From: Cryobacterium psychrophilum
GTDB lineage: Bacteria; Actinomycetota; Actinomycetes; Actinomycetales; Microbacteriaceae
Length of the DNA: 64,000 nucleotides
Assembly (NCBI RefSeq): GCF_004365915.1
Contig: NZ_SODI01000001.1
Location: 496,001-560,000, forward strand
Reading direction: 5' to 3'
The position numbers and the translations under genes were made by a program. Positions 1 through 64,000 of the stretch are shown in pieces; the stretch's first letter is position 1, and each line of letters starts with the position of its first letter. The notes beneath the pieces were generated by a model. It made no database searches. It was not told the DNA's origin and saw nothing but the letters and a program-made list of their open reading frames with translations.

Positions 1-273
1 GCCGCTGCCGCCCACCTCGACGCACCCGCCCTCGTCAGACTCGTCGCCTACGACGACGCACAGACCGTTGCGGCCGCAATGCTCAAGCTAGAGCCGCTCG
101 ACCCCATCGTGCCGCCTGGCTGGGTTCTTGATGCCTGCGCTGCTGTGGAAGAATTCGTAGACACGATCTCCGCACTCACCATTCCCGACGCCATCCCGGC
201 ACTGGGCGCTCCCGAATCCGAGGGCTGGGTTGAGGCCCACTCTCGATCAACGAAAAGGTTATTCCGTGCCTAA
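1..273 (+). CDS. ureF: urease accessory protein UreF, 3' end only
   Basis: The window opens inside this gene; frame 1 is open from base 1 to TAA at 271-273, giving the last 90 residues. The segment [18 protein letters not shown] followed by LEPLDP matches the C-terminal helices of UreF, the GTPase-activating partner that loads nickel into urease together with UreD and UreG. The stop overlaps the GTG start of ureG by 8 bases, as expected for a urease accessory operon. The family assignment rests on this short tail plus the downstream ureG-ureD context, so it is strong as context but moderate from sequence alone. Confidence 0.8.
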
Positions 274-1015
274 AGACACCTCGAACCGAGCACTCAGAGT
301 TGGAGTGGCCGGCCCCGTTGGAACCGGGAAGAGCTCCTTGATTGCAATAGTCTGCCGTGCGCTCGCGCCCGAACTGCGCCTCGGCGTGATCACTAATGAC
401 ATTTACACCGATGAGGATGCCCGCTTTCTGCGCTCCGCGGGTGTGCTCGAGCCCGAGCGCATTCGAGCGGTCGAGACGGGTGCGTGCCCCCACACGGCCA
501 TTCGGGACGACATCACCGTTAACCTTCTCGCCGTGGAGGACCTCGAGCGCGACTTCGCGCCGCTCGACGTCGTACTGATCGAATCCGGCGGAGACAACCT
601 CACCGCGACATTTTCGCCCGCCTTGGTCGACGCGCAGATCTTCGTCCTCGATGTTGCAGGCGGAGGTGATGTGGCTCGCAAGGGCGGCCCGGGCATAGCC
701 CGGGCCGACCTGCTCGTCGTGAACAAAACCGACCTCGCACCCTACGTCGGAGTAGACGTTGCGCTCATGGTGAGCGACGCCGAGTTCGCCCGTGAGGGGC
801 GCCAAGTGCTCGCACTCTCCCGCACCGACGCTGCATCCATTGACGAGTTAAGTACGTGGGTGCGCGGCCTGCTCGCGCAGCATCGGGCAGGCATACACAG
901 CCCGCAGGACCCGGGGCCAATGGCACCGCATTTTCACGCGAGCGACAACGGCGGAACGCCGCATTCCCACGACGGATCCGGGGAGCACACTCACCTTGAC
1001 TCCCATTCGCACTAG
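266..1015 (+). CDS. ureG: urease accessory GTPase UreG
   Basis: This is the GTP-dependent nickel-delivery protein for urease maturation, cytoplasmic, 249 residues. Visible motifs are the P-loop GPVGTGKSS near residue 15, NDIYT, the nickel-binding CPH in [17 protein letters not shown] and the guanine-specifying NKTD. The GTG at 266 is preferred over an in-frame ATG at 230 because AAAGG lies just upstream and the protein then starts at the usual place before the P-loop. A histidine-rich tail ([23 protein letters not shown]) probably stores or hands over nickel; many UreG proteins carry this at the N terminus, so its C-terminal position is slightly unusual. The gene abuts ureD directly (TAG then GTG). 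Confidence 0.95.
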
Positions 1016-1816
1016 GTGACGGGTTCGGCACCGAGTGGGGCGACCCCGGCGGCAACATCGATTCACCTCGTCGCTGCGCCCCTGCGCGCCCGCCTACACC
1101 TCACAACAGGCGCACTCGTTCCCCGCACCGTCGACATCGGCCCCAACTTTGCACGAGTCGCGCTCATCGCCGCGGGCGCACTACTCCTCGGTGACGACCA
1201 TGTGCACATCGACGTGGTCGTCGGCGCCGGTTGTGTGCTCGAGCTTGAAGACGTCGGCGGAACTGTTGCTTACGACGCAGATGGCGAACCGTCGACCTGG
1301 ACGGTCACCATTCGGGTCGAAGCACATGCCCTACTCCTCTGGCACGGACTGCCTTTTATCGTCGCCGACGGTTCCCATGTCACCCGACACACTCGGATCG
1401 ACCTCGTTGCCGCGTCATCCGCGGTCTGCCTGCGGGAAACGATCGTATTTGGCCGGTCAGCGGAGCAGGGTGGATTTGTCGACCTGAGGACGCACGTCAG
1501 CGTCAACGCTGAACCGCTCTTTCTCGAGTGGCTTCCCGTGCGCGGGGTCGACCATTCCCCGGGTATTCTCGGTAACAACCGAATTCTTGATACGATCCTG
1601 CTCGCTGGACTCCGTTCCGAGGGCACTCATCCGACTGGCCTGACTGCCGGTGACGTGGCACAAACCTCTGATGGCGAGGTACTGCAGTTAGAGGGTGTGG
1701 GTAGCTTGGCCCGGTCGCTGCAGGTCGAGGCGCATCGCTCGCCGTTGCCCGCAGTCTGGGACACTTGGCGAGCATTGGCGCTGAGTTCGTGGGAACGGCA
1801 TCCGATGCTCGACTGA
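1016..1816 (+). CDS. ureD: urease accessory protein UreD (UreH)
   Basis: Scaffold of the urease activation complex with UreF and UreG, 266 residues, normal family length. Family features are the N-terminal hydrophobic beta pattern (APLRARLHLTTGALVPR), the LLLGDDHVHIDVVVGAGC segment, the central ITVFGR-like LRETIVFGRSAEQGG and FVDLRTHVSV. It begins with GTG in the base after the ureG stop, so translation is coupled. It is the last gene of the urease operon in this window; downstream sequence on the same strand shows no further nickel gene. Confidence 0.9.
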   Translation: MTGSAPSGATPAATSIHLVAAPLRARLHLTTGALVPRTVDIGPNFARVALIAAGALLLGDDHVHIDVVVGAGCVLELEDVGGTVAYDADGEPSTWTVTIRVEAHALLLWHGLPFIVADGSHVTRHTRIDLVAASSAVCLRETIVFGRSAEQGGFVDLRTHVSVNAEPLFLEWLPVRGVDHSPGILGNNRILDTILLAGLRSEGTHPTGLTAGDVAQTSDGEVLQLEGVGSLARSLQVEAHRSPLPAVWDTWRALALSSWERHPMLD

Positions 1817-1906
1817 GTGACGTTAACGTGCTGGTGGCGAGTAGCCGCAGTCGGTGGTACTGGCGGCGAGATGTTGTGGCCCGCCGCCAGCACGACCGGT
1901 TTTGGT

Positions 1907-2182
1907 TTATTCCCAGTGGTTCTTGTCGGCGGGGGCTTGATCGTCGCGGAGCTTGCACATGTCGACACTGCCGAGGTTGATGGTGCGGGAATGCTTCACG
2001 AGGACCGCGAACAGGTCGCTGGCGGCGTCGCTGTCGATGCCGACGGTGAGGAAGCCAACGATGATGAGCAGGTCCACGTCGGAGAGCTCGTTGAGGAGCT
2101 GTTGGTGGGCGATGCCGGAGCGGCCCCACTCCGGATCAGAGCGGCAAAGCTTCGCGTCCGGATTGGTGCCCCCGTCTGGCGC
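1907..2182 (-). pseudogene. C-terminal coding remnant, unidentified family
   Basis: On the minus strand a 91-codon frame runs from just after a stop (complement of 2183-2185) to TAA at 1907-1909. Its composition looks like a real protein (ELSDVDLLIIVGFLTVGID, DAASDLFAVLVKHSRTINLG, ending NHWE). There is no plausible start with a ribosome site, so it is probably the tail of a gene whose 5' part has been lost. I do not recognise the family. Overlapping plus-strand open frames in this area are weaker and are taken as shadows. Confidence 0.4.
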
Positions 2183-2240
2183 TCACCATCCGGCTGACCT
2201 AAGTTGAGAGTGCACCGAGACCGCGACATAGGAGAAGACC

Positions 2241-2363
2241 GTGACCGCACTCGACCCAGATCTCGAAGAGGATGTCGAGCGAGGATACCAGGTCGCGGAC
2301 CGGCTGGTCGTCGTCGAGCGGCCCGACGCGCTGGCGCGCCTCGTCCGATACCTCCACGAATAA
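2241..2363 (+). CDS. 40-residue leader protein coupled to the antiporter
   Basis: A GTG at 2241 preceded by AGGAGAAGACC starts a 40-residue protein rich in charged residues (ALDPDLEEDVERGYQVADRL, ending RLVRYLHE). Its TAA overlaps the ATG of the next gene as TAATG, a classic translational-coupling arrangement. The strong ribosome site belongs to this small ORF, whereas the antiporter start at 2363 has none of its own. It could be a regulatory subunit, a leader peptide, or a leftover of a longer upstream gene. No family is recognised. Confidence 0.6.
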   Translation: MTALDPDLEEDVERGYQVADRLVVVERPDALARLVRYLHE

Positions 2364-4009
2364 TGGCAGCCGAGCTGGACTCATTCGCCACCATGGCGGC
2401 TGTCCTCGCCATCGCGGCCATCGTGGCGTTCTTGGCGCACCGAGCGCGGCAACCGCTCATCGTGGCTTTCATCGTGGTGGGAGTCATCGTCGGACCGTCC
2501 CTCCTGGGCTGGGTTCGAGAGGGCGACTCCCTCGAGTTGCTGGCAGAGATCGGCATCGCAATCCTGCTCTTCCTCGTGGGGCTCAAGCTCGACATCCGTC
2601 TGGTCAAGTCGATCGGTCCGGTCGCACTGATCACCGGACTCGGCCAGGTTCTGTTCACCTCGCTCGTCGGCTTCGGTATTGCGCTTCTCTTCGGAATGCC
2701 AGTGGTCGTGGCCGTCTACGTGGCTGTGGCACTGACCTTCTCGTCGACGATCATCATCGTGAAGTTGTTGTCGGACAAGGGGGAACTCGACGAACTCCAC
2801 GGCAGGATCGCCCTAGGGTTTCTGATCGTGCAGGACATCGTCGTGATCTTGGTCATGATCGCCCTCTCCAGCTTCGGCGGCGAGCGCGACGGCTCCCTCT
2901 GGGAACAGATCGGGGGCGTGCTGATCGCGGCAGCCGGGGTCATCGGTGGTCTCGCTGTCGCGATGCGCTGGGTACTCCCCGGCCTCCTCAAGCTCGTTGC
3001 GAGCTCGCAGGAGCTGCTCATCGTGTGTTGCGTTGCCTGGGCCGTCGCAGTGGCTGCTCTCACGGATTATTTGGGTTTCTCGGTGGAGGTGGGCGCGTTC
3101 CTCGCTGGCTTCGCGCTCGCGTCGACTCCCTTCCGGGAGTCGATCGCCTCTTCTCTGTCGGGCCTGCGGGATTTCCTGCTCCTGTTCTTCTTCATCGAGC
3201 TCGGCACGCAACTCGACTTCTCCTCGATCGGCAACCAGATACCAGAAGCCATCCTTTTCTCCGCGTTCGTCCTCATCGGCAACCCACTCATCGTTCTCGT
3301 GATCATGGGTGTCATGGGGTATCCGAAACGCGTCTCATTCCTGGCCGGTCTGGCCGTCGCGCAAATCAGCGAGTTCTCTCTGATTCTCGTTGCCCTCGGC
3401 CGCGACCTCGGCCACGTCGACAACGACACCGTCGGGCTCGTGACACTCGTCGGGATGATCACGATCGCCGCGTCCACCTACATGATCCTGTACTCGGAAC
3501 AGCTGTTCGCCGTGCTCGATCCGGTCCTCGGCATCTTCGAGCGGCGCCGCACGATCGACGCTGCGCTCCCCGAGGCGAAGCATTACGACGTGATCGTCTT
3601 CGGCCACGGACGGTTCGGGAGCCGCCTGATCGAGGAATTCGCAAGGGCGGGCTACTCGGTGCTGGTAGTCGACTGGGACCCCTACGCCACGATCCGACTG
3701 GAGGACGCGACACTGGCGGATCGCGTGTCGCTGGCCTATGGGGACGCGAGCAACGGCGAGTTCCCCGGAACCCTGCCACTACGGTCCGCAAAGTGGATCG
3801 TCAGCACCATCCCAAACGTCGAGGTCAACAAGGGTCTCGCCACATCTCTCCGTCATCATGGCGCGACCGCCCCCGTCGCGGTGACGGCACACACCGACGC
3901 GGAAGCACGCGAGTTCGGCAGGGAGATCGACGAGAACGTCATCAATCTCGTTCTCCAGCCGTTCGATGACGCTGCCGACGACGCCATCGCCGCGCTCAAA
4001 GCGCTGTGA
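2363..4009 (+). CDS. CPA2 / Kef-type cation:proton antiporter with TrkA-N domain
   Basis: Membrane antiporter for K+ or Na+ against protons, 548 residues. Residues 1-400 contain about twelve hydrophobic segments with the family pattern IAILLFLVGLKLDIRLVK, FSSTIIIVKLLSDKGEL and VEVGAFLAGFALAS. From about residue 405 a Rossmann fold of the TrkA-N (RCK) type follows, with GHGRFGSRLIEEF as nucleotide-binding loop and VVDWD at the end of the second strand, so gating by NAD(H) or a similar ligand is likely. The ATG at 2363 overlaps the stop of the 40-residue leader gene and is probably coupled to it. The longer open frame upstream of 2363 lacks support. Confidence 0.88.
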   Translation: MAAELDSFATMAAVLAIAAIVAFLAHRARQPLIVAFIVVGVIVGPSLLGWVREGDSLELLAEIGIAILLFLVGLKLDIRLVKSIGPVALITGLGQVLFTSLVGFGIALLFGMPVVVAVYVAVALTFSSTIIIVKLLSDKGELDELHGRIALGFLIVQDIVVILVMIALSSFGGERDGSLWEQIGGVLIAAAGVIGGLAVAMRWVLPGLLKLVASSQELLIVCCVAWAVAVAALTDYLGFSVEVGAFLAGFALASTPFRESIASSLSGLRDFLLLFFFIELGTQLDFSSIGNQIPEAILFSAFVLIGNPLIVLVIMGVMGYPKRVSFLAGLAVAQISEFSLILVALGRDLGHVDNDTVGLVTLVGMITIAASTYMILYSEQLFAVLDPVLGIFERRRTIDAALPEAKHYDVIVFGHGRFGSRLIEEFARAGYSVLVVDWDPYATIRLEDATLADRVSLAYGDASNGEFPGTLPLRSAKWIVSTIPNVEVNKGLATSLRHHGATAPVAVTAHTDAEAREFGREIDENVINLVLQPFDDAADDAIAALKAL

Positions 4010-4015
4010 AGCCCG

Positions 4016-4229
4016 TCAGGACAGGAGGCCCTTCGTGGCGAACCGGGCTGTAGGCGAGCGCACCGAAGACCGCGATGTACGCGGCCTGCACGAGCGCGTT
4101 GACGCCGAACGAGCTGAAGTTGAGCGGCTGGCTCAGCAGCTCGGCGAATCCCCGCCGGTAGCGGCTGGACAGCAACGGCTGCAGCCAAGACAGGACTGGG
4201 CGACTTCTCGACCCGATCGGGCGAGGCAT
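4016..4229 (-). pseudogene. C-terminal relic of an ABC-2 type transporter permease
   Basis: Minus-strand translation gives WLQPLLSSRYRRGFAELL, QPLNFSSFGVNALVQAAY and IAVFGALAY, a typical end of an ABC-2 permease. A one-base frame change near 4045 is then needed to read RFATKGLLS and the true stop at 4016-4018. The upstream part of the gene is absent beyond 4229, where the promoter region of the DUF368 gene begins. Frameshift plus 5' truncation show that it is not functional. It lies convergently against the end of the antiporter gene. Confidence 0.6.
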
Positions 4230-4334
4230 GGCAAACTGGGATCGGGGTTACCGCCCGGGCGGCGCTCGGGCAAACTTGCCAGCGGCCTACGACGATCAGC
4301 GTGCGCTCCTTACCCCTCTACGAAAGGTTCGACC

Positions 4335-5348
4335 ATGTCAGCGACCACACCCGTCACGACCGGCCGTCGCGGCGGGCGCGCCCCGGCGGCGCTGCGCGCG
4401 GTCGTCGACGTCGCACGCGGCGCCCTCATCGGCGCCGCCGAGATCGTCCCGGGTGTGAGCGGTGGAACCATCGCGCTCATCGTCGGCGTCTACGGCCACC
4501 TCATCGATGGCGCCGGGCATCTCGCCCGCGGAGTCGCCCTGCTCGTCGCGGATGCCGTTCGCGCGCGCGGCGCCGCTCGCGCCATGGCGCACTTCCGCTC
4601 GGTGCGCTGGACCGTGATGATCCCGATCGGGTTGGGCATGGTGGGGGCGATCCTGATCGGTGCGCGGCTCCTCGCGCCGCTGCTCGACGACTTCCCGGTC
4701 GGAACACGGGCGGTCTTCGCCGGATTGATCGTCGCCTCGCTCATCGTGCCGATCCGCATGGTCGGATCCCGCTGGCGGCCCCGCGATATCGCACTCGCCC
4801 TGCTCGCCGCCGCGGTCACCTTTGCGCTGATCGGGCTCCCTCCCGCCGGAGAGATCGACCCTCCCCTGATCCTCGTCGCCGTTTCCGCCGGGTTCGCCGT
4901 CTGCGCGCTCGTTCTGCCGGGCGTCTCCGGCTCGTTCCTGCTGCTGACCTTGGGCATGTACGCGCCGACGCTCGAGGCCGTCAACGATCGGGACCTCACC
5001 TACCTCGGCGCCTTCGTCGTGGGTGCGGTGCTCGGGCTCGGCGTGTTCGTGTCGGGGCTGCAGTGGCTTTTCGCCCATCACCACCGGGTGACGCTCGTAG
5101 TCATGACCGGTCTCCTGCTCGGGTCACTGCGCGCGCTCTGGCCGTGGCAGGGCGCCCAGAATGGGCTTCTAGCGCCGAGCGGCGACGTGGGGCTCGCCAT
5201 TGCCCTCTTCATCGCGGGCGCGGCTCTCGTAACGGCACTCGTCGTGGTCGAGGGCGTACTCGTGCGGCGCAGGGTGCTCGCCGAGCACGCCGTCGTAGAC
5301 GAGGTGCCGGATGCCGATCGCTCCGCCGAGGGGCGCTCGAGGCGCTAG
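4335..5348 (+). CDS. DUF368 polytopic membrane protein
   Basis: A 337-residue protein with 8-10 membrane segments. It carries the two internally repeated family motifs: EIVPGVSGGTIALIVGVY near residue 38 and LVLPGVSGSFLLLTLGMY near residue 195. DUF368 proteins have been linked to polyprenyl-phosphate (C55-P) translocation, so a lipid-carrier recycling role is possible; that is family knowledge, not visible here. The ATG at 4335 follows CGAAAGGTTCGACC, a fair ribosome site. The larger same-frame ORF from 3966 is an artefact of an open frame. No operon partner is evident. Confidence 0.85.
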   Translation: MSATTPVTTGRRGGRAPAALRAVVDVARGALIGAAEIVPGVSGGTIALIVGVYGHLIDGAGHLARGVALLVADAVRARGAARAMAHFRSVRWTVMIPIGLGMVGAILIGARLLAPLLDDFPVGTRAVFAGLIVASLIVPIRMVGSRWRPRDIALALLAAAVTFALIGLPPAGEIDPPLILVAVSAGFAVCALVLPGVSGSFLLLTLGMYAPTLEAVNDRDLTYLGAFVVGAVLGLGVFVSGLQWLFAHHHRVTLVVMTGLLLGSLRALWPWQGAQNGLLAPSGDVGLAIALFIAGAALVTALVVVEGVLVRRRVLAEHAVVDEVPDADRSAEGRSRR

Positions 5349-5439
5349 CTGTACTGAGTCAGGACATTGGTGACACTCGTTGATGGGAGTTTCTCGGATG
5401 CCGGTGTGGGAGTTCCGACCGTTTTCGGTGATTTCTCGA

Positions 5440-5975
5440 TAGGTGGTCGGGGCTTGGCGAGTGCCGAGTCCGAGCAAGGACTGGCCTTCAGGCTGTTGCC
5501 GCCGCGCCTCCCCGCCTCGTGGCTACCAACCTGACAGTGGTCGACCTCAACCTCACCCGTGAGCAATACGCGCTCCGGGTTGATCATGGCGAAGCGGAGC
5601 TTGTGCAAGATGGTCTAGGCGGTCTGGTACCGGGTCAGGCCGAGTTGGCGTTGCAACTGTATGGCCGAGATTCCCGGGGTTCCCGTTGTCATCAGGTAGG
5701 CGGCTCGGCACCATAAAAGCAGTGGCGCGTGCGTCTTGTGTAGCACTGTGCCCTCGCTCAGTGAAACTTGGTGTCGACATCCCGCGCAGTCCCGAAGGCC
5801 TCGCCCTCTCGCAGGCCAAGGAACCTGCCCCTGACACCGCGGGCCGGAGTAACCCTCCGGCCCGCGATACGCGTACAGGCACTCCAGGCACACTTCCTCG
5901 TCACCAAATCGAGCTTGAAACGGCACGATCGTCTTCGGAAAGTGTGGTCGGACTGTTTCCAGAGGCTAACTGAGC
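5440..5975 (-). pseudogene. IS1595-family transposase relic
   Basis: Read on the minus strand in several frames, this segment shows the order expected of an IS1595 transposase. It has an N-terminal FPKTIVPFQARFGDEEVCLE, then a degraded zinc ribbon (GPRC, CAGC), GTVLHKTHAPLLLWCRAAYL, TTGTPGISAIQLQRQLGLTR, ILHKLRFAMINPERVLLTG and EVEVDHCQVG. An in-frame stop follows RYQTA and several frame changes occur, and the catalytic C-terminal half is missing. The relic stops at the left end of the transposon that begins at 5984, which inserted within or next to it. Confidence 0.65.
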
Positions 5976-5983
5976 TAACCATC

Positions 5984-6033
5984 TGTTGTACGTCTCCCGG
6001 AGTGACGACGTAGGCGTCTTCGTCGGTGACGAT
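5984..6033 (+). repeat. left terminal inverted repeat of the transposon
   Basis: Begins TGTTGTACGTC; the inner block 6003-6033 starts TGACGA and ends TCGGTGACGAT, paired with the complement of 9291-9321. Two similar sub-blocks (TGACGA at 6003 and GTGACGAT at 6026) may be separate transposase-binding sites. Confidence 0.75.
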
Positions 6034-6101
6034 GGGTTTTAGCGCTGGAGGATTTGGTATCTGGCCGTCGGCGGCGTCAGGCTGACGACGTCCGGATAGA
6101 C

Positions 6102-6145
6102 GAATGGCCCGGCGTGGGATCTTTGCGGATTACGCCGGGCCATTC
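6102..6145. terminator. 14-bp perfect hairpin near the transposon left end
   Basis: GAATGGCCCGGCGT at 6102-6115 pairs perfectly with ACGCCGGGCCATTC at 6132-6145 around a 16-base loop. There is no long T run after it. It sits between the left inverted repeat and the first gene, where a structure blocking outside transcription into transposition genes is common. That role is inference. Confidence 0.55.
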
Positions 6146-6165
6146 TGACGCGTAAAGGCGCGCTG

Positions 6166-6864
6166 ATGCTCACGGTAAGTCATGATTCTGTTGTTGTCGA
6201 GTTGAACCTCCTGGCCGGGCGCGTGGTCTGCCCGGATTGTGGTGGCCGCTTGCGACCGTGGGGGTGGGCGAGGGACCGCGTGATTCGTGAGGGCCTCGGC
6301 ACGGATTGGGTGGATCGCAGGCTCCGGCCTCGCCGGTCTCGGTGCACGGTCTGCCTGAGCACGCATGTGCTCCTGGAGGTGCGGTTGGCCATGCGGCGGG
6401 CCGATGCGGCCGAGGTGATCGCGGCGGCGGTCGAGGCGAAGACCGCGCTGGGGTGGGGCCACCGGAAAATCGCGGCGGGCTGCGGCAGGCCGGTCTCGAC
6501 GGTCCGTGGTTGGTTGCGCGCACTCGCAGCGTCGGCCGGTGCGATCGGCGAGAGGTTCACGAGCTTGTTGGTGCGGGACGCTCCCGACGCTGTCGTGCTG
6601 TGGCCCAAACCTGCCGGCACCGCCGGCGGGGAGGCGTTGTCGGTGTTGATGGCGTATGCCGAGGGACTGGGGCGCCGGTTTGCCGCGGCCGTCACGGTGA
6701 CGTGGATCCAGGCCGGGATCGCCACGACGAACGGACGCTTGTTTTGCTCGAGCTGGTGGGCCGCGGGTCCCAACACCAACCGGCCCTTACGCCCGGGCGT
6801 GGTCGGCGGGAAAGTTGGCAGGAGCGCCTGCCATATCCCTGTGGTGGGCGTGTTCACTGTTTGA
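6166..6864 (+). CDS. transposon-associated zinc-ribbon / HTH protein (DUF6431-like)
   Basis: A 232-residue protein whose N-terminal third holds two CxxC pairs (VCPDCGG near residue 21 and RCTVCLST near residue 57) of a zinc ribbon. A helical segment follows (GHRKIAAGCGRPVSTVRGWL) that reads as a helix-turn-helix. The C-terminal part (VLMAYAEGLGRRFAAAVT, TTNGRLFC) is typical of small proteins encoded just upstream of this transposase/ATPase pair. It probably binds transposon ends or regulates transposition. AAAGG lies shortly before the ATG, and it is 11 bases from the transposase gene. Confidence 0.7.
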   Translation: MLTVSHDSVVVELNLLAGRVVCPDCGGRLRPWGWARDRVIREGLGTDWVDRRLRPRRSRCTVCLSTHVLLEVRLAMRRADAAEVIAAAVEAKTALGWGHRKIAAGCGRPVSTVRGWLRALAASAGAIGERFTSLLVRDAPDAVVLWPKPAGTAGGEALSVLMAYAEGLGRRFAAAVTVTWIQAGIATTNGRLFCSSWWAAGPNTNRPLRPGVVGGKVGRSACHIPVVGVFTV

Positions 6865-6875
6865 GAGGACCTTTC

Positions 6876-8393
6876 ATGCCCGCAACACCTCCGACGCTGC
6901 CACCGGTGGTGCCCCAGGATTCCCCGGTGAGCCCCGCCGTGTCCTTGCTCGTGCCGGCCGGATCGCCGTCGGAAACGGCAGCGCGCCGCGACCGGATGGA
7001 AAAGATCGCCCTGTTCAGGTATCAGCTGATCCGCGGCGCTGCCGATGCCGCGGTCACGACGCGTCAGCGCGGTCCGATGGTCAGAGACCTCGCGGCGATG
7101 GTGCATCCGGGGCCGTTCGGCGGCACGGTGACGGTTTCCAAAGACACCCTCGACCGGTGGATTCGGGCTTGGCGGCGCGGCGGGTTCGACGCGTTGAAAC
7201 CCCGCGGCCGCGCCCAGGGCGCCGTGACGCCGGCGCAGATCCTGGCGTTGGCCGCGACGCTGAAACGCGAACGGCCCGCCCGCACCTCAGCGCAGGTGCG
7301 GCGCATCATGATCGACACCCTCGGCGACGCACCTTCCGAGTCGACGTTGCTGCGGCACTTCCGCACGCTGGAACTCCCGACCGGCGTCCGCGAGGTGTTC
7401 GGCCGGTTCGAAGCGGACTACCCCAACGAAATGTGGGTCGGTGACGGGCTCCACGGGCCGCGGATCAATGGCCGGAAAACGTATTTGTTCGCGTTCCTTG
7501 ATGACCACACGCGCCTCGTGACGGCGGCCCGGTGGGCCTACGCTGAAGACTCCGTCCGCCTCACGGCGGCCCTCCGACCGGCGTTGGAATCCCGCGGAAT
7601 TCCGGGGGTTTGCTATGTCGATAACGGCTCGGCATTTATTGATGCATCCTTGTCGCGGACCTGCGCGAAGCTCGGAATCCGGCTGACACACTCCGCACCA
7701 TACCGACCCCAGGGCCGCGGGAAAATCGAGCGGTTCTTCAACACCGTCAACTCGCAGTTCCTCACCGAGATCACCACCGTCGACACTGCGACGGGCGAGG
7801 TCGATGCCGGGGTGGGCAGCATGGTGACGTCGCTGGATGACTTGAATGCGTTGTTCACGTCGTGGGTGGAGATGGTTTACCACCAGGCCGTCCACTCCAC
7901 GACCGGGCAAACACCGCTGCAACGCTGGGATGCCAGCTGGGTGGGCCGCAAGCCGGTGCGAAAATCGCGGGACGAGATCGCGGAAGCGTTCCGCTGGTCG
8001 ACGATCCGCACGGTGACGAAGTCCGCGACAGTGTCGTTGCAGTCCAACACCTATCAAGTCGATCAGCTCCTCGTCGGCAAACGGGTGGAGTTGGTCTATG
8101 ACCCCTTCGACCTCGCCGGGCTGATCACCGTCTCCGCCGGCAACGGCGTCCCGGCCGGCATCGCGGTGCTCAGCGAAATCCGCCGCCACGTGCATAAAAA
8201 GGCCGCCACGGCCGCTGCCGACAGCATCGAGACCGGTGCGAAGAACGCCGTCTCCGGCATCGACTACCTCCGCCTGGTCGAGACCCGCCACAAGGGCACC
8301 ATGGCTGGCGAGCCAATCAGTTTCGTCAAAGCGTCAACCTCGAAACGGCCCGCGGTCGTCTTCGTGCCGACTGCCCAGGAGGCGACCCGATGA
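6876..8393 (+). CDS. DDE transposase with integrase core (Mu/TnsB-like)
   Basis: This 505-residue transposase has an N-terminal helix-turn-helix region (SKDTLDRWIRAWRRGGFDAL) and a basic linker. The integrase core carries the acidic triad in MWVGDGLHG, CYVDNGSAF and GRGKIERFF. It also has a Mu-type C-terminal beta barrel (SATVSLQSNTYQVDQLLVGK). The ATG at 6876 has AGAGGA upstream. The stop overlaps the ATPase start (ATGA), so the pair is co-translated, like tniA-tniB or tnsB-tnsC. All catalytic residues are present, so the enzyme should be active. Confidence 0.88.
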   Translation: MPATPPTLPPVVPQDSPVSPAVSLLVPAGSPSETAARRDRMEKIALFRYQLIRGAADAAVTTRQRGPMVRDLAAMVHPGPFGGTVTVSKDTLDRWIRAWRRGGFDALKPRGRAQGAVTPAQILALAATLKRERPARTSAQVRRIMIDTLGDAPSESTLLRHFRTLELPTGVREVFGRFEADYPNEMWVGDGLHGPRINGRKTYLFAFLDDHTRLVTAARWAYAEDSVRLTAALRPALESRGIPGVCYVDNGSAFIDASLSRTCAKLGIRLTHSAPYRPQGRGKIERFFNTVNSQFLTEITTVDTATGEVDAGVGSMVTSLDDLNALFTSWVEMVYHQAVHSTTGQTPLQRWDASWVGRKPVRKSRDEIAEAFRWSTIRTVTKSATVSLQSNTYQVDQLLVGKRVELVYDPFDLAGLITVSAGNGVPAGIAVLSEIRRHVHKKAATAAADSIETGAKNAVSGIDYLRLVETRHKGTMAGEPISFVKASTSKRPAVVFVPTAQEATR

Positions 8394-9203
8394 GTATCGA
8401 CACCCTGCAGTCCCATTACGGATTCACCCGCATGCCCTTCGCCCGGGACATTCCGCCGCAAGCCTTGCATCCGCATCCGTCGCATCGGGAAGCGATGGCT
8501 CGCATTGATTGGTGCGTCAGTCAGCGTCAGCTCGGGGTGATCAGTGGTGAAGTCGGCGCGGGGAAAACCGTCGCCGTTCGCGCGGCCCTGGCCCAGCTGG
8601 AGCCGTCTCGGCATCAGGTGATCTATATCCCCGACCCGACGATCACGATGCGCGGCATCCACACCCGCATCGTCACCGCGCTCGGCGGCACCCCCGCGTT
8701 CTTCTCCGGAGTGCTCGCCTCGCAAACCGCGGCGCTGCTCGCCGGGGAACTCGACGAACGCGCCCGGCTACCCGTCGTCGTGATCGATGAAGCACACCTG
8801 CTCACCAACACCGACCTCGAAGCGCTCCGCATGCTCACCAACAGCGATATGGACACGGGGTCGCACTTCGCGATGCTCCTCATCGGCCAGCCCACCCTCC
8901 GCCGCCGGCTGAAACTCGCGGTGCTCTCAGCGCTGGACCAACGCATCTCCACGCGTTACACAATCACCGGGATGAATGCTGGCGACACCACGGAATACGT
9001 CCGGCAACACCTCAAATTCGCCGGCCGGTCAGACCCGCTCTTCTCCGACGACGCGATCCATGCCATCCACCTCGCCAGCGCGGGGTTATCCGCGGGCGGT
9101 GAACAACCTCGCGGTCGCCGCTTTGATCGCGACCTACGCTGCCGACAAAGCAATCGTCGACCTGGCCGCCGCGCAATCGGCGATCACCGAGAACAGCGAA
9201 TGA
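8390..9203 (+). CDS. AAA ATPase of the ExeA/TniB/TnsC type, frameshifted near its end
   Basis: Transposition ATPase partner with Walker A (GEVGAGKT near residue 48), Walker B (LPVVVIDEAHLL) and sensor region (IGQPTLRRRLKL), total about 270 residues. At about 9074-9086 the reading frame breaks. Upstream frame: IHAIHLAS. The expected continuation RGYPRAVNNLAVAALIATYA lies in the +1 frame and ends at TGA 9201-9203. Read without correction the ORF runs to 9220 with an arginine-rich nonsense tail. The lost segment is the C-terminal lid helices, so function may be impaired unless this is a sequencing error or programmed slip at GCGCGGGG. Confidence 0.75.
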
Positions 9204-9247
9204 GCCCGCGTCACGAGTGACGACCACCACGTCACCATCCTGACGAA

Positions 9248-9280
9248 AGCCCCGCCGGAATCCTCCGGCGGGGCTTCTTC
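9248..9280 (+). terminator. rho-independent terminator of the transposon operon
   Basis: AGCCCCGCCGGA at 9248-9259 pairs perfectly with TCCGGCGGGGCT at 9264-9275 (12 bp, 4-base loop) followed by TCTTC. It lies just inside the right inverted repeat. Confidence 0.85.
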
Positions 9281-9290
9281 ATGCCCGGAT

Positions 9291-9340
9291 ATCGTCACCG
9301 AGGATGACGCGGCCATCGTCATATAACGCGACGGGCGACA
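9291..9340 (-). repeat. right terminal inverted repeat of the transposon
   Basis: Reads inward from 9340 as TGTCGCCCGTC and, at 9321-9291, TGACGATGG to CTCGGTGACGAT. It is followed outside by the target duplicate CCATC at 9341-9345. Confidence 0.75.
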
Positions 9341-9447
9341 CCATCTACGCACTGCAAGTCCTATTTGTGTTCATGGGAATCTCTGGAGGCGACAGTATGC
9401 TGGAAATCACATCAGCCAGCGCAGTGCAGCGCGAAGAGAGGTTCCTC

Positions 9448-9783
9448 ATGATGAAGTCGTCGTTGACTGCTCTAGTGCGTCACGAGTTGGATCACGCCCG
9501 GCAGGTCAGCAGCGGCCGTAGCGCGAAGACCGTGTACGGAGGCAATGAACGCACACTCCGCCAGACTGTGATCGCCTTGCGTGCCGGCGCCAAGTTGGAT
9601 GAGCATGAGAATCCCGGTGACGCGACTTTTTTCGTGTTGCACGGACGCGTCGTCCTCATCTCGGGTGAGAACTCCTGGAGTGGCTCACCGGGCGATCTGC
9701 TGATCGTACCGGAGGGCCGACACGCACTCGAAGCGGTAGAAGACGCGGCGGTACTGTTCACGGTGGCAAAGACTCGGTGCTGA
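9448..9783 (+). CDS. small cupin-fold protein
   Basis: Single-domain cupin of 111 residues. The beta-barrel motifs are visible: LRQTVIALRAGAKLDEHENP with a metal-type His, GDATFFVLHGRVVL, then GDLLIVPEGRHALEAVEDA. Such proteins occur in stress and pH or nickel/urease neighbourhoods in actinobacteria, but the ligand is unknown. The start is uncertain. ATG 9448 has GAGAGG upstream and gives the usual family length, while ATG 9397 (TGGAGG upstream) would add 17 residues. Any longer start reaches into the transposon and its target duplicate, so the original promoter was probably displaced by the insertion. Confidence 0.75.
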   Translation: MMKSSLTALVRHELDHARQVSSGRSAKTVYGGNERTLRQTVIALRAGAKLDEHENPGDATFFVLHGRVVLISGENSWSGSPGDLLIVPEGRHALEAVEDAAVLFTVAKTRC

Positions 9784-9847
9784 GTTCCCGAGTCGATGAC
9801 CCATGGTGGTTTGATGGACGGGCCGCGCGATCGAGAAAAGGGGTGCT

Positions 9848-10171
9848 TCAGGCAACAGCCTGCGGCGGCAGTACAGCAATCACGGAGTGATCCTTGGCAA
9901 ATATGCCCACCTTAGCGGCTCCCCCCGGAGAGCCGATGTCGTCGAAGAACTCGACGTTGGCCTTGTAATAGTCGGCCCATTTCTCCGGCACATCATCTTC
10001 ATAAAAGATGGCCTCAACTGGGCACACGGGCTCACAGGCACTGCAGTCTATGCACTCATCCGGGTGGATGTAGAGCATCCGTTCGCCCTCATAAATGCAA
10101 TCGACCGGGCATTCTTCGATGCAGGCCCGATCTTTCACGTCGACGCAGGGAAGAGCAATAACATACGTCAT
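9848..10171 (-). CDS. fdxA: 7Fe ferredoxin FdxA
   Basis: Low-potential electron carrier of 107 residues. It has the cluster-binding cysteines of a 3Fe-4S/4Fe-4S ferredoxin: CIEECPVDC in the first half and [12 protein letters not shown] in the second, followed by the family signature [13 protein letters not shown]. The start [12 protein letters not shown] at 10171 is standard for actinobacterial FdxA and has GGGAG upstream. It stands alone between the convergent cupin gene and the aconitase gene. The electron partner is not visible from context. Confidence 0.93.
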
Positions 10172-10282
10172 AGTGGCAAGGCTCCCTTCACGCACAGCAG
10201 ACTTTCAGCTTACGACAACCGGGTGATCAAATCCAGATTACGCTGTCGGACCCGTTGGGGACGGGCATGCACACGGCACGGT
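10172..10282 (-). promoter_or_regulatory. gap holding the fdxA promoter
   Basis: About 110 bases between the aconitase stop and the fdxA start. It contains only the GGGAG ribosome site of fdxA (about 10183-10187); no clear -35/-10 pair, terminator or operator could be picked out. Confidence 0.3.
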
Positions 10283-12262
10283 TCAGTCTCGATCGCGGGT
10301 CTCGGCCGCTCTCCGCTCCTGCAGCCAGGGAATGAGTCCCCCCGCGAGCAACATGTCGATCTGCCGCTGTGAGAAGTTCTGCCGGGCAGCGTAGTCCTCA
10401 TTGCGAGTCTTATTGTGCACGGTGATCGCGGTTCCGGCGGCGAGGGCCTCGCGGATGCCGTCCAGGACCAGAACATCGTCACGCTGGATGCGGTCGTGAT
10501 CGGTCGCATCCGCGAATTCGAGCGCGAGCACACCAAAATTGACGAGGTTCTGCCAGTGGATGCGTGCGAAGGAGACGGCCATGACCGCGCGCAAGCCAAG
10601 AAAACGGGGGGTGATCGCAGCATGCTCCCGTGAGGAACCCTGCCCGTAGTTGGCGCCGGCAATGATTATGTGCCCGGAAGTATCGCGGGTTTCGGCCGCG
10701 CGGGTCGGGTAGGTTTCATCGACCTGGTCGAAGGTGAAGCGGGCGAGTTTGGGGATGTTGCTGCGGAAAGGCAAAACGCGCGCGCCCGCCGGCAGGATCT
10801 CATCCGTGGAAATATCGTCACCGACCAACAGAGCCACCGGGGCCTCGATGCGATCGGCGAGGGGCGCGAAGACCGGCAACGAGGAAATGTTGTCGCCCTT
10901 CACCAGTTCCACCTGGGAGGCCTCTGCCAGAGGCAACGGTGCCTCGAGCATGGCCAGGTTCACACTCGATGTGGCCGGGAACTGGACCGTCGGGTACGTC
11001 AGATCGAATAGTTCTTCAAGGTCGCGCGGGTCGGTGATCGCCCCGGTGAGCACCGCCGCCGCCGCCGTCTCCGGCGAGCACAGGTAGACCGAATCTTCCT
11101 GGGTGCCGGAGCGGCCTAGAAAGTTGCGCGGCATCGTGCGCAGGCTGTTGCGCCCGTTTGCCGGGGCCTGACCCATTCCGATGCAGCCCATGCAGCCTGA
11201 CTGGTGTAGCCGGGCACCGGCGCTGATTAAATCGAGAGTGGCACCCATGCGAGTCAGATCCTGCAGTATCTGGCGGGAGCTCGGGTTGACGTCGAAGGAC
11301 ACGCCAGGGGGTGACTGGCGCCCCTTCACGATTGCGGCGACGATTGCGAAGTCGCGCAGTCCCGGATTCGCGGATGAGCCGATCACGACCTGCCCAACAG
11401 GTCTACCGGCGACCTCTCGCACCGGCACGACGTTGCCCGGTGAACTGGGCAGTGCGATGAGTGGCACGATGGTCGAGAGGTCAATCTCCTCGGTCACGTC
11501 GTATCCGGCATCCGCATCGGAGAGCAGTTCGACGAAGTCGCCCTCGCGTTGCTCTGAGCGAAGGAACGCGCGCACCTGATCGTCCGCTGGGAAGACCGTT
11601 GTAGTCGCGCCGAGCTCGGCGCCCATATTGGCGATCACATGCCGGTCCATCGCGGTGAGGGTCGACAGGCCCGGTCCGTAGTATTCGATAATCCGGTTGA
11701 CGCCGCCCTTGACGCCATGTCGGCGGAGCATTTCGAGAATGACATCCTTGGCGCTCGTCCACGGCGGCAGCTGGCCGGTGAGACGCACGCCCCAGATTTC
11801 GGGCATCCTGATGTAGAGCGGTTCGCCGGCGATCGCGAGAGCCACCTCGATACCGCCAACGCCGATGGCCAGCATCCCGAGCGAGCCCGCAGCCGGGGTG
11901 TGACTGTCCGAGCCGACCATCGTCTTGCCCGGGATGCCGAACCGCTGCATATGCGTCGGGTGCGAGACCCCGTTCCCGGCCTTCGAAAACCACAGGCCGA
12001 ATCGTTGACAGGCCGAGCGGAGGAAGTCGTGGTCCTCCGCGTTCTTACTGTCGGCCTGCAACAGGTTGTGGTCGATGTACTGAACGGACACTTCAGTGCG
12101 CGCACGATCAAGTCCCAGCGCCTCCAACTCAAGCATGACAAGAGTTCCCGTTGCATCCTGGGTGAGGGTCTGATCGATGCGCAGGCCAATTTCGGTCCCC
12201 GGTGTCATCTCCCCGCTGAGCAGGTGAGAGGAAATAAGTTTCTGAGCAACGTTATATGCCAC
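10283..12262 (-). CDS. aconitate hydratase, 659-residue single-chain type
   Basis: Converts citrate to isocitrate through a 4Fe-4S cluster. The order is correct: HPTHMQRFGIPGKTMVGSDS (active-site SDSHT), then LHQSGCMGCIGMGQAPANG with the cluster cysteines, then the swivel domain with GANYGQGSSREHAA. At 659 residues it belongs to the shorter aconitase group rather than the roughly 900-residue AcnA common in actinobacteria, so it may be a second copy or a related isomerase. AAGGAGG lies 7 bases before the ATG at 12262. It is not in an operon with its neighbours. Confidence 0.88.
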   Translation of the reverse strand: MAYNVAQKLISSHLLSGEMTPGTEIGLRIDQTLTQDATGTLVMLELEALGLDRARTEVSVQYIDHNLLQADSKNAEDHDFLRSACQRFGLWFSKAGNGVSHPTHMQRFGIPGKTMVGSDSHTPAAGSLGMLAIGVGGIEVALAIAGEPLYIRMPEIWGVRLTGQLPPWTSAKDVILEMLRRHGVKGGVNRIIEYYGPGLSTLTAMDRHVIANMGAELGATTTVFPADDQVRAFLRSEQREGDFVELLSDADAGYDVTEEIDLSTIVPLIALPSSPGNVVPVREVAGRPVGQVVIGSSANPGLRDFAIVAAIVKGRQSPPGVSFDVNPSSRQILQDLTRMGATLDLISAGARLHQSGCMGCIGMGQAPANGRNSLRTMPRNFLGRSGTQEDSVYLCSPETAAAAVLTGAITDPRDLEELFDLTYPTVQFPATSSVNLAMLEAPLPLAEASQVELVKGDNISSLPVFAPLADRIEAPVALLVGDDISTDEILPAGARVLPFRSNIPKLARFTFDQVDETYPTRAAETRDTSGHIIIAGANYGQGSSREHAAITPRFLGLRAVMAVSFARIHWQNLVNFGVLALEFADATDHDRIQRDDVLVLDGIREALAAGTAITVHNKTRNEDYAARQNFSQRQIDMLLAGGLIPWLQERRAAETRDRD

Positions 12263-12900
12263 CGCGAACCTCCTTAGTCAAATGTCCTCGGGAAAATCCC
12301 GAAATCGCAGTCAGGTTGTGAAAATATCGCAGCACTCAAATCTAGGCCATTACCCCACGCGCCACCACCCCAGACCGAGACCTTCCCTGACCTGTCCCCC
12401 TTCGAGAAATGCTCAAGACCGTTACCAACAAACAACGCTCCGGCGTTGATGAGAACGACCTCCCCGACTTCGCCGACAAGATCTGCGCCCCGCACTCCGT
12501 GTCACGCTTGAGCCGCCGCGAATGAGAGAGCTGCCGTGGAATCCGGACTGCCTCCGCTTCGTGACAGAACGTTAATCGGAGTGCCTCGCTGCTGGCAAGT
12601 GGGGCAAACGCTGGACGAACCCGTCATGCGAAACGCTACTTGGCCCCGCCAATCCTCCTGGATGTTTGGAATCCAACGGCGCCCCGCGCTGGAAGCTGCG
12701 CGCCTTATACGACTCCATGAAGGACGCAGCGGCGGCGACGAACGGTGTGATGCTGGCACGCCTTTCCGTCTATGACGACGTAGATGGAGAGAGACTTGGC
12801 GACGCGTTGGAGTCACGAGCCATCGCGGATCCACAGGCCTTGCGCGCGCTGCTCCAGCGCGGCACCTACATCGGGCGAATGCTGGCGGAGAGTCAACGTC
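12263..12900. other. gene-poor degenerate stretch with hints of decayed coding
   Basis: No intact gene is supported. The first 30 bases hold the aconitase ribosome site. A 38-codon plus-strand frame from 12410 (LKTVTNKQRSGVDENDLPDF) and a frame around 12714-12900 (ARLSVYDDVDGERLGDALES, ALLQRGTYIGRMLAESQRHV) look protein-like. Neither has a ribosome site, and they are probably relics. Confidence 0.4.
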
Positions 12901-13117
12901 ATGTCCGCGACCACCCTCGCGGAGAGAGCTTTCATCACCCGTGAGAGACTCCGAAACATTGAAACCGGAATCGGAACACTTCGTGGGGTACTCAAGCCGT
13001 CATTCAGCGGAGGCAGAAACCTCACTTCCGCGTCATTCCAGTATGACTCCGCCTACTTGTCGCACCCGCGCGCCTACGCAATCTCACCAGAGCTTCGCCT
13101 CGGTTACATGGGGCCGC
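12901..13117 (+). pseudogene. HipB/HipA-like toxin-antitoxin relic
   Basis: One open frame from ATG 12901 joins two recognisable scraps. The first is an Xre-type helix (LAERAFITRERLRNIETGIG). The second is a HipA N-terminal strand pattern (ASFQYDSAYLSHPRAYAISP then ELRLGY). The toxin kinase domain is absent because the frame runs straight into the truncated OFA transporter at about 13110. The pieces therefore mark a fusion between a hipBA-type module and the transporter. Assignment to HipBA rests on these short motifs only. Confidence 0.45.
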
Positions 13118-13121
13118 CATC

Positions 13122-14300
13122 ATGGGCACGTGGGTGGATACGAACGGACCCCGGAAGGCCATGTTTGTGTCGGCCCTGTTCTGGTCAGGTGGATTCCTGA
13201 TTGGCTCCCTCGGCATCTTCAGCAACCAGCTGTGGCTCGTGTACCTCGGCTACGGGCTCATCGGTGGAATCGGCCTGGGTATTGGTTACATATCGCCGGT
13301 TTCCACGCTCATCAAATGGTTCCCGGACCGCCCCGGACTGGCCACGGGCATGGCCATCATGGGCTTCGGCGGCGGCGCGCTCCTCGCAAGTCCCATCTCC
13401 ACTGCCCTGCTCACCGCATACGACCCGAACTCCGGTATGACCGGTTGGATCGCGAGCGGTGACGCGGTCGGAAAACTCTGGCTCACCCTCGCCGTCGTCT
13501 ACCTCGTCTACATGATGTTCGGCGCGTTCACCATCAAGGTGCCAGCCGCGGACTGGAAACCGAACGGGTTCGACCCGTCGAAGGTCAAGGTGCGCGCCCT
13601 CGTGAGCAACAACCACGTGTCGGCAAAGAACGCCATCAGGACCCGTCAGTTCTGGCTGATCTGGATCGTGTTATTCTGCAATGTAACGGCCGGTATCGGA
13701 ATCCTTGAGCAGGCGGCCCCCATGATCCAGGACTTCTTCCGCCAGCCGGACGGCTCATCCCTCGTGACGGTCGTTGTGGCTGGAGGCTTCGTCGGGTTGC
13801 TCTCGATCGCCAACATGGGTGGGCGTTTCGCGTGGTCGAGCACCTCCGACTTCACGGGTCGCAAGAACATCTACATGGTCTACCTCGGTGTGGGTACCGT
13901 TCTTTATCTTGTGCTCGCCCTTCTGGGTTCCACGACGACCGCACTGTATGTGATCCTCGCCTTCGTGATCATCTCCTTCTATGGCGGCGGATTCGCCACG
14001 GCGCCCGCGTATCTACGGGACCTGTTCGGCACTTTCCAGGTGGGTGCGATCCACGGACGCCTGCTCACCGCTTGGTCCGCAGCCGGTATTGCCGGTCCGC
14101 TCATTGTGAACTCCATCCTCGATGCCCAGGGCACTCCAGGAGAGCTGACTGCGACGGACTACCAGCCGGCCCTGTTGACCATGGTTGGTATCCTCGCGGT
14201 CGGCTTCGTCGCCAACCTCATGATTCGGCCCGTCGCCAAGACCTTCCACGAGCCAACGGTGGCGCCGCCAACCGCTCGCGAACCTGCACTGGAGTCCTAA
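13122..14300 (+). pseudogene. OFA-family MFS transporter lacking its N terminus
   Basis: A 392-codon frame matching the major facilitator OFA (oxalate/formate antiporter-like) family from WVDTNGPRKAMF, normally about 70-90 residues into the protein. Later motifs are GIGYISPVSTLIKWFPDRPG and GFATAPAYLRDLFGTFQVGA. About nine to ten membrane segments remain and the first two are missing. Upstream in-frame sequence (AAI) meets the HipA-like relic, so the 5' end was cut off by a rearrangement. No ribosome site precedes ATG 13122. It may be unexpressed or yield a defective protein; the small downstream subunit gene is intact. Confidence 0.75.
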
Positions 14301-14301
14301 C

Positions 14302-14403
14302 ATGAAGACCCTGAAACTCGTTCTCGGCTGGGCCCTCGTGGGTGTTCCGCTCGTCTACGGCGTGACGCAGACACTCATTAAAGTGACGGCGCTGTTTGGC
14401 TGA
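14302..14403 (+). CDS. 33-residue MFS transporter small subunit
   Basis: ATG at 14302, one base after the transporter stop, opens a 33-residue single-span peptide (KTLKLVLGWALVGVPLVYGV, ending KVTALFG) stopping at TGA 14401-14403. Such tiny proteins follow OFA-type MFS genes in many actinobacteria and are annotated as a transporter small subunit. Its retention behind a truncated transporter argues that the truncation is recent. Confidence 0.75.
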   Translation: MKTLKLVLGWALVGVPLVYGVTQTLIKVTALFG

Positions 14404-14563
14404 CGCGACTTAACTGTTGTTCCCACACAGGTTGTGTGCGTGGCGTGCGTTAAAAAGTGAGGACCTCCGGGATCGATTGGATTACTACACACAATCTGAT
14501 ACCAAGGAGGCCCCATCTCTTACGTTACTCATTTCAATGCCGCTTTGACTCTGTCGGGCCGGT

Positions 14564-14608
14564 CCCTGCGTGATTCTCCTATGATTAACATAGGAGAATC
14601 ACGCAGGG
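14564..14608. repeat. perfect 20-bp palindrome
   Basis: CCCTGCGTGATTCTCCTATG at 14564-14583 is perfectly complementary to 14589-14608 around the 5-base loop ATTAA. It is followed by no T run, so it is not a standard terminator. It lies just beyond the 3' end of the hypothetical gene 14631-15236 and may be its bidirectional transcription stop, a recombination scar or a mobile-element end. Confidence 0.75.
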
Positions 14609-14630
14609 CCTCGCTGTGCAGTGACCAGGA

Positions 14631-15236
14631 TCAGAACCCGTCATCGGATCTGGGAAACCACACGGTTTCGCTGTCGTCCGGGTCTGTGACAAACCACGTG
14701 GACGTATCCTTCGGTTCAATCCCCGCCCAGGTGAGCGCTGCGAGTTCGTTGGGACCGAGTCCGCTGCTGTCGCCTCTCATGGTGGCCAGTTCCGTCAGGG
14801 ACTCGAACGCGATCCGGGCGGCGACGGCCACCTGCTCAGAACCCGCAATTCTCTGTCCCGTCCCGAAAGCCCCCCAAACTTCCTCTGGGACCGCCCACAT
14901 GTGCCGCCGCCGCGCGGCGATCAGACTCACCCGATCTGGATCGCGAAGGTCCGCGCTGGCTAGGAGCGGGGCAAGCCAGCCGGGCGTCGGCTCCGCAGCA
15001 ATGATCCAGGCGTTCGCTTGGAAAAGCGTCGGCGTCCGCGTGATGTCGGCCGTGCGCATGGCCTCGGCCACGTCGCGGACGGTGAGCCCGAGAACCTCAC
15101 TGACCGGGACGGGGCAGAGCTGGCGATCGACCCGCCGGCCTGTGCCGAGGCGGGACCAAAGCCATGGGCTTTTCGGTTTCGGGGTCCCGCTGTGTTTCGG
15201 AGACCCTGTCAGACGTGTTTCCGCCGGATTGACCAT
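14631..15236 (-). CDS. hypothetical protein, 201 residues
   Basis: Soluble protein without a recognised domain. It contains EVLGLTVRDVAEAMRTADIT, which looks like a short helix-turn-helix, and is otherwise rich in Trp (ANAWIIAAEPTPGWLAPLLA, RRHMWAVPEEVWGAFGTG). ATG at 15236 has TAGGAGAG upstream, with an alternative GTG at 15245 too close to that site. It lies 25 bases downstream of a sigma-region-4-like minus-strand fragment, so both may once have formed one operon, for example of plasmid or phage origin. No function is claimed. Confidence 0.6.
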   Translation of the reverse strand: MVNPAETRLTGSPKHSGTPKPKSPWLWSRLGTGRRVDRQLCPVPVSEVLGLTVRDVAEAMRTADITRTPTLFQANAWIIAAEPTPGWLAPLLASADLRDPDRVSLIAARRRHMWAVPEEVWGAFGTGQRIAGSEQVAVAARIAFESLTELATMRGDSSGLGPNELAALTWAGIEPKDTSTWFVTDPDDSETVWFPRSDDGF

Positions 15237-15260
15237 CGGGATCACCTCTCCTAATCCGGG

Positions 15261-15437
15261 TTAATCATGGAGATAGTGTTCAAGCCGGGGAACACGCAGG
15301 AGCGCGAGGGCACGTTTTTCAATCTGTCGCACTCGTTCCCGCGTGATCCACTGCCCCCCGGCAATCTGAGCCAGCGTGCGCGGCACCTCGCCGTCGAGTC
15401 CGAAATGCGCGGTGAGGATCGAGTACTCCCGGGCCGG
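15261..15437 (-). pseudogene. sigma-70 region 4-like fragment, minus copy
   Basis: Minus-strand residues LPAREYSILTAHFGLDGE, RTLAQIAGGQWITRERVR and QIEKRALALL, ending HYLHD, match the C-terminal region 4.2 helix-turn-helix of primary-type sigma factors. Only this domain is present; regions 2 and 3 are missing. The open frame continues upstream to 15506 without homology. A second, diverged copy faces it on the plus strand (15443-15619), so the sequence is an inverted partial duplication. Confidence 0.6.
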
Positions 15438-15442
15438 CAGGG

Positions 15443-15619
15443 CATCCACGGGAGCAATCGATACTCCAGGCCCGGTTCGGCCTGAACGGCGACGCACCCC
15501 AAACACTCGACCAGATCGCGCGCATCCAAGGCGTCACCCGGGAACGGGTCCGCCAAATCGAAAAACGTGCCCTCGCCCTACTGCGAGTTCCACGCCTCGA
15601 ACTCTACCTCCGGGACTAG
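15443..15619 (+). pseudogene. sigma-70 region 4-like fragment, plus copy
   Basis: Plus-strand frame from 15443 reads REQSILQARFGLNGD, TLDQIARIQGVTRERVRQIE and KRALALL, ending LYLRD and TAG at 15617-15619. It is clearly homologous to the minus-strand copy next to it, and the bases encoding QIEKRALALLRVPRL are largely the same, but the middle of the helix-turn-helix has diverged. It has no start or upstream domain. The two copies meet head to head at about 15440. Confidence 0.6.
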
Positions 15620-15824
15620 ACAAAGCGACTATGGCCACAGGCAAAGCTCCAACCTCTTGTTGAGTACCCGGATGCTCCGAAGGGGCATAGTGCGACCGAA
15701 GTGTGAGCCGCAAGTTTGGGGACTAAATGCCCTTCACGAATACATGGCAATGTGGTTTGTTGATTACAGTTCACACGTCTCGAGTGGGCGAGCTGTTTGA
15801 GGGGCAAATTTCGCGCGAGGTGAG

Positions 15825-16373
15825 ATGTCGCGGCGAGAGCATTCTGAGGCGATGCAAAGTTTGCATGTGAGCGCCGTTGACAGGGATTATAGCGTGGAAG
15901 AGCAAATCGAAGACACCATTAGCCCCAGCAGGCCCCGAGGCCTACGCAGTCGAAAGGTTGGGGCCATCCTGGCCGGCGGGCTCGTGCTTGGTGTTGGCGC
16001 GGCCATCACGCTCGCCGCGTGGAATGACTCCGAATTCGCGCAGGGAACCTTCGCCGCCGGTACGTTCAACATGGTTGGCAGCACTGACGGCACGACGTAC
16101 GCCGAGCACGCGACCGTCGGAGCACCGGCAACGCTCGCGTTTACCGTCAATCCCACGTTGCTCTCACCCGGTGACGTTGTCTACGCGCCGTTTGCCGTCA
16201 AGTTGGATGCGGCAACCACGAACGATGCTCTCGTGACGATTTCCAACGCCGCGACCACCGGCGTAGTGACCAACCTCACGTACACTCTCATCCAGCCCAC
16301 GGCCTTCGGCTGCGCCAGCGATACCACGGGGACGGAAGGGGTATCCCATGAGTACACAATCGTCCGTGGATAG
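15825..16373 (+). CDS. SipW-type signal-peptide surface protein (TasA/camelysin-like), probably shortened
   Basis: After a charged N terminus, residues about 40-65 (KVGAILAGGLVLGVGAAITL, AAWNDSEFAQGTFAAGTFNM) form the SipW-dependent signal peptide typical of TasA/camelysin-like exported proteins. A beta-rich domain follows (TLLSPGDVVYAPFAVKLD, ALVTISNAATTGVVTNLTYT). At 182 residues the end (HEYTIVRG) does not look like a family C terminus, and the next ORF overlaps it, so the 3' part may have been replaced. The GTG at 15825 is uncertain; ATG 15852 is an alternative. The gene stands alone without a SipW peptidase nearby. Confidence 0.6.
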   Translation: MSRREHSEAMQSLHVSAVDRDYSVEEQIEDTISPSRPRGLRSRKVGAILAGGLVLGVGAAITLAAWNDSEFAQGTFAAGTFNMVGSTDGTTYAEHATVGAPATLAFTVNPTLLSPGDVVYAPFAVKLDAATTNDALVTISNAATTGVVTNLTYTLIQPTAFGCASDTTGTEGVSHEYTIVRG

Positions 16374-16569
16374 GAGCCGCATTAGCCAGCTCGAGCACGA
16401 GAACGCGATTCTGAGATCCGAGCTACGTGGGATGACCAGGTCACTCCGTGTAGCTACCGGGTTACTTATGAAGGACACACCTGACGCTGGATCCTCATTC
16501 ACCCATTGTGACTCACAGAACCCCTGCCGGCACTCGTCTGAGAAATTTTACGGCGAGACAACTTCCTAA
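16348..16569 (+). CDS. small coiled-coil ORF of unknown function
   Basis: ATG at 16348 with GGAAGGGG upstream starts 73 residues containing a leucine-zipper-like stretch (RISQLEHENAILRSELRGMT). Similar segments occur at the end of IS3 OrfA proteins, but the match is not convincing. It overlaps the surface-protein ORF by 26 bases in another frame, which suggests one of the two is truncated here. Existence as a real gene is uncertain. Confidence 0.35.
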   Translation: MSTQSSVDRSRISQLEHENAILRSELRGMTRSLRVATGLLMKDTPDAGSSFTHCDSQNPCRHSSEKFYGETTS

Positions 16570-16614
16570 GACACTTGGCCCCTCGTCACTGCGCTGCCAC
16601 AACTCTGCGGCTTT

Positions 16615-16794
16615 CAGATTTATGTGGCGGGGTTCTTCCTGATTTATATGGCGGTGTCGGTTGAGGTCACGCCGATGACGAGGGTGGCTACGCACCGCGT
16701 GAACGCAATTGCGCGCACCCGTTCGTCCGACGTGTGAAATTCCGTAAGCGAGGGGAAGACGTGCCAGCCACATGCGCGCGGCAAAACGATGGTT
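16615..16794. repeat. about 175-bp dispersed repeat, copy 1
   Basis: From about CTTTCAGATTTATG to CGGCAAAACGATG this stretch is nearly identical to 24102-24278, with about a dozen differences and a small indel. The boundaries are sharp at AAAACGATG in both copies, after which the sequences diverge. It is probably the end of a mobile element. The 24-kb copy is joined directly to a DDE transposase fragment. No terminal repeats were identified. Confidence 0.7.
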
Positions 16795-16853
16795 TCTGAG
16801 GCAGCCGCTCCAGCTGAAGAAGGCCAGCGTCCGCACCGTTTCTATTCGTACAC

Positions 16854-17543
16854 TCAGAGCCGTGGGCGCAGTTCCTGAGGGCGCAACCCTCGCTCCTCAA
16901 GTTCCCCAACCCATGACTTCTTGATGGCGGCCAGGCGTTTCTTGTCACTCTTCGACAGCGGAATGATCTGGGTAATAAGGTCGAAAGCCTGACCGATCAC
17001 GGCGGGCAGATCGTCGATAGCAACTGTGGAGGCTCGGTCGAGAATCTCGGCGGCGACCGTGGGGTCGACGCCATCCTGTTTGAGTAGCGCAAGGATCTCG
17101 CGGGCATCCTTTTGGCCTTTCTCCGAGAAGTGTCGGTCGAGCAGTGCCGCCATCTTTGTTGCAATGTGCGCTTCCAGTCGCAGGAGTGTCCATTTTTCGA
17201 AGGACAGCTCGTCGGGGTATTCCGCGAGCACCTCGACCTTCAGTCGTAGTTTGCCTCCGAGTTGAGATTCGTACGGGAGGTAGATGTCGAGGTGGACATT
17301 GTCGATCGTCGCACGGAGCTTCTTGCCCTGGTGGTTGTTACTAGTTGAGATGTCGGTCATCAGCTGCTCAAGCTTGTGTCGGCTCTCTTGCGAGGTGATG
17401 AGGTCGATGTCGAGACTGATTTCCCCTCCGACACGAACGAATGTTGCCCAGCCCCCGATGAGAATCGAGGGTTCGAGATCATGGCCCAGCCGATCGACCA
17501 GCGCACGGATGACTCCGTCCTTGTCCTCGTAGAGATTAGGCAC
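16854..17543 (-). CDS. AbiEii-like nucleotidyltransferase toxin
   Basis: A 229-residue protein with the DNA polymerase-beta-like nucleotidyltransferase signature: GGWATFVRVGGEISLDIDLI, where GG and the D-x-D pair bind nucleotide and metal. A helical C-terminal half follows (HIATKMAALLDRHFSEKGQK and later FDLITQIIPLSKSDKKRLAA). AbiEii-type toxins modify RNA, often tRNA, and give phage abortive infection. The start ATG 17543 overlaps the last codons of the partner gene by 8 bases. The usual AbiEii length is closer to 280-300, so this is a compact version. Confidence 0.75.
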   Translation of the reverse strand: MPNLYEDKDGVIRALVDRLGHDLEPSILIGGWATFVRVGGEISLDIDLITSQESRHKLEQLMTDISTSNNHQGKKLRATIDNVHLDIYLPYESQLGGKLRLKVEVLAEYPDELSFEKWTLLRLEAHIATKMAALLDRHFSEKGQKDAREILALLKQDGVDPTVAAEILDRASTVAIDDLPAVIGQAFDLITQIIPLSKSDKKRLAAIKKSWVGELEERGLRPQELRPRL

Positions 17544-18147
17544 TGGTTCGCTGCTCCCAATCCGCGGCCGGGAACAAGGTCGTTTTCAGCGCGCGAGTGA
17601 ACTCGGCGGCTTGCCATCCTGGGCTTGCCCAGAGGTCGGCGTAGGTCTGAGCGAGACTGGCGTAACCGGACCGCCATTTCCGTGCCGCGTCCTGATCCTC
17701 GGTGAGGATGATGACCTCATCGCCCGCCGGAAAGTCCACCTGCGACACAGTGCGTGTGGTGTAGATGATTCGTCGGCCGAGATCGGCAACAGTATTGCGG
17801 CCACCGAGGTAGTGCACGGCGGCGGTACTGCCACTGAGGGCGTAGTCGGCTTCGCCGTCATCGAGAAACGTCTGGGCGGCGGGCAGCGTTGTAGAGACCA
17901 CAGTGTCGGCGCGCAGGTTACGGTGGGCAGCGAAGGCATCGAGGAGCTTCTCCGGCGCGACGACAGTGTAGCCGCGACGGGAATTCGCGCGGACGGCACC
18001 GATATCGAGGAGTCGTCCCAGCGCCTGATGAGTAGTGGACGGTGCGACCGACGCCGCTTTGGCGATATCGCCAATGCTGTTCCAGTCACGCTGTCCCCCC
18101 AGTGCGGCGTCGGCCAAAGTGCGCCAGACTATCTCCACGTTCTTCAT
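17536..18147 (-). CDS. AbiEi-like winged-helix antitoxin partner
   Basis: A 203-residue protein. The N-terminal winged helix (WNSIGDIAKAASVAPSTTHQ, ALGRLLDIGAVRANSRRGYT) is followed by a domain resembling the AbiEi C-terminal region (DYALSGSTAAVHYLGGRNTV, FPAGDEVIILTEDQDAA). It lies directly upstream of the nucleotidyltransferase and overlaps it, the arrangement of type IV/AbiE-type toxin-antitoxin pairs in which this partner represses the operon. ATG 18147 was chosen because the winged helix begins soon after. The longer frame to 18363 is low-complexity and contains the probable promoter. Confidence 0.7.
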   Translation of the reverse strand: MKNVEIVWRTLADAALGGQRDWNSIGDIAKAASVAPSTTHQALGRLLDIGAVRANSRRGYTVVAPEKLLDAFAAHRNLRADTVVSTTLPAAQTFLDDGEADYALSGSTAAVHYLGGRNTVADLGRRIIYTTRTVSQVDFPAGDEVIILTEDQDAARKWRSGYASLAQTYADLWASPGWQAAEFTRALKTTLFPAADWEQRTSA

Positions 18148-18429
18148 ACTGCCATCTTCGCATATTTCATAAAAACATGGAAAACTGCTTCCGTATTTAT
18201 ATGAAAATAAGCAGGGGCGCCCCTGCCCACATTTCACCCGTCCCTGTGAGCGCTTGACTTTCAGATTGGGCTTCATCTCAACAAAGGTTCCTTTGACGAA
18301 GAGTGCTGCCAGCACCCCATAACCTTGAATTGTCATTTTCAGTGTCAATCGCCAAGAACACATCTGAATGCGACGGGTCGAATTCGCGACAAGGTGATGT
18401 TGAGCGACCTGCCTTAACTTCCTCTCCGA
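18148..18429. promoter_or_regulatory. AT-richer upstream region of the AbiE-like pair
   Basis: This gap is noticeably AT-rich for the window (runs such as ATTTCATAAAAACATGGAAAA at 18161-18181 and TTATATGAAAATAAG near 18196). It should hold the promoter and the binding sites for the winged-helix partner. No exact operator repeat could be fixed by eye. Confidence 0.4.
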
Positions 18430-18854
18430 TCAGTTCGCCCGTTTCCACGGGATCGTCGTTCCCGGGACCTTTCGCGACAGCCTCTACATCCTTGACGGAC
18501 TCCTCGAGCAGCAAACCGCGGTCTGCAACCCACCGAGCTCATGACCGACACCGCCGGCTACTCCGGCAACACTGCCGAGAAGGCCAGGAAGATCAACTCG
18601 GCGCCCTCGGACTCGTCGTCAACGCCATAGTCCTCTGGAACACCCGTTACATCGACGCCGCAGTGAACCAACTCCGTGCCGAGGACCACCCCGTCAACGA
18701 CACCGACGTCGCCCGACTCTCACCCCTGATCCGCGACCACATCAATCTCCTTGGCCGCTACCGCTGCAGCACCAGCGACCTCTCGAAAGAAGGCCTCCGA
18801 CCCTTCCGAAACCCGAACAGCCCAAATAGTCAGGCCCCGAGCCAGGACCCTTAG
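18430..18854 (+). pseudogene. Tn3-family transposase C-terminal relic
   Basis: Pieces in two frames spell the end of a Tn3 transposase. FRDSLYILDGLLEQQTAV comes first, then in another frame ELMTDTAGYSGNTAEKAR, then in a third QEDQLGALGLVVNAIVLWNT, RYIDAAVNQLRAEDHPVNDT and DVARLSPLIRDHINLLGRYR. At least two frameshifts and an internal loss of the segment containing the last catalytic region make it non-functional. A matching resolvase relic lies at 23416-24015, possibly from the same transposon. Confidence 0.7.
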
Positions 18855-18936
18855 CGCACGTTTCCGCTCCATTACTGCTCAGACCCCTGCTAAGCACGTT
18901 AAGCGTGTCTCGGACACTGTGCCGTGTGCTGCAGCG

Positions 18937-19905
18937 CTACGCCGCTTTCAATAGCGCCGCGAGTTCCTCCAAAGCATCTTCTCCCGTCGTGTCTCGAACC
19001 AGCAGCGGCAGTTCGATCAGCGGCACTGTATCGAGGTGCTCGCGGAGCATTTGCAGACAGGCGTCTTCGCCTTTCCTGCGTTCGGCGAGGAAAGAGCCGG
19101 CATCGGCAGGAGATCGGCGGTTGACAACAATGGACGCGACGTCGATCCCCAAACCGCGCAATTGTCTGACAATGTCAAGGGATTCGGCGACGGGCATCTT
19201 TTCAGCGAGAGTCACGATCACGAAGCCCGTGGTGGTGCCATCGGTGATCCTCTGCCGCATGCGGGCGAATCGGTCACGACGGGCGATCAACGTGCGCCTC
19301 AGTTCTGAGTCGGCAGCCGCCTCTTGGTCTTCACCGCCGACAATTCCACGGGCGGCCGCGGCGAATCGGTCCGATCTGGAGCGGCTGGCGAGCAGTGATT
19401 CCGTCCACCCCGTCAACATCTTCGGCAGGGTGAGCAGGTGCAGCGTGTGGCCTGATGGCGCAGTGTCGAAGAGGACGAGGTCATATGCGTCGAGACCATG
19501 GTCGATGAGTTCGGCGATCCGTTCGAGGACGGCTGACTCGTGGCTGCCCGGTGCTGTCTTCGCGAGCTCGAGATGCTGCTTCGCCGAGCGGTGCAGCCGC
19601 TCGGGAAGGAGCTTCATCATCGTGGCGCTGACAGCCGTGAAATGACGCTCGATGGTGGTGTGCGGGTCGATCTCAACGGCATCCACATATCCAATGGATG
19701 CGGTGAAAACTCGCGCGGCAGAATCGGACAACGTCATGTCCCAGATATGGCCGAGGTTGTGTGCCGGATCCGTGGAAACGAGCAGCACTCGTCCGCCGTT
19801 CCGGGCGCGAGCAAGAGCCAAGGCCGATGCCACGGACGTTTTACCTACTCCGCCCTTGCCTCCGACGAAGAGCACTCTCCGCTCGCCAGCGAGTGTCAGC
19901 AGCAT
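18937..19905 (-). CDS. ArsA/Get3-family ATPase
   Basis: Single-domain ATPase of 322 residues with the deviant Walker A GGKGGVGKTSVA near residue 15, STDPAHNLGHIWD (switch I), DTAPSGHTLHLLTLP (switch II) and a C-terminal helical domain. Homologues drive arsenite efflux or deliver tail-anchored proteins. The usual arsenite cysteines are not evident, and the gene is the third of an operon after cstA and the cory-CC-star gene, overlapping the latter by 10 bases. A role in CstA assembly or regulation is therefore more likely than arsenic resistance. That last point is inference from position. Confidence 0.82.
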   Translation of the reverse strand: MLLTLAGERRVLFVGGKGGVGKTSVASALALARARNGGRVLLVSTDPAHNLGHIWDMTLSDSAARVFTASIGYVDAVEIDPHTTIERHFTAVSATMMKLLPERLHRSAKQHLELAKTAPGSHESAVLERIAELIDHGLDAYDLVLFDTAPSGHTLHLLTLPKMLTGWTESLLASRSRSDRFAAAARGIVGGEDQEAAADSELRRTLIARRDRFARMRQRITDGTTTGFVIVTLAEKMPVAESLDIVRQLRGLGIDVASIVVNRRSPADAGSFLAERRKGEDACLQMLREHLDTVPLIELPLLVRDTTGEDALEELAALLKAA

Positions 19906-20201
19906 CCGATATGGTCCAATGGTGAGCGGGGGATTCCGATGCGGCGATGCCAGGCGTGGAAGTTGTCCCAGACGGCGGGCAGGAGTTCGGCTGTGTAATA
20001 TGCGGCCGGGTCGGGCACGCCGAGAGCTTCGCCCAAGACCGCGATCATGAACAGGTCATCTTCGTCCTGCTTCTCCCGTTTGAACATCTGACGGTACGGC
20101 CCCACGTAGAACTCGTGCAGGCCCGCCTGAAAAGCTGACCAGCGCCGGAAGAACTCCTTCCGGCGCGGGTCAGTCGGTAACGGTCCCATTCGGTTAGACA
20201 T
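19896..20201 (-). CDS. cory-CC-star protein
   Basis: A 101-residue soluble protein rich in aromatic residues (EFFRRWSAFQAGLHEFYVGP, WDNFHAWHRRIGIPRSP) that ends in the diagnostic Cys-Cys-stop (DHIGCC). That terminus gives the family its descriptive name. It is wedged between cstA (8-base overlap) and the ArsA-like ATPase (10-base overlap). A C-terminal CC could bind metal or be lipid-modified. The strict co-conservation with an ATPase suggests a client or adaptor. The function is unknown. Confidence 0.8.
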   Translation of the reverse strand: MSNRMGPLPTDPRRKEFFRRWSAFQAGLHEFYVGPYRQMFKREKQDEDDLFMIAVLGEALGVPDPAAYYTAELLPAVWDNFHAWHRRIGIPRSPLDHIGCC

Positions 20202-21957
20202 CTTCGCTCACCGCGGTCAGTTCCGCGTCCGCGTCTGCGTTCGCGCCCGCGTCTTCGTCTGCGTCTGCGTCTGCGTCTTCCGGCGGTAAGTTCCTGGCGT
20301 TGCGCATGGCGATGATTGCTTCGACGGCGACCCACACGCTGGTCACGATGATGATGACGTCAAGCGTGAAGAGCACCCAATCCGGGTCGCTCGGGTCAGT
20401 GAAACTGGAAAGCTGTTCGAGCGCCGCCCAGAATGCCATGACGAAAACGATCACGAGCGGAATCATCGCTGTGATGGGGTTGCGCCCCTTGCGGATCAGT
20501 ATGACCGCGATGATTGATAGGCTCAGCGATGCCATCAGCTGGTTGGTGGTTCCGAACAGCGGCCAGATGCGTAGACCGCCCTCGCCTCCGAGTCCCTGTG
20601 AGAACGTCAGGCCGAGGCCGAGTGCCAAGACGATGAGGGTCGCGGGGATCTTGCCGATCTTGAGCTTGAAGGCCTCGGCGGCTTCCTGGACCACAAAGCG
20701 CAGCAGCCGCATTCCGGTATCCATCGTGGTGGCGGCAAACAGCACAGCCATCGTCGCCAGTACCGTCGCGCTCAGCGATGCCGGCAGGCCGATGCCGTTC
20801 TGCATCAGGTTCGCCCCGCCTTGGACGAAGGCATTGACCCCACCGGCGCCGAACGAGCTGTAGATTTCGTTCCACTCGGCAGCCGACTTGAATCCACCGA
20901 TGACGGCGAGGATCGTTCCCAGGGAGAGCAGTCCCTCACCGACAGCGCCGAAGTACCCGACGAAACGAGCATCCGTTTCCTTGTCAAGTTGCTTCGAGGT
21001 GGTGCCGGAGGCCACCATGCCATGGAATCCCGAGATGGCACCACACGCAATGGTCACGAACAGCAGGGGAATCATGCTTGGCGTGCCCTCGGGAACGTTC
21101 ATGTTGATGGCGGGGGCGACGATATCCGGTGGTGTTGCGGAGAACAGCGTGGCCAGCAGGACGGACCCAAACAGCATGATCAAGCCGACGAAAAGCTGCA
21201 CCCCATTGATGTAATCACGTGGCTGGAGCAGGACCCACACCGGCAGCAGCGAAGCGATCGCTCCATAGGCGAACAGGGCGACAATCCAGAATGTGGCCGG
21301 AGACATGCCCAGTGTTGATTCGGGGAGCACCACCGGAATCTGGTCGCCGACCACGATGAGCGCGTAGAGCACTACGACGCCGACGACGGTGACGGGCAGC
21401 AGGTGCCAGCGAAGCCGGTACACGGCCACACCCACCAGAAGGGCGACGACAATCGCGCCCCACACGGGGATGACCGCTCCCGGTGTGCTGATCAGGAGGT
21501 TCTTGATGACGACGGCGAATGCCGCGATCACCATGAGCAGGACAAGGAAAATCACGACCAGGAAAAGGTTGGCCCCGCGCTTACCGATGTACCGAGCGGA
21601 CAGGGCACCGATGGAACGTCCCTTGTTGCGCGTCGAGGCCCACAACGTTCCCAAATCGTGCATCCCGGCGAAGAATACGGTACCGAGAGTGACCCAGAGC
21701 AGGGCTGGAAGCCAGCCCCAGATCACGGCAATGGCAGGACCAACGATGGGGGCAGCACCGGCAACGGAGGTGAAATGGTGGCCCCACAGAATGAACTTGT
21801 TCGTGGGCATGTAGTCCACGCCATCCTTGAGCTCGTGCGCCGGGGTCACGAAAGCCTCGTTGAGCTTGTAGACCCTGCGCGCGAGGTACTTCGAGTAGAC
21901 AAAATAGCCCGCGGCCATGACGCCCAGGCCAATGATCATGAGAATCAAGGAACCCAT
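20194..21957 (-). CDS. cstA: CstA-family pyruvate/peptide transporter
   Basis: Carbon-starvation protein A, 587 residues, about 16 membrane segments. Motifs are GHHFTSVAGAAPIVGPAIAV, DLGTLWASTRNKGRSIGALS, TIACGAISGFHGMVASGTTS and the C-terminal FGTTNQLMASLSLSIIAVIL. The family imports pyruvate or peptides under starvation. ATG 21957 is preceded by GGAGGGGGG, an unusually strong ribosome site. The cytoplasmic tail is an Asp/Ala repeat (DADADADEDAGANADADAEL) encoded by a GC-hexamer run near 20230-20275. It heads the operon with the cory-CC-star and ArsA-like genes. Confidence 0.92.
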   Translation of the reverse strand: MGSLILMIIGLGVMAAGYFVYSKYLARRVYKLNEAFVTPAHELKDGVDYMPTNKFILWGHHFTSVAGAAPIVGPAIAVIWGWLPALLWVTLGTVFFAGMHDLGTLWASTRNKGRSIGALSARYIGKRGANLFLVVIFLVLLMVIAAFAVVIKNLLISTPGAVIPVWGAIVVALLVGVAVYRLRWHLLPVTVVGVVVLYALIVVGDQIPVVLPESTLGMSPATFWIVALFAYGAIASLLPVWVLLQPRDYINGVQLFVGLIMLFGSVLLATLFSATPPDIVAPAINMNVPEGTPSMIPLLFVTIACGAISGFHGMVASGTTSKQLDKETDARFVGYFGAVGEGLLSLGTILAVIGGFKSAAEWNEIYSSFGAGGVNAFVQGGANLMQNGIGLPASLSATVLATMAVLFAATTMDTGMRLLRFVVQEAAEAFKLKIGKIPATLIVLALGLGLTFSQGLGGEGGLRIWPLFGTTNQLMASLSLSIIAVILIRKGRNPITAMIPLVIVFVMAFWAALEQLSSFTDPSDPDWVLFTLDVIIIVTSVWVAVEAIIAMRNARNLPPEDADADADEDAGANADADAELTAVSEDV

Positions 21958-22054
21958 AAAGTTTCCCCCCTCCTTGTTAAGCCGCGCGAGTGAAACGGCA
22001 CGACATTGTGCTGGTGAACAGAGTGACGCCAGTATTAACATCCAATACTACGCA

Positions 22055-22636
22055 TCAGGTCTTGTAAGGAATGACTTCATTGCCCTGCGCTTCGGGGATG
22101 GTGCCACTGGTTGAGCGTTTAGCAAAACCGTGCCGATAACCGAACGGATGCCGCCCTCGCAAGCGCGCAAGCGGAATCCGGTGATCAGTAACCAGGTTCG
22201 AGAACTTGTCGCCGTTAAGTTCTGCCAGCACTGATACGCCGTTCAGTGCAAATTCATCGTCCAAGAACCTCTGAATCGTTGTGAGGCGTTGCAGTCCATC
22301 GATGACTTCGTAAACTCCGTCGTCCTCGGCGAAATAGCAGACGGGGATCGGCACGTTGAGCAGCAGCGACTCGACGAGGCGGGAGGCTTTGCCGCTGTCC
22401 CAGACGTACTTTCGCTGGTATGCGATATTGAGACTGATCCTGCCGGTCCGAATGTCCTCACGGATTGAACGGACGCCGAGGTCGTAAGGCTGTGTAACCA
22501 ACTTGCGCTCGTCAGGGGCGATTGAAAGTGGCTCCGCCTGTTCGGTATCATCGCTGTCGTCGGGACCGTCGAGGGGATTACGGAGATCAGTACTGTCCTC
22601 GTCTTGCAGGGCAGACGTATCGTTGTGCGTTGTCAT
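22055..22636 (-). pseudogene. DUF262 protein truncated after the ParB-like nuclease fold
   Basis: A 193-codon frame with the DUF262 (GmrSD N-terminal, ParB/sulfiredoxin-like) motifs SLNIAYQRKYVWDSGKASRL, ESLLLNVPIPVCYFAED and YEVIDGLQRLTTIQRFLDDE. In DUF262 restriction or nucleotide-sensing proteins the catalytic DGxQR loop is followed by several hundred residues. Here recognisable sequence ends near LVTDHRIPL, and the last 30 residues (GRHPFGYRHGFAKR) look foreign. ATG 22636 has AAGGA upstream. It is probably the remains of a type IV restriction or related defence gene. Confidence 0.6.
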
Positions 22637-23089
22637 GGTTTCCTTCTTGGAGACGATTCCGACTGTACCGCCCGTGATGGGTAAGCGGTCCCGTGGGTAA
22701 ATAGGCATAAACCGCCTCGTCGCTGGCGGGGCCGAGGTCGAGCTGGAGCGTCAACGTTCTGCCCAGGTCAGCGTCGAGTTCCACGGGAGGGAAGTAGCGC
22801 GGTGACGTGGTGCACGTGCTCGACGACGCTCGCCGACGTGAGATCCTGCTCGCTCGCTGCTTCTCGGTAGCGGGTCGGTTATCGCCCAGCTCGTCCCGAG
22901 CGGTCACGCCACCACTGACTCCGCTGCGATGCCCGTTTAGCCCGCGCGGGATTCTATTTGATCGAAGCAACACCCACTTCTTAGGTGGTTTGAAATGCTT
23001 CATCGTTCTTCGTCAGCAGCAGGTGTCCGGTTTCTCGCCTCGAGGCCTGGGAAGCGGAGGTCGATCATGTCCAGGAACGGCATCATCTG
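22637..23089. other. no supported gene; debris between defence relic and IS fragments
   Basis: Open frames here (for example minus 22587-23003) have mixed composition and no family signal. The stretch contains the DUF262 ribosome site at its left edge and nothing else I can support. Confidence 0.4.
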
Positions 23090-23330
23090 AGGGTTGATGC
23101 CGACGAAGAAGCCGTGTTCTGGGTGTCCTTTGATGCGGGGCGCGGCGTCAACGTCGGATCGAAATCGGCTGGAGTCTCCAAATCGACGGCGTATCGGTGG
23201 ATCGTCAAGCGCTTTGATCTCCTTCGATTTGCCGGCCACACCGTGCGGCATTGCCAAACCACGTTGCGCCTCACCGAAGCGCGGGCGAGGACCTTCGAAG
23301 AACGCCGATTGACGCAGCTGCGCCACGACG
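23090..23330 (+). pseudogene. IS30-like transposase N-terminal fragment
   Basis: Plus-strand frame reads ADEEAVFWVSFDAGRG, then NVGSKSAGVSKSTAYRWIVK and TVRHCQTTLRLTEARARTFE. This is the N-terminal helix-turn-helix region of an IS30-like element. No start codon or catalytic core is present, and the frame decays after 23330. It is a short relic; the family assignment is tentative. Confidence 0.4.
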
Positions 23331-23415
23331 CGACTGCAGCCAGATTGGTTCTTTGTCGGCAGGCGACCCCTGCCGGCCTAGCTCAACGCAGACGCTCGAG
23401 GCTTCGTCTTTCCAG

Positions 23416-24015
23416 TCAGCTTCGCGCCATCGGGTCGCAGTTCTCCGGATGGGAAACGTGACGGTAGAGGGTTTGTCGGGTTACCCCGAGTTCTTTGCAG
23501 AGGTCGCCAACGTGGGTTTCTTTCTGGTCCATGGCGGCCATGGCCAGGCGAACTTTGGCCGCCGTCATCTTGTACGGGCGACCGCCGTTTCTCCCTCGGG
23601 CGCGCGCCGCGGCGAGGCCGGCGATAGTGCGCTCGGATATAAGCGCCCGCTCGAACTCGGCCAGGGCAGCGAAAATCCCGAAGACAAGCTTCCCGGATGC
23701 AGTCGTGGTGTCGAGCGCGGTGCCCTCGCCGGTGAGTACCTTGAGACCGATGCCGCGGTCGGTGAGGTCATGGACCGTGTTGACCAGGTGGCGTAGATCA
23801 CGACCGAGTCGGTCGAGTTTCCACACAAGAAGGGTGTCCCCCTTCCGGAGCGCTTTCAGTCAGGCCGCCAGCTGCGGGCGGTCGTCCTTCTTGCCGGAGG
23901 CGTGGTCCTCGTAGAGGTTGTCTGGGTCGACGCCGGCGACCAGGAGCGCGTCCCTCTGTAGATCGGTGCTCTGCGACCCGTCGGCCTTCGACACCCGCAT
24001 GTATCCGAGAAGCAT
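23416..24015 (-). pseudogene. serine resolvase/invertase with an in-frame nonsense codon
   Basis: The complete frame from ATG 24015 encodes a Tn3-type serine recombinase. It has the catalytic Ser in YMRVSKADGSQSTDLQRDAL, the VWKLDRLGRDLRHL motif and a C-terminal Hin-like helix-turn-helix (CKELGVTRQTLYRHVS). Codon 52 is TGA (complement of 23860-23862) where homologues have a residue such as Cys in AAxLKALRKGD. The rest of the frame is perfect to 23416, so a single base change inactivated it. Restart at the GTG before WKLDR would lack the catalytic serine. Probably once part of the Tn3 transposon relic at 18.4 kb. Confidence 0.8.
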
Positions 24016-24101
24016 CCTCGACCCCTGTCATTTCTACGTTCGATTACGTGACAACCAAATCATAACCTCGCCGTCATGCAGACAAGTCACTTCTCCTGTG
24101 G

Positions 24102-24278
24102 CTTTCGGATTTATGTTGCGGGGTTCTTACTGACTTATATGTCGGTTGAGGTCACCCCGATGACGAGGGTGGCTACGCACCGCGTGAACGCAATTGCGCG
24201 CACCCGTTCGTCCGATGTGTGAAATTCCGTAAGCGAGGGGAAGACGTGCCAGCCACATGCGCGCGGCAAAACGATGAT
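24102..24278. repeat. about 175-bp dispersed repeat, copy 2
   Basis: Nearly identical to 16615-16794 (see copy 1), from CTTTCGGATTTATG to CGGCAAAACGATG. Immediately after it, on the minus strand, 24279-24312 encodes AIDSDNGSEFINH, the second catalytic block of a DDE transposase like the one at 36199-37275. The repeat is thus fused to transposase sequence and to the tail of the gene 24300-24732. Confidence 0.7.
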
Positions 24279-24312
24279 TGATGAACTCGCTGCCGTTGTC
24301 CGAATCGATGGC
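24279..24312 (-). pseudogene. DDE transposase micro-fragment
   Basis: Encodes AIDSDNGSEFINH on the minus strand, matching GIDSDNGSEFINHH of the intact transposase at 36199-37275. Only about 34 bases remain, between repeat copy 2 and the truncated secreted-protein gene. Confidence 0.5.
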
Positions 24313-24732
24313 GACCTGGCAGGGGGAATAGTTCGTGCGAATATGCCACCGTGGAGCGGAGCCGTTGCCAGCGCCATGGAAAGGGCTGGGGTCGCGTGCG
24401 TCGTTGATGCCGCGGAGAGCGTGGCGAACCCTATGGTGCAATCTGCGGCCAGAGTGCATCCTGCTGGGCACATGTCGTCGCAGTTCGGGTCAATCGGTCC
24501 GTCATGATGATCAGGGGACGCCATCGTCCCGGAAGACTGCGGAAGCTCCAGCAAGTGTTCCGCCGTCGCGGTGACCGTCAACTCCGAACGGTGAGCAGCG
24601 CCCGCCGGAGGAAGTATTGCGGCGTAAGCACTCGCTATCCCGCTCAGCGCGACGAGGAACACGAGCGCGGGAACTAGCAGGCGAGTACCTACGGACGGGC
24701 GACGGGCGACGGGCGAACCTAGTTGCTCTCAT
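24300..24732 (-). pseudogene. secreted Cys-rich protein, frameshifted by a 7-bp repeat and 3'-truncated
   Basis: ATG 24732 with AGAGGGG upstream starts TRFARRPS, but a three-copy GACGGGC tandem repeat (24694-24714) throws the frame off. With two copies the frame would continue VGTRLLVPALVFLVALSG and IASAYAAILPP, a good signal peptide. The mature part reads PDHHDGPIDPNCDDMCPAGC then TLAADCTIGF, a Cys/His/Asp-rich segment that could bind metal. The C terminus is replaced near 24310 by transposase and repeat debris. A CsoR-type box sits upstream (24816-24834), so it was probably a copper-induced exported protein. The family is not recognised. Confidence 0.6.
24694..24714. repeat. 7-bp tandem repeat GACGGGC x3
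   Basis: Three perfect copies inside the signal-peptide region of the gene 24300-24732. Loss of one unit restores a single frame from ATG 24732 through the whole signal peptide. This is consistent with slipped-strand expansion. Confidence 0.8.
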
Positions 24733-24815
24733 GCAGACCCCTCTCGCTCGAGTCGGAGTTCCACGACTGTCGTGTCCTGAGTGTAAATGGCGATCACTCG
24801 CAATCCACTGAGAAC

Positions 24816-24834
24816 TATACCCTATGGGGGTATG
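24816..24834. promoter_or_regulatory. CsoR-like copper operator
   Basis: TATACCCTATGGGGGTATG is a pseudo-palindrome of the ATACCC...GGGTAT type, identical in plan to the box before copB. It lies 84 bases upstream of the frameshifted secreted-protein gene (minus strand). The leader between box and start resembles that of the DUF3105 gene at 50 kb. Confidence 0.7.
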
Positions 24835-24840
24835 CCGTGG

Positions 24841-25268
24841 GAGTGTCGGTGCCACTACAGCATTCAAAACGGAAGAATTGGGATGCACTCTACGACGAAA
24901 TTCTCGACGTGAAGGCGTTCGCTGGACGTCCTCGACATCCCGCGCCGAGACGATGTTGATACGCCAGGTTGATACGCCAGCTCGGCGTTCTCAACGTGGA
25001 CTCGGATGTTCTTATTCCGACGGTAAGCCCGGACTAGTCCTGCTGGAGGGCCGTCGTACGAATTAGTGCCGAAGACGGAATCGACACTGTGAACCCAGTG
25101 AAACCCGGGGTCGGGGACACCTTGCTCCGGCGAGTCCCCTGGACATGTTTGGTTCGCCCGGACGCAAGTACGGCACGCCCGCGTGGGTGAAATCGCGTCC
25201 TGAGGGCTTACGGCCCTGTTTGTCGATTACGAGCGGCGATAGCCTTTCAAGAAAATGGAGGTGTGACC
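24841..25268. promoter_or_regulatory. upstream region of the SHOCT/cupredoxin operon
   Basis: No intact gene seen. It contains a 13-bp tandem duplication GTTGATACGCCAG (24955-24967, 24968-24980). A hairpin candidate GGGGAC...GTCCCC lies around 25112-25138 and could terminate transcription. The ribosome site GGAGG at about 25256-25260 belongs to the next gene. Confidence 0.4.
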
Positions 25269-25526
25269 ATGTACGGATGGGGCGGCGACAGCTGGGGAAT
25301 GACCGGCTGGATCATAATGGCAGTGTTGATGGTCTTGTTCTGGGGCGGCGTGATCACCGTCATCATCGTGGTTCTGCTGCGGCGCCCGCACTCCGATCAA
25401 GGAACGAACGCGGTGCGCCCCTCGCACCATCAGGCGGAGGTCATTCTGCACGAGCGTTTCGCCCGCGGAGAGATCGATGAAACCGAATACCTCACCCGTC
25501 GCACCGCTCTTCGCCGACCGGAATGA
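25269..25526 (+). CDS. SHOCT-domain small membrane protein
   Basis: An 85-residue protein with a Trp/Gly N terminus (YGWGGDSWG), one membrane span (WIIMAVLMVLFWGGVITVII) and a C-terminal SHOCT motif (LHERFARGEIDETEYLTRR). SHOCT proteins are small adaptors often found in metal-resistance loci. GGAGG 8 bases upstream supports ATG 25269. Its stop overlaps the ATG of the cupredoxin gene (ATGA), so both are made together. Confidence 0.85.
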   Translation: MYGWGGDSWGMTGWIIMAVLMVLFWGGVITVIIVVLLRRPHSDQGTNAVRPSHHQAEVILHERFARGEIDETEYLTRRTALRRPE

Positions 25527-26104
25527 CGACCGCTCGAAAGTGGTCGACCGGGGTGTGGGTGATCGTCGGGATTCTGGCCACGGTGTTGCTCACCGGGTTG
25601 TCCCTGGTGACGGTCGGCCTCCTGGGCGGCGGGTTCACAGCTGGCGGGCCCGGATCGCGGTCCGGGGACTGCGCGGTGCCGAACCTCTCGGGAACGGTCG
25701 TGAACGTCACCACGACGGACATGGGCGGGCCCATGATGGGCGGAGGCCACGGTCCATGGCCCGGTGCCTCCATGCGATTGCGCGCCGACCGGGCCACTGT
25801 TGAACACGGGACGGTGTCGTTCCTCGTGACGAACAGGGGCAACATCACTCACGAGATGGTTGTTCTGCCCCTTCCCGACTCTCACATTGTGGGCACACGA
25901 GCAATCGCTGGCGACCAACAGATCGACGAAGCGGGCAACCTGGGCGAGGCATCCAACACCTGCGGTGACGGCGGGGGCGAGGGAATCCTGCCCGGAACCT
26001 CAGGCTGGATGACCGTCACCCTGAAGCCGGGCCAGTACGAGTTGGTCTGCAACCTCCCCGGTCACTACGCCGCCGGAATGTACACACAACTCACCGTCAC
26101 CTGA
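25523..26104 (+). CDS. membrane-anchored cupredoxin (plastocyanin/sulfocyanin-like)
   Basis: A 193-residue protein with one N-terminal membrane anchor (VIVGILATVLLTGLSLVTVG), a Gly/Met/His linker (DMGGPMMGGGHGPWPG) and a blue-copper fold. The type 1 ligands are visible: His in NRGNITHEMVVLPL, then Cys, His and Met in ELVCNLPGHYAAGMYTQL. It should act outside the membrane as an electron carrier or copper buffer. It is translationally coupled to the SHOCT protein and sits in the copper island. No heme or Fe-S partner is adjacent. Confidence 0.85.
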   Translation: MTTARKWSTGVWVIVGILATVLLTGLSLVTVGLLGGGFTAGGPGSRSGDCAVPNLSGTVVNVTTTDMGGPMMGGGHGPWPGASMRLRADRATVEHGTVSFLVTNRGNITHEMVVLPLPDSHIVGTRAIAGDQQIDEAGNLGEASNTCGDGGGEGILPGTSGWMTVTLKPGQYELVCNLPGHYAAGMYTQLTVT

Positions 26105-26313
26105 CCATCAACAGGCCCCCGTGATAGGCGAAGGATGGCTTCTGGCATCCCCCTTACGTGTCATCCGGAGCCGGATTGCGTGCGCACGACGATATCGCCC
26201 CGCATGACCGAAGGGCGTCCGACTTCAGTTGCCCGTGTGGGTGCAACAGCAGTTGGGATGCTCATGCCCCATAAAACACCTGACGATTGCACTCCCGACG
26301 GGGAGAACAGCGG
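26105..26313. other. gap between convergent cupredoxin and mini-CopA genes
   Basis: About 210 bases with no supported gene; a 60-codon plus-strand frame has no family or ribosome signal. Expected to contain terminators for both genes, but no strong hairpin was seen. Confidence 0.35.
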
Positions 26314-27120
26314 CTAACCCACCGTCACCAGATCCCGGGGTTCGCCCGCCGTGACGATGCTGACGGGCACTGGCACGCTCAGCCCGCGGAAGCCTCGGAG
26401 TCTCAGGCTGTTGCTCACCATGAAGACTGACGATAGTCCCATCGCCGCGCCGGCGATGAGCGGGTTGAGCAGTCCGAACATGGCCAGCGGGATTGCGGCG
26501 ACGTTGTAGGCAAAGGCCCAGAACAGGTTGACCTTGATGGTGGCCAGGGTGCGCCGAGATAGACGGATCGCGTCGGCTGCGGCGATGAGGTCGCTGCGCA
26601 CGAGCGTGAGGTCGCTGCGCACGAGCGTGAGGTCGCTGGCCTCAATGGCGCCGTCCGTTCCCGTTCCCATCGCGATGCCGAGGTCGGCCGTGGTGAGTGC
26701 GACCGCGTCGTTGACGCCGTCGCCGGCCAACGCGACGGGCGCGGCGAGGGTGAGGGCCAGCCATTGCCAGTTCGTGAACTTCGGCGCCGGAATCATCGAC
26801 ATCAGTGCGGCGGGCGTCGCGAGCACCGTGGAGATGAGCAGCCTGCGGCGCAGGCTGTCAACCTCCGCATCCGCCGGGGCGTCGGGCGAGGCATCCGGCT
26901 CAATCGGGGTCGGGAACTCCGCCCCGTATCCGGTCGCCTCGATCGTCGCAATCGCGTCGTCGACCGTGGTGCCCTCAGGCACGAAGACGGCGGCCTTGTC
27001 GGTCGCGTAATTTACCGAGGCTTCGACGCCCGGCATGCGGTTGAGTTTTTTCTCGATCCGAGCGGCACAGGACGCGCACGTCATCCCGCTGACGACAAGC
27101 TCGACCTGTTGTCCACTCAT
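26314..27120 (-). pseudogene. copA: mini CopA: copper P1B-ATPase with a large in-frame deletion
   Basis: A 268-codon intact frame that fuses the two ends of a CopA pump. Residues 1-70 are the heavy-metal-associated domain with MTCASC. A first membrane segment region follows ([17 protein letters not shown]), then abruptly [19 protein letters not shown] from the end of the P domain, and the last two helices ([20 protein letters not shown]). The actuator domain, CPC helix, DKTGT and ATP-binding domain, roughly 450 residues, are missing. A 21-bp tandem duplication (26587-26628) repeats LTLVRSD. It cannot pump, but a metal-binding membrane protein could still be made. It overlaps copZ by 4 bases. 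Confidence 0.85.
26587..26628. repeat. 21-bp tandem duplication within mini CopA
   Basis: Two perfect adjacent copies of a 21-base unit starting GAGGTCGCTGCGCACGAGCG; adds seven residues (LTLVRSD twice) in frame. Confidence 0.85.
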
Positions 27121-27497
27121 CGGGACTGGGCAACCAAGTCGTAGCCGGCCTCGTCGATCGCGGCGGCAACCGCGTCGCGGTCCAATTCGCCGATGCTCAA
27201 GACTGTCACCTGGGAGACGCCACCGGAGACGAGCTCGACCTCAACGTTGGTCGCGCCCTTAAGCTGACTCAGCTCCTCCGTCACGCTCTTCACGCAGTGA
27301 CTGCAGGTCATTCCCGACACCGACCAGGTGCTCGTGATCATGGCCCCGTCCGCACTGCCGGATGACGTTGCGGCTGCGTTCTCATGCCTGGAGGTTCCGC
27401 ACGCACAGGAGGCAGCGCCCGCTGTCTCGTGGGTGTGGGTTCCGCACGCGCAGGAGGCGACGGTCAGGCCGAGGTCATTCCGGTTTGTTGTGCACAT
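27117..27497 (-). CDS. copZ: CopZ-like copper chaperone with Cys-rich N terminus
   Basis: A 126-residue protein. The C-terminal 70 residues are a heavy-metal-associated fold with MTCSHC. The N-terminal 45 residues carry two imperfect CACGT(x)HE repeats ([10 protein letters not shown] and [10 protein letters not shown]) plus MC at the start, an extension not found in ordinary 70-residue CopZ and likely to bind extra Cu(I). It is transcribed divergently from csoR through two operator-like boxes and overlaps the mini-copA start. A close paralogue lies at 50987-51364. Confidence 0.88.
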
Positions 27498-27520
27498 AAG
27501 CTGCAGTCCTTTCGATCAGC

Positions 27521-27539
27521 GGTACCCCCTAGGGGTACC
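27521..27539. promoter_or_regulatory. CsoR-like operator, copZ side
   Basis: GGTACCCCCTAGGGGTACC is a near-perfect palindrome in the copZ/csoR divergent gap, just upstream of copZ. It is the most symmetrical of the boxes in this window. Confidence 0.75.
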
Positions 27540-27558
27540 TGAACCCGCTATACTTCCC

Positions 27559-27576
27559 ATACCTCCCTGGGGTATA
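27559..27576. promoter_or_regulatory. CsoR-like operator, csoR side
   Basis: ATACCTCCCTGGGGTATA overlaps a TATAAT sequence (27573-27578) only a few bases before the csoR ATG. This placement suits autorepression and suggests a nearly leaderless mRNA. Confidence 0.7.
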
Positions 27577-27584
27577 ATGTTCCC

Positions 27585-27902
27585 ATGAATGAATCCACCG
27601 AAACGGAGACTGCGCCCCATCAGCACGGGTACATCTCCAACAAAGATGGTTACCGAAAGCGCCTGCGCCGTATCGAGGGACAGGCCAGAGGCCTGCAGGG
27701 CATGGTGACGGACGAGAAGTACTGCATCGACATCCTGACCCAGATCTCGGCGATGACCAACGCCCTCCAGTCCGTCGCACTGGGCCTTCTCGACGATCAC
27801 CTCAACCACTGCGTCGTCGACGCTGCCGCAGCCGGCGGCGAAGAGGCAGACCTCAAGATGCGGGAGGCCTCGGCCGCCATCGCCAGGTTGGTGCGTTCGT
27901 AA
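27585..27902 (+). CDS. csoR: copper-sensing repressor CsoR
   Basis: All-helical repressor of 105 residues in the DUF156 family (RLRRIEGQARGLQGMVTDEK). The Cu(I)-binding triad is intact: Cys in DEKYCIDIL, then His and Cys in LLDDHLNHCVVDAAA. Cu(I) binding should release it from GTAT-flanked C/G tracts, which occur upstream of many genes in this window. The start ATG is immediately downstream of its own operator. The second csoR at 51453 is ruined, so this copy is probably the sole regulator encoded here. Confidence 0.92.
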   Translation: MNESTETETAPHQHGYISNKDGYRKRLRRIEGQARGLQGMVTDEKYCIDILTQISAMTNALQSVALGLLDDHLNHCVVDAAAAGGEEADLKMREASAAIARLVRS

Positions 27903-27963
27903 CTGTACTGAGTATCGAGTGGCCTCGACTTTTAGAGGGCGAGGCGAGGGCTATGTCATCGAT

Positions 27964-28300
27964 CAGGATGATCTGGTGGCACTTCACTCTCGAGAACTGA
28001 TTCGGGGTGCCCGCGATCGGTTGAGGGAAGCGGCCTTCTTCCTGCTGCTGCTGGCACTTCTTTCCTTCGTTGATCGCTCCCCTCATCGGTGGTGGCGTCA
28101 CCATCCGGTCGCCATGACCATCGGCGCAATCGTCGCCTTGGCCCTCATCGCGCTGACCATCCTGATGTTGGTCATGCCGGCTCAGCAGCACGTGTGACCG
28201 AGGCGCCGCTCGGTCGCGGTCGCGGCACTTCGCCGCTGCGCCGCGCGCATATCTCGTTGTGGATCTTGTCGGGATTACGATTCTGGCCGCCGCGATCCCA
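27964..28300 (+). pseudogene. duplicated 3' end of the cytochrome b gene plus start of the next gene
   Basis: 27964-28197 is about 90% identical to the last 230 bases of the cytochrome b gene (53245-53473). It includes FTLENWFGLP-like sequence, VDRSPHRWWRHHPVAMTIGA and ALIALTILMLVMPAQQH. Similarity continues past the stop into the first 25 codons of the following membrane gene (53470). The protein frame has no start and the rest of both genes is missing. It follows csoR directly, as cytochrome b follows the csoR relic at 51.5 kb. Confidence 0.8.
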
Positions 28301-28393
28301 ATTTCCCGGCCGATACTCTGTTTGGTGGGCACGGCTCAGCGCTTGGCTGAGAGGCGCCGGTTCCGGTTGTTGTCAGTCCACAACGAACGCGCC

Positions 28394-28415
28394 GTGTACT
28401 CTAGGGGGGTATGCG
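28394..28415. promoter_or_regulatory. CsoR-like box before DUF6153 gene 1
   Basis: GTGTACTCTAGGGGGGTATG at 28394 shares 18 of 20 positions or better with the box at 30831 upstream of the paralogous gene. Its left half is TAC(TCT) rather than ATACC, so it is a half-degenerate operator; it may overlap the -10. Confidence 0.55.
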
Positions 28416-28468
28416 CTGCGGCGTATTTTCAGGAGTTACAGGGAGCACGAGCGAAGGGCGCGATAACC

Positions 28469-28933
28469 ATGAGCGCAGTTCGTGGTCCCGCTCGCATCTC
28501 GCGCCTACTGACGCTGCGACGGATTTTCGTCGTTCTCATGGCCATCGGCGCCGTTCTTGTCGGGCTGTTGTCCTTTCACTCGATGATGGTTTCCCAAAAC
28601 GGATCGCCTGCTAGGTCTGCTGCTGTGTCCAACGCCCAGACGCACGTCGATAGCGTGACGGTGGTCGGCGCCGTTGCAGTGGCTTCCTCCGCTTTGGTCG
28701 CCGCAGCTGTTCCGGTACCTCAATGCGATCAAAGCTCTGTGACGGGGTGCGTGGGGGTGGCGCTAGCGTGCTTGGTCTTCGCAGTGGTGGCCGCGATGAC
28801 CCTTCTTCTGTGGTCTCCGTTGCTTTTGCACCGCTTTCTGGATCGTGGCCGACGCCTGATCCGACAGGTAGTGGAAGTCAGAAATCACGTGTACCTGCCG
28901 TCGCTGACCGTTCTTTCCATTAGTCGCACCTAG
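28469..28933 (+). CDS. DUF6153-family membrane protein, copy 1
   Basis: A 154-residue protein with an N-terminal span (RIFVVLMAIGAVLVGLLSFH), a hydrophilic middle, a second Ala-rich span (CVGVALACLVFAVVAAMTLL) and a conserved tail (HVYLPSLTVLSISRT). Its paralogue at 30900-31367 shares the architecture and tail. DUF6153 proteins accompany copper and multicopper-oxidase genes in actinobacteria; no function is known. The ATG at 28469 was chosen because the family starts shortly before the first span. The longer frame from 28259 includes promoter and cytochrome relic sequence. Confidence 0.75.
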   Translation: MSAVRGPARISRLLTLRRIFVVLMAIGAVLVGLLSFHSMMVSQNGSPARSAAVSNAQTHVDSVTVVGAVAVASSALVAAAVPVPQCDQSSVTGCVGVALACLVFAVVAAMTLLLWSPLLLHRFLDRGRRLIRQVVEVRNHVYLPSLTVLSISRT

Positions 28934-29170
28934 ACCGAAAGATCCCCCGCGGCACGCCCGCCTGGCGCCAGCTTCGTGGCGCCCTGTCATCAAGATGCGT
29001 ACCGACGAGATCTCGGTCATGACAGACCTGCTCGCTTCCCTCTGGCCTGAAGGTCTGTGAATCGGCGCGCTCCCTCCACCCTCGTGCAGGAATAAGCACT
29101 TCCCAGCGGGCAACGACGTGTTGCCAGCACCAGCCACACCATTCGGCAATTTCATATTGAAGGAACACTC
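28934..29170. promoter_or_regulatory. upstream region of the multicopper oxidase
   Basis: About 240 bases without a gene. AAGGA at 29160-29164 is the ribosome site of the oxidase. No ATACCC/GGGTAT box was found here, so the oxidase may be read through from the DUF6153 promoter. Confidence 0.4.
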
Positions 29171-30673
29171 GTGAACAATTCCCTTACTCGCCGCACCTTT
29201 CTGGGCGCGACCCTGGCCACAGCCACCACGGCGGCTCTCGCCGCCTGCGCCACCCCATCGCCCTCACGGGGCGTCACCCGGATCTTGGCAACGGATCCGA
29301 TGGTGGGTCGGTTTGAGGACCGTCGCACGGCTTCGGGCAGAATCACTACTCAACAGCTCACCGCAGGAGCCTTCGACACCACCGTGTCCGGAATGGCGCT
29401 GGCGACCTGGGGCTACAACAACGCGCTCAACGGGCCCGTCATCCGCGCACGCACCGGTGACCTGCTCGATGTGGCGGTGACGAACAACCTTAACGAGGCG
29501 ACGAGCATTCACTGGCACGGCCTGGCTCTACGAAACAACGCCGACGGCGTACCCGGTGTCACCCAGAAGGCCATCGCCGCTGGAGCCGATTCCAGCTACA
29601 AATTCCGGCTTACCCACCCTGGAACCTACTGGTACCACTCCCATGTTGACATGCAACGCGAACGAGCGCTCTCGGGTGCGCTGGTGATTGAGGACCCGAA
29701 CGAGGCACTGAGCTACGACCAGGAATGGGTCATCGTCCTTGATGATTGGCTGGACGGTATCAGTGGCAGGCCCGAAGGGGTGCTGGCCAGGCTCGCTGGC
29801 GGCATGGACATGTCCGGCATGAACATGAGCGAGTCGCCCATGCTCATGGGTTCCTCCAGCGCATATCTGGGCGGGGATGCCGGCGACGTAAGAATGCCCG
29901 CCCACCTCTTCAACGGCAAGACAGCGACTGAACCGGAAATTTTCCCGAGCAAGCCGGGGAACCGGATCCGTTTGCGGATTATCAATGCTTCCGGGGACAC
30001 CGCTTACCGTGTCGGGGTGCCCGGACGGAAAATCGCCCTCACCCATGCCGACGGCTTCCCGGTGAAACATGTCGATGTCGACGCCGTCGTCCTCGGGATG
30101 GGCGAACGAATCGATGCCATCCTCACGGTCACTGACGCGTTCACACCGCTGATGGCACTTCCGGAAGGAAAAGACGGATCGGCGTGGGGACTGATCAATG
30201 CAGGCGGCGCTGGCGCAGCTCCGCAGGCGTCCAGTCTTCCCTCCAGCCTGGACGGGGTCGTCACGGATGGTGGACGACTCAAGGCCGACGAAAGCGTGAT
30301 TCTGAACGCCCAGTCCCCCGACCGGATTCACACAATGCGCCTCACCGGGTCTATGGACAACTACAGCTGGGGAATCAACGGCAATATGTTCAATCCGGAC
30401 CGACCATTTGCGGACGCCTTTGATATCGCTGTGAATGAACGGGTTCAGGTGAAGATCATCAATGACACGTCGATGTGGCACCCGATGCACCTGCACGGAC
30501 ACTCCTTTCAAATCAGCGGTAACGGCGCGCGCAAGGACACCGTCATCGTGAGGCCGAAAGAAACCGTGACCTTCGAATTCGACGCGGACAACCCCGGGCA
30601 ATGGCTCACCCACTGCCACAACGCCTACCACGCAGCGAAGGGAATGATGGGCGTATTCTCGTACGTCCGATAG
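29171..30673 (+). CDS. Tat-exported multicopper oxidase
   Basis: A 500-residue three-cupredoxin oxidase that probably oxidises Cu(I) outside the cell. The N terminus has a twin-arginine signal (NNSLTRRTFLGATLATATTA) and a possible lipobox at LAACA. Copper ligands are complete: HWHG near residue 115, WYHSHVDMQ, HPMHLHGHSF, and HCHNAYHAAKGMM, where the Cys and the last Met belong to the type 1 site. A Met-rich stretch (GGMDMSGMNMSESPMLMGSS) resembles the Cu(I)-binding segment of CueO. The start is GTG 29171 with AAGGA upstream. Confidence 0.93.
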   Translation: MNNSLTRRTFLGATLATATTAALAACATPSPSRGVTRILATDPMVGRFEDRRTASGRITTQQLTAGAFDTTVSGMALATWGYNNALNGPVIRARTGDLLDVAVTNNLNEATSIHWHGLALRNNADGVPGVTQKAIAAGADSSYKFRLTHPGTYWYHSHVDMQRERALSGALVIEDPNEALSYDQEWVIVLDDWLDGISGRPEGVLARLAGGMDMSGMNMSESPMLMGSSSAYLGGDAGDVRMPAHLFNGKTATEPEIFPSKPGNRIRLRIINASGDTAYRVGVPGRKIALTHADGFPVKHVDVDAVVLGMGERIDAILTVTDAFTPLMALPEGKDGSAWGLINAGGAGAAPQASSLPSSLDGVVTDGGRLKADESVILNAQSPDRIHTMRLTGSMDNYSWGINGNMFNPDRPFADAFDIAVNERVQVKIINDTSMWHPMHLHGHSFQISGNGARKDTVIVRPKETVTFEFDADNPGQWLTHCHNAYHAAKGMMGVFSYVR

Positions 30674-30899
30674 CGGCTGACGCCGATGGGTAACGATGCC
30701 CTTGCGCGTCGCCGTGGGGTGCCAACCCTGCGCTTTACGCCATCGCGGAGAAGCGAGGCCGAGAAACAGTCGGCCTGCGCCTGTTGGCTCTAGATAGTCA
30801 GCGACATCTCATTACCCACTCACACAGAGTGTGTACTCTAGGGGGGTATACGTTGCGGCGGATACTGACGCGTGACGCGGAACCGGAGGTGGCACAATC
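30674..30899. promoter_or_regulatory. promoter region of DUF6153 gene 2 with CsoR-like box
   Basis: Contains the box GTGTACTCTAGGGGGGTATA at 30831-30850, nearly identical to that at 28394. The downstream leader is also similar (TTGCGGCGGATA versus CTGCGGCGTATT), so promoter and gene were duplicated together. CGGAGGTGG at about 30884 is the ribosome site. Confidence 0.65.
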
Positions 30900-31367
30900 A
30901 TGACTGGACTAGGTGCCATCGCCGACGATTCTCCGCTGCACGTGCTGCGGTCGATTCTCGTCGCCTCACTCGCCGTCGGCGCCATCCTGGTCGGCCTGCT
31001 CGTTGGTCACTCCGTCGCGGGTTCACAGGAGGTCCTGCCTGCAGCGTCTTCGGGGTCGATTGCTCGCTCGTACGCCGGCAATGGTTCTCTGAGCATCACT
31101 GACGCGTCCTCGGCTGAACAGTCGGGCGTGTCTGCAAGCGCCCTTGCGACACTGGGCTGTGATCTGGCCTGCACAGCCGGATGCGTCATTTTGGCAACGG
31201 CTTGTCTGGTCCTTTTCGTTCTCGCGACACTCGTGTTCCTCGCCCGGTATCCGGATGTCTTCTACCGGCTTGTGGACAGAGGCCGACGCATGATCCAGCA
31301 GATCCCTGAATCCAAGAACCACATCTACCTGCCGTCGCTTTCCGATCTTTCCATCTGTCGCACCTAG
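30900..31367 (+). CDS. DUF6153-family membrane protein, copy 2
   Basis: A 155-residue paralogue of 28469-28933: first span SLAVGAILVGLLVGHSVAG, second span CVILATACLVLFVLATLVFL, and the conserved end NHIYLPSLSDLSICRT. It contains four cysteines (LGCDLACTAGC and the terminal SICRT) that copy 1 largely lacks, so only this copy might bind metal through thiols. GGAGGTGG precedes ATG 30900. It is preceded by the same type of copper box as copy 1, and together they flank the multicopper oxidase gene. Confidence 0.75.
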   Translation: MTGLGAIADDSPLHVLRSILVASLAVGAILVGLLVGHSVAGSQEVLPAASSGSIARSYAGNGSLSITDASSAEQSGVSASALATLGCDLACTAGCVILATACLVLFVLATLVFLARYPDVFYRLVDRGRRMIQQIPESKNHIYLPSLSDLSICRT

Positions 31368-31914
31368 GCCGAACCACTACGCGGCATGACCGTGCTGGCG
31401 TCACTCAGATGACGCCTCGGTTCACGAGGGCCAGGCGACGACTGGGGGAAGTGTGCCCCGAAAACGTACCGCTCTGGTGATCACCGCCACCGGTCCCGAG
31501 GCCGTCACGCAACACGCGGCATGCATGGCGTGAATCGCGCACCCCAACACTCCCGTCAGGCACGCGTAAAGAACATGTCCCACCGTGCGCACACTCTCCC
31601 AGCGCAACAATCATCTCGACCGTCGATAGGGAAATGACAGACGCCCCACTGGCAAGCCATCGTTCGCCCTCCCGCAAAGGAGGTCGACGGCTTGCCAGTG
31701 CAGGGTTCGGCCTCCTCCCCTTGGCACTGATTCTGAGGGACTGTGCGACGAACTCGCACGCGGTTACCGGCCGCGTTCTCTTGCCAGATCCCGGGCCCAA
31801 GCATCCTCGACACGCACATCCGCGCCGCCCGTGATGAGGAGGCGCCCGGATGACCGAGTGTCTGGCTACATCTCCATCGTCAGCACAGATCAATCAAGAA
31901 AGTAGAACCCGCTC
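31368..31914. other. 547-bp gap with a long hairpin, no supported gene
   Basis: Open frames on both strands lack family signal and ribosome sites. The notable content is a 16-bp inverted repeat (31647-31662 with 31685-31700, one mismatch) whose 22-base loop itself holds CCTCC...GGAGG. The end (31895-31914) precedes the GTG start of lgt. Confidence 0.5.
31647..31700. repeat. 16-bp inverted repeat with nested hairpin
   Basis: CACTGGCAAGCCATCG pairs with CGACGGCTTGCCAGTG (15 of 16). The intervening bases contain CCTCCCGCAAAGGAGG, a second stem. It could act as a terminator, attenuator or transposon scar; nothing decides between these. Confidence 0.6.
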
Positions 31915-32838
31915 GTGACAATCTTCGCCAGTATCCCCAGCCCAGGCATCAGTTATTTCGACCTCGGCCCGCTCCGCATACATTTCTACGCGCTGTTTAT
32001 CCTCGCCGGCATTGTCGTCGCTGTCTGGCTCACGTCTCGGCGCCTCACCCGGCGCGGCGGCCAACCCGAACTTGTGCTTGATATCGCGCTGTGGACCGTG
32101 CCGCTGGGTATTGTGGGCGGCCGCCTGTACCACGTAGTCACCCATCCGACCAATTACTTCTATCCCGGCGCGGACCTCTGGAAGACCCTCTACGTGTGGG
32201 AGGGCGGACTAGCCATCTTCGGCGCGGTTCTCTTCGGCGCGGTAGGCGCCTACATCGCCTGCCATCGAGCCGGGTTGCGCTTCTTATCCTTCGCCGACGC
32301 TTTGGCACCGGGAATGCTGATCGCTCAGGCACTAGGGAGGCTCGGCAACTATTTCAACCAAGAGCTCTTCGGCGCACCGACCACCCTCCCGTGGGGCCTG
32401 CAAATCGAGGCAACTAATCCTGCCTTCCCAATGGGACTTCCGACCGAGACTCTTTTCCAGCCACTGTTCCTGTACGAGATGCTGTGGAACCTCTTCGGCG
32501 TCCTCGTCATCCTGCTGGCCGAGCGTCAGTTCAATCTGCGTTGGGGGAAGACCATCGGCCTGTACCTGATCTGGTACGGCATCGGCCGAACCTGGCTGGA
32601 AGCTCTTCGGTTGGATCCGACCGAGTTCCTTCTCGCCGGTCTGAAAATCAACATGGTCACCGCCATGACCGTCGCCCTGATCGGGCTCCTTCTGATCATC
32701 GTGCAATGGCGTCGCCACCCGGAACCAGAAACGTCCCCCTATTTGCCTGGTCACAGCTTGTCGCCGGCAACGGCGGTCGCCACCAAGTCATCCGCCGCCA
32801 CCCGACGATCGTCGACCTCGCACGGCGACCGCCAATGA
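31915..32838 (+). CDS. lgt: prolipoprotein diacylglyceryl transferase, island copy
   Basis: Membrane enzyme that adds diacylglycerol to lipobox cysteines, 307 residues and seven spans. The signature is present: FYALFILAGIVVAVWLTSRR, GGRLYHVVTHP, and the Lgt motif QALGRLGNYFNQELFG, plus WYGIGRTWLEALRLDP. The C terminus is extended by a Ser/Thr/Ala tail. Located in the copper island between DUF6153 and CopB rather than next to trp genes, it is probably a second copy that lipidates copper-handling lipoproteins. That substrate link is inference. The start is GTG 31915 in a weak ribosome context. Confidence 0.92.
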   Translation: MTIFASIPSPGISYFDLGPLRIHFYALFILAGIVVAVWLTSRRLTRRGGQPELVLDIALWTVPLGIVGGRLYHVVTHPTNYFYPGADLWKTLYVWEGGLAIFGAVLFGAVGAYIACHRAGLRFLSFADALAPGMLIAQALGRLGNYFNQELFGAPTTLPWGLQIEATNPAFPMGLPTETLFQPLFLYEMLWNLFGVLVILLAERQFNLRWGKTIGLYLIWYGIGRTWLEALRLDPTEFLLAGLKINMVTAMTVALIGLLLIIVQWRRHPEPETSPYLPGHSLSPATAVATKSSAATRRSSTSHGDRQ

Positions 32839-33043
32839 GGAAACGCCCTCAAGCCCGCGCGCGGCGCAGTCAGGTCCGGGAAGGCGTCGTGTCGCGACCG
32901 GTAGACCACATCGACCCACCTCCCGCCCCTCAATAGACCAGGCCGTTCTCGCACTCCCGTGCGGACCGCGAGGGTGGGCACGTTGGCCGTATTCCCACTC
33001 CCGCCTGTAAACCACCCACCTCTCAATCGATTGGAAACGCAAG
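32839..33043. other. gap between lgt and the small membrane gene
   Basis: About 200 bases, GC-rich, with no gene or clear hairpin visible; the next gene may share the lgt transcript. Confidence 0.3.
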
Positions 33044-33322
33044 ATGAAGAAATCACAAGAGACGCCCGAGGCAAACGCCAAGCCAGCACTGTCACCGCAG
33101 GATGAGGCCCACCGGAAGTACCGTCGCGGCCGCATTTACGTCAGAACCGGCCAGGTGCTCATGATCGTCGGCGCGCTCGTCGCAATCGTTCACTGGCTCG
33201 CCCATATCGAAGCCTTCGGGCCCACGCAACCGGAGCTCTGGCTCGACGCCGCTGCCGGCTACCCCATGGGCGCCATGCTTCTGATCAGTGGTGCCATCAT
33301 CGCGGGGCAAAAACCGAAATGA
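33044..33322 (+). CDS. small two-span membrane protein of the copper island
   Basis: A 92-residue protein with a charged N terminus, a first span (VLMIVGALVAIVHWLAHIEA) and a second (YPMGAMLLISGAIIAGQ). Two histidines in the first span (HWLAHIE) could coordinate metal. Homologous small proteins occur beside CopB ATPases and Lgt in actinobacteria as hypothetical proteins. The ribosome site is weak. No function is assigned. Confidence 0.65.
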   Translation: MKKSQETPEANAKPALSPQDEAHRKYRRGRIYVRTGQVLMIVGALVAIVHWLAHIEAFGPTQPELWLDAAAGYPMGAMLLISGAIIAGQKPK

Positions 33323-33879
33323 GCGTGGACAACTTCTGATTCAACGCCGTCTGTGCCGTCGTTCCCACCATTAGGGTGGGGCTGATCTTCTGGTTAATCA
33401 TGCACGCTTTTCGCCACGAACGAAGGGCCCCCGCGAAGATCGAGACGGAAATGCGAGCAAAGATCGACCTCCGTAGACTGTCGCGCTCCGACGGGTGAAG
33501 CCTTTGCAAACATCGGTCTCACCGGTCAACTGCTGACCGCCGTCCCGATCACCCGCGCTGCTGGGACTGACCAACTGGCTCGGCCTGGGTAGCCCGTACC
33601 TGCTCGTCGGCCTGGGGCTGAACTGGAAGGCGGGTGTAATCTCCTTCTTCAACGTCACATTTGTGCGATCAACATCTTTGGGGGCACCAGGCCCATCGTG
33701 ATCGGCCCCCTCATGGTTGTCGGCCTCTGTTCGACATGGATCTATTCACGGCAAGCACTCCTCGGCACCCTCCCCCTTTGACACCGGCATCACCTCAACC
33801 CACGAGAATGGCCACCCCTGTCAGGCTCGCAGAAACGACCACAACTCAGAGCAGTGTGTCGACGCAGGATCTGGTACGT
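33323..33879 (+). pseudogene. decayed membrane-protein remnant
   Basis: No intact gene. In one plus frame 33544-33660 reads LLGLTNWLGLGSPYLLVGLG and LNWKAGVISFFNVTF. In another, 33669-33779 reads IFGGTRPIVIGPLMVVGLCS and TWIYSRQALLGTLPL followed by a stop. They look like successive membrane spans of one protein with a frameshift between them. Sequence upstream (33323-33540) has only fragments. The family is not recognised. Confidence 0.45.
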
Positions 33880-36048
33880 TCAGCGGCTCTGGACCAAGGT
33901 AGCTGGAGCCTTCGTGCCGTGAACCCCCAGCGCGGCGGCGACGCTGGCTTCGGGACTGAGATCGAGCCGGCGGAGCAACTGCGCGTTCAGCGCCACCACA
34001 ACCGTCGAAGCTGACATCAGAAGTGCGCCAACTGCCACCGGGAGCACGAAACCGATGGGGGCCAAGACCCCCGCCGCCAGCGGAACGGAAATGAGGTTGT
34101 ACCCGGCAGCCCACCACAGGTTCTGCTTCATCTTTCGGTAGCTGGCCCGCGAGAGTTCAATGACCGAAAGCACCGAGCGTGGGTCGTCGCTAGCCAGGAT
34201 GACGCCGGCCGAGGCAATGGCAACATCGGTACCGGCGCCGATGGCGATCCCGACGTTCGCTTGCGCCAAAGCCGGAGCGTCATTGATACCGTCACCGACC
34301 ATGGCGACCTTGCGACCCTCGCCCTGCAGCTCGGCGACCTTGGCTGACTTGTCTTCCGGGTGCACGCCGGCGAAAACCCGGTCGATTCCCAACTCCGCCG
34401 CGACAGAGTGAGCGACGGCTTCGGCATCGCCGGTGATCATGACCACTTGAATTCCTCGGGCGTGCAAGGCATCCACCGCTTGACGGGATTCCTCACGAAC
34501 CTCATCCTCCAAACGAAGGGCTCCGATCACCTCGCCGTCGGCGAGTACGTGCAGGATGATGGCGCCTTCATCGGCCCATCCCTTCGTCACACTGAGCGGC
34601 TGGGCATCGTGGCTCCGGAGCAGGCTCGGCCCGCCGACGCTTACCCGCTGACCGCCAACCTGAGCTTCGACGCCGATCGCCGCAGATGCCTGAAAGCCGG
34701 TTGCGCGGGGCACGTCGTAGCCGCGGGATTTTGCGCCCGCCACGATGGCTTTGGCCAGCGGATGCTCACTGTCTGACTCAACAGCAGCGGCCAGGGCAAG
34801 AACGCCAGCTTCCGTCTGGCCAGCCACGACCGATATTCCCGACACTGCCGGTTCGCCCTTGGTCAACGTCCCTGTCTTATCGAAGAGCACTGTATCCACC
34901 AGACGCATGCTTTCCAAGGCCAAACGATCCTTGATCAACACGCCGCCCTTGGCCGCCCGCTCTGTTGAGATGGATACGACAAGAGGAATGGCCAGGCCCA
35001 AGGCGTGGGGGCACGCGATCACCAGGACGGTGATCGTGCGAATGACCGCGTCGTCGCGGTTCGCGAGAAGGCTCCAGGCAATCGCGGTGAGCACAGCAGC
35101 TCCCAGTGCAAACCAGAAAAGCCAGCCGGCGGCGGTATTGGCAACCCCCTGAGCCTTGGATGTCGAGTTTTGCGCCTCGCTGACCAGGCGCTGGATGCCG
35201 GCCAATGCGGTCTCGTCGCCGACGGCAGTCACCCGAACGCGCAATGCGGTGTCGGTGGCAACGGTTCCAGCGACGACTCGGGAGCCCGGACCGCGGCTTA
35301 CCGGTTTCGATTCCCCGGTGATCATCGATTCGTCGACATCGGCGGTCCCCTCCGTGACTTCGCCGTCGGCGGGGACCCGACCACCCGGTCGCACAACCAC
35401 GAGGTCGCCGACAGTGAGCTCGGACGGTGACACTACGACGACCTCGTCACCGTCGAGCCGTTCCGCCTCATCGGGCAGAAGCGCGGCCAGAGATTCGAGC
35501 GCGGTCGAGGTCTGAGCCAGCGATCTCATCTCGATCCAGTGGCCCAGCAGCATGATCACGATCAACAGCGCCAGCTCCCACCAGAAGTCCAGCTCCTGGT
35601 CGAGAAACCCCAGGCTCGCGCCCCAGGAGGCAACGAACGCCACAGTAATTGCCAGCGCGATGAGAAGCATCATTCCGGGCTTGCGGCCTTTTAGCTCTCC
35701 AACTGCGCCGCTTAGGAAGGGGCGCCCGCCCCAGACGTACATGACCGTACCGAGAACAGGCGAAATCCACGCAACCCAGGAAACGGCTGGAAGCGGGTAG
35801 CCGAGAATGTTCGCGAACATGCCGCTGAATCCGACAACCGGTGCTCCGATTAGAAACATCACCCAGAACAACCGCCGGAAGATGGCGACGTGATCGCCGT
35901 GGCCCGCATGGCCGCCGTGATCGCCCTCGCCGTGGCCCGATGCCGCCGGGTTCATCCTCGAATGGTCGCTCATCGACTTGTCACTCTGGTCATCGTTGTC
36001 GGCAGTAGGCGATGGCCGAAAATTCTGGTGCTCGTGATGGTCACTCAT
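33880..36048 (-). CDS. copB: CopB-type copper-translocating P1B-ATPase (CPH motif)
   Basis: A 722-residue P-type ATPase. The N terminus is His-rich (DHHEHQNFRPS, HGEGDHGGHAGHGDH) instead of an HMA domain. Further motifs are TGESKP, the membrane metal site CPHALGLAIPLV, the phosphorylation motif DKTGTLTKGEP and GDGINDAPALAQANVGIAIG. CPH plus a His-rich N terminus marks the CopB subclass, which exports copper, possibly Cu(II). It is preceded by a CsoR-type box 11 bases upstream of the chosen ATG 36048. Since copA is deleted, this is the only intact copper pump in the window. Confidence 0.93.
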   Translation of the reverse strand: MSDHHEHQNFRPSPTADNDDQSDKSMSDHSRMNPAASGHGEGDHGGHAGHGDHVAIFRRLFWVMFLIGAPVVGFSGMFANILGYPLPAVSWVAWISPVLGTVMYVWGGRPFLSGAVGELKGRKPGMMLLIALAITVAFVASWGASLGFLDQELDFWWELALLIVIMLLGHWIEMRSLAQTSTALESLAALLPDEAERLDGDEVVVVSPSELTVGDLVVVRPGGRVPADGEVTEGTADVDESMITGESKPVSRGPGSRVVAGTVATDTALRVRVTAVGDETALAGIQRLVSEAQNSTSKAQGVANTAAGWLFWFALGAAVLTAIAWSLLANRDDAVIRTITVLVIACPHALGLAIPLVVSISTERAAKGGVLIKDRLALESMRLVDTVLFDKTGTLTKGEPAVSGISVVAGQTEAGVLALAAAVESDSEHPLAKAIVAGAKSRGYDVPRATGFQASAAIGVEAQVGGQRVSVGGPSLLRSHDAQPLSVTKGWADEGAIILHVLADGEVIGALRLEDEVREESRQAVDALHARGIQVVMITGDAEAVAHSVAAELGIDRVFAGVHPEDKSAKVAELQGEGRKVAMVGDGINDAPALAQANVGIAIGAGTDVAIASAGVILASDDPRSVLSVIELSRASYRKMKQNLWWAAGYNLISVPLAAGVLAPIGFVLPVAVGALLMSASTVVVALNAQLLRRLDLSPEASVAAALGVHGTKAPATLVQSR

Positions 36049-36058
36049 AACGAGCAGA

Positions 36059-36080
36059 TTATACCCCCATAGGGTATGAG
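36059..36080. promoter_or_regulatory. CsoR-like operator of copB
   Basis: TTATACCCCCATAGGGTATG with core ATACCCCCATAGGGTAT at 36061-36077. It is the reverse-complement equivalent of the box at 24816 and lies directly before copB on the minus strand. Confidence 0.75.
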
Positions 36081-36128
36081 TCAAGTATCCGCGTTGACTG
36101 AGAAGAAACCTCCGCGGAGCTATATACG

Positions 36129-37303
36129 TTGCCTCAGTTGAAAACCTCCGCTTCGGCGTGGGTTGTTAACTTTGCGATGGATGTGGGATGCGCCCGTTTC
36201 TATGGAGCTGACGATGACGCAGCGGCAGGCTGTGACGAAGAAGAAGGCACTCGCGTATCGGGGCGCTGTCCGTGCGGGCAAGTCCCGGATCCTTGATGAG
36301 CTGGTGGAGTTGACGGGGTGGCATCGCGACTATGCCAGGGCGGCGTTGCGGGGTGCTTTGACGTTGAAGGTTGTGAAGCTGCGCCGTGATGGAGAGCTGG
36401 ACGTCACGGACGCTGAGGCGGCGTTGCTGATGCGGATGAGCGCGGCGACGATCGATCGTCGACTGGCACCGGAACGCGTCAAGATGATGTCGCGGGGCCG
36501 GTCCCATACCAAGTCCGGGACGTTATTGAAGTCACAGATTCCGATCCGCACGTGGGCGGAGTGGGACGACGCGGTCCCCGGGTTTGTGGAGATCGACCTC
36601 GTCGGGAATGAGGGTGGGAACGCGTCGGGAGAATTCTGTTTCACCCTGACGGTGACTGCCATCGCGACGGGGTGGACCGTGAATCGCTCCGTGCAGAACA
36701 AGGCAGAGAAATGGGTATTCGAGGCACTGCAGCACGTGATGGGAGTGTTCCCGTTTCCCATCATCGGCATTGATTCGGACAACGGAAGCGAGTTCATCAA
36801 CCACCACTTGTTTGACTACTGCACGGCGAATGAAATCACTTTCACGAGGTCGCGGGCCAACCACAGCAATGATGGCGCTCACGTCGAGCAAAAGAACTGG
36901 ACTCACGTGCGCGAATTGGTCGGTTACCTCCGCTACGACACCGCCACTGAACTGGCCAAGCTCAACGAGATTTGGGACCTCGACCGGGTGTTCACGAACT
37001 ACCTCCTGCCCCAGCAGAAGCACGTGTTCAAGCAGCGCAACGGCGCGAAGGTGACCAAGAAGTACGACACCGCGGCCACCCCGCACCAGAGGGCGACCGC
37101 TCGCGACGACATGCGCAAACGACCGATCATCCGGATGAATGCGGAGTTCAAACGCATCAAGCCTGCGGCCTTGTCCCGTCACATCCTCGCGCTGACCGGC
37201 GAGCTCGAAACCCTTGCCCTGGCCAAGAAACCCGCCGCAGTGAAACCCACTGTGAACCGGGCCTTCAACCAGTGACCTCCGCGGAGGTTCTCAGTTGAGG
37301 CAA
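36129..37303. mobile_element. 1.18-kb insertion sequence with 23-bp inverted ends
   Basis: Left end TTGCCTCAGTTGAAAACCTC at 36129 pairs with the complement of 37281-37303, 20 of 23 bases identical. It contains one transposase gene. No target duplication was found at these boundaries, so the exact tips may differ by a few bases or recombination has exchanged a flank. A further TGAGGCAA at 37330 just outside suggests a nested or neighbouring end. Confidence 0.7.
36199..37275 (+). CDS. DDE integrase-core transposase
   Basis: A 358-residue transposase. The N-terminal segment (TKKKALAYRGAVRAGKSRIL, DELVELTGWHRDYARAALRG) is a DNA-binding helix region. The catalytic residues are in FVEIDLVGNEGG, IGIDSDNGSEFINHHLF and NDGAHVEQKNW (E). 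The frame is undamaged. ATG 36199 is preferred; an upstream ATG at 36163 is in frame but precedes the conserved start. A 13-residue piece of a close relative survives at 24279-24312. I would place it among rve-type single-ORF transposases without naming an exact IS family. Confidence 0.82.
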   Translation, partial: SMELTMTQRQAVTKKKALAYRGAVRAGKSRILDELVELTGWHRDYARAALRGALTLKVVKLRRDGELDVTDAEAALLMRMSAATIDRRLAPERVKMMSRGRSHTKSGTLLKSQIPIRTWAEWDDAVPGFVEIDLVGNEGGNASGEFCFTLTVTAIATGWTVNRSVQNKAEKWVFEALQHVMGVFPFPIIGIDSDNGSEFINHHLFDYCTANEITFTRSRANHSNDGAHVEQKNWTHVRELVGYLRYDTATELAKLNEIWDLDRVFTNYLLPQQKHVFKQRNGAKVTKKYDTAATPHQRATARDDMRKRPIIRMNAEFKRIKPAALSRHILALTGELETLALAKKPAAVKPTVNRAFNQ

Positions 37304-37446
37304 TGAATCACCTTCCCGGAGGTATTGACATGAGGCAATGGGGTATCGGGGTCTAACTTCACGGGAAGGTGAAGAGATCTAATGATCGAACAGGAGGCAA
37401 AATGAGCTGAAGCGGCACGACTGGCAGCAATTGAGGTGCGGGTCGT
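37304..37446. other. gap after the IS, no gene
   Basis: Contains a hairpin-like CACCTTCCCGG ... CGGGAAGGTG pair (37309-37319, 37363-37372) around ATGAGGCAATGG. It may be the transcription stop of the permease gene or an IS scar. Confidence 0.35.
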
Positions 37447-38709
37447 TCACACGCCGTTCGTCCTGGCGCGGACAGCCAAGATCTGCGCGATAACGATTGA
37501 TGCCGCGACCGCTGCCGCAACGATGACGGTGAAAAGATCATTCTGAACCTTGAGGACGGTGAAGGGGACCAGGATCGCCAGATCGAGCACGATGGTAAGT
37601 GCTGGAACCCACACTTTTGCTTGGATTTTTGAACGCAGGTGGCGAATGACGGCCCACTGTACGGAGATGTCCATAGCCAGGTAGAGAAATGCCCCCATCG
37701 AGGCAATCTGGCTGAGATCGAGAAAAGCGGTGGCGAGAATGGCGAGACCTGCGGTGATGATCATCGGCTGGTGCGATATTCTCTTGGGCAGCGATGGCGC
37801 CTGCCGGATGCCCTGGAGCATGGCGTAGAGGCGAGACACCGAATAGAGACTGGCGAGCAGACCCGACAAGGTCGCGACGACAGCGATCGCAACGGTGATA
37901 CCGACTCCCCATGACCCGAAGAGGGGTTCGGCCGCTTGTACGAGCGCGTAGTCGCGGGCCTTGACGACGCCTTCGGCGCCGATGCTCGACTCCACAGACA
38001 CCGTGATCAGCAAATACAGCATCGCGCAAATGAGCAGCGAGATGACGATCGAACGTGCGAGGTTCTTCTTCGGGTCGCGGATGTCATCGCCCTGATTGGT
38101 GATCGTGGTGAAGCCCTTATAGGCGAGGACGCAGAGCGTTGTACCTGCCAGAAGTCCCGCGATACCGAGGGAGTCACCAGAAGACTTCGAGAAGAATCCG
38201 TCGCCGGATAGCCCGGCGCCGATCAGACCGGCAATCGCGAGTAGGGCGATGCCGAGGATCTTCAGCACCGCAGTAGTGGTCGCTGAGCGTTCGACGAGCT
38301 TATTGCTGACGAGGTTCACGACCGCAGCGGCGACGATCGCAGCGACACCCAGCACGGGCACGAGAATCGCGGAGCCCTGAAGGCCGAAGGGGCGCAACAG
38401 GTACGTGCCAAACGTACGAGCCAGGAGACTCTCCGCGACCACCATAGACACATACATAAAAAGCGAGAATGACCCGGCGACCACACCGGGACCGTAGGCA
38501 TCCTTCAGCAGCATCGCGATACCGCCCGAAGACGGGTTCACACTCGAGTATCGAACATACGAATAAGAGCTGACTCCAGAGACAATCGCGCCGAGGAGGA
38601 AGGCGAGCGGAAACCAATCTCCGGCAAATTCGGCAACTTGACCGACGAGCGCGAAAATCCCCGCGCCGATCATCACCCCGGTTCCGAGGGAGATCGATCC
38701 GGTCATCAT
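37447..38709 (-). pseudogene. APC-superfamily amino-acid permease, 5' end lost
   Basis: A 420-residue frame with about twelve spans. The APC consensus ISLGTGVMIGAGIFALVGQV falls at residue 5, where the family has some 10-25 residues before it. Later motifs: VNPSSGGIAMLLKDAYGPGV, AYKGFTTITNQGDDIRDPKK. Upstream of MMTGS the frame continues into sequence belonging to the oppositely oriented potassium channel. The native start and promoter were therefore removed at about 38709. The retained transport core is otherwise complete, and translation from the internal ATG pair would need a new promoter. Confidence 0.75.
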
Positions 38710-38710
38710 C

Positions 38711-39382
38711 TTCTGGGGCGCGATCGCCGTGATCGGATGGGCGTTGCTCTACTGGCCCTCGATGCCCGCAGGCTTTACCTATAGCTCTGGACCGGTCCCG
38801 GGAGGTGGGGGCTTTTCGGATGGCCTCTATCTGTCGATGGTCACTATCTCCACTCTCGGTTTTGGCGACATTGTCCCGGCCTCCGCTTGGTTGCGTGTCA
38901 TCACGCCGCTCGAGGCATTGTTCGGTTTCGCACTCCTCACCGCCGCAGTGTCCTGGATACTACAGATCTATCCGGCGTTGACCCGCCGCAGGGTTCTGGC
39001 GATCCGGTTGTCGGTGCTGCGTCGCGCTGATGTCGCCAGGACAGTGCACGACCCCCGCTCCGCCATGCTACCGAGGCTGTTGGATGAGCTGTCTATCGCC
39101 ATCACCCAAGCCGGGGTCGACCTCCGCGAATATTCGGAGACGTATTACTTTCGAGATGCCGACCCCGATTCTTCGCTCGCCGCAACGCTTCCGTACGCGG
39201 TGGAACTGGGACGGATTGGTACCATCGCGCCGGCGGTCGACGTGCGACTAGCGGCAACAATCTTGAATTGTGCGCTCGAGGAGTTTGCGAAAGTTCTGCG
39301 GGAACGGTTCCGGCACACCGGTCACAGCACGCCGGAGGTTCTCGCCGCCTATGCGTCCGACCACGGGCATCCACCCGCATAG
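38711..39382 (+). pseudogene. two-span potassium channel-like protein, 5' end lost
   Basis: The frame begins FWGAIAVIGWALLYWPSMPA exactly at the junction with the permease. It contains the pore helix and selectivity filter (VTISTLGFGDIVPAS), the second pore helix (LEALFGFALLTAAVSWILQI) and a cytoplasmic helical domain to residue 224. The expected N-terminal part (WGATLVLLVLRDIFHT-like) is missing here but survives in a separate relic at 48.1 kb. ATG 38729 would give 217 residues without the full first membrane helix, so function is doubtful. Confidence 0.7.
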
Positions 39383-39530
39383 CCCTTAGCCAGCAGTCCT
39401 CCGCCCGCCCGGACACGATCGTGATCCGATCTCCTCGCCGAGGACGGCAGCAAAACGGTGGGTGCGCTGCCATCGCGTCGACATCGACAATCTGTTGCAC
39501 GATCATTATTCACTTTCGTCGACGTAGGCG
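39383..39530. other. gap between convergent channel and GAPDH genes
   Basis: About 150 bases with no gene; no clear terminator stem recognised. Confidence 0.3.
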
Positions 39531-40604
39531 TCATGTGCCCACGCTCCCGGTCCGCGTATTTTCGGGAACCGTGGTGAAGTCCTGGCGGACCCCGAGGGCG
39601 TCGTTGGTGCGACGGATGGATTCTGCGGCATTGGTGACGGTTCCGGCCAACGCCCGGATGGCGTCGATGTTTTCGGGTATGACGACCGCTTGATTATCGA
39701 CCGTGTAGGTGTAGAACAATTCGTTGCCTTGGACGGTGAGAATGTCTTCCCAGAGCGCGACTTCATACATGTCCCCGCGTGGCCGGCCCAAGTCGCGCAT
39801 AAGCTCGATGGTGCTATTGAGCGCCACGATGCCGTCTGCTCTGCGGACCAGGGCGATTCGCGACTCAGCCCGCAGCGCATCGAGTACTTCCTCCCGGTCT
39901 GCGGTCCGGGACAGCTCCACAGTCCAGTAGTGCATGTGGTTTTGAGTGTGCGATCCCTTAGCGGCCATGGTGACAACGTCCAAGCTCGAATCCACGCTCT
40001 GTGCGTCCGGCCCCTGATGACTGGGAATGCGGCCTTCAGGAACGATGGTGTTCATGATGCCGGAGTGATCCGATTCCCATGGGTCTGTGGCACGACGAAT
40101 AAGAACCCCGCGCGCCTTAGCGAGTAGCCCCGCGTCCTTGAGCGCTGTCAGGGTTCGAACGGTGGCGGTGGTATTGCAGGAGACCACCCGGGTGGTCTCC
40201 CGACCGAGGGCGGTGGCGTAGTTGGCGTGGGCGACGAAGGAGTGGCCGGTGAGTTCGTGTTTTTCACCGCCCTGAAAGATAGCTTTGACCCCGTGTTCGC
40301 GGTAACGCTCCAAATTGCCGGCACCAATCTTGGCTGGCGTGCAGTCCACGACGACATCTACTTTGTCCAGCAGTTGATGCAGCCCACCGGCCACCGGCAG
40401 CCCGGCAGCATCCATCTGCGCTGAGCCCTCCGTCGTGGAGGCATAGACGGAAATGCCCAGCGTTACGGCGGTTTTGATGCGGTAGTCCGAAATTACGTCG
40501 CTGACACCGACCAGTTCCATGTCCTGCTGGACCCTGACCGCGTCCGCGACGCGTTTGCCGATGACCCCGTAACCGTTAACGGCGACACGTATTTTTTTCG
40601 GCAT
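39531..40604 (-). CDS. type II (archaeal-type) glyceraldehyde-3-phosphate dehydrogenase
   Basis: A 357-residue dehydrogenase of the type II GAPDH class. It has the N-terminal Rossmann motif VNGYGVIGKRVADAV, VVDCTPAKIGAGN, the catalytic Cys in TRVVSCNTTATVRTL, and RRATDPWESDHSGIMN. This class is normal in archaea and rare in bacteria, usually an accessory NADP-linked enzyme, so acquisition by transfer is plausible. AAAGGA precedes ATG 40604. It sits downstream of the GH65 fusion gene in the same orientation with a 105-base gap. A 3' piece of a second copy lies at about 48.44-48.51 kb. Confidence 0.88.
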   Translation of the reverse strand: MPKKIRVAVNGYGVIGKRVADAVRVQQDMELVGVSDVISDYRIKTAVTLGISVYASTTEGSAQMDAAGLPVAGGLHQLLDKVDVVVDCTPAKIGAGNLERYREHGVKAIFQGGEKHELTGHSFVAHANYATALGRETTRVVSCNTTATVRTLTALKDAGLLAKARGVLIRRATDPWESDHSGIMNTIVPEGRIPSHQGPDAQSVDSSLDVVTMAAKGSHTQNHMHYWTVELSRTADREEVLDALRAESRIALVRRADGIVALNSTIELMRDLGRPRGDMYEVALWEDILTVQGNELFYTYTVDNQAVVIPENIDAIRALAGTVTNAAESIRRTNDALGVRQDFTTVPENTRTGSVGT

Positions 40605-40709
40605 GTTCGTTCCTTTCGGTGGTGGTTTACAAGAGATGCGCGTCTGGTGACGTACAGGCGGTGGTGGACAAGATCCAAGCGCACGTATTGGGTGTTCGCG
40701 TAGTGTCGC
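40605..40709 (-). promoter_or_regulatory. probable promoter/leader of type II GAPDH
   Basis: A 105-base gap; the AAAGGA ribosome site is at about 40610-40615. No operator recognised. Confidence 0.3.
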
Positions 40710-43700
40710 TCACGGCGTCGTCCCCACGATTGATGTGCCGCCGCTGACGGGAGAACTGTGCAGTGTGCGGGCAGGTGCAGACTGCAGGGGCACATCCCAG
40801 AACTGTCCGGGTTGCAGAGTTTTCCTCGTGCCCTCAACACACACGCTGATGGGGCCAGCCGAGCAGGGGTGCAGACGCAAACTGACCCGGTCGTGGGTCA
40901 AAGAGATGCTCACCGGTTGGCCCCGATAGCTGAGTTGAAAGGTTGCGCCGGTCAGCGCGGCGGGTAGGACCGGGTGTATCCAGAGAGTGTCCTGCCGGGT
41001 TTCCACGCCGGCGTAGCAGCGGATCACCATGTCGGCGGTCCCGGCCATGGCCCCGAGGTGGATCCCTTCACGGGTGGTCCCCCCCTGGGTGTCGGCTAAG
41101 TCCGCCTCCAGCGCCTGTTCGAACAGCGCCCAGGACTGTCGCCGGTCGGTCCGGGCCAACACCCAGCTGTGTGTGAGCCGGCTCAGGGTCGAGCCGTGGC
41201 TGGTGCGGGCCAGGTAGTATCCCACCGTCGTCGGAATGAGGTCCGGTGACAGTGTGTACCCGAGGCGGGCGAAGATGTCGCGTAGTTCCTCGGCGGAAAA
41301 CAGGTAGAACAGCATCAGGACGTCTGCCTGTTTGGAGAGCTTGTACCGGTTGGTGGTGTCGCCTTCGGCCTGCAGGATCAGGTCCAACCGGCCAATGTTC
41401 CCGTACCGGGTCCGGTAAGCGTCCCAGTCGAATTCCTCCAGCTGTTCGTAGCCTTCGAACTGGCTGATAACGCCGTCGGCGTGGAACGATATCCGCAGCC
41501 GCTGGCTAATGCGCTCCCAGCGGGCAGCTTCCTCCGGTTCCAGGCCAAGCCGGCGCCGGAGCGGATCGCAGTCGTGGCCCACCAGTAGCTGCACCGTCTC
41601 CGCGGCACGGGACAGGACCCACGCGGCCAGGACGTTGGTGTACGCGTTGTTGCGCACCCCCTTCCCCACGGCGTCAGGGTAGCCGTCGTGGTATTCGTCC
41701 GGGCCCATCACCCCGCTGATGTCGTAGCGGTCATCGGTCGGATCGTGGACGGCCATGGAGGTGAACAGTCGTGCCACTTCCACAAGGATCTCGGCCCCGT
41801 AGTCGACGAGGAAGCCGGTGTCGGCGGTGGCCTGGTAGTACTGCCAGACGCTGTAGGCCACGGCCAGGCCGACATGGCGTTGCCGACGGGAGTTGTCTGG
41901 CATCCACATTTGATTGCGCGGGTTGAACAGTTCGTCGGGGGTTTCCTCGCGACCGTCGCTGCCTGACTGCCAGGGGAACATCGCTCCGGCCAGGCCTTCG
42001 GCGCGGGCTGCGGCCCGGGCTGCGTCGAGGCGGCGGTACCGGTAGAGCAGCGACGCCCGTGTCAATTCAGGCCGGCGCAGGGTCAGAACCGGGTAGACGA
42101 ACAGCTCATCCCAGAAAACATGTCCGCGGTACCCTTCTCCGTGCAGGCCCCGGGCCGGCAGTCCCGCATCCAAGTCCGGGCTGGCGAACGCGACGGTCTG
42201 CAGCACGTGGAAAATATGCAGGTTCAGGGCCAGCGATTGCCTGCTCCCCGCCTGCAGCCGGATGCCGAACCTGGCCCAGAGTTCCCCCCATGCCCGCTCG
42301 TGGGCGGCCAGCAGGACCGCGAACCCCGGGGCCCGGTCGATCCTGTGTCCAGCATCCAGACCAGCGGTCGAGACGGCGCGATCCTTGGAGGTCGCCACCG
42401 CGGCGGTCTTCTCGATTCTCACCGGTATCCCGCATGCCAGGCGCAGGGTGATCTCGTGTCCAGCGCGGGCCTTCTCCCTAATCAGCCGGAGGCCGGTGAC
42501 GTCGCCGCCGGTATGCGTGCGGATAGCGGTGGCAATCCTGATCCCGGACTGGCTGGTATCCGCCTCGTAGATCACCGTGTCACCGTCCGGTACCGTGATG
42601 TCGGACGGAACGAGGTGCTCGTGGGCCAGAGCAGAATCTGCTGCCACGTTGCTGTTGGACACAGCGCCATTAACCGCCGATTCGACGATCACCTCACCGG
42701 ACCAGTCCTCAGCCTCGATGGTCACTTCCACGGCGGCCAGGTGCGGTTCGGCCAGGGACTGGAACTGCCGAGAGGTAACCCGGGTGCTCCGGCCGGCGCT
42801 GTCACGGTAGGAGTTGGTGCGGGTCAGCACCCCGCGGCGCAGGTCCAGGTCCTGGTGGTGGCTGAGCATCTCGGCTGTACCGGCCCGCAGAACGGGCCCG
42901 TCCGCCGCCCGCACGGTCAGGAAGGCCCAGTCGGGGGCGTTGACCAGGTCCTCGGTTTCGACGGTGCGTCCGTCGAGGTCGGTGCTGAGCCGGTTGTAGA
43001 TTCCTGCCAGGTAGGTCCCCGGGTAGTGCACGCCGTCCGCGGTGCTGCCGGGCACACTTCCGCGGGTGGCCCAGTACCCGTTGCCCAGGGTGCACAGCGC
43101 CTCCCGGGTTCCTTCCTGAACCGGGTCGAATTGGTCATAGACCAGGTTCCAGGCCTCCGGTGTGCCGGCCTTCGCGCCTCCGCACCAGGACGCACCTGCG
43201 TCCCCGGTAGGCCCCAGGAGCTTTGGCCGCAGGCCGGCCAGGTCCCGGACCACCACGTCCGCGCCGGCTGCGGCGAGCCGGGCCCCGGTGTCGGTTCGGT
43301 CCACGCCCACGACCAGGCCGAACCTGCCGCTGGCGGCGGCCCTGACGCCTGCGGCAGCGTCCTCGATCACGGCGGCGTCGGCTGGTGCCACCTGGAGTCG
43401 GCGGGCCGCCTCCCAGAACATGGCTGGATCCGGTTTGCCCGGCAGTGCGAGCCGGACCGCGTCCGTCCCGTCGACCCGGACCGGGAACAAGTCTGCGATC
43501 CCGGCAGCGTCAAGGATTGCGGCACTGTTGCGGCTGGAGGTCACGAGTGCAACGGGCACCTGCACCGCGGCCAGAGCCTGCAGCAATTCCACCGCATCCG
43601 CAAACACCTTCACCCCGCCACCGGCCAGCTCCGTGGCGAGGATACCCTGCTTGCGGGTGGCCAGCCCATGGACTGTGAGTTGCTCCGGCCCGTCCCCCGC

Positions 43701-43988
43701 GCTGCCCTCAGGCAGGGTAATTCCGCGCGAGGCCAGGAACGTTCTCACCCCGTCCTCCCGAGGCCGCCCGTCAACGAAGGCGCGGTAGTCCCGCTCCGCG
43801 TCAAAGGGCGACAGCGCGTCGTTGATCCGGGGCAGGGTCTGATCGAAGAGCGCCTTCCACGCCGCAGCATGCACCCCGGCGGTGTCGGTGACCACTCCGT
43901 CCATGTCGAAGATGACCGCAGCAAAACCGGAGGCCGTGCCGCCGTCAGCGTGCCCGGGTGCTGGCCACAAGTGATCCAGACGCATCAA
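40710..43988 (-). CDS. HAD beta-phosphoglucomutase fused to GH65 disaccharide phosphorylase/hydrolase
   Basis: A 1092-residue bifunctional protein. Residues about 20-250 are a HAD domain of the beta-phosphoglucomutase type (FDMDGVVTDTAGVHAAAWKA with the nucleophile, VTSSRNSAAI, GKPDPAMFW, EDAAAGVRAA). Residues about 280-1060 are a GH65 enzyme (TLGNGYWATRG, GEGYRGHVFWDELFVYPVL, and VMGPDEYHDGYPDAVG with the catalytic Glu). GH65 enzymes cleave trehalose, maltose or kojibiose, giving beta-glucose-1-phosphate if phosphorolytic, which the HAD domain would convert to glucose-6-phosphate. The fusion is known in actinobacteria. The start overlaps a P-type ATPase relic. Confidence 0.9.
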   Translation of the reverse strand: MMRLDHLWPAPGHADGGTASGFAAVIFDMDGVVTDTAGVHAAAWKALFDQTLPRINDALSPFDAERDYRAFVDGRPREDGVRTFLASRGITLPEGSAGDGPEQLTVHGLATRKQGILATELAGGGVKVFADAVELLQALAAVQVPVALVTSSRNSAAILDAAGIADLFPVRVDGTDAVRLALPGKPDPAMFWEAARRLQVAPADAAVIEDAAAGVRAAASGRFGLVVGVDRTDTGARLAAAGADVVVRDLAGLRPKLLGPTGDAGASWCGGAKAGTPEAWNLVYDQFDPVQEGTREALCTLGNGYWATRGSVPGSTADGVHYPGTYLAGIYNRLSTDLDGRTVETEDLVNAPDWAFLTVRAADGPVLRAGTAEMLSHHQDLDLRRGVLTRTNSYRDSAGRSTRVTSRQFQSLAEPHLAAVEVTIEAEDWSGEVIVESAVNGAVSNSNVAADSALAHEHLVPSDITVPDGDTVIYEADTSQSGIRIATAIRTHTGGDVTGLRLIREKARAGHEITLRLACGIPVRIEKTAAVATSKDRAVSTAGLDAGHRIDRAPGFAVLLAAHERAWGELWARFGIRLQAGSRQSLALNLHIFHVLQTVAFASPDLDAGLPARGLHGEGYRGHVFWDELFVYPVLTLRRPELTRASLLYRYRRLDAARAAARAEGLAGAMFPWQSGSDGREETPDELFNPRNQMWMPDNSRRQRHVGLAVAYSVWQYYQATADTGFLVDYGAEILVEVARLFTSMAVHDPTDDRYDISGVMGPDEYHDGYPDAVGKGVRNNAYTNVLAAWVLSRAAETVQLLVGHDCDPLRRRLGLEPEEAARWERISQRLRISFHADGVISQFEGYEQLEEFDWDAYRTRYGNIGRLDLILQAEGDTTNRYKLSKQADVLMLFYLFSAEELRDIFARLGYTLSPDLIPTTVGYYLARTSHGSTLSRLTHSWVLARTDRRQSWALFEQALEADLADTQGGTTREGIHLGAMAGTADMVIRCYAGVETRQDTLWIHPVLPAALTGATFQLSYRGQPVSISLTHDRVSLRLHPCSAGPISVCVEGTRKTLQPGQFWDVPLQSAPARTLHSSPVSGGTSIVGTTP

Positions 43989-44188
43989 ATATCCTCAGCC
44001 GCCGCCGTCACGGCATTGTAGCAGGCGGCCCAGCTCAAGTTCTGGCGCATTTTCCCCATTCCGATGCCGATGCCGATGCGCAAGGCGATGGGCACATTCA
44101 GGAGGTTCGAGCGCATCAGGACCACGTCGGCGGACTGTGTTTGCCAAGGGTACTCGCATTCCGGCACCCAGCCAGTGATTTCGGCCAC
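43985..44188 (-). pseudogene. C-terminal fragment of a heavy-metal P-type ATPase
   Basis: A 67-codon frame with SADVVLMRSNLLNVPIALRI and KMRQNLSWAACYNAV, the segment right after the GDGxND loop and into the next-to-last helix pair of HMA-type ATPases. Everything before and after is missing. It overlaps the start of the GH65 fusion by 4 bases. It does not correspond to the copA or copB sequence exactly, so it is from a third ATPase. Confidence 0.65.
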
Positions 44189-44243
44189 CTCACCCGAGGT
44201 CTTCGTTCAGTCCTATCACTGCTGGGCGATGAGGACCAGTAGT

Positions 44244-45185
44244 TCAAGCCGCGGCGACCTGCCGGTAGAGCAGGTCGCTGCACCAGCCCGGTGAGGCGAG
44301 GGGGAGGTCGTGACCGCCGCGGTGGGTGCGCGCGGTGACGCTCGCAAATTCCGTGGCTAGCTCGCGGGCACGTCCGGGGACCGGCACCGGGTCTATCTTT
44401 CCATCTACGAGTAGCACCGATACCCCCCGGCCGGATAGGGCGGCGATCGCTCCAATCCAAGTGTCGGCCGCGACGATAGCCTCGAAGCTCTGAATGTAGG
44501 AGAACCAGGTGTGCTTGACGCCGTCCCTGGCGATGGCCACCGGCATCGCCGGGTTAAGCGCGACGGCGAGCACGGCGGCGGCGGAGCGGTGCCGGCACAT
44601 CCACGCGCACATCGCGTGGGCGCGTGGGCCGGTCGACAGCAACGCCTCGAACCAGCCCATATGGCGCACCCGCTCGTCCGCTTCAGCCCGGTTTCGGTAT
44701 AGGGGGGCGTCGAACGCGACGACCGTGCGGATGTCGCCCTCGCTTGCCGCTGCCCATTGGATCGCGAGCGACGCGCCCATCGAGTGACCGGCCACATGCA
44801 GTGGGCGCCCGTCCAAGCCGAGCGCGCCGAGGGCGCCGGTGATGGCGGCGAGGTGCTCCTCGAGGCCGAATGAGTCGCTGCTGACGCCGGCATCCATCGA
44901 GGCGCCAAAGCCTAGGGGGTCGATCACGACCACCGTCGCGACCTCGCCCAACCGGTCATAGGCCGCTCCGAAGAAGGCCTGGCTCGCCCCGATGCCCGGC
45001 AGCAGGGCGAGCACCGGGTGGCCATGGCCAAACACGCGAACGCCGAGACGCCCGGCGTGCCCCGGCGCCCCGGCGCCACGCCGCCACCGGCGCACTCGAC
45101 CCGAATGGAAGTGCCGGGCGGGCCAGAAGGATGCCGCGACCAGTGCGACCCCAATTGTGGCCGCACTGATTCGTCGATTGCCCAT
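44244..45185 (-). CDS. alpha/beta-hydrolase with N-terminal anchor
   Basis: A 313-residue hydrolase. A short N-terminal hydrophobic stretch (TIGVALVAASFWPA) and basic segment are followed by the alpha/beta-hydrolase fold: PGIGASQAFF (oxyanion loop), DPLGFGASMD, the nucleophile elbow HVAGHSMGASLAI with Ser, DGKIDPVPVPGRA (Asp) and HRGGHDLPLASP (His). Substrate unknown. ATG 45185 is chosen. A CsoR-type box lies 66 bases upstream on the same side, so copper may induce it, although no copper link is known for the family. Confidence 0.75.
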   Translation of the reverse strand: MGNRRISAATIGVALVAASFWPARHFHSGRVRRWRRGAGAPGHAGRLGVRVFGHGHPVLALLPGIGASQAFFGAAYDRLGEVATVVVIDPLGFGASMDAGVSSDSFGLEEHLAAITGALGALGLDGRPLHVAGHSMGASLAIQWAAASEGDIRTVVAFDAPLYRNRAEADERVRHMGWFEALLSTGPRAHAMCAWMCRHRSAAAVLAVALNPAMPVAIARDGVKHTWFSYIQSFEAIVAADTWIGAIAALSGRGVSVLLVDGKIDPVPVPGRARELATEFASVTARTHRGGHDLPLASPGWCSDLLYRQVAAA

Positions 45186-45250
45186 GCCGCCCACTCTAAG
45201 CGCCGACCCGCCGGTATGGGTCGGGTCGGAACCGGCCGTCTAATACGAAC

Positions 45251-45270
45251 TATACCCTAAGGGGGTATGA
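45251..45270. promoter_or_regulatory. CsoR-like operator upstream of the hydrolase
   Basis: TATACCCTAAGGGGGTATGA matches the box before copB and at 24816 except in the spacer. The only gene start facing it is the hydrolase on the minus strand; on the plus side it faces the 3' end of the ABC permease. Confidence 0.65.
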
Positions 45271-45421
45271 AGTAGTTTTAGACGTGACAGGCTGCTGGGT
45301 TAGCTCGCGCCGTACCTTTCCCTGCCGAGCTGCGAGGCCCCGCGCTCATACAGGCCCAGGCGGACCGCGGCCCGACTATTTCAGAAAACACCACCCAGCC
45401 CCGTCGTCGGTGGATTGACGC

Positions 45422-46924
45422 TCAGTGAACCGGACGTGCTGGACGTGTGGCGCGGTGGTACGTCGCGACCACGGCCAGGCCGAGCGAAACGAGCCATCCC
45501 AACCCGACTAGGAGCGGAACGACTTCATCGAAACTTCGGGTAAACGTCTGGTCGATGAGCACTTGCGATCCGCCGTAACCGGGCAGCAGACGAGACCACG
45601 CGGTCGGTTCGGGTTGCAACATCGGATTCTGAACAATGCCGATATCGAGGAAAGCAAGCATGAAGACGACAAACACCCCGCCGACGGAACCGAAAATCGG
45701 CCCGAGAAGTGCCCCGATGAATCCGTACGTCAGGGCGATGAGCACGTTGGCGCTGGCAAATCCCGCCCACTGGACGGGACTAAAGATCAGCGCGCTGGTG
45801 GCCAGAGCCACCCCCGTCACGACGAGCACGAAAACGGTAAGGATTCCCAGTCTGGAGGACAAGAGAGCGCTGGTCCGCATTCCAGCGAGAGCCGCCCTCC
45901 GGTCGCCATTCCGGCTCTGAAGCACTCCGAATAGGCCGATGAGCGCCGCTAGCGACGCGATCGCGACGGGCACCATGGTCGCACCGTACGGATCGATGAG
46001 TGAGAGCCTGCGGGTGATGTTCTCGCCGTTCTCATGCAGCACGATTGAGATGGGTTGGTCCGGAGTCACCACGTAGACGCCGAGGATGAACACCACCGGC
46101 ACAACGACGAGGAGCGCCCAGAGGGCGGCATTGCGTCGGTTGTCCCGCCAGGCGGCCCGCAGAGCGGCTGCGGTTTGGGAACGGCGTGATCCCGCTCTGG
46201 GCGAACGCCCGAGTCCGGCGGCGGTGCGGGTCCGGGCGATGATGAGGGCACAGGCTGCGCCAACCGCGGAGGCAGTCCAGATCAGTGCCCAGCCCAGTTC
46301 ACCGACGGGTCCGCTGTGGCCCGACGGCAGGTCGATCATCCACAGCGTGACGTAGTGGGTCGGCAGAAGGCGGGTCGCAACGTTGTCGCCGGCGCTCATC
46401 GCCGGGCCGAAGAACACGTCGACGATCCAAACAAACAAGACGATGACGCTGCCGTTGAGCGGATTTCGTACGAGCACCCCGACCACGGCGCCTATGGCGA
46501 TGTAAATGGCAGCAAACATGAGGGTCCCGGCGAAGGCGCGCCAGAAGTCGGCCACCCCGGTGCGGGCGACGAGGGCGAGCAAGGCCGTTGCGGCGGCCAA
46601 CACGGCAAGGCATCCGCCAGTGACCAGACGGGCGAGGGCCAGCCGTGCCGCGGGCAGGCCAGCGATGACCACTCGTCGATCGGTGCCGCGTGTCGTTGCC
46701 GTTTGGAAGTACATGGCGACACCGGCCATGAATCCGGCGGCCCAGCCCGCGGTCGCTAACTCGATCGCTGGCCCCTCCGGGCCGCCGAGTAATTTCGCAA
46801 ACGACGCCAGCTCCCCGCTCACGGCGAGGACGAATACCGTGGGCACAACGATGAGCAGAAGCAGGTTGACGGGATTGCGTGCGTAGTCGTTCAGAAAGCG
46901 TTGGACAAACACCAAGGTGGTCAT
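45422..46924 (-). CDS. ABC exporter permease, two ABC-2 halves in one chain
   Basis: A 500-residue membrane protein with two similar halves of about six spans each (first with LLLLIVVPTVFVLAVSGELA and RNPLNGSVIVLFVWIVDVFF; second with ALWALLVVVPVVFILGVYVV and GALLGPIFGSVGGVFVVFML). This resembles fused DrrB/CcmB-like ABC-2 permeases. It overlaps the ATP-binding gene by 4 bases (ATGA) and must form the transporter with it. The substrate is unknown; such pairs export drugs, peptides or lipids. Confidence 0.8.
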   Translation of the reverse strand: MTTLVFVQRFLNDYARNPVNLLLLIVVPTVFVLAVSGELASFAKLLGGPEGPAIELATAGWAAGFMAGVAMYFQTATTRGTDRRVVIAGLPAARLALARLVTGGCLAVLAAATALLALVARTGVADFWRAFAGTLMFAAIYIAIGAVVGVLVRNPLNGSVIVLFVWIVDVFFGPAMSAGDNVATRLLPTHYVTLWMIDLPSGHSGPVGELGWALIWTASAVGAACALIIARTRTAAGLGRSPRAGSRRSQTAAALRAAWRDNRRNAALWALLVVVPVVFILGVYVVTPDQPISIVLHENGENITRRLSLIDPYGATMVPVAIASLAALIGLFGVLQSRNGDRRAALAGMRTSALLSSRLGILTVFVLVVTGVALATSALIFSPVQWAGFASANVLIALTYGFIGALLGPIFGSVGGVFVVFMLAFLDIGIVQNPMLQPEPTAWSRLLPGYGGSQVLIDQTFTRSFDEVVPLLVGLGWLVSLGLAVVATYHRATRPARPVH

Positions 46925-47544
46925 CGCACGACAACCTTGCCGTCCTGGATGTCGAGGATCCGGTCAAAACGGTTCTCATCGACGACAAAATGGCTGATGA
47001 TCATTACCGTCCGTCCGGCTGCGCGACGCTCGGCGACGAGAACCCAAAATCGTTGGTAGGTATCCCAATCGAAGCCAGATGAGGGCTCGTCGAGGAGGAG
47101 CACATCGGGGTCTGCGAGCAGAGCGAGACCGAGGTTGAGCTTTGCCAGTGTTCCACCGGACAACTGATCGGCACGAGTGCGCGCGTATCGCTTGAAGCCG
47201 AACTCGTTGTAGATCGACTCTCGTGACGCTGCCATTTCTTGTTCGGTCATGCCGTAGGCCCGACCGAACAGGTCGAAATGTTCGTCACAGCTCAAGCGGT
47301 CGTAGACGAGTGGCGTCTGCGGGCAGTAGCCCAGCCGTCCGCTACGGGAAATCATTCCTTGGTCGGCGCGTATCTCACCGACCAAGATTTTCATCAGGGT
47401 CGACTTGCCGGAGCCATTCTCACCGGTAAGGCCGACCACTTCGCCGGGATGCAGGGCGAGATCGACACCGGAGAGGATCTGGCGGGTCCGACCGAACGGC
47501 CAGAGGCCGCGTCGATACGACTTCGCAATGCCGGAAGCTTGGAG
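46921..47544 (-). pseudogene. ABC transporter ATP-binding protein with a damaged 5' end
   Basis: ATPase domain with Walker A GENGSGKSTL, Q-loop YCPQTPLVYD, signature LSGGTLAKLNLGLALL and Walker B VLLLDEPSSGFDWD. From GTG 47439 the frame gives 172 residues. Conserved sequence extends further upstream in the same frame (GIAKSYRRGLWPFGRTRQIL, SGVDLALHPGE) to about 47544, where an in-frame TAG (47545-47547) sits and no start codon is available between. Either the N-terminal start was lost by a point or frameshift mutation, or a non-standard start is used. The permease gene behind it is intact. Confidence 0.7.
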
Positions 47545-47547
47545 CTA

Positions 47548-47823
47548 CCGGATCCTGAGCCCGCCTGCCGTTCTGCGCGCTCCCGCCGTGCTGTACATGT
47601 TCGCCGTGGCTGCGGGCCATTTTCACGCTCTTCTTCCTGCATAGTATTCGATCCCCCGGACACGACCAAAAAGAACGATAGGCACCTGGATGGCCGACAT
47701 TGCAGCCCAGTCCGGGTACGAACCAGACAGCTCTGTGCGATTGGACATGACTCATTATCCCAATATGCGCGCTTCGGCTGCGGATGCTGTGGATCACTGC
47801 CGCCCTGGGTGCCTGTTCCATCA
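47548..47823. other. no supported gene
   Basis: The frame MQEEERENGPQPRR on the minus strand (from 47643) could be the original N terminus of the ATPase in another frame. Otherwise nothing recognised. Confidence 0.3.
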
Positions 47824-48174
47824 CTATCCGGTGCGCGGCGTGACGCTGCACTGTTTTCGTTCGCGGCTTTGCGGGCCGTGCTCGGGGGTGCCGCGCCGGC
47901 TGTCGTCGCGTTCTAGCAGAGTCAACCGCTGCCACGCTCGACTACCGATCCCCCAACGAAGTCCACTATGGTGATCAGCATCCAGCTTTGGCAGCGTAAA
48001 ATATTCACTAATTCCGCGGTCTGAATCCCCGTGGTAGCCCACATCGCGCTCAAGCCGATGTGGCCTGGCCGGATAAATGTGATCGGTGAATGTACGCCAG
48101 GCGGTGGATGTGACGACACCGTGTCGGGGATAAAGGTAGATGATCCGGCTGGCTGGCGCAGTGGGGGGCCACAT
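47824..48174 (-). CDS. hypothetical 116-residue protein
   Basis: ATG 48174 opens a frame with plausible composition (SRIIYLYPRHGVVTSTAWRT, SEYFTLPKLDADHHSGLRWG) to TAG 47824. No domain recognised. It overlaps the start of the potassium-channel relic on the other strand, and its last 35 residues are Arg-rich. It may itself be a truncated gene; existence is uncertain. Confidence 0.3.
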   Translation of the reverse strand: MWPPTAPASRIIYLYPRHGVVTSTAWRTFTDHIYPARPHRLERDVGYHGDSDRGISEYFTLPKLDADHHSGLRWGIGSRAWQRLTLLERDDSRRGTPEHGPQSRERKQCSVTPRTG

Positions 48175-48510
48175 TAGTTCTGCTTGTCTTGCGCGACATC
48201 TTCCACACCGTGGGCCATCCCGAGGGACAGGGACGCATTAGCAATCTCGTGCTGCGCACTGCATGGCGACTCTCCCTGCGGCGGGAGGCGGCGGTGCCGA
48301 CCCCGATGCGTCCTCGCCGCAACGCTTCCGTACGCGGTGGACCTACGGGCGGATTGGCAGCAAAGCGCCAACGGTCGACATGCGACTATCGGCAAAAATC
48401 CTGAACTGTGCGCTCGAGCAGTTTGCGAAATGTCTGCGGCACCAGTCTTGGCTGGCGTGCAGTCGACGACGATACCAACAGTGTCAAGCAGTTCTTGCCG
48501 CCGGCGCGGC
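48131..48510 (+). pseudogene. collapsed second copy of potassium channel plus type II GAPDH
   Basis: The plus strand reads WLAQWGATLVLLVLRDIFHT then GQGRISNLVLRTAWRLS, the N terminus of the channel family. At about 48295 it jumps to bases nearly identical to 39165-39295, the channel C terminus (QRFRTRWTYG region, then LNCALEQFAK). At about 48440 it jumps again to sequence matching the GAPDH segment 40322-40370 (CACCAGTCTTGGCTGGCGTG). Two deletions thus fused three pieces of the same gene pair that exists at 38.7-40.6 kb. Confidence 0.7.
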
Positions 48511-48975
48511 TGAATGTCGGAAAAATAGCCGGTAGATCCACGACCCAAGACACCAATGGGTGGTGGTGAGCATGAAGCCTCCGAGAGCGACCGCCCCTCC
48601 CAAGACGATTGCCACCGTTGGTAACCCAAAATAAAAGGACACGGCTGAGCCCGTCAGCAGCACGGTGGAGAGAAGGTACGAAAACCGGCGTGGTGTCGGT
48701 GTGGGCGGAAGCGCCGGTCGATGAAATAAGTGCCGGATGCCCAAATTATAAATTAGGTCAAGAATCATTCCGCGAGGAAAGAGCGCCCCACTGAGCGGGA
48801 CGATAGCCCCAATCCCCAGAAAAGCGGGCGACTGCAAAGTTAGTCCAACAACGATGAGTACGGTGCCCACTCCCGGCGCGAACCGTAATGGCCCCGCGTA
48901 GCAGGACTTGGCGTCCTCATCAAGATTTCCAAATCCTTGCTTGTCTAGGTTGGTCCTCGTAAATTCATTGAGCAT
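48484..48975 (-). CDS. DUF4395 membrane protein
   Basis: A 163-residue protein with four spans (VGTVLIVVGLTLQSPAFLGI, FSYLLSTVLLTGSAVSFYFG, TVAIVLGGAVALGGFMLTTT) and the family pattern FAPGVGTVL and RHLFHRPALPPTPTPRRFSY. DUF4395 proteins often pair with thioredoxin-like or sulfurtransferase genes. A CW pair (THWCLGSWIY) is near the end. ATG 48975 with GAGGA upstream is preferred over ATG 48996. It belongs to the copper-island strand group with DUF3105 upstream, separated by 127 bases. Confidence 0.75.
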   Translation of the reverse strand: MLNEFTRTNLDKQGFGNLDEDAKSCYAGPLRFAPGVGTVLIVVGLTLQSPAFLGIGAIVPLSGALFPRGMILDLIYNLGIRHLFHRPALPPTPTPRRFSYLLSTVLLTGSAVSFYFGLPTVAIVLGGAVALGGFMLTTTHWCLGSWIYRLFFRHSAAPAARTA

Positions 48976-49102
48976 TTTGGTTTCCTCATTATTCATTTCT
49001 GGTTTTCTTACTGTGCGTGGGAAAGTCGGTGGATTTGGCATGGGTCGGTGCTGTGCCTCATGGCCGGCACGGTGCGGCGGAATCTATTCGTCCCATGCCA
49101 GA

Positions 49103-49768
49103 TCACGTCACCTTGCCTGGTCCGTCGATGCCTCCGGAGCAGGGCGCGCCCGGTTCCGGCGCGGAAGACGCGTTTCGGTATTTGGCCATGAAGGCCGCCA
49201 GGCGCGAATCATCCGGAGCGCTGAGATTCAGTTGTGCGCCCCAGGCGGACACGACGATCGGCGAAGAAAGGCCCGGGAACGGCGACAAAACCGCATAGGT
49301 GGCGGGGATACCTTTCTGCAGGGTAGAAAGCTGGTCCCCAGTCACGACGGCGTCGTCGTAGGTTACCCACGCTGCGCCGTGTTCGAGTGAGTGCACGGCA
49401 TTCTCATTGGAGACTGCCTCGGAGTAGACGCCGCAATTGAGGAGTGCGGCTGAGTGGTCACCGCCCACGGGAGGCAGCGGCGTGTATTTCACCGTGCCGG
49501 CGACGTGCGTCGAAGTCTGATTTGCAAAGAGTTGCACCCCATTCACGTCAGCGCCAGGCTTTAGATTCGTTGAGGTTCCGTTGGTGGTTACGACGAGAAT
49601 TACCATGAGGACTATTGCTGCAGCGCCAGACCAGGCGATCGTGATTGCGATCGCCCGGTTTCGGCGGGCCTTGGATTGTTCGCGTTTTAGTGTTGCAACC
49701 TTGACTGCGCGGCGGGCCGTACGGCGCTCCGTCAGTGATGGTTCAGTGGGTCTGGAATCTTGGGTCAT
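49103..49768 (-). CDS. DUF3105 exported protein
   Basis: A 221-residue protein. It has a basic cytoplasmic start, one span (AIAITIAWSGAAAIVLMVIL) and an extracellular DUF3105 domain with its hallmarks: YTPLPPVGGDHSAALLNCGV, NAVHSLEHGAAWVTYD and VVSAWGAQLNL. Conserved His and Cys (GGDH, LNCG, HSLEH) suggest metal binding. A CsoR-type box lies 317 bases upstream (50085-50106), with a leader resembling that of the secreted Cys-rich gene at 24.7 kb, so copper control is likely. GAGAGA precedes ATG 49768. Confidence 0.8.
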   Translation of the reverse strand: MTQDSRPTEPSLTERRTARRAVKVATLKREQSKARRNRAIAITIAWSGAAAIVLMVILVVTTNGTSTNLKPGADVNGVQLFANQTSTHVAGTVKYTPLPPVGGDHSAALLNCGVYSEAVSNENAVHSLEHGAAWVTYDDAVVTGDQLSTLQKGIPATYAVLSPFPGLSSPIVVSAWGAQLNLSAPDDSRLAAFMAKYRNASSAPEPGAPCSGGIDGPGKVT

Positions 49769-50084
49769 GATCTTTGTCTCTCGGGTTAGGGGCTACTCGC
49801 TCCAACCGGCAGTGCTGCACAGCGAAACTGGAGTACCCCAAACCGGTCAGGTTAGTGTGGCGTCGCTGTGGGCGTAGCCCGTCGAGTCGGTTCAGCAATT
49901 GGAGAGCGCCGGCGCTGGTTCTGGCTGCGGTGAGACAGAATCGGCGCGAAATCAGATTCGGATGGACAGCGCCGTAAGCAACGGCGGGCTGGCTAGCGGC
50001 AGAATGCAGCCCCTCTCTCGCCCGAGTCGGACTTCTTCGACTGGCGTGTCGTGAGTGTAGTAATTGGTGAACACCCACCCTTCA
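49769..50084 (-). other. leader region of DUF3105 with decayed coding
   Basis: No intact gene. 50005-50106 resembles 24730-24836, that is the 5' leader of the Cys-rich secreted gene including its start-codon area. A gene of that kind may have stood here and decayed. Frames such as PLASPPLLTALSIRI remain. Confidence 0.4.
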
Positions 50085-50106
50085 TTATACCCAATGGGGG
50101 TATGCC
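50085..50106. promoter_or_regulatory. CsoR-like operator of the DUF3105 gene
   Basis: TTATACCCAATGGGGGTATG, same plan as the 24816 box, facing the minus-strand DUF3105/DUF4395 genes. Confidence 0.65.
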
Positions 50107-50312
50107 TCGGGTTCGGCGCTCCGGACGCGAGTGCGCTCTGCACGGTTGGTCCGTCAACGCTGAGGACTAAGCCTGAATCCACCGGTCGGCCTCTGATCGG
50201 ATCCTGATTTCGGTTCGGCGATCTTTTGGAGTTTCGGGCGTGGGTGTGGTCCGGGTCTCGCGGCCCGGGTGTTCCACTGGTGCTCCTGTTGATGCCGTTA
50301 TCGGCTGGTTGG

Positions 50313-50573
50313 TCAGGTGGGGACGGGGTGTCTCGGCCGGAAGTTCTGGTTGAACAGGACCGTCCAGGGTTTCTCCCAGGGCCAGTGTTCGGGCAGGTGC
50401 AGGGTGATGCGCCGCGCGGAGGTCGAGATTCTGGCGGGGACGCTGACAAGTTTCCGGCGGATCGTTGCGGTGGTCGATCGGGCGAGACCGTTGCCCGCGA
50501 TCGTCGCGGCGGCGCGGGTCAAGTTAAACGCCATGACAGCCATGACCAGCCAGGCAGCATTGGCCGTGAACAC
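50313..50573 (-). pseudogene. IS1380 transposase C-terminal fragment, minus copy
   Basis: FTANAAWLVMAVMAFNLTRA, TTATIRRKLVSVPARISTSA, RRITLHLPEHWPWEKPWTVL: the last 85 residues of an IS1380-type transposase, starting at an inverted junction. Confidence 0.75.
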
Positions 50574-50577
50574 GCCC

Positions 50578-50840
50578 TCGGAGTTTTCACTGCCAATGCG
50601 GCGTGGCTCGTGTTAACGTGCGTCGCCTTTAACCTCACCCGCGCCGTCGGGACCTTGGCCAGCCCCACCTTTGGCAAAGCGACCACGCCCACCATCCGCC
50701 GCAAACTGATCAACATCCCCGCGAGGATCTCCACCTCCGCGCGTCGCATCAAGCTGCACTTGCCCACAGATTGGCCATGGGAAACCGGCTGGAACGCCCT
50801 GTTCACCGCCGCCTGCCGACCACCGGGAACAGCCACCACA
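50578..50840 (+). pseudogene. IS1380 transposase C-terminal fragment, plus copy
   Basis: FTANAAWLVLTCVAFNLTRA, TTPTIRRKLINIPARISTSA, RRIKLHLPTDWPWETGWNAL: homologous to the minus copy but clearly diverged, so it came from a different IS1380 member rather than a fresh fold-back copy. Confidence 0.75.
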
Positions 50841-50986
50841 TAGCCACCCAGCCCCAACGGGCGCAACCAGGAACTCCAGTGGAACACCGCACGCAGAGAG
50901 GCGCACACGTCAAACGCGCCCGCCAGCCAAAATCCCCCTCAAAACGAAATTGAGACTACGTCACCTGCAGACCGGTGGATTGAGGA

Positions 50987-51364
50987 TTAGGGCTGGGCTA
51001 CCAACTCGTAGCCGGCTTCGTCGATCGCAGCGGCGACCACGTCACGGTCCAGCTCGCGCACGCTTGAAACTGTCACCCGAGAGAGCCCGCCGGAGACCAA
51101 GGCGACCTCCACATTGGTCGCGCCTTCGATCTGGTTCAGCTCCTCTGTCACGCTCTTCACGCAGTGCTCGCAAGTCATTCCAGACACCGCCCAGGTGCTC
51201 GTGATCCTGCCCGCGTCGGCACTGTCGGATGACGTTGCGGCTGCTTTCTCGTGCGTGGGGGTTCCGCACCCGCACGAGGATTCACTCACTGTCTCCTCTG
51301 CGTGGGTTCCGCACGCGCAGGAGGCGTCGGTCAGGCCGAGTTCGTTCTGGTTCATTGTGCACAT
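50987..51364 (-). CDS. copZ: CopZ-like copper chaperone, copy 2
   Basis: A 125-residue paralogue of 27117-27497 with the same layout: MCTMNQNELG, two Cys/His repeats (SCACGTHAEE and SCGCGTPTHE), then a heavy-metal-associated domain with MTCEHC. Most differences are conservative, so it is probably functional. It is divergent from a csoR relic and preceded by two CsoR-type boxes. Its stop lies inside the end of the IS1380 remnant; the mini-copA that follows copy 1 is absent here. Confidence 0.88.
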   Translation of the reverse strand: MCTMNQNELGLTDASCACGTHAEETVSESSCGCGTPTHEKAAATSSDSADAGRITSTWAVSGMTCEHCVKSVTEELNQIEGATNVEVALVSGGLSRVTVSSVRELDRDVVAAAIDEAGYELVAQP

Positions 51365-51385
51365 AAGCTGCAGTCCTTTCGATTA

Positions 51386-51406
51386 CGAGTACCCCCGAGG
51401 GGTATG
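51386..51406. promoter_or_regulatory. CsoR-like operator, copZ2 side
   Basis: GAGTACCCCCGAGGGGTATG, the counterpart of 27521-27539. Confidence 0.7.
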
Positions 51407-51423
51407 AAAACCCACTGTACCCC

Positions 51424-51443
51424 AATACCTCCACGGGGTATAC
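51424..51443. promoter_or_regulatory. CsoR-like operator, csoR relic side
   Basis: ATACCTCCACGGGGTATACC, the counterpart of 27559-27576; its TATAAT overlap has been lost (TATACC). Confidence 0.65.
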
Positions 51444-51452
51444 CGTTCTCCT

Positions 51453-51647
51453 GAATGAATCCATCGAAACGGAGACCGCGCCCCATCATCACGGGTATAT
51501 TTCCGACAAGGGTGACTACCTAAAGCGCCTGCGCCGCATCGAGGTGCAGGCCCTCGGCGAGCAAAGCATGGGGACGGACGAGAAATACTCCATTGACATC
51601 CTCACCCGAACCTCGGCTGGCCATCCGCACATCGCCCCGCACACGTA
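51453..51647 (+). pseudogene. csoR: csoR relic, copy 2
   Basis: The DNA parallels csoR from its start: ESIETETAPHHHGYISDKGD, KRLRRIEVQALGEQSMGTDE, KYSIDILTRTSA. A frame change is needed near codon 5. The first Cu(I) ligand Cys has become Ser (KYCID to KYSID), and the second half with the His and Cys ligands is gone. It cannot sense copper. Confidence 0.85.
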
Positions 51648-51752
51648 GTCGGCACGCCTCGGGACTTTAGCCTCTGTTGGCGTTTCACGTTCCGAAGTAG
51701 TCTCGGTAGAAGTTCAGACGGCACCCGCCCGAGCGAACGAAACGGAATCCCC

Positions 51753-52376
51753 ATGAGAACATCGCATCGACTGTTGGGCTCCCCTCGGCGCTCAGCCCAC
51801 GTTCACAACCGCACGTTGGCCGCTCGGACTGGCCGCCTTCTGGTCACCAGCCTGCTCTTGTCACTTTTTGCCGTGTTCGCTGTGGGGCAGCCCGCAAAGG
51901 CACATGGAGGCCAATCGGCAGACGAGGGCTATGTCATGGTTCAACAGGCATTGACCTATCTGGTCAATGAGCCCGGCCAGAGCGGCACGACCGAAGCCCT
52001 GATGAAGATAGACGCAGTCCTCACGGCGGAAGATCAGGACGGCGTCGATGTGGCCACGGTGACAGAGGCGAAAGCGGCGCTGCAGGCGGGAGATGCCGCA
52101 GCTGCTCGCGTTCTGCTGCAGGATTCCATCACGGAAGCAGTGAACGCACTTCAGCGCGCCGTCGCCCAACAAACCGGCACAAAAATCGTGCTGGAACCAT
52201 TTCCGTCACGAGGTCCACTCACAGTCACCGAATGGATGATTCTCGCGCTGTCAGCACTGGTCCTAGCCGTCGGCTTTGTGCTCGCGGTCAGGTTCCGACC
52301 CAGCGAAGGCCTGAGGGAGCTGGGACGCGACATCTCCGGTGCCAAGGGAATGCGCCACGAAGGGGGAGAAAAATAA
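51753..52376 (+). CDS. exported helical protein anchored by a C-terminal span, cytochrome b partner
   Basis: A 207-residue protein with a signal peptide (TGRLLVTSLLLSLFAVFAVG, cleavage near AKA-HGG), an extracellular helical domain (EGYVMVQQALTYLVNEPG, AKAALQAGDAAAARVLLQDS) and a C-terminal membrane span (MILALSALVLAVGFVLAVRF). Its TAA overlaps the ATG of the cytochrome b gene, so the proteins are co-translated and probably form one membrane complex. The family is not recognised; HGGQSAD at the mature N terminus could bind copper. Confidence 0.75.
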   Translation: MRTSHRLLGSPRRSAHVHNRTLAARTGRLLVTSLLLSLFAVFAVGQPAKAHGGQSADEGYVMVQQALTYLVNEPGQSGTTEALMKIDAVLTAEDQDGVDVATVTEAKAALQAGDAAAARVLLQDSITEAVNALQRAVAQQTGTKIVLEPFPSRGPLTVTEWMILALSALVLAVGFVLAVRFRPSEGLRELGRDISGAKGMRHEGGEK

Positions 52377-53473
52377 TGTCCACCAAAATCGACAACGGCC
52401 AACCGTCATCTGCCGCCGCCGAAACCCGCTCGTGGGGTCGAAAGATGTGGGATGTTATCGACGAACGCATGGGCATTTCGGCTCTCGCCTATCCGGTCCC
52501 GGAACACGCCAACCGTCTCGCCTGGACCCTTGGCGGGATCACCGCGGTGAGTTTCGTCCTGCTCATTGGGACAGGAATCGTTCTGTCCCAGTTCTATGCG
52601 CCGAGACCCGAAATCGCCAACCAGTCGGTGCGAGCGATCGAGTCAACTGACTGGGGCAGGCTGTTTCGCGGTGTCCATTTCTGGGCCGCACAAGCCATGT
52701 ATGTCGCAGCTGTGCTGCACTTGGTGCGAGTGTTTCTCTCTGGTTCCTATAAGAAGCCGCGCGAGGGGAACTGGCTCGTCGGAGTCGCGATGTTCGGACT
52801 TCTGACCTTTGCCATCTTTACCGGCACCATACTCAAATGGGATCAAGAGTCTTATGAGGCGTTGGGTCACAACCTCGAAATCGGCAACCTCCTGGGCGGG
52901 TTGGGATTTTGGTTTTCCCCCACGTTCTCCGACCAGGTTTCGATTCTTCTGCGCCTCTACGGCGCCCATGTGGTCATCCTTCCCGGTCTCATCCTCGTAC
53001 TCGTCATCCTGCACTTCCTGCTGGTCAAGCGGCACCACATGTCACCCCACCCCGCACTGCCGGTCGGCAAGTCGCATGAGCAAGCGGCAGCAGCAGAGCC
53101 CACTCAGCCCTTCACGCGACACATCCGCCGCTTGGTGGCATTCGGAATCGCGTTGACCGGAATTCTCGGAATCCTCGCAGTTCTTCTCCCAGCACCCATC
53201 GGTTCCACCGCGGTAGCGGGGATCGAAGTGACCAAGCCGCTCTGGATGTTCTGGTGGCCCTTCACTCTCGAGAACTGGTTCGGGCTGCCCGCGATCGGTT
53301 GGGGGGAAGCGGTCTTCTTCCTGCTGCTGGTAATTCTTCCCTTCGTTGATCGCTCCCCTCATCGGTGGTGGCGTCACCGTCCGGTCGCCATGACCATCGG
53401 CGCAATCGTCGCCTTGGCCCTCATCGCGCTGACCATCCTGATGTTGGTCATGCCGGCTCAGCAGCACCTGTGA
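52376..53473 (+). CDS. diheme cytochrome b (bc/b6-like) without a bc1 context
   Basis: A 365-residue membrane protein. The four heme-ligand histidines are in place: RGVHFWAAQAMYVAAVLHLV (two, 14 apart) and YGAHVVILPGLILVLVILHF (two, 14 apart), with GTGIVLSQFYAPRPE in helix A-B. The C-terminal part (KPLWMFWWPFTLENWFGLPA) lies where PEWY of the quinol-oxidising site normally is, but PEWY itself is absent. No Rieske protein or cytochrome c gene is adjacent. It is flanked and coupled to two small membrane proteins, so it may move electrons across the membrane in copper or thiol chemistry. The strong ribosome site is GGGGGAG. Confidence 0.85.
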   Translation: MSTKIDNGQPSSAAAETRSWGRKMWDVIDERMGISALAYPVPEHANRLAWTLGGITAVSFVLLIGTGIVLSQFYAPRPEIANQSVRAIESTDWGRLFRGVHFWAAQAMYVAAVLHLVRVFLSGSYKKPREGNWLVGVAMFGLLTFAIFTGTILKWDQESYEALGHNLEIGNLLGGLGFWFSPTFSDQVSILLRLYGAHVVILPGLILVLVILHFLLVKRHHMSPHPALPVGKSHEQAAAAEPTQPFTRHIRRLVAFGIALTGILGILAVLLPAPIGSTAVAGIEVTKPLWMFWWPFTLENWFGLPAIGWGEAVFFLLLVILPFVDRSPHRWWRHRPVAMTIGAIVALALIALTILMLVMPAQQHL

Positions 53474-53796
53474 CCGAGCAGCCGCGCAAGCACGGAAGCG
53501 GTACCTCGCCACTGCGACGCGCGCATGCCTCGTTGTGGATCCTTATCGGGATTGCGATACTGGCCGCTGGCGGCCTCACCTCAACCGTGATGGCGCCCCC
53601 CAGCCCGATAGTAGGCTTCGGCTTCGGTGTCAGCGCGTTGCTGCTGGCTGCCTCCCTCGTTCTCGCCGGACGCGTGACCATCGCCCTGGAACGAGCCCGC
53701 CGGAACAGTCGTCCGGTCATCCCCGACAACGATTCCCTCCCCATCCTCCGCAAACTGCTTCGTATAGCTCCCGGCGCCTCACAAAAGAAGAAATAG
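53470..53796 (+). CDS. two-span membrane protein of the cytochrome b operon
   Basis: GTG 53470 overlaps the cytochrome b stop (GTGA), giving 108 residues with two spans (SLWILIGIAILAAGGLTSTV, GFGFGVSALLLAASLVLAGR) and a basic C-terminal tail ending SQKKK. The first 25 codons also survive at 28197-28300 behind the cytochrome relic. It is probably a small subunit of the cytochrome complex. No family recognised. Confidence 0.7.
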   Translation: MTEQPRKHGSGTSPLRRAHASLWILIGIAILAAGGLTSTVMAPPSPIVGFGFGVSALLLAASLVLAGRVTIALERARRNSRPVIPDNDSLPILRKLLRIAPGASQKKK

Positions 53797-54139
53797 GCTG
53801 AGAGCCGGGGCTCAGCTCGGAGCACAGCAGCTCAGTACGCCATGTAGTCGATCGATGGACGAGCGGGGTGCGAACTGAGTTTCAGCACTCCCCCAAGCAC
53901 TCCCCCAAACACTCCCCCGAGCATCCTGTGGCCGCAACTGATCGTGGCCACTTCATTCCTGTATGACCGGTCCGCAAGGCAATTCCGCGACGGTGCCTGA
54001 AGGCCCGCCTGGGACACTGGCAACGTTGGTCGTTGCGTTCGGTGCCTTCGGAACCCCGGTCCCAGCAGAACGGCGAGGCCCCGTCGTCAGAGCGCTCGAC
54101 GGAGCTTGGCTATATCAACAGAATTTAAAAGCCTGACAG
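53797..54139. other. 343-bp gap with a 12-bp triple repeat, no gene
   Basis: Contains AGCACTCCCCCA at 53884-53895 and 53896-53907 and a variant at 53908-53919. The remainder shows no gene or clear terminator. Confidence 0.5.
53884..53919. repeat. 12-bp tandem repeat, three units
   Basis: Two perfect AGCACTCCCCCA units and a third AACACTCCCCCG. Too short and too regular for CRISPR; probably slippage or protein-binding iterons. Confidence 0.75.
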
Positions 54140-54937
54140 TCAGTGGAGCGCGAGCTGTGTAACGACGACGAGCGCGCTTCCGAGGATCGCGAAGGAAAGA
54201 GCAGTCATCGCCACTTTAGCGCGGGTGCTGGGCTGGGCTGCTGGCGGTCCCGCGGGCGTGGCCCCTATCGTTGGGCGCCCGCGTTCTTGGGAGGCGGGCG
54301 CCGTGCGAACCGTGAGCATCCCATGCTTCATGTTGTTGGCGACGAGCCACTAGTTGATGGGGTACGCGAACGCGAAGCCCACGATCAGTGCCATCGACAT
54401 GATGAACCAGAACTCCGATCGCGCCGGGTCGTCGCCCCCCGCGACCTGCCGCATCGAGAATCGAGTCGTGAGCAGCATCCCGGTCATCAGCAGGTTCATC
54501 GACAACAAATCGGGCAGAAACGTCATCCGCAGCGACTTGGAGTATGACGCGCCTGCCATGTAGCGCATGGCAAACGCTTAGAAGTACACCCAGCCGAACC
54601 CGTACTCGAGGAAAAAGTCGGGCCAGAAGTTCAGGGCCAGCCCCGCACCGATGGCCGCGCCTACGATGATCCCGATCCCGTCGCCCGCGGCGCAGTGCAT
54701 CGTTGACCCCATCACCTGGCGCCATCGAACCGAGACATACTCCTCGTGGATTCCGGGTAGCGGTTCGCGGCAGCCAAGCACGTAGAGGAACGCCCCGATC
54801 GGGCCGGTAAAGGCCGCGAGGATGACGAAGGCCCACTTGATGACCGTAGCCGCGGGCGTCCGCCAGACGTCGATTGCGACGAACAGAAAAGACGGCACCG
54901 TGAGAATCCACCACAAGAGCATGATGCCGCTAAACAT
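54140..54937 (-). pseudogene. DUF4396 membrane protein with two in-frame stop codons
   Basis: One minus-strand frame from ATG 54937 to 54140 keeps the DUF4396 family order: FSGIMLLWWILTVPSFLFVA, GDGIGIIVGAAIGAGLALNF, EYGFGWVYF, MRYMAGASYSKSLRMTFLPD, LLSMNLLMTGMLLTTRFSMR, FWFIMSMALIVGFAFAYPIN and WLVANNMKHGMLTV. The frame is broken only by TAA (54578-54580) after WVYF and TAG (complement, 54347-54349) after YPIN. Homologues have Gln and Trp there, so CAA to TAA and TGG to TAG transitions explain both. No frameshift is present, which points to recent inactivation or, less likely, readthrough. Confidence 0.8.
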
Positions 54938-55202
54938 TATCGCAGTCTACGGCGACGCTGGCACGGCGGCATACGAGCGGGAGCAGACCCGTGGAACGCC
55001 GCGGCCCATGCAGTCCGCAGACGGTGTGCGGAGCGCGGGGGAACTGGAAGACATCGACCACCTCGGAGGCCGAGCACCACCCCGCTGCAATGATCTGGCA
55101 CTACCGTGACTCCACGACTGGATGACCCTCGATCTCGCGACGGTCAGGCCGACATCCTGACGTACGTTCTCCGTCGGCTCCTGGGCGCCTGAATATGCGC
55201 GC
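54938..55202. other. gap upstream of DUF4396, no gene
   Basis: About 260 bases with GC-rich sequence and no supported gene or operator box. Confidence 0.3.
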
Positions 55203-55370
55203 CTATTCGATAAGTTTGCCGACGACAGTTTCCTCGCCGCTGGGGATCAACCGAGCAATATCGGCCGGGGTGTCCGGTACCTTCTCCTGGCTCAGCCCGC
55301 CGGTCAGGGACCACACCATGTTCACCTTCAAAGCCGGATCGAGGTGCGGGTAATCGGAGCGTTTTTGTCA
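55203..55370 (-). pseudogene. unidentified C-terminal protein fragment
   Basis: Minus-strand frame bounded upstream by TGA reads YPHLDPALKVNMVWSLTGGL, SQEKVPDTPADIARLIPSGE, ETVVGKLIE then TAG. The composition is clearly protein-like but the family is not recognised and no start exists. Confidence 0.45.
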
Positions 55371-55505
55371 CGGCTCGGTTTGGCGGTTTTAGCTGATTCC
55401 GATGACGAGAGTGGAGCGTGCTGCCTCTATGACGTCGTCCGTGATGGTACTGAGTTCGTTGATTTTCATGACCCGAGGGGCGCCGATGAGAATCAGGGGT
55501 GCGGC

Positions 55506-55868
55506 TCAGGACCTCGGTCGCAGGCTGTCGAGCGTGAGGCGGACGAGTCGATTCACGGCTGCCCTCGACGGCGACTCCGCGGCCGCTGTGAGAGCGTGGA
55601 GACAGTAGCTTGCGAGTTCCTCTGGTGCCATGTCGTCTCGGATAGCCCCGGACGCGACGGCGCGACGCACTACGTCCTGAATGAATATATCTTGTCGTTG
55701 CCCGACACCGTCGCGGTGCATGATCGCGGCCATGGCCGAATTGTGGTGCTGGTAGGTCATCAGGGCGTGAACGTGGAGCACTGCCTCCAGCTGATGGCCC
55801 GCATCGCCTCCTGCCTGCGTGACTGCGGCGAGGTGTTCGAGGTCGGTTGCCGGCGCACCACGCTGGGT
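55506..55868 (-). pseudogene. TetR-family regulator lacking its DNA-binding domain
   Basis: DLEHLAAVTQAGGDAGHQLE, DVVRRAVASGAIRDDMAPEE and ELASYCLHALTAAAESPSRA followed by VNRLVRLTLDSLRPR match the ligand-binding C-terminal half of TetR regulators. The helix-turn-helix half is missing; at 55868 the sequence switches to plus-strand membrane-protein remnants. Confidence 0.65.
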
Positions 55869-55959
55869 GAAGGTGTTTGGAATCATCGCCGTCGCCCTGG
55901 TTCTGTTGTTTGTCATCAGTCACCTGGCCGGTGGCGGCATGGGCGGCCACACGCCGTGA
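55867..55959 (+). pseudogene. 30-residue membrane peptide remnant
   Basis: GTG 55867 gives KVFGIIAVALVLLFVISHLA followed by GGGMGGHTP and TGA. It resembles the tail of small membrane proteins that precede the gene family seen next to it. No ribosome site. Confidence 0.4.
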
Positions 55960-56135
55960 TGAACATGACCCCCGCCTCCGCACGGTCGCGCTCACCGCGC
56001 ATGTCTTTTCCTCAGCCGGCTGGTTCGGCGCGGTCGCCGCCTTCCTGGCTCTCGCCGTCGCCGGTCTGATCAGCCCGGATGCTCAGGTCGGGCGAGCGAC
56101 GCTCGCCCACGGGCTCTCGTGCTCTCTGGGGTCCG
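55960..56135 (+). pseudogene. N-terminal fragment of a membrane protein
   Basis: The frame reads DPRLRTVALTAHVFSSAGWF, GAVAAFLALAVAGLISPDAQ, the first span of a DUF2269-like integral membrane protein, then decays. The native start is out of frame. Confidence 0.4.
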
Positions 56136-56296
56136 ATCATGCACGTCAGTGCTGATCGTGCCCGAATGGATCGGCGCGGAGCCTGAGCGCGACCCACAGT
56201 CCGCATCGGCGGCAGATGAAGACGGTATCGCTGAGTGCGTGCAGTCGCCGGCGTGGATAGGCGCGACCGCAGCAGGAGAAGGAGACTGCTACGGCG

Positions 56297-56605
56297 TTAT
56301 CCATGAGCCGTGAGCGCTTCCTCGATTTGTTGCTGGGTCGGAGACCCGGCCATGCCGTTCGGTGTGAAATAAATTCGCCAGGCGAGATCGTTGGTTCGTC
56401 CCTCGGAAGGGAATAAATCAACACCGTCAACGAGGATCGTCGGGGATCCGGCGAAGGGGAGACTCTCAGCCTCCTCGGTGGAATCGATCAGTCGGGCATC
56501 AATTGTGGGGCTCGCGGTCACCACAATATCGACCGCGAGTTGCAGGCGGTGAAGGGATTCTTCCCAATTAGGGCAATCTGCGATGTGGAGTAGTTCTATC
56601 TTCAC
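56297..56605 (-). CDS. thioredoxin-fold protein (alkylmercury lyase-like helper)
   Basis: A 102-residue protein from GTG 56605 (AAGGAG 8 bases upstream). The pattern KIELLHIADCPNWEESLHRL then SPTILVDGVDLFPSEG and QQQIEEALTAHG matches small thioredoxin-fold proteins seen in mercury and arsenic loci. The usual CxxC is reduced to DCPNW with a single Cys, so it may act as a thiol carrier rather than a disulfide reductase. It stands alone beside the ISL3 relic. Confidence 0.65.
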   Translation of the reverse strand: MKIELLHIADCPNWEESLHRLQLAVDIVVTASPTIDARLIDSTEEAESLPFAGSPTILVDGVDLFPSEGRTNDLAWRIYFTPNGMAGSPTQQQIEEALTAHG

Positions 56606-56732
56606 GATGGATCTCCTTCCCATTCTGAGGACCACTCCGTTCGAATAGGGTCAGCTGGAACCGTGCCTGAGCGCGACCCTATCGCTACCGCGCTGACGTG
56701 TTGTCTAACAGCTTTTTTCCACCCTATTTTGT

Positions 56733-57927
56733 GGCTCTCCTGACATAACCGTGGGTTAAACACGGCCGGGGAGAACGGGCCGATTCCCGCCGAGACTGAG
56801 CATGGCGAGGGCGATGAGGGCGTCCGGGGATTCGAAACCAAACGCGATGCGGGTGATGAGTCGGATCTTGGTGTTCATGGATTCGATGCGGCCGTTGGAG
56901 AGTCCGTGCTCGATGGAGGCGAGGATCGCAGGCCGGTGTTTGACGATGCTGCGTTGGAGTTTCACGAAGGCGGGGATGCGGCAGCGGCGGGCCCAACTGA
57001 CCCATTTATCGAGAGCTTCGGTTGCTTCGTCGAGGGGGAGCTGGAAGATCACCCGGAGGCCTTCTTCGAGGTAGTAGGCCCGGCCGAGGGTGGGGTCGGT
57101 CAAGCGAGCTTGACCTGCTGCTTCTCCGTGAGGTTTTCCGGGTTCTTCCAAAGTTCGTAACGCGAGTTCTTGAGACCTGCCGCTTGAGCACTATCGGGAC
57201 GCGGCGGCGCATCGGAAGCGGGGCGTCCACGGCCTCGGCTGCTTTCGTTGCGGCGGGCGGCTTTGCGGGCATCGTTCCAGGCGGTTCGGCGGACTTCGTC
57301 GAGCGCGTCCATGGCCCATTTCACTACATGAAACGGGTCCGCGCACCGCACTGCGTTGGGGCACTTCTGGGCGACGACAGTAGCGATCCAGGCCGCTCCG
57401 TCCGCGGAAACGTGGGTGATGAGGGCGGATCGTTCCGGCCCGAGCTCGTCGAAGAACCTAGCCAGGGTGGCTTTGTCTTGGCCCGGTTTGGCCCAGACGA
57501 GGCGGCCGCTGTCGTGGTCGACGACGACGGTCAAGTATTTGTGGCCGCGCTTGTAGGAGATCTCGTCGATGCCGATCCGGGTCAGGTCGGCGAACTGATC
57601 GTGGAGCTTGTCCGTGTCCGCCCAGACTCGGGTGATGATCGCTCCGACCGTGCGCCACCCGATGCGCATCAACACGGTGATGGCGGTCTTGGACGCTTGG
57701 GTGGCCAGCCAGGCGACCTGGGCGACCAGGACCCCGGATTCGACGTCGAGTTCCACGTCTTCCACGACCGTTTTCTCGACACCAAGCAGAGTTCGCCATA
57801 AGGTTGGTTTTCGCACGCCGTTTTCCTGTCTTAAAGTTTCTGTTCCTTCAACAGTCAGAAACCTAAGCGGAAAGCGGCGTGTGGCCGTTAAGGCGCTCCC
57901 AAAGACCCACGGTTATGCCACAAGAGC
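56733..57927. mobile_element. ISL3-family insertion sequence, defective
   Basis: Inverted ends of 24 bp (56733-56756 versus complement of 57904-57927, 21 of 24 identical; GGCTCT...CATAACCGTGGGT). They enclose an ISL3 transposase that has a deletion and a frameshift. No 8-bp target duplication is evident, so a flank has changed since insertion. Confidence 0.8.
56756..57816 (-). pseudogene. ISL3 transposase with internal deletion and frameshift
   Basis: The N terminus LWRTLLGVEKTVVEDVELDV jumps at about residue 28 directly to QVAWLATQASKTAITVLMRI, so roughly 55 residues containing the zinc-finger block are missing. The catalytic region (IGIDEISYKRGHKYLTVVVD, VSADGAAWIATVVAQKCPNA, DPFHVVKWAMDALDEVR) is present. 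At about 57105 the frame ends at VKLA-stop, while LTDPTLGRAYYLEEGLRVIF to the end continues in another frame to 56756. Not functional. Confidence 0.85.
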
Positions 57928-57970
57928 CTGATAACTTGTCCTTAACAGTGCGCGGTAACGAGGAGGACGG

Positions 57971-58321
57971 ATGTCGGCATACGTCAGCGTCGCAGTGATC
58001 CTCGGAATGGCACTGGCTGGAATCGGCCTGCTCTACCTCGTCGCTCGGGCAACGTCGGTGTGCCCGGAGCCGCTTACGACCACACCCTATCTGTCTGGGT
58101 GGATGCCGAAGGAGCACGCGCTCTCCCGCTTCCACGCTCGCTGGTATCCGCTCACCATCATCTTCCTCGCCTTCGACGTGGAGATGTTGTTCATGTACCC
58201 CTGGGCCGTCGTCGTAGCGAGCGAGGGTCCCACCGCGATCATCGAGATGTTCGTCTTCCTCGGGCTGCTCATGGTGGGCGTCGTCTGGGCTTGGCGAGAA
58301 GGCTCACTGAGATGGGTGTGA
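57971..58321 (+). CDS. nuoA: NuoA-like subunit (complex I membrane arm)
   Basis: A 116-residue subunit A with three spans. Its conserved loop includes FHARWYPLTIIFLAFDVEML and FMYPWAV; the acidic residues of FDVEMLF are typical. It heads a chain of seven overlapping or closely spaced genes. GAGGAGG lies shortly upstream of ATG 57971. The operon starts 44 bases after the ISL3 end, so its promoter may lie in or have been supplied by the IS remnant. Confidence 0.92.
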   Translation: MSAYVSVAVILGMALAGIGLLYLVARATSVCPEPLTTTPYLSGWMPKEHALSRFHARWYPLTIIFLAFDVEMLFMYPWAVVVASEGPTAIIEMFVFLGLLMVGVVWAWREGSLRWV

Positions 58322-59538
58322 CTTCTCTGCTCGCCCGGTGGGCTTCCACGAGCGTGCATGTTCTCATCGTGGAGGTGCCGGGCTGGGACGAATCAAGGAT
58401 GCTGCTCGAGGCCGAGCTCGACCGGCGTGGCTGGAGAGTCGCGCTCTCGCCGGCCGACGCGGACCTGCTCGCCGTCTGCGGGATGCCGGGGGAAGAACTC
58501 CGAGCGGTATCTGATCTTCTGTGGGATCAGTTGCCCGGACCGCGATCTCGTCTGAGCGTGACTTCCTCGGTCGCGTTGTCGGCACTGCTCGATGCCGCCG
58601 GGGCGCATCTCGTCGATGATTTCCGGCAGCGCGAGGACGCCCGGGCGAGGTCTCGCCCCGTTGCTGCCGAGGATCCGAGACCGGATGCCGGCGAGCACGA
58701 GGGCATGTCGCACGAGGACACGAACCACGGGGGCATGGACCATGGAGACATGGACATGGACATGGACATGGACATGGACATGGACATGCCGACGCCCGGC
58801 GGCATCCCCCTGGCCGGCGGAGGCGACGACCGCGACGGACTCGAGATGGACGTCCTCAACGTTCCGCTCGGCCCGGTTCTGCCCCACTGGCCGGCCGGCC
58901 TCGTGGTGGATTGCGTGTTGCAGGGCGACGTGATCGTGAGCGCTGCGGCCCGATTGCTCGAGGCGGCGTCGGCACCGAAGAGAGCGCCGACGAACACGGT
59001 GACGGATGTTCCGGGCGGGCGCCGGAGCATCATCCGACTCTGCGATGACGCCTCGAACCTGCTCGCCCTCGCCGGCTGGCAGACCGCCGCGCAGAACGCA
59101 CGCCGGTTGCGCGATGACGCACTTCGGAGAGCGGACATCACCGATCACGCCGCGGCCCTTGATCGGCTGCGCCGACGAGTCGAGCGCTCCTTGCTGCTGC
59201 GGTGGTCGCTCAAAGGGATCACGCTCGGAGGGATCGGCGTGGGCGCAGGCGAACGCGCGGACACGGGTACCGCGACTCCGCCTGACCAGGCGGCCGTCGT
59301 CATCCGTCATCGCCTGATCGGCTGGCTGCGGGAGGCCGCGGTCCTGGCCGGGACGTCCTCTGGTGCGCAATCGCCCATAGCGGGCGACTCCGACCGGGCA
59401 CGCCAGGCGCGGGACGCGTTCGCCGCCCTGCCGGAGCTGCTTCGCGGAGCGGATCTTGGAACGGCTCGCCTGCTCATTGCCGGCCTCGGTCTCGACACCG
59501 CCGCACTCGCCCAAACGCACGAGCGCACCCATGACTGA
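58312..59538 (+). CDS. NuoB/NuoD-like fused, cofactor-less complex I subunit
   Basis: A 408-residue protein starting inside the end of nuoA (10-base overlap). Residues 10-90 (HVLIVEVPGWDESRMLLEAE, DADLLAVCGMPGEELRAVSD, LLWDQLPGPRSRL) read as a degenerate NuoB-like fold without the four cluster cysteines. Residues 135-160 are a Met/His/Asp-rich linker (HEGMSHEDTNHGGMDHG then seven Asp-Met). Residues 175-400 (LEMDVLNVPLGPVLPHWPAG, LVVDCVLQGDVIVSAAARLL) recall NuoD. It occupies the position of nuoBCD. It probably seals or couples the proton-pumping arm to an unknown donor. Homology is inferred from pattern and position. Confidence 0.7.
   Translation: MGVTSLLARWASTSVHVLIVEVPGWDESRMLLEAELDRRGWRVALSPADADLLAVCGMPGEELRAVSDLLWDQLPGPRSRLSVTSSVALSALLDAAGAHLVDDFRQREDARARSRPVAAEDPRPDAGEHEGMSHEDTNHGGMDHGDMDMDMDMDMDMDMPTPGGIPLAGGGDDRDGLEMDVLNVPLGPVLPHWPAGLVVDCVLQGDVIVSAAARLLEAASAPKRAPTNTVTDVPGGRRSIIRLCDDASNLLALAGWQTAAQNARRLRDDALRRADITDHAAALDRLRRRVERSLLLRWSLKGITLGGIGVGAGERADTGTATPPDQAAVVIRHRLIGWLREAAVLAGTSSGAQSPIAGDSDRARQARDAFAALPELLRGADLGTARLLIAGLGLDTAALAQTHERTHD
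58747..58788 (+). repeat. GACATG hexamer repeat, seven units
   Basis: Seven perfect GACATG units coding (Asp-Met)7 within the 408-residue NuoB/D-like gene. The tract is prone to length change without frameshift and adds potential Cu/Ag-binding methionines. Confidence 0.9.
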
Positions 59539-60466
59539 GCCCATCGTGCAGGTCAGCCCGGCGTGGGCGGTTCTGGCGCCGCTCGCCCTCCTGCTGTTCG
59601 CGCTCGCGGGAGCCAGCCTGAACGGTGCTCTCATCGCTCGGTCGGTCGGTCGCCCGTTCCGTTCCGGAGCGAGCGCCCCGCTCGCCGAGGTGGCCCGGCT
59701 GCTGCGACAGCGTCGACAGGTCACCGTCGCGGCCGATGTGCTGCTGTGGCGGATCGGTGCCGGCGGTCTCGTGGTCGTCGCCATTCTGAAGATCCTGGTC
59801 ATCCCGCTCGGGCCGTGGACCCTCGCCGACCTCGACGTCGGCGTCGTCTGGTTCAACACGATGGACGTCATGATCTGGGCGCTGTTCTGGCTCATCGGCT
59901 GGGGCGCGAACAGCGCGCACGCGCTCATCGGGGGCTACCGTTTTCTGTCGCTCGCCGTCTCCTATGAGCTGCCGCTGATGTTCGCGCTGATCACGCCAGC
60001 GGTCGCCGCGCGCAGCCTCCGGGTCGGCGACGTGGTCGCGGCCCAGCACGACCTGTGGTTCGTGATCTGGATGCCGGTCGCCTTCGTCATCTTCTGCGGC
60101 AGCGTTATCGCCTTCTCGAGTTGGGGTCCGTTCGCGACGGGGGCCGGGCGGGACATCGCGGGCGGTTTCCTCGCCGACGTCTCGGGCGTGGACCGGCTGC
60201 TGCTCCTCACCGGCCGCTACGCGGTGCTCACCGCGGGTGCCGCGTTCGCCGTGCCGCTCTTCCTCGGCGGCGGAGACGGCGCGCTGTTGCCCGACTGGCT
60301 CTGGACGATCGTCAAGACGGCGCTCGTGCTCGCGGTCTTCGTCGCGATCCGTCACCGGGCGCCGACGATCCGCCCCGACCGGTTCGCCGAGGTGGCCTGG
60401 ATCATCGTGTTGCCAGCGGCGCTGCTGCAGGTGCTTGTCGTCGCGATCATCGTCGTGGGGAGCTGA
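59531..60466 (+). CDS. nuoH: NuoH-like subunit
   Basis: A 311-residue quinone-site membrane subunit, eight spans, with the NuoH order (NGALIARSVGRPFRSG near the start, WALFWLIGWGANSAHALIGG, YRFLSLAVSYELPLMFALIT, and a C-terminal transmembrane pair). The E of SYELP is the conserved helix-5 acidic residue; the loop usually rich in acidic residues facing NuoD is shorter. It overlaps the preceding gene by 8 bases. Confidence 0.88.
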   Translation: MTEPIVQVSPAWAVLAPLALLLFALAGASLNGALIARSVGRPFRSGASAPLAEVARLLRQRRQVTVAADVLLWRIGAGGLVVVAILKILVIPLGPWTLADLDVGVVWFNTMDVMIWALFWLIGWGANSAHALIGGYRFLSLAVSYELPLMFALITPAVAARSLRVGDVVAAQHDLWFVIWMPVAFVIFCGSVIAFSSWGPFATGAGRDIAGGFLADVSGVDRLLLLTGRYAVLTAGAAFAVPLFLGGGDGALLPDWLWTIVKTALVLAVFVAIRHRAPTIRPDRFAEVAWIIVLPAALLQVLVVAIIVVGS

Positions 60467-60471
60467 GAACA

Positions 60472-61032
60472 ATGATCGACATCCTGTTCTGGGCGCTCGC
60501 GGTCGTGTCCGTGGCATCCGGCGCCGCCGTCTTCGTGGTCAACTCGATGGCGCGGGCGACCTACGCGCTCGCGGTCTCGTTCATCGCCGTCGGCATCATG
60601 CTCGTGATGGTCGGTCTCGAGTACATCGGCATCATCACGATCCTCATGATGGTGATGGAGATGGCGATCATGGCCGTCTACATGGTGATGTATATGGGCA
60701 TGAATCCGGCCCTCATGCCGATGGATATGACGCACAACAAACGCTGGTCGGCGGTTCTGGCGGGGGGAACCTTTGTGCTGCTGGCCGCGGGAGCCCTTCT
60801 CATCCCGTGGCCCGCCCGCGTCGGTGCCCCCGCAGTTGACCTCACCGCCTCGCTCGGCGAGGCGCTCATGGGGCCCAAGATGCTTGCGATGCTTACCATT
60901 AGCCCCGTGCTGTTCGCCACGATCATCGCCGGGCTCGTGATCGCCAACCCGCGCGGGCGGTACGACCGCTGGGGCGACAACCTGAAGCGCGACACGCCCG
61001 ACGATCCGATGCGGGGAGGGCTGGGCCGATGA
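60472..61032 (+). CDS. nuoJ: NuoJ-like subunit
   Basis: A 186-residue subunit with five spans (MARATYALAVSFIAVGIMLV, GLEYIGIITILMMVMEMAIM). The pi-bulge helix region GLEYIGIITIL corresponds to the conserved TM3. A Met-rich stretch (YMVMYMGMNPALMPMDM) follows it, unusual for NuoJ. The gap to nuoH is 5 bases and the stop overlaps nuoK. Confidence 0.88.
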   Translation: MIDILFWALAVVSVASGAAVFVVNSMARATYALAVSFIAVGIMLVMVGLEYIGIITILMMVMEMAIMAVYMVMYMGMNPALMPMDMTHNKRWSAVLAGGTFVLLAAGALLIPWPARVGAPAVDLTASLGEALMGPKMLAMLTISPVLFATIIAGLVIANPRGRYDRWGDNLKRDTPDDPMRGGLGR

Positions 61033-61331
61033 CACTCCAGGCCGTTCTTCTCGTCGCCGCCGCACTGTTCTGCGTCGGCCTCTTTGGTGCGCTGTCCCAA
61101 CAGGTGGTCGTGATGGTCATGATGGGGCTGGAACTCATGTTGAACGGAGTCATCCTCGCGGCCGGCGCCTTTTGGTGGTTTCTCGCTCCCGCCCCGGACG
61201 GCCAAGTGCTGCTGCTCATCGTGATCGCCGCGATGACGGTCGAGATGGCGATGGGCTTCGCCGTCGCCACTCTGCTGCACCGTTCCCGCGGATCAGACAT
61301 GACCGACTCGGCGACGGACCTCTCCGGATGA
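61029..61331 (+). CDS. nuoK: NuoK-like subunit
   Basis: A 100-residue, three-span subunit with the conserved glutamate in MMGLELMLNGVILAAG and the second in AAMTVEMAMGFAVATLL, both used in proton transfer. It overlaps nuoJ (ATGA) and nuoL by 4 bases each. Confidence 0.92.
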   Translation: MTLQAVLLVAAALFCVGLFGALSQQVVVMVMMGLELMLNGVILAAGAFWWFLAPAPDGQVLLLIVIAAMTVEMAMGFAVATLLHRSRGSDMTDSATDLSG

Positions 61332-63259
61332 GCGGGCTCTCCCTCGCCCTCGTGGTACTGCTGCCCGCGGCATCCGGCATCTCCCTCTGCCTCGCCGGGC
61401 CACGTGCACGTGCCGCGGCGATCCCAGTCTCACTCACGACCGCGACCGTCACGGCTGCGCTCTCCGTGGTCGTTGCCGTCACTCGCCCCGCACTCGAGAT
61501 CCCTTTCATCGCCGGCGCGCCGGTCGGGCTCGCGATCGACGGGCTCTCCGCTTTCGTGCTTCCCTTCGTCGCGATTATCACCCTGCTCGTGCTGATCTTC
61601 GCGGCCGCTGAGGGAACGGAGTCGCCTGAACGCTTTCACGGCCTCATGCTCATTTTCGCCGCCGCCGTCGCGATGACCGTCACCGCGACGACACTCCCAG
61701 CGCTTTTGTTCGCGTGGGAGATCATGGGGGCCATGTCCTGGGCACTGATCGGCTTCCAGTGGCGGGATGACCGACGCGTACAGGCGGGGCTCGTCGCCTT
61801 CACGATGACGAGGGCTGGCGATCTCGGCCTGTACCTCGCCGCGGGCGCCGCCGTGATCGGCGGCGCGGGTCTTGGGCTCGCCGATCTGTCCGCCGCGTCC
61901 TCGCCCTGGCGAGACGTCATCGCGGCCGGCCTCATCATCGCCGCCCTCGGCAAGGCCGCGCAACTACCGTTCAGTTCCTGGCTGTCACGCGCGATGCAGG
62001 GTCCGAGCACGGTCAGTGCCCTATTGCACTCGGCCGCGATGGTGGCGATGGGCGGCTACTTACTGCTCCGCGTGGCGCCGCTGCTTCAGACGACGAGTTG
62101 GGCGGGCCTGACCGTGGCGTGGATCGGAGCGCTCACCGCACTCTTGCTCGGAGCGGTTGCGGTGGCGCAACGCGACCTCAAGCAGCTACTCGCGGCATCG
62201 ACCGCGGCCCAGATGGGTTTCGTCGTGCTCGCCGCAGGGGTCGGATCGATCGCGGGCGGTGCGGGCTATCTCGTTGCACACGCATCCACCAAGGCGCTGT
62301 TGTTTCTCGTCGCCGGCGCCTGGCTCGCCGCGCTCGGCACAAAAGCGCTGTTCGCCCTTCGTGGTGCCGCGCGCCGCTGGCCGCTCGTCGGCGCCCTGTT
62401 CTCCGTGGGGTTACTCTCCCTCGCCGGTATCGCGCCGCTGTCGCTCTGGGCGCTCAAAGACGAACTGCTCGCCGTCGCCCTGGAGACGAGCCCCGTGCTC
62501 TACACCGTCGGCCTCACCGCGGCGGCACTCTCCGCAATCTACTCCGGCAAGGTGCTCTTCATCGTCTGGGGAAGAGCGGATGCCGCGACCGAAGCGGGGT
62601 ACGACGCCGAACAGCCCGGCACGCGGCACATCGGTCGGTGGGAACGCATCCCGCTCATCGTGCTCGCGGCCGGCGCGGCACTGCTCGGAATCCTGGCGTT
62701 GCCCCCGGTGAGCGAGCCGCTGAAGGCGATGCTGGGAGAGACCGGCACCGCGGCGCCGGGCATGTTCGAGCTCGCCGGTTCGGCCGCGCTCGCGCTCGCT
62801 ATGCTCGCCCTCGTCGCATTCGGACTCCGACGAGGTCTGCCGCAACCAGCCTGGGCGGCGAACTGGCTGGGTCTCGAGAAGGCCATCCATCTCCTCGTCG
62901 TGCGTCCGACGCTCGCACTCAGCGAGTTGCTCGCGAGATTCGACGATGGCATCCTCGACCGCAACCTGCATCGGCTGGCGCGCGCCGGCGCTGGCGGCGC
63001 ACGTCGGCTCGGGTGGTTCGACGACGCCCGGCTCGACGCCACTGTCGAGGCGACGGCGCGAGCGGGCACACTCGCGGGCTCGCGCGCGGCGCGCGCCGAC
63101 ATCCGGGGCATCGATGGTGCCGTCGAGGGCCTCGCCCGCCAGCTGGGACGCCTCGGCACGCTGGCGAGGCGCCCCCAGACCGGCCGGATCCACCAGTACT
63201 ACGCCCAGATCGCGATCGCCTTGGCGGCCGTCTTCGTCCTGATCCTTCTCGTGAGGTAA
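61328..63259 (+). CDS. nuoL: NuoL-like antiporter-type subunit
   Basis: A 643-residue proton-translocating subunit. Motifs: LFAWEIMGAMSWALIGFQWR (Glu of TM5), KAAQLPFSSWLSRAMQGPST (Lys of TM7) and SALLHSAAMVAMGGYLLLRV, with a long C-terminal amphipathic region and last span (YAQIAIALAAVFVLILLVR). These show that the pumping machinery is intact. Four-base overlap with nuoK; nuoM follows after 3 bases. Confidence 0.93.
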   Translation: MSGLSLALVVLLPAASGISLCLAGPRARAAAIPVSLTTATVTAALSVVVAVTRPALEIPFIAGAPVGLAIDGLSAFVLPFVAIITLLVLIFAAAEGTESPERFHGLMLIFAAAVAMTVTATTLPALLFAWEIMGAMSWALIGFQWRDDRRVQAGLVAFTMTRAGDLGLYLAAGAAVIGGAGLGLADLSAASSPWRDVIAAGLIIAALGKAAQLPFSSWLSRAMQGPSTVSALLHSAAMVAMGGYLLLRVAPLLQTTSWAGLTVAWIGALTALLLGAVAVAQRDLKQLLAASTAAQMGFVVLAAGVGSIAGGAGYLVAHASTKALLFLVAGAWLAALGTKALFALRGAARRWPLVGALFSVGLLSLAGIAPLSLWALKDELLAVALETSPVLYTVGLTAAALSAIYSGKVLFIVWGRADAATEAGYDAEQPGTRHIGRWERIPLIVLAAGAALLGILALPPVSEPLKAMLGETGTAAPGMFELAGSAALALAMLALVAFGLRRGLPQPAWAANWLGLEKAIHLLVVRPTLALSELLARFDDGILDRNLHRLARAGAGGARRLGWFDDARLDATVEATARAGTLAGSRAARADIRGIDGAVEGLARQLGRLGTLARRPQTGRIHQYYAQIAIALAAVFVLILLVR

Positions 63260-63262
63260 CCC

Positions 63263-64000
63263 ATGCTCAGCCTTGTTGTTTTCCTCCCCGTGCTCGCCGC
63301 GATCGTGCTCGCGGCCATGCCTCGCATCGCGGATGCCGCTGCCCGCTGGATCTGGCTTGTCGTCACGCTCCTCGACCTCGCCCTCGTGGTCGGCCTGTGG
63401 CTGGCCTACCGAGATCCCGGTGCGGGAAGCCTGGCCTTCGAGGAGCAGCTGCCGTGGATCCCGAACGTCGGCAGCAGCTATCACCTCGGCCTCGACGGCC
63501 TGTCGCTGCCGCTGGTCGCGCTCACCGCGCTCATCTTCGTCGTCTGCGCCGTCTTCGCGCTCCGCGACACTGACCGGCCCCGCTCGCAGGCTGCCCTCTT
63601 CCTCTTCCTCCAGACGTCGAGCCTCGGTGTCTTCGCGGCGCAGGACCTCATCCTCTTCTTCGTCTTTTTTGACCTCTCGATCGTCGGCATGTACTTCGTG
63701 ATCGCCGGTTGGGGGCACGGCCGAGCGTCCCGATCGGCGCTGAAGTTCTTCCTCTACACTTTCCTTGGCTCGCTCGTGCTGCTCGTCGGGTTCATCGGCC
63801 TCTACCTGGGTTCGGCTGCGAAAACCTTCGACATGGCCCTGCTCGCGGCATCCCCTCCCTTCGCAGACGACCCGGTCATCGGCGGTCTCGTGCTCGCCGC
63901 CGTCTTCATCGGACTCGCGATCAAGACGCCAACTTTCCCGTTCCATACCTGGCTGCCGCCCGCCCACACGGATGCTCCGGCGATCGGTTCGGTCGTGCTG
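63263..64000 (+). CDS. nuoM: NuoM-like antiporter-type subunit, 5' part
   Basis: The frame from ATG 63263 runs off the window at residue 246. It has GLDGLSLPLVALTALIFVVC, the conserved Asp helix (LILFFVFFDLSIVGMYFVIA, where most NuoM have Glu) and KTPTFPFHTWLPPAHTDAP (Lys, HTWLPDAH-type motif). NuoM is normally about 500 residues and would be followed by nuoN. Confidence 0.92.
   Translation, partial: MLSLVVFLPVLAAIVLAAMPRIADAAARWIWLVVTLLDLALVVGLWLAYRDPGAGSLAFEEQLPWIPNVGSSYHLGLDGLSLPLVALTALIFVVCAVFALRDTDRPRSQAALFLFLQTSSLGVFAAQDLILFFVFFDLSIVGMYFVIAGWGHGRASRSALKFFLYTFLGSLVLLVGFIGLYLGSAAKTFDMALLAASPPFADDPVIGGLVLAAVFIGLAIKTPTFPFHTWLPPAHTDAPAIGSVVL

What the first reader, a model, noticed from the sequence alone, without database searches (positions are those of the whole stretch)
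57971..64000. A complex I membrane arm with a cofactor-less NuoB/NuoD-like adaptor in place of the redox arm
Seven tightly coupled genes encode A, H, J, K, L and M subunits with key pumping residues present. Between A and H, where nuoB-C-D normally lie, there is one 408-residue gene. Its N-terminal part resembles NuoB without the four cluster cysteines, and its C-terminal part resembles NuoD. No E, F, G or I gene is seen between A and M. The operon therefore seems to encode a pump or antiporter arm joined to a vestigial redox module. The energy source and partner are unknown.
Basis: partly seen in the sequence, partly recalled or inferred. Interest (0 to 1): 0.82.

Follow-up and report, generated by a model that had tools for sequence, protein, structure and literature searches.

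The report
Copper-linked complex I without redox arm
Some soil and marine bacteria carry a relative of the respiratory enzyme complex I that has lost its electron-carrying parts, gained a row of copper-loving methionines in its membrane part, and often sits among copper-defence genes, so it may be a proton-driven copper pump rather than a respiratory enzyme.

The parts
57971..58321 (+). NuoA-like subunit
   Evidence: Pfam PF00507 E 6e-26; Asp69 and Glu71 kept, as Asp or Glu, in 105 sequences
58312..59538 (+). X: cofactor-less NuoB-NuoD fusion, 408 aa
   Evidence: 1254 relatives at E up to 0.001 among 7994 scored
58354..58653 (+). NuoB-like part of X (residues about 15-114), no cluster cysteines
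   Evidence: PDB profile match to NuoB E 1.7e-5; Foldseek
58660..58800 (+). Met/His/Asp-rich linker of X (residues about 117-163)
   Evidence: 98 of 103 linkers found (of 105 sequences) have at least 4 Met+His, median 6 Met and 10 His; low pLDDT
58825..59514 (+). NuoD-like part of X (residues about 172-401)
59531..60466 (+). NuoH-like subunit, quinone cavity altered
   Evidence: Pfam PF00146 E 2e-43
60466..61032 (+). NuoJ-like subunit with methionine ladder
   Evidence: Pfam PF00499 E 6e-11
60646..60735 (+). Met ladder in TM3 of NuoJ and the Met-rich loop after it (residues 61-90, numbered from 60466)
   Evidence: M...M..M...M...M in 103 of 103 relatives, 0 of 20 canonical; helix 52-77 in the model
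61029..61331 (+). NuoK-like subunit with Met flanking the two conserved glutamates
   Evidence: Pfam PF00420; M.MM..E in 103 of 103, 0 of 20 canonical
61328..63259 (+). NuoL-like subunit, pumping residues kept
   Evidence: Pfam PF00361 E 1.5e-43
63263..64000 (+). NuoM-like subunit (runs on to 64753); NuoN follows at 64767-66191, outside the window
57100..57816 (-). ISL3-type transposase piece just upstream of nuoA
   Evidence: Pfam PF01610 E 6e-39
50987..51364 (-). CopZ-like copper chaperone
   Evidence: HMA domain over its Pfam cut-off; CopZ models below their cut-offs; operator match 51390-51404 just upstream
27585..27902 (+). RicR/CsoR-type copper repressor
   Evidence: NF052430 E 2.5e-44, 149.8 bits against a cut-off of 175
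29171..30673 (+). multicopper oxidase
   Evidence: Pfam Cu-oxidase domains over cut-off; TIGR01480 below cut-off
33880..36084 (-). copper-type P-ATPase
   Evidence: TIGR01511 E 1e-170, 569 bits, cut-off 397
25523..26104 (+). sulfocyanin/cupredoxin-like protein (weak match)
   Evidence: PF06525 E 7e-5
27523..27537 (+). perfect CsoR-operator match before the repressor gene; other perfect ones at 24818, 36062, 45253, 50088, 51390
   Evidence: 10 matches with up to 1 mismatch in the window, 0.68 expected, 0 of 100 shuffles as many

Best explanation
The eight genes encode a complex I-derived membrane machine that carries no electrons and handles copper. X sits where NuoB and NuoD normally sit, on the cytoplasmic face over NuoH and NuoA (inferred from homology), and gathers Cu(I) with its Met/His-rich linker (inferred). 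Cu(I) is passed to a methionine-lined path at the NuoJ/K junction, where ordinary complex I has its central water and glutamate channel (the ladder is shown; its use as a path is inferred). Protons flowing inward through antiporter-like subunits, chiefly L and M, whose lysines are kept, drive Cu(I) outward (inferred). Copper repressors of the CsoR type control some copies (operators shown at 20 of 109, regulation inferred), and neighbouring multicopper oxidases and cupredoxins deal with the exported metal (inferred).
For: No redox centre in X and no canonical NuoB, C, D or F in the own genome; two genomes with the operon (G001, G422) have no match at all to the NuoB, C, D or F families. Family-specific conserved Met: 15 in NuoJ, 4 in K, 2 in H, 3 in M, 1 in L, 0 in N (NuoA had no control); 11 of the 15 in NuoJ are also Met in both Halomonas and Roseivivax. 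The five-Met face of TM3 (62, 66, 69, 73, 77) is in 103 of 103 relatives and 0 of 20 canonical NuoJ from carrier genomes. Copper markers within 8 kb: 61 of 101 loci against 1 of 40 control regions; a marker gene within 400 bp upstream on the same strand of nuoA in 23 of 101. CsoR operators upstream of nuoA: 20 of 109 with at most one mismatch against 1.3 expected and 1 of 200 random windows, of the published consensus form (PMC3902906, passages). Of six Proteobacterial plasmid stretches read, five lie in copC-copD-copRS-copAB or cueR-CopA-MCO islands (two are near-identical copies in one Roseivivax strain) and the sixth could not be judged. Published: a similarly built cassette in Marinobacter is co-expressed with copper genes (PMC8233155, passages).
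Against: No biochemistry exists. The direction of transport, the ion, and whether the ladder crosses the membrane are not shown; no model of the assembled complex could be made, and the NuoJ model is of middling quality (pTM 0.54). 40 of 101 loci show none of the nine markers within the stretch read, and the Gordonia plasmid shows no copper gene within 14 kb. The operator is missing in 89 of 109 upstream regions, the own window among them. NuoN has lost its TM5 glutamate in 100 of 100 and has Glu for its TM7 lysine in 24 of 100, so one antiporter unit may not work as usual. Five of 103 X linkers have fewer than four Met+His. 26 of 29 carrier genomes searched do have a canonical NuoD.
Confidence: 0.5

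Rival explanations
1. Copper redox-driven ion pump: Cu(I)/Cu(II) chemistry at X or the ladder powers proton or ion pumping, as Eddie et al. 2021 suggested for Marinobacter.
For: Copper co-localisation and co-expression (PMC8233155, passages); L and M lysines kept.
Against: No electron acceptor site is apparent: the cluster cysteines are gone, the residue before the invariant Gly in the NuoD-like hairpin is mostly Ala, or Pro in the two Proteobacteria, and not His, and NuoH quinone-cavity acids are partly changed.
Confidence: 0.15
2. A copper-responsive PMF or ion-homeostasis device: Cu(I) binding to X and the ladder gates proton or cation movement, without carrying copper itself.
For: Same copper evidence; kinship of L and M to Mrp antiporter subunits (one search lists many such models).
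Against: A five-step ladder along a membrane helix is more than a sensor needs (judgement).
Confidence: 0.17
3. Sodium or proton pump for marine or osmotic adaptation, as published for Salinispora, Kocuria and Streptomyces.
For: Seen in marine isolates (PMC3314556, PMC6002675, PMC4018334, PMC6676996; passages).
Against: Named carriers include many Mycobacterium, Arthrobacter, Nocardioides and others that are not marine specialists (habitats recalled); copper context and ladder unexplained. One published carrier came from copper-rich mine fluid.
Confidence: 0.08
4. A redox pump that borrows a redox arm encoded elsewhere.
For: Most carriers searched also have a canonical NuoD: 26 of 29 genomes have a match at E below 1e-100.
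Against: G000, G001 and G422 have no canonical NuoD and no NuoF, and G001 and G422 have no NuoB or NuoC; X would occupy the docking place of NuoB/D (inference).
Confidence: 0.03

Closest known systems
Respiratory complex I (NDH-1), membrane arm
   Same: A, H, J, K, L, M, N all present in the usual order; lysines of L and M kept
   Different: One cofactor-less fusion in the place of B, C and D and no E, F, G or I between A and N; Met ladder in J and K; quinone-site and NuoN changes
Partial NDH-1 operon of Salinispora, Kocuria and Streptomyces (PMC3314556 Penn and Jensen 2012; PMC4018334 Ian et al. 2014; PMC6002675 Sun et al. 2018; PMC6676996 of 2019, first author Almeida recalled; passages)
   Same: Same genes by name; the 2019 paper even gives nuoA, a hypothetical protein, then nuoH to nuoN. 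I did not compare their sequences with the window.
   Different: There read as marine or osmotic adaptation; in the passages seen the second gene is not identified and no copper function is proposed
NuoADHJKL cassette of Marinobacter atlanticus (PMC8233155, Eddie et al. 2021; passages)
   Same: Complex I-like genes inside a copper resistance operon and co-expressed with it
   Different: Described as lacking nuoM and nuoN and perhaps driven by copper redox reactions; no Met ladder in the passages seen; sequences not compared here
Mrp cation/proton antiporters
   Same: Antiporter-like subunits without redox cofactors
   Different: Mrp has no NuoH, NuoA or NuoB/D part (recalled); this complex has them
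CusA copper efflux pump (recalled)
   Same: Methionine relay for Cu(I)
   Different: Unrelated RND protein

Membership tests
Respiratory complex I | Membrane subunits A, H, J, K, L, M, N | tested here: met
Respiratory complex I | NuoB with four cluster N2 cysteines | tested here: not met
   No tandem cysteine in the first 60 residues of any of 120 relatives; alignments
Respiratory complex I | NADH module NuoE/F/G in operon or genome | tested here: not met
   No NuoF in G000, G001 and G422; NuoE and NuoG families were not searched
Respiratory complex I | Quinone-ligating His in the NuoD hairpin | tested here: inconclusive
   The residue before the invariant Gly is mostly Ala, or Pro in two Proteobacteria, but one extra residue in the hairpin makes the register uncertain
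Ehr / group 4 hydrogenase-like complexes | NuoB-like subunit with FeS cysteines | tested here: not met
   an Ehr-like locus exists separately in the genome
Mrp antiporter | MrpA-G set without NuoH/A/B/D (recalled definition) | tested here: not met
   NuoH and NuoA present with a NuoB-NuoD fusion
Copper exporter (functional kind) | Cu(I) transport | not testable with these tools
   needs flux assay
CsoR/RicR copper regulon | Type 2 operator (TACCC-N5-GGGTA) before the operon | tested here: inconclusive
   20 of 109 upstream regions with up to one mismatch, far above chance, but absent in the other 89, the own window among them

The most novel reading that the evidence does not exclude
The first metal-ion exporter built from complex I: a redox-free complex I membrane arm in which the proton-motive force drives Cu(I) out through a methionine ladder that replaces the central channel of NuoJ/K, fed by a NuoB-NuoD fossil turned copper collector.
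Probability: 0.42. Interest if true: 0.95.

Novelty: new variant of a known kind. Interest (0 to 1): 0.85.

Why it matters
How complex I couples its redox arm to proton movement over a long distance is a long-standing question. A natural complex that keeps the membrane arm and the shape of the Q-module but has no electron carriers, and swaps the coupling channel for methionines, separates the two halves. If it moves copper, the coupling machinery can be run by an ion in place of a quinone, which can be tested by mutation and cryo-EM. It would also explain a widespread 'partial nuo operon' so far read mostly as marine or osmotic adaptation, and add a proton-driven copper exporter for Gram-positive bacteria.

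Tried and rejected
A missing redox arm just outside the window: rejected; NuoM and NuoN follow and the genome has no NuoF. Assembly or chance artefact: rejected by conservation in 101 loci. A borrowed canonical arm: rejected by G001 and G422. My first gene caller misread antisense ORFs of NuoL/M as genes, so I used tblastn. A first attempt to pull canonical NuoJ/K failed for most loci and was redone with canonical queries. Canonical NuoA could not be extracted, so NuoA has no Met control. The patterns tried for CueR sites before four Proteobacterial copies gave none. In the plasmid collection the Halomonas X matched only 8 records, one of them labelled Dysgonomonadaceae but with the length and match of a Martelella one, while the protein database holds 715 relatives at E up to 0.001; no Pfam match for the Roseivivax X. 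Foldseek alone gave no row at or under E 0.001. Paper searches; the Marinobacter paper was listed. The library holds open-licence papers only, without bioRxiv as a collection and without most subscription papers. I saw passages or named sections only, and no supplements.

Limits of the controls: the nine copper marker profiles were built from the same flanks that they then scored. Their identities were checked on one representative each: Pfam cut-offs were passed for DUF305 (both), HMA, Cu-oxidase, P-ATPase, DUF326 and CsoR; F510_1955 passed only NCBIfam; DUF6153 fell just under its Pfam cut-off (26.4 against 27.7); RicR (174.7 against 175), CopZ, Csp, CueO and the second CopM were under their NCBIfam cut-offs. 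F510_1955 and DUF6153 are not copper proteins by name; they were counted as markers because they recur with the others. The same profiles scored the controls. Of the 40 control regions, from 12 carrier genomes, 38 came from a seeded random draw; two on G000 were chosen by me as round numbers in place of drawn ones; two on G221 (L149, L161) overlap by about 9 kb. The loci include near relatives and are not independent, and 80 of them are the best 80 of 158. The two DUF305 markers overlap. Mean flank was 10 kb for loci and 16 kb for controls, which works against my reading. L002 holds only about 1 kb upstream of nuoA, so the window's own CopZ was not counted.
Full report
The observation. Pfam assigns NuoA, NuoH, NuoJ, NuoK, NuoL and NuoM. 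The genome stretch past the window shows NuoM ending at 64753 and NuoN at 64767-66191 in window numbering. The window belongs to a 3.68 Mb genome whose closest named relative in this operon is Cryobacterium algoritolerans (84% identity in X, 90-97% in the other subunits), so the genus is an inference.

The order is fixed. In 101 loci (L002 and L044-L143) A, H, J, K, L, M, N are complete and in order in 96, with X found in all 101; the other five stop at contig ends. In the class sample, 27 of 394 genomes hold a strong X match (E up to 1.5e-28); 23 further weak ones (E 3e-5 to 9e-4) mostly cover the NuoB motif and are probably true NuoB, not checked. In the own genus sample, 2 of 37 genomes have a matching NuoH (G000 and G001), so the operon is patchy. 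It is on plasmids: 16 actinobacterial records for X and 8 records for the Halomonas X. A NuoM tree sets the actinobacterial and proteobacterial copies together, apart from canonical actinobacterial NuoM, with support 100/100 (29 against 11 rows; no other outgroup).

No redox partner. The own genome has no NuoF, and its only NuoB, NuoC and NuoD family matches are in another locus, an Ehr-like one. G001 and G422, which carry the full operon (L061, L051), have no match to the NuoB, NuoC, NuoD or NuoF families. Most other carriers searched, 26 of 29, do have a canonical NuoD. So the complex cannot depend on a canonical redox arm in at least two genomes that are 99-100% complete. NuoE, NuoG and NuoI families were not searched.

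The methionine ladder. Orthologues were taken from 105 loci (100 to 105 per subunit) and set beside canonical NuoJ and NuoK from 20 stretches of carrier genomes. NuoJ holds 9.9% Met against 2.6%, NuoK 10.0% against 5.3%. The face M...M..M...M...M in TM3 is in 103 of 103 and 0 of 20; in NuoK, M.MM..E is in 103 of 103 and 0 of 20. A longer NuoJ pattern with an Ala is in 90 of 103; the other 13 were printed and keep the ladder with small changes, one shown only in part. Conserved family-specific Met number 15 in J, 4 in K, 2 in H, 3 in M, 1 in L and 0 in N, NuoA having no control; 11 of the 15 in J are Met in both Halomonas and Roseivivax. On an ideal helix residues 62, 66, 69, 73 and 77 fall within 80 degrees (a pi-bulge there would change this). 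The NuoJ model makes residues 52-77 one helix (pLDDT 73.4 overall, pTM 0.54). Two Proteobacterial NuoJ end in His-rich tails (Halomonas 7, Roseivivax 15 His in the last 60 residues; actinobacterial median 1). TM3 of NuoJ lies at the central channel of complex I (established knowledge, recalled), so the ladder replaces the coupling path. The pumping lysines of L and M are kept; NuoM has Asp for its TM5 Glu; NuoN has Leu or Phe there in 100 of 100, and its TM7 Lys is Glu in 24 of 100; NuoH Glu146 is kept in 100 of 104 and is Ile or Met in the two Proteobacteria.

Copper. Most of the families that recur most often within 8 kb of the operon are copper families: CopM/DUF305, CopZ, multicopper oxidase, copper P-ATPase, Csp-like storage protein, RicR/CsoR. 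One or more of nine markers occurs at 61 of 101 loci and 1 of 40 control regions; two or more at 48 and 1; three or more at 36 and 0. For the 21 loci taken from the own genome and the G-handle genomes the figure is 11 of 21. In 23 of 101 a marker gene lies within 400 bp upstream of nuoA on the same strand. Of ten plasmid stretches read, eight show copper or heavy-metal genes (L184, L185, L186, L187, L219, L220, L221, L223), one shows none (L222) and one is too poorly annotated to judge (L218). L187 and L219 are near-identical copies in one strain; in L185 the metal of the P-ATPase is not stated. In the own window a repressor, a multicopper oxidase, a copper P-ATPase and a CopZ-like protein are spread over 27-52 kb.

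Operators. The published CsoR type 2 operator is ATATACCCCTNAGGGGTATAT (PMC3902906, passages). Half-sites TACCC and GGGTA at 3-6 bp spacing occur upstream of nuoA with no mismatch in 11 of 109 and with at most one in 20 of 109, against 0.1 and 1.3 expected, and with at most one in 1 of 200 random windows. The window holds ten such sites (N5 spacing, up to one mismatch, six of them perfect) where 0.68 are expected. The own nuoA has none; an ISL3 transposase lies just upstream, and near relatives L065 and L064 carry a site with one and two mismatches about 80-100 bp before the gene, so the insertion may have removed it.

What is in print. Penn and Jensen 2012 described the seven membrane-arm genes in Salinispora as a partial NDH-1 for marine adaptation; the word copper does not occur in its main text (PMC3314556, passages). 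PMC6002675 and PMC4018334 repeat this for Kocuria and Streptomyces (passages). PMC6676996 gives nuoA, a hypothetical protein, then nuoH to nuoN, and reads it as osmoadaptation (passages). A 2025 survey counts 2171 species with incomplete complex I and nuo genes on plasmids in 57 species (PMC12361115, one section and passages). Eddie 2021 found a NuoADHJKL cassette inside the Marinobacter copper resistance operon, co-expressed with it, and suggested energy from copper redox reactions (PMC8233155, passages). Copper linkage is therefore not new for one organism. I found no paper on the NuoJ/K ladder or on X as a redox-free NuoB-NuoD fusion (searches; listings, and passages only of the papers named).

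Mechanism. Shown: the gene set, the loss of redox centres, the ladder, the copper neighbourhood, the operators. Inferred: that X binds copper, that the ladder conducts Cu(I), that protons drive it outward, that the purpose is detoxification. A copper-linked function of some kind I hold at about 0.9; proton-driven Cu(I) export at about 0.5. The NuoN finding made in the recount shifts the expected proton path towards L and M but does not change these odds.

Noticed in passing
L003:2087-9144 (G000:C1, about 190 kb downstream of the operon): A separate Ehr/Hyf-like complex: NuoB-like, NuoH-like and antiporter-like subunits and a NuoC-NuoD fusion with weak NiFe-hydrogenase similarity that by eye seems to lack the hydrogenase cysteines.
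   Followed up: partly
window 24818-51440: Ten CsoR-operator-like sites where 0.68 are expected: the window looks like a large copper island with a CsoR/RicR regulon.
   Followed up: partly
window 26314-27120: A CopA-like remnant: an HMA domain joined to the C-terminal end of a copper P-ATPase, the middle being absent. Described only.
   Followed up: no
window 57100-57930: An ISL3-type transposase just upstream of nuoA sits where near relatives have a copper-repressor-like site, so this copy may have lost its normal control.
   Followed up: partly
window 52376-53473 and 51753-52376: A b-type cytochrome resembling the selenite/tellurite ExtP family (below that model's cut-off) near CopZ, with an unknown protein before it.
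   Followed up: no
L221:13681-16248 (Martelella pMM259): The operon is broken after nuoA and part of X by an ISL3-family transposase, within an otherwise rich copper island.
   Followed up: no
window 18937-19905: An ArsA/GET3-like ATPase gene, possibly part of a second metal or metalloid resistance unit.
   Followed up: no
N subunits of the family, own copy L002:7767-9191: NuoN has Glu in place of its TM7 lysine in 24 of 100 relatives and no TM5 glutamate in any, an unexplained split inside the family.
   Followed up: no
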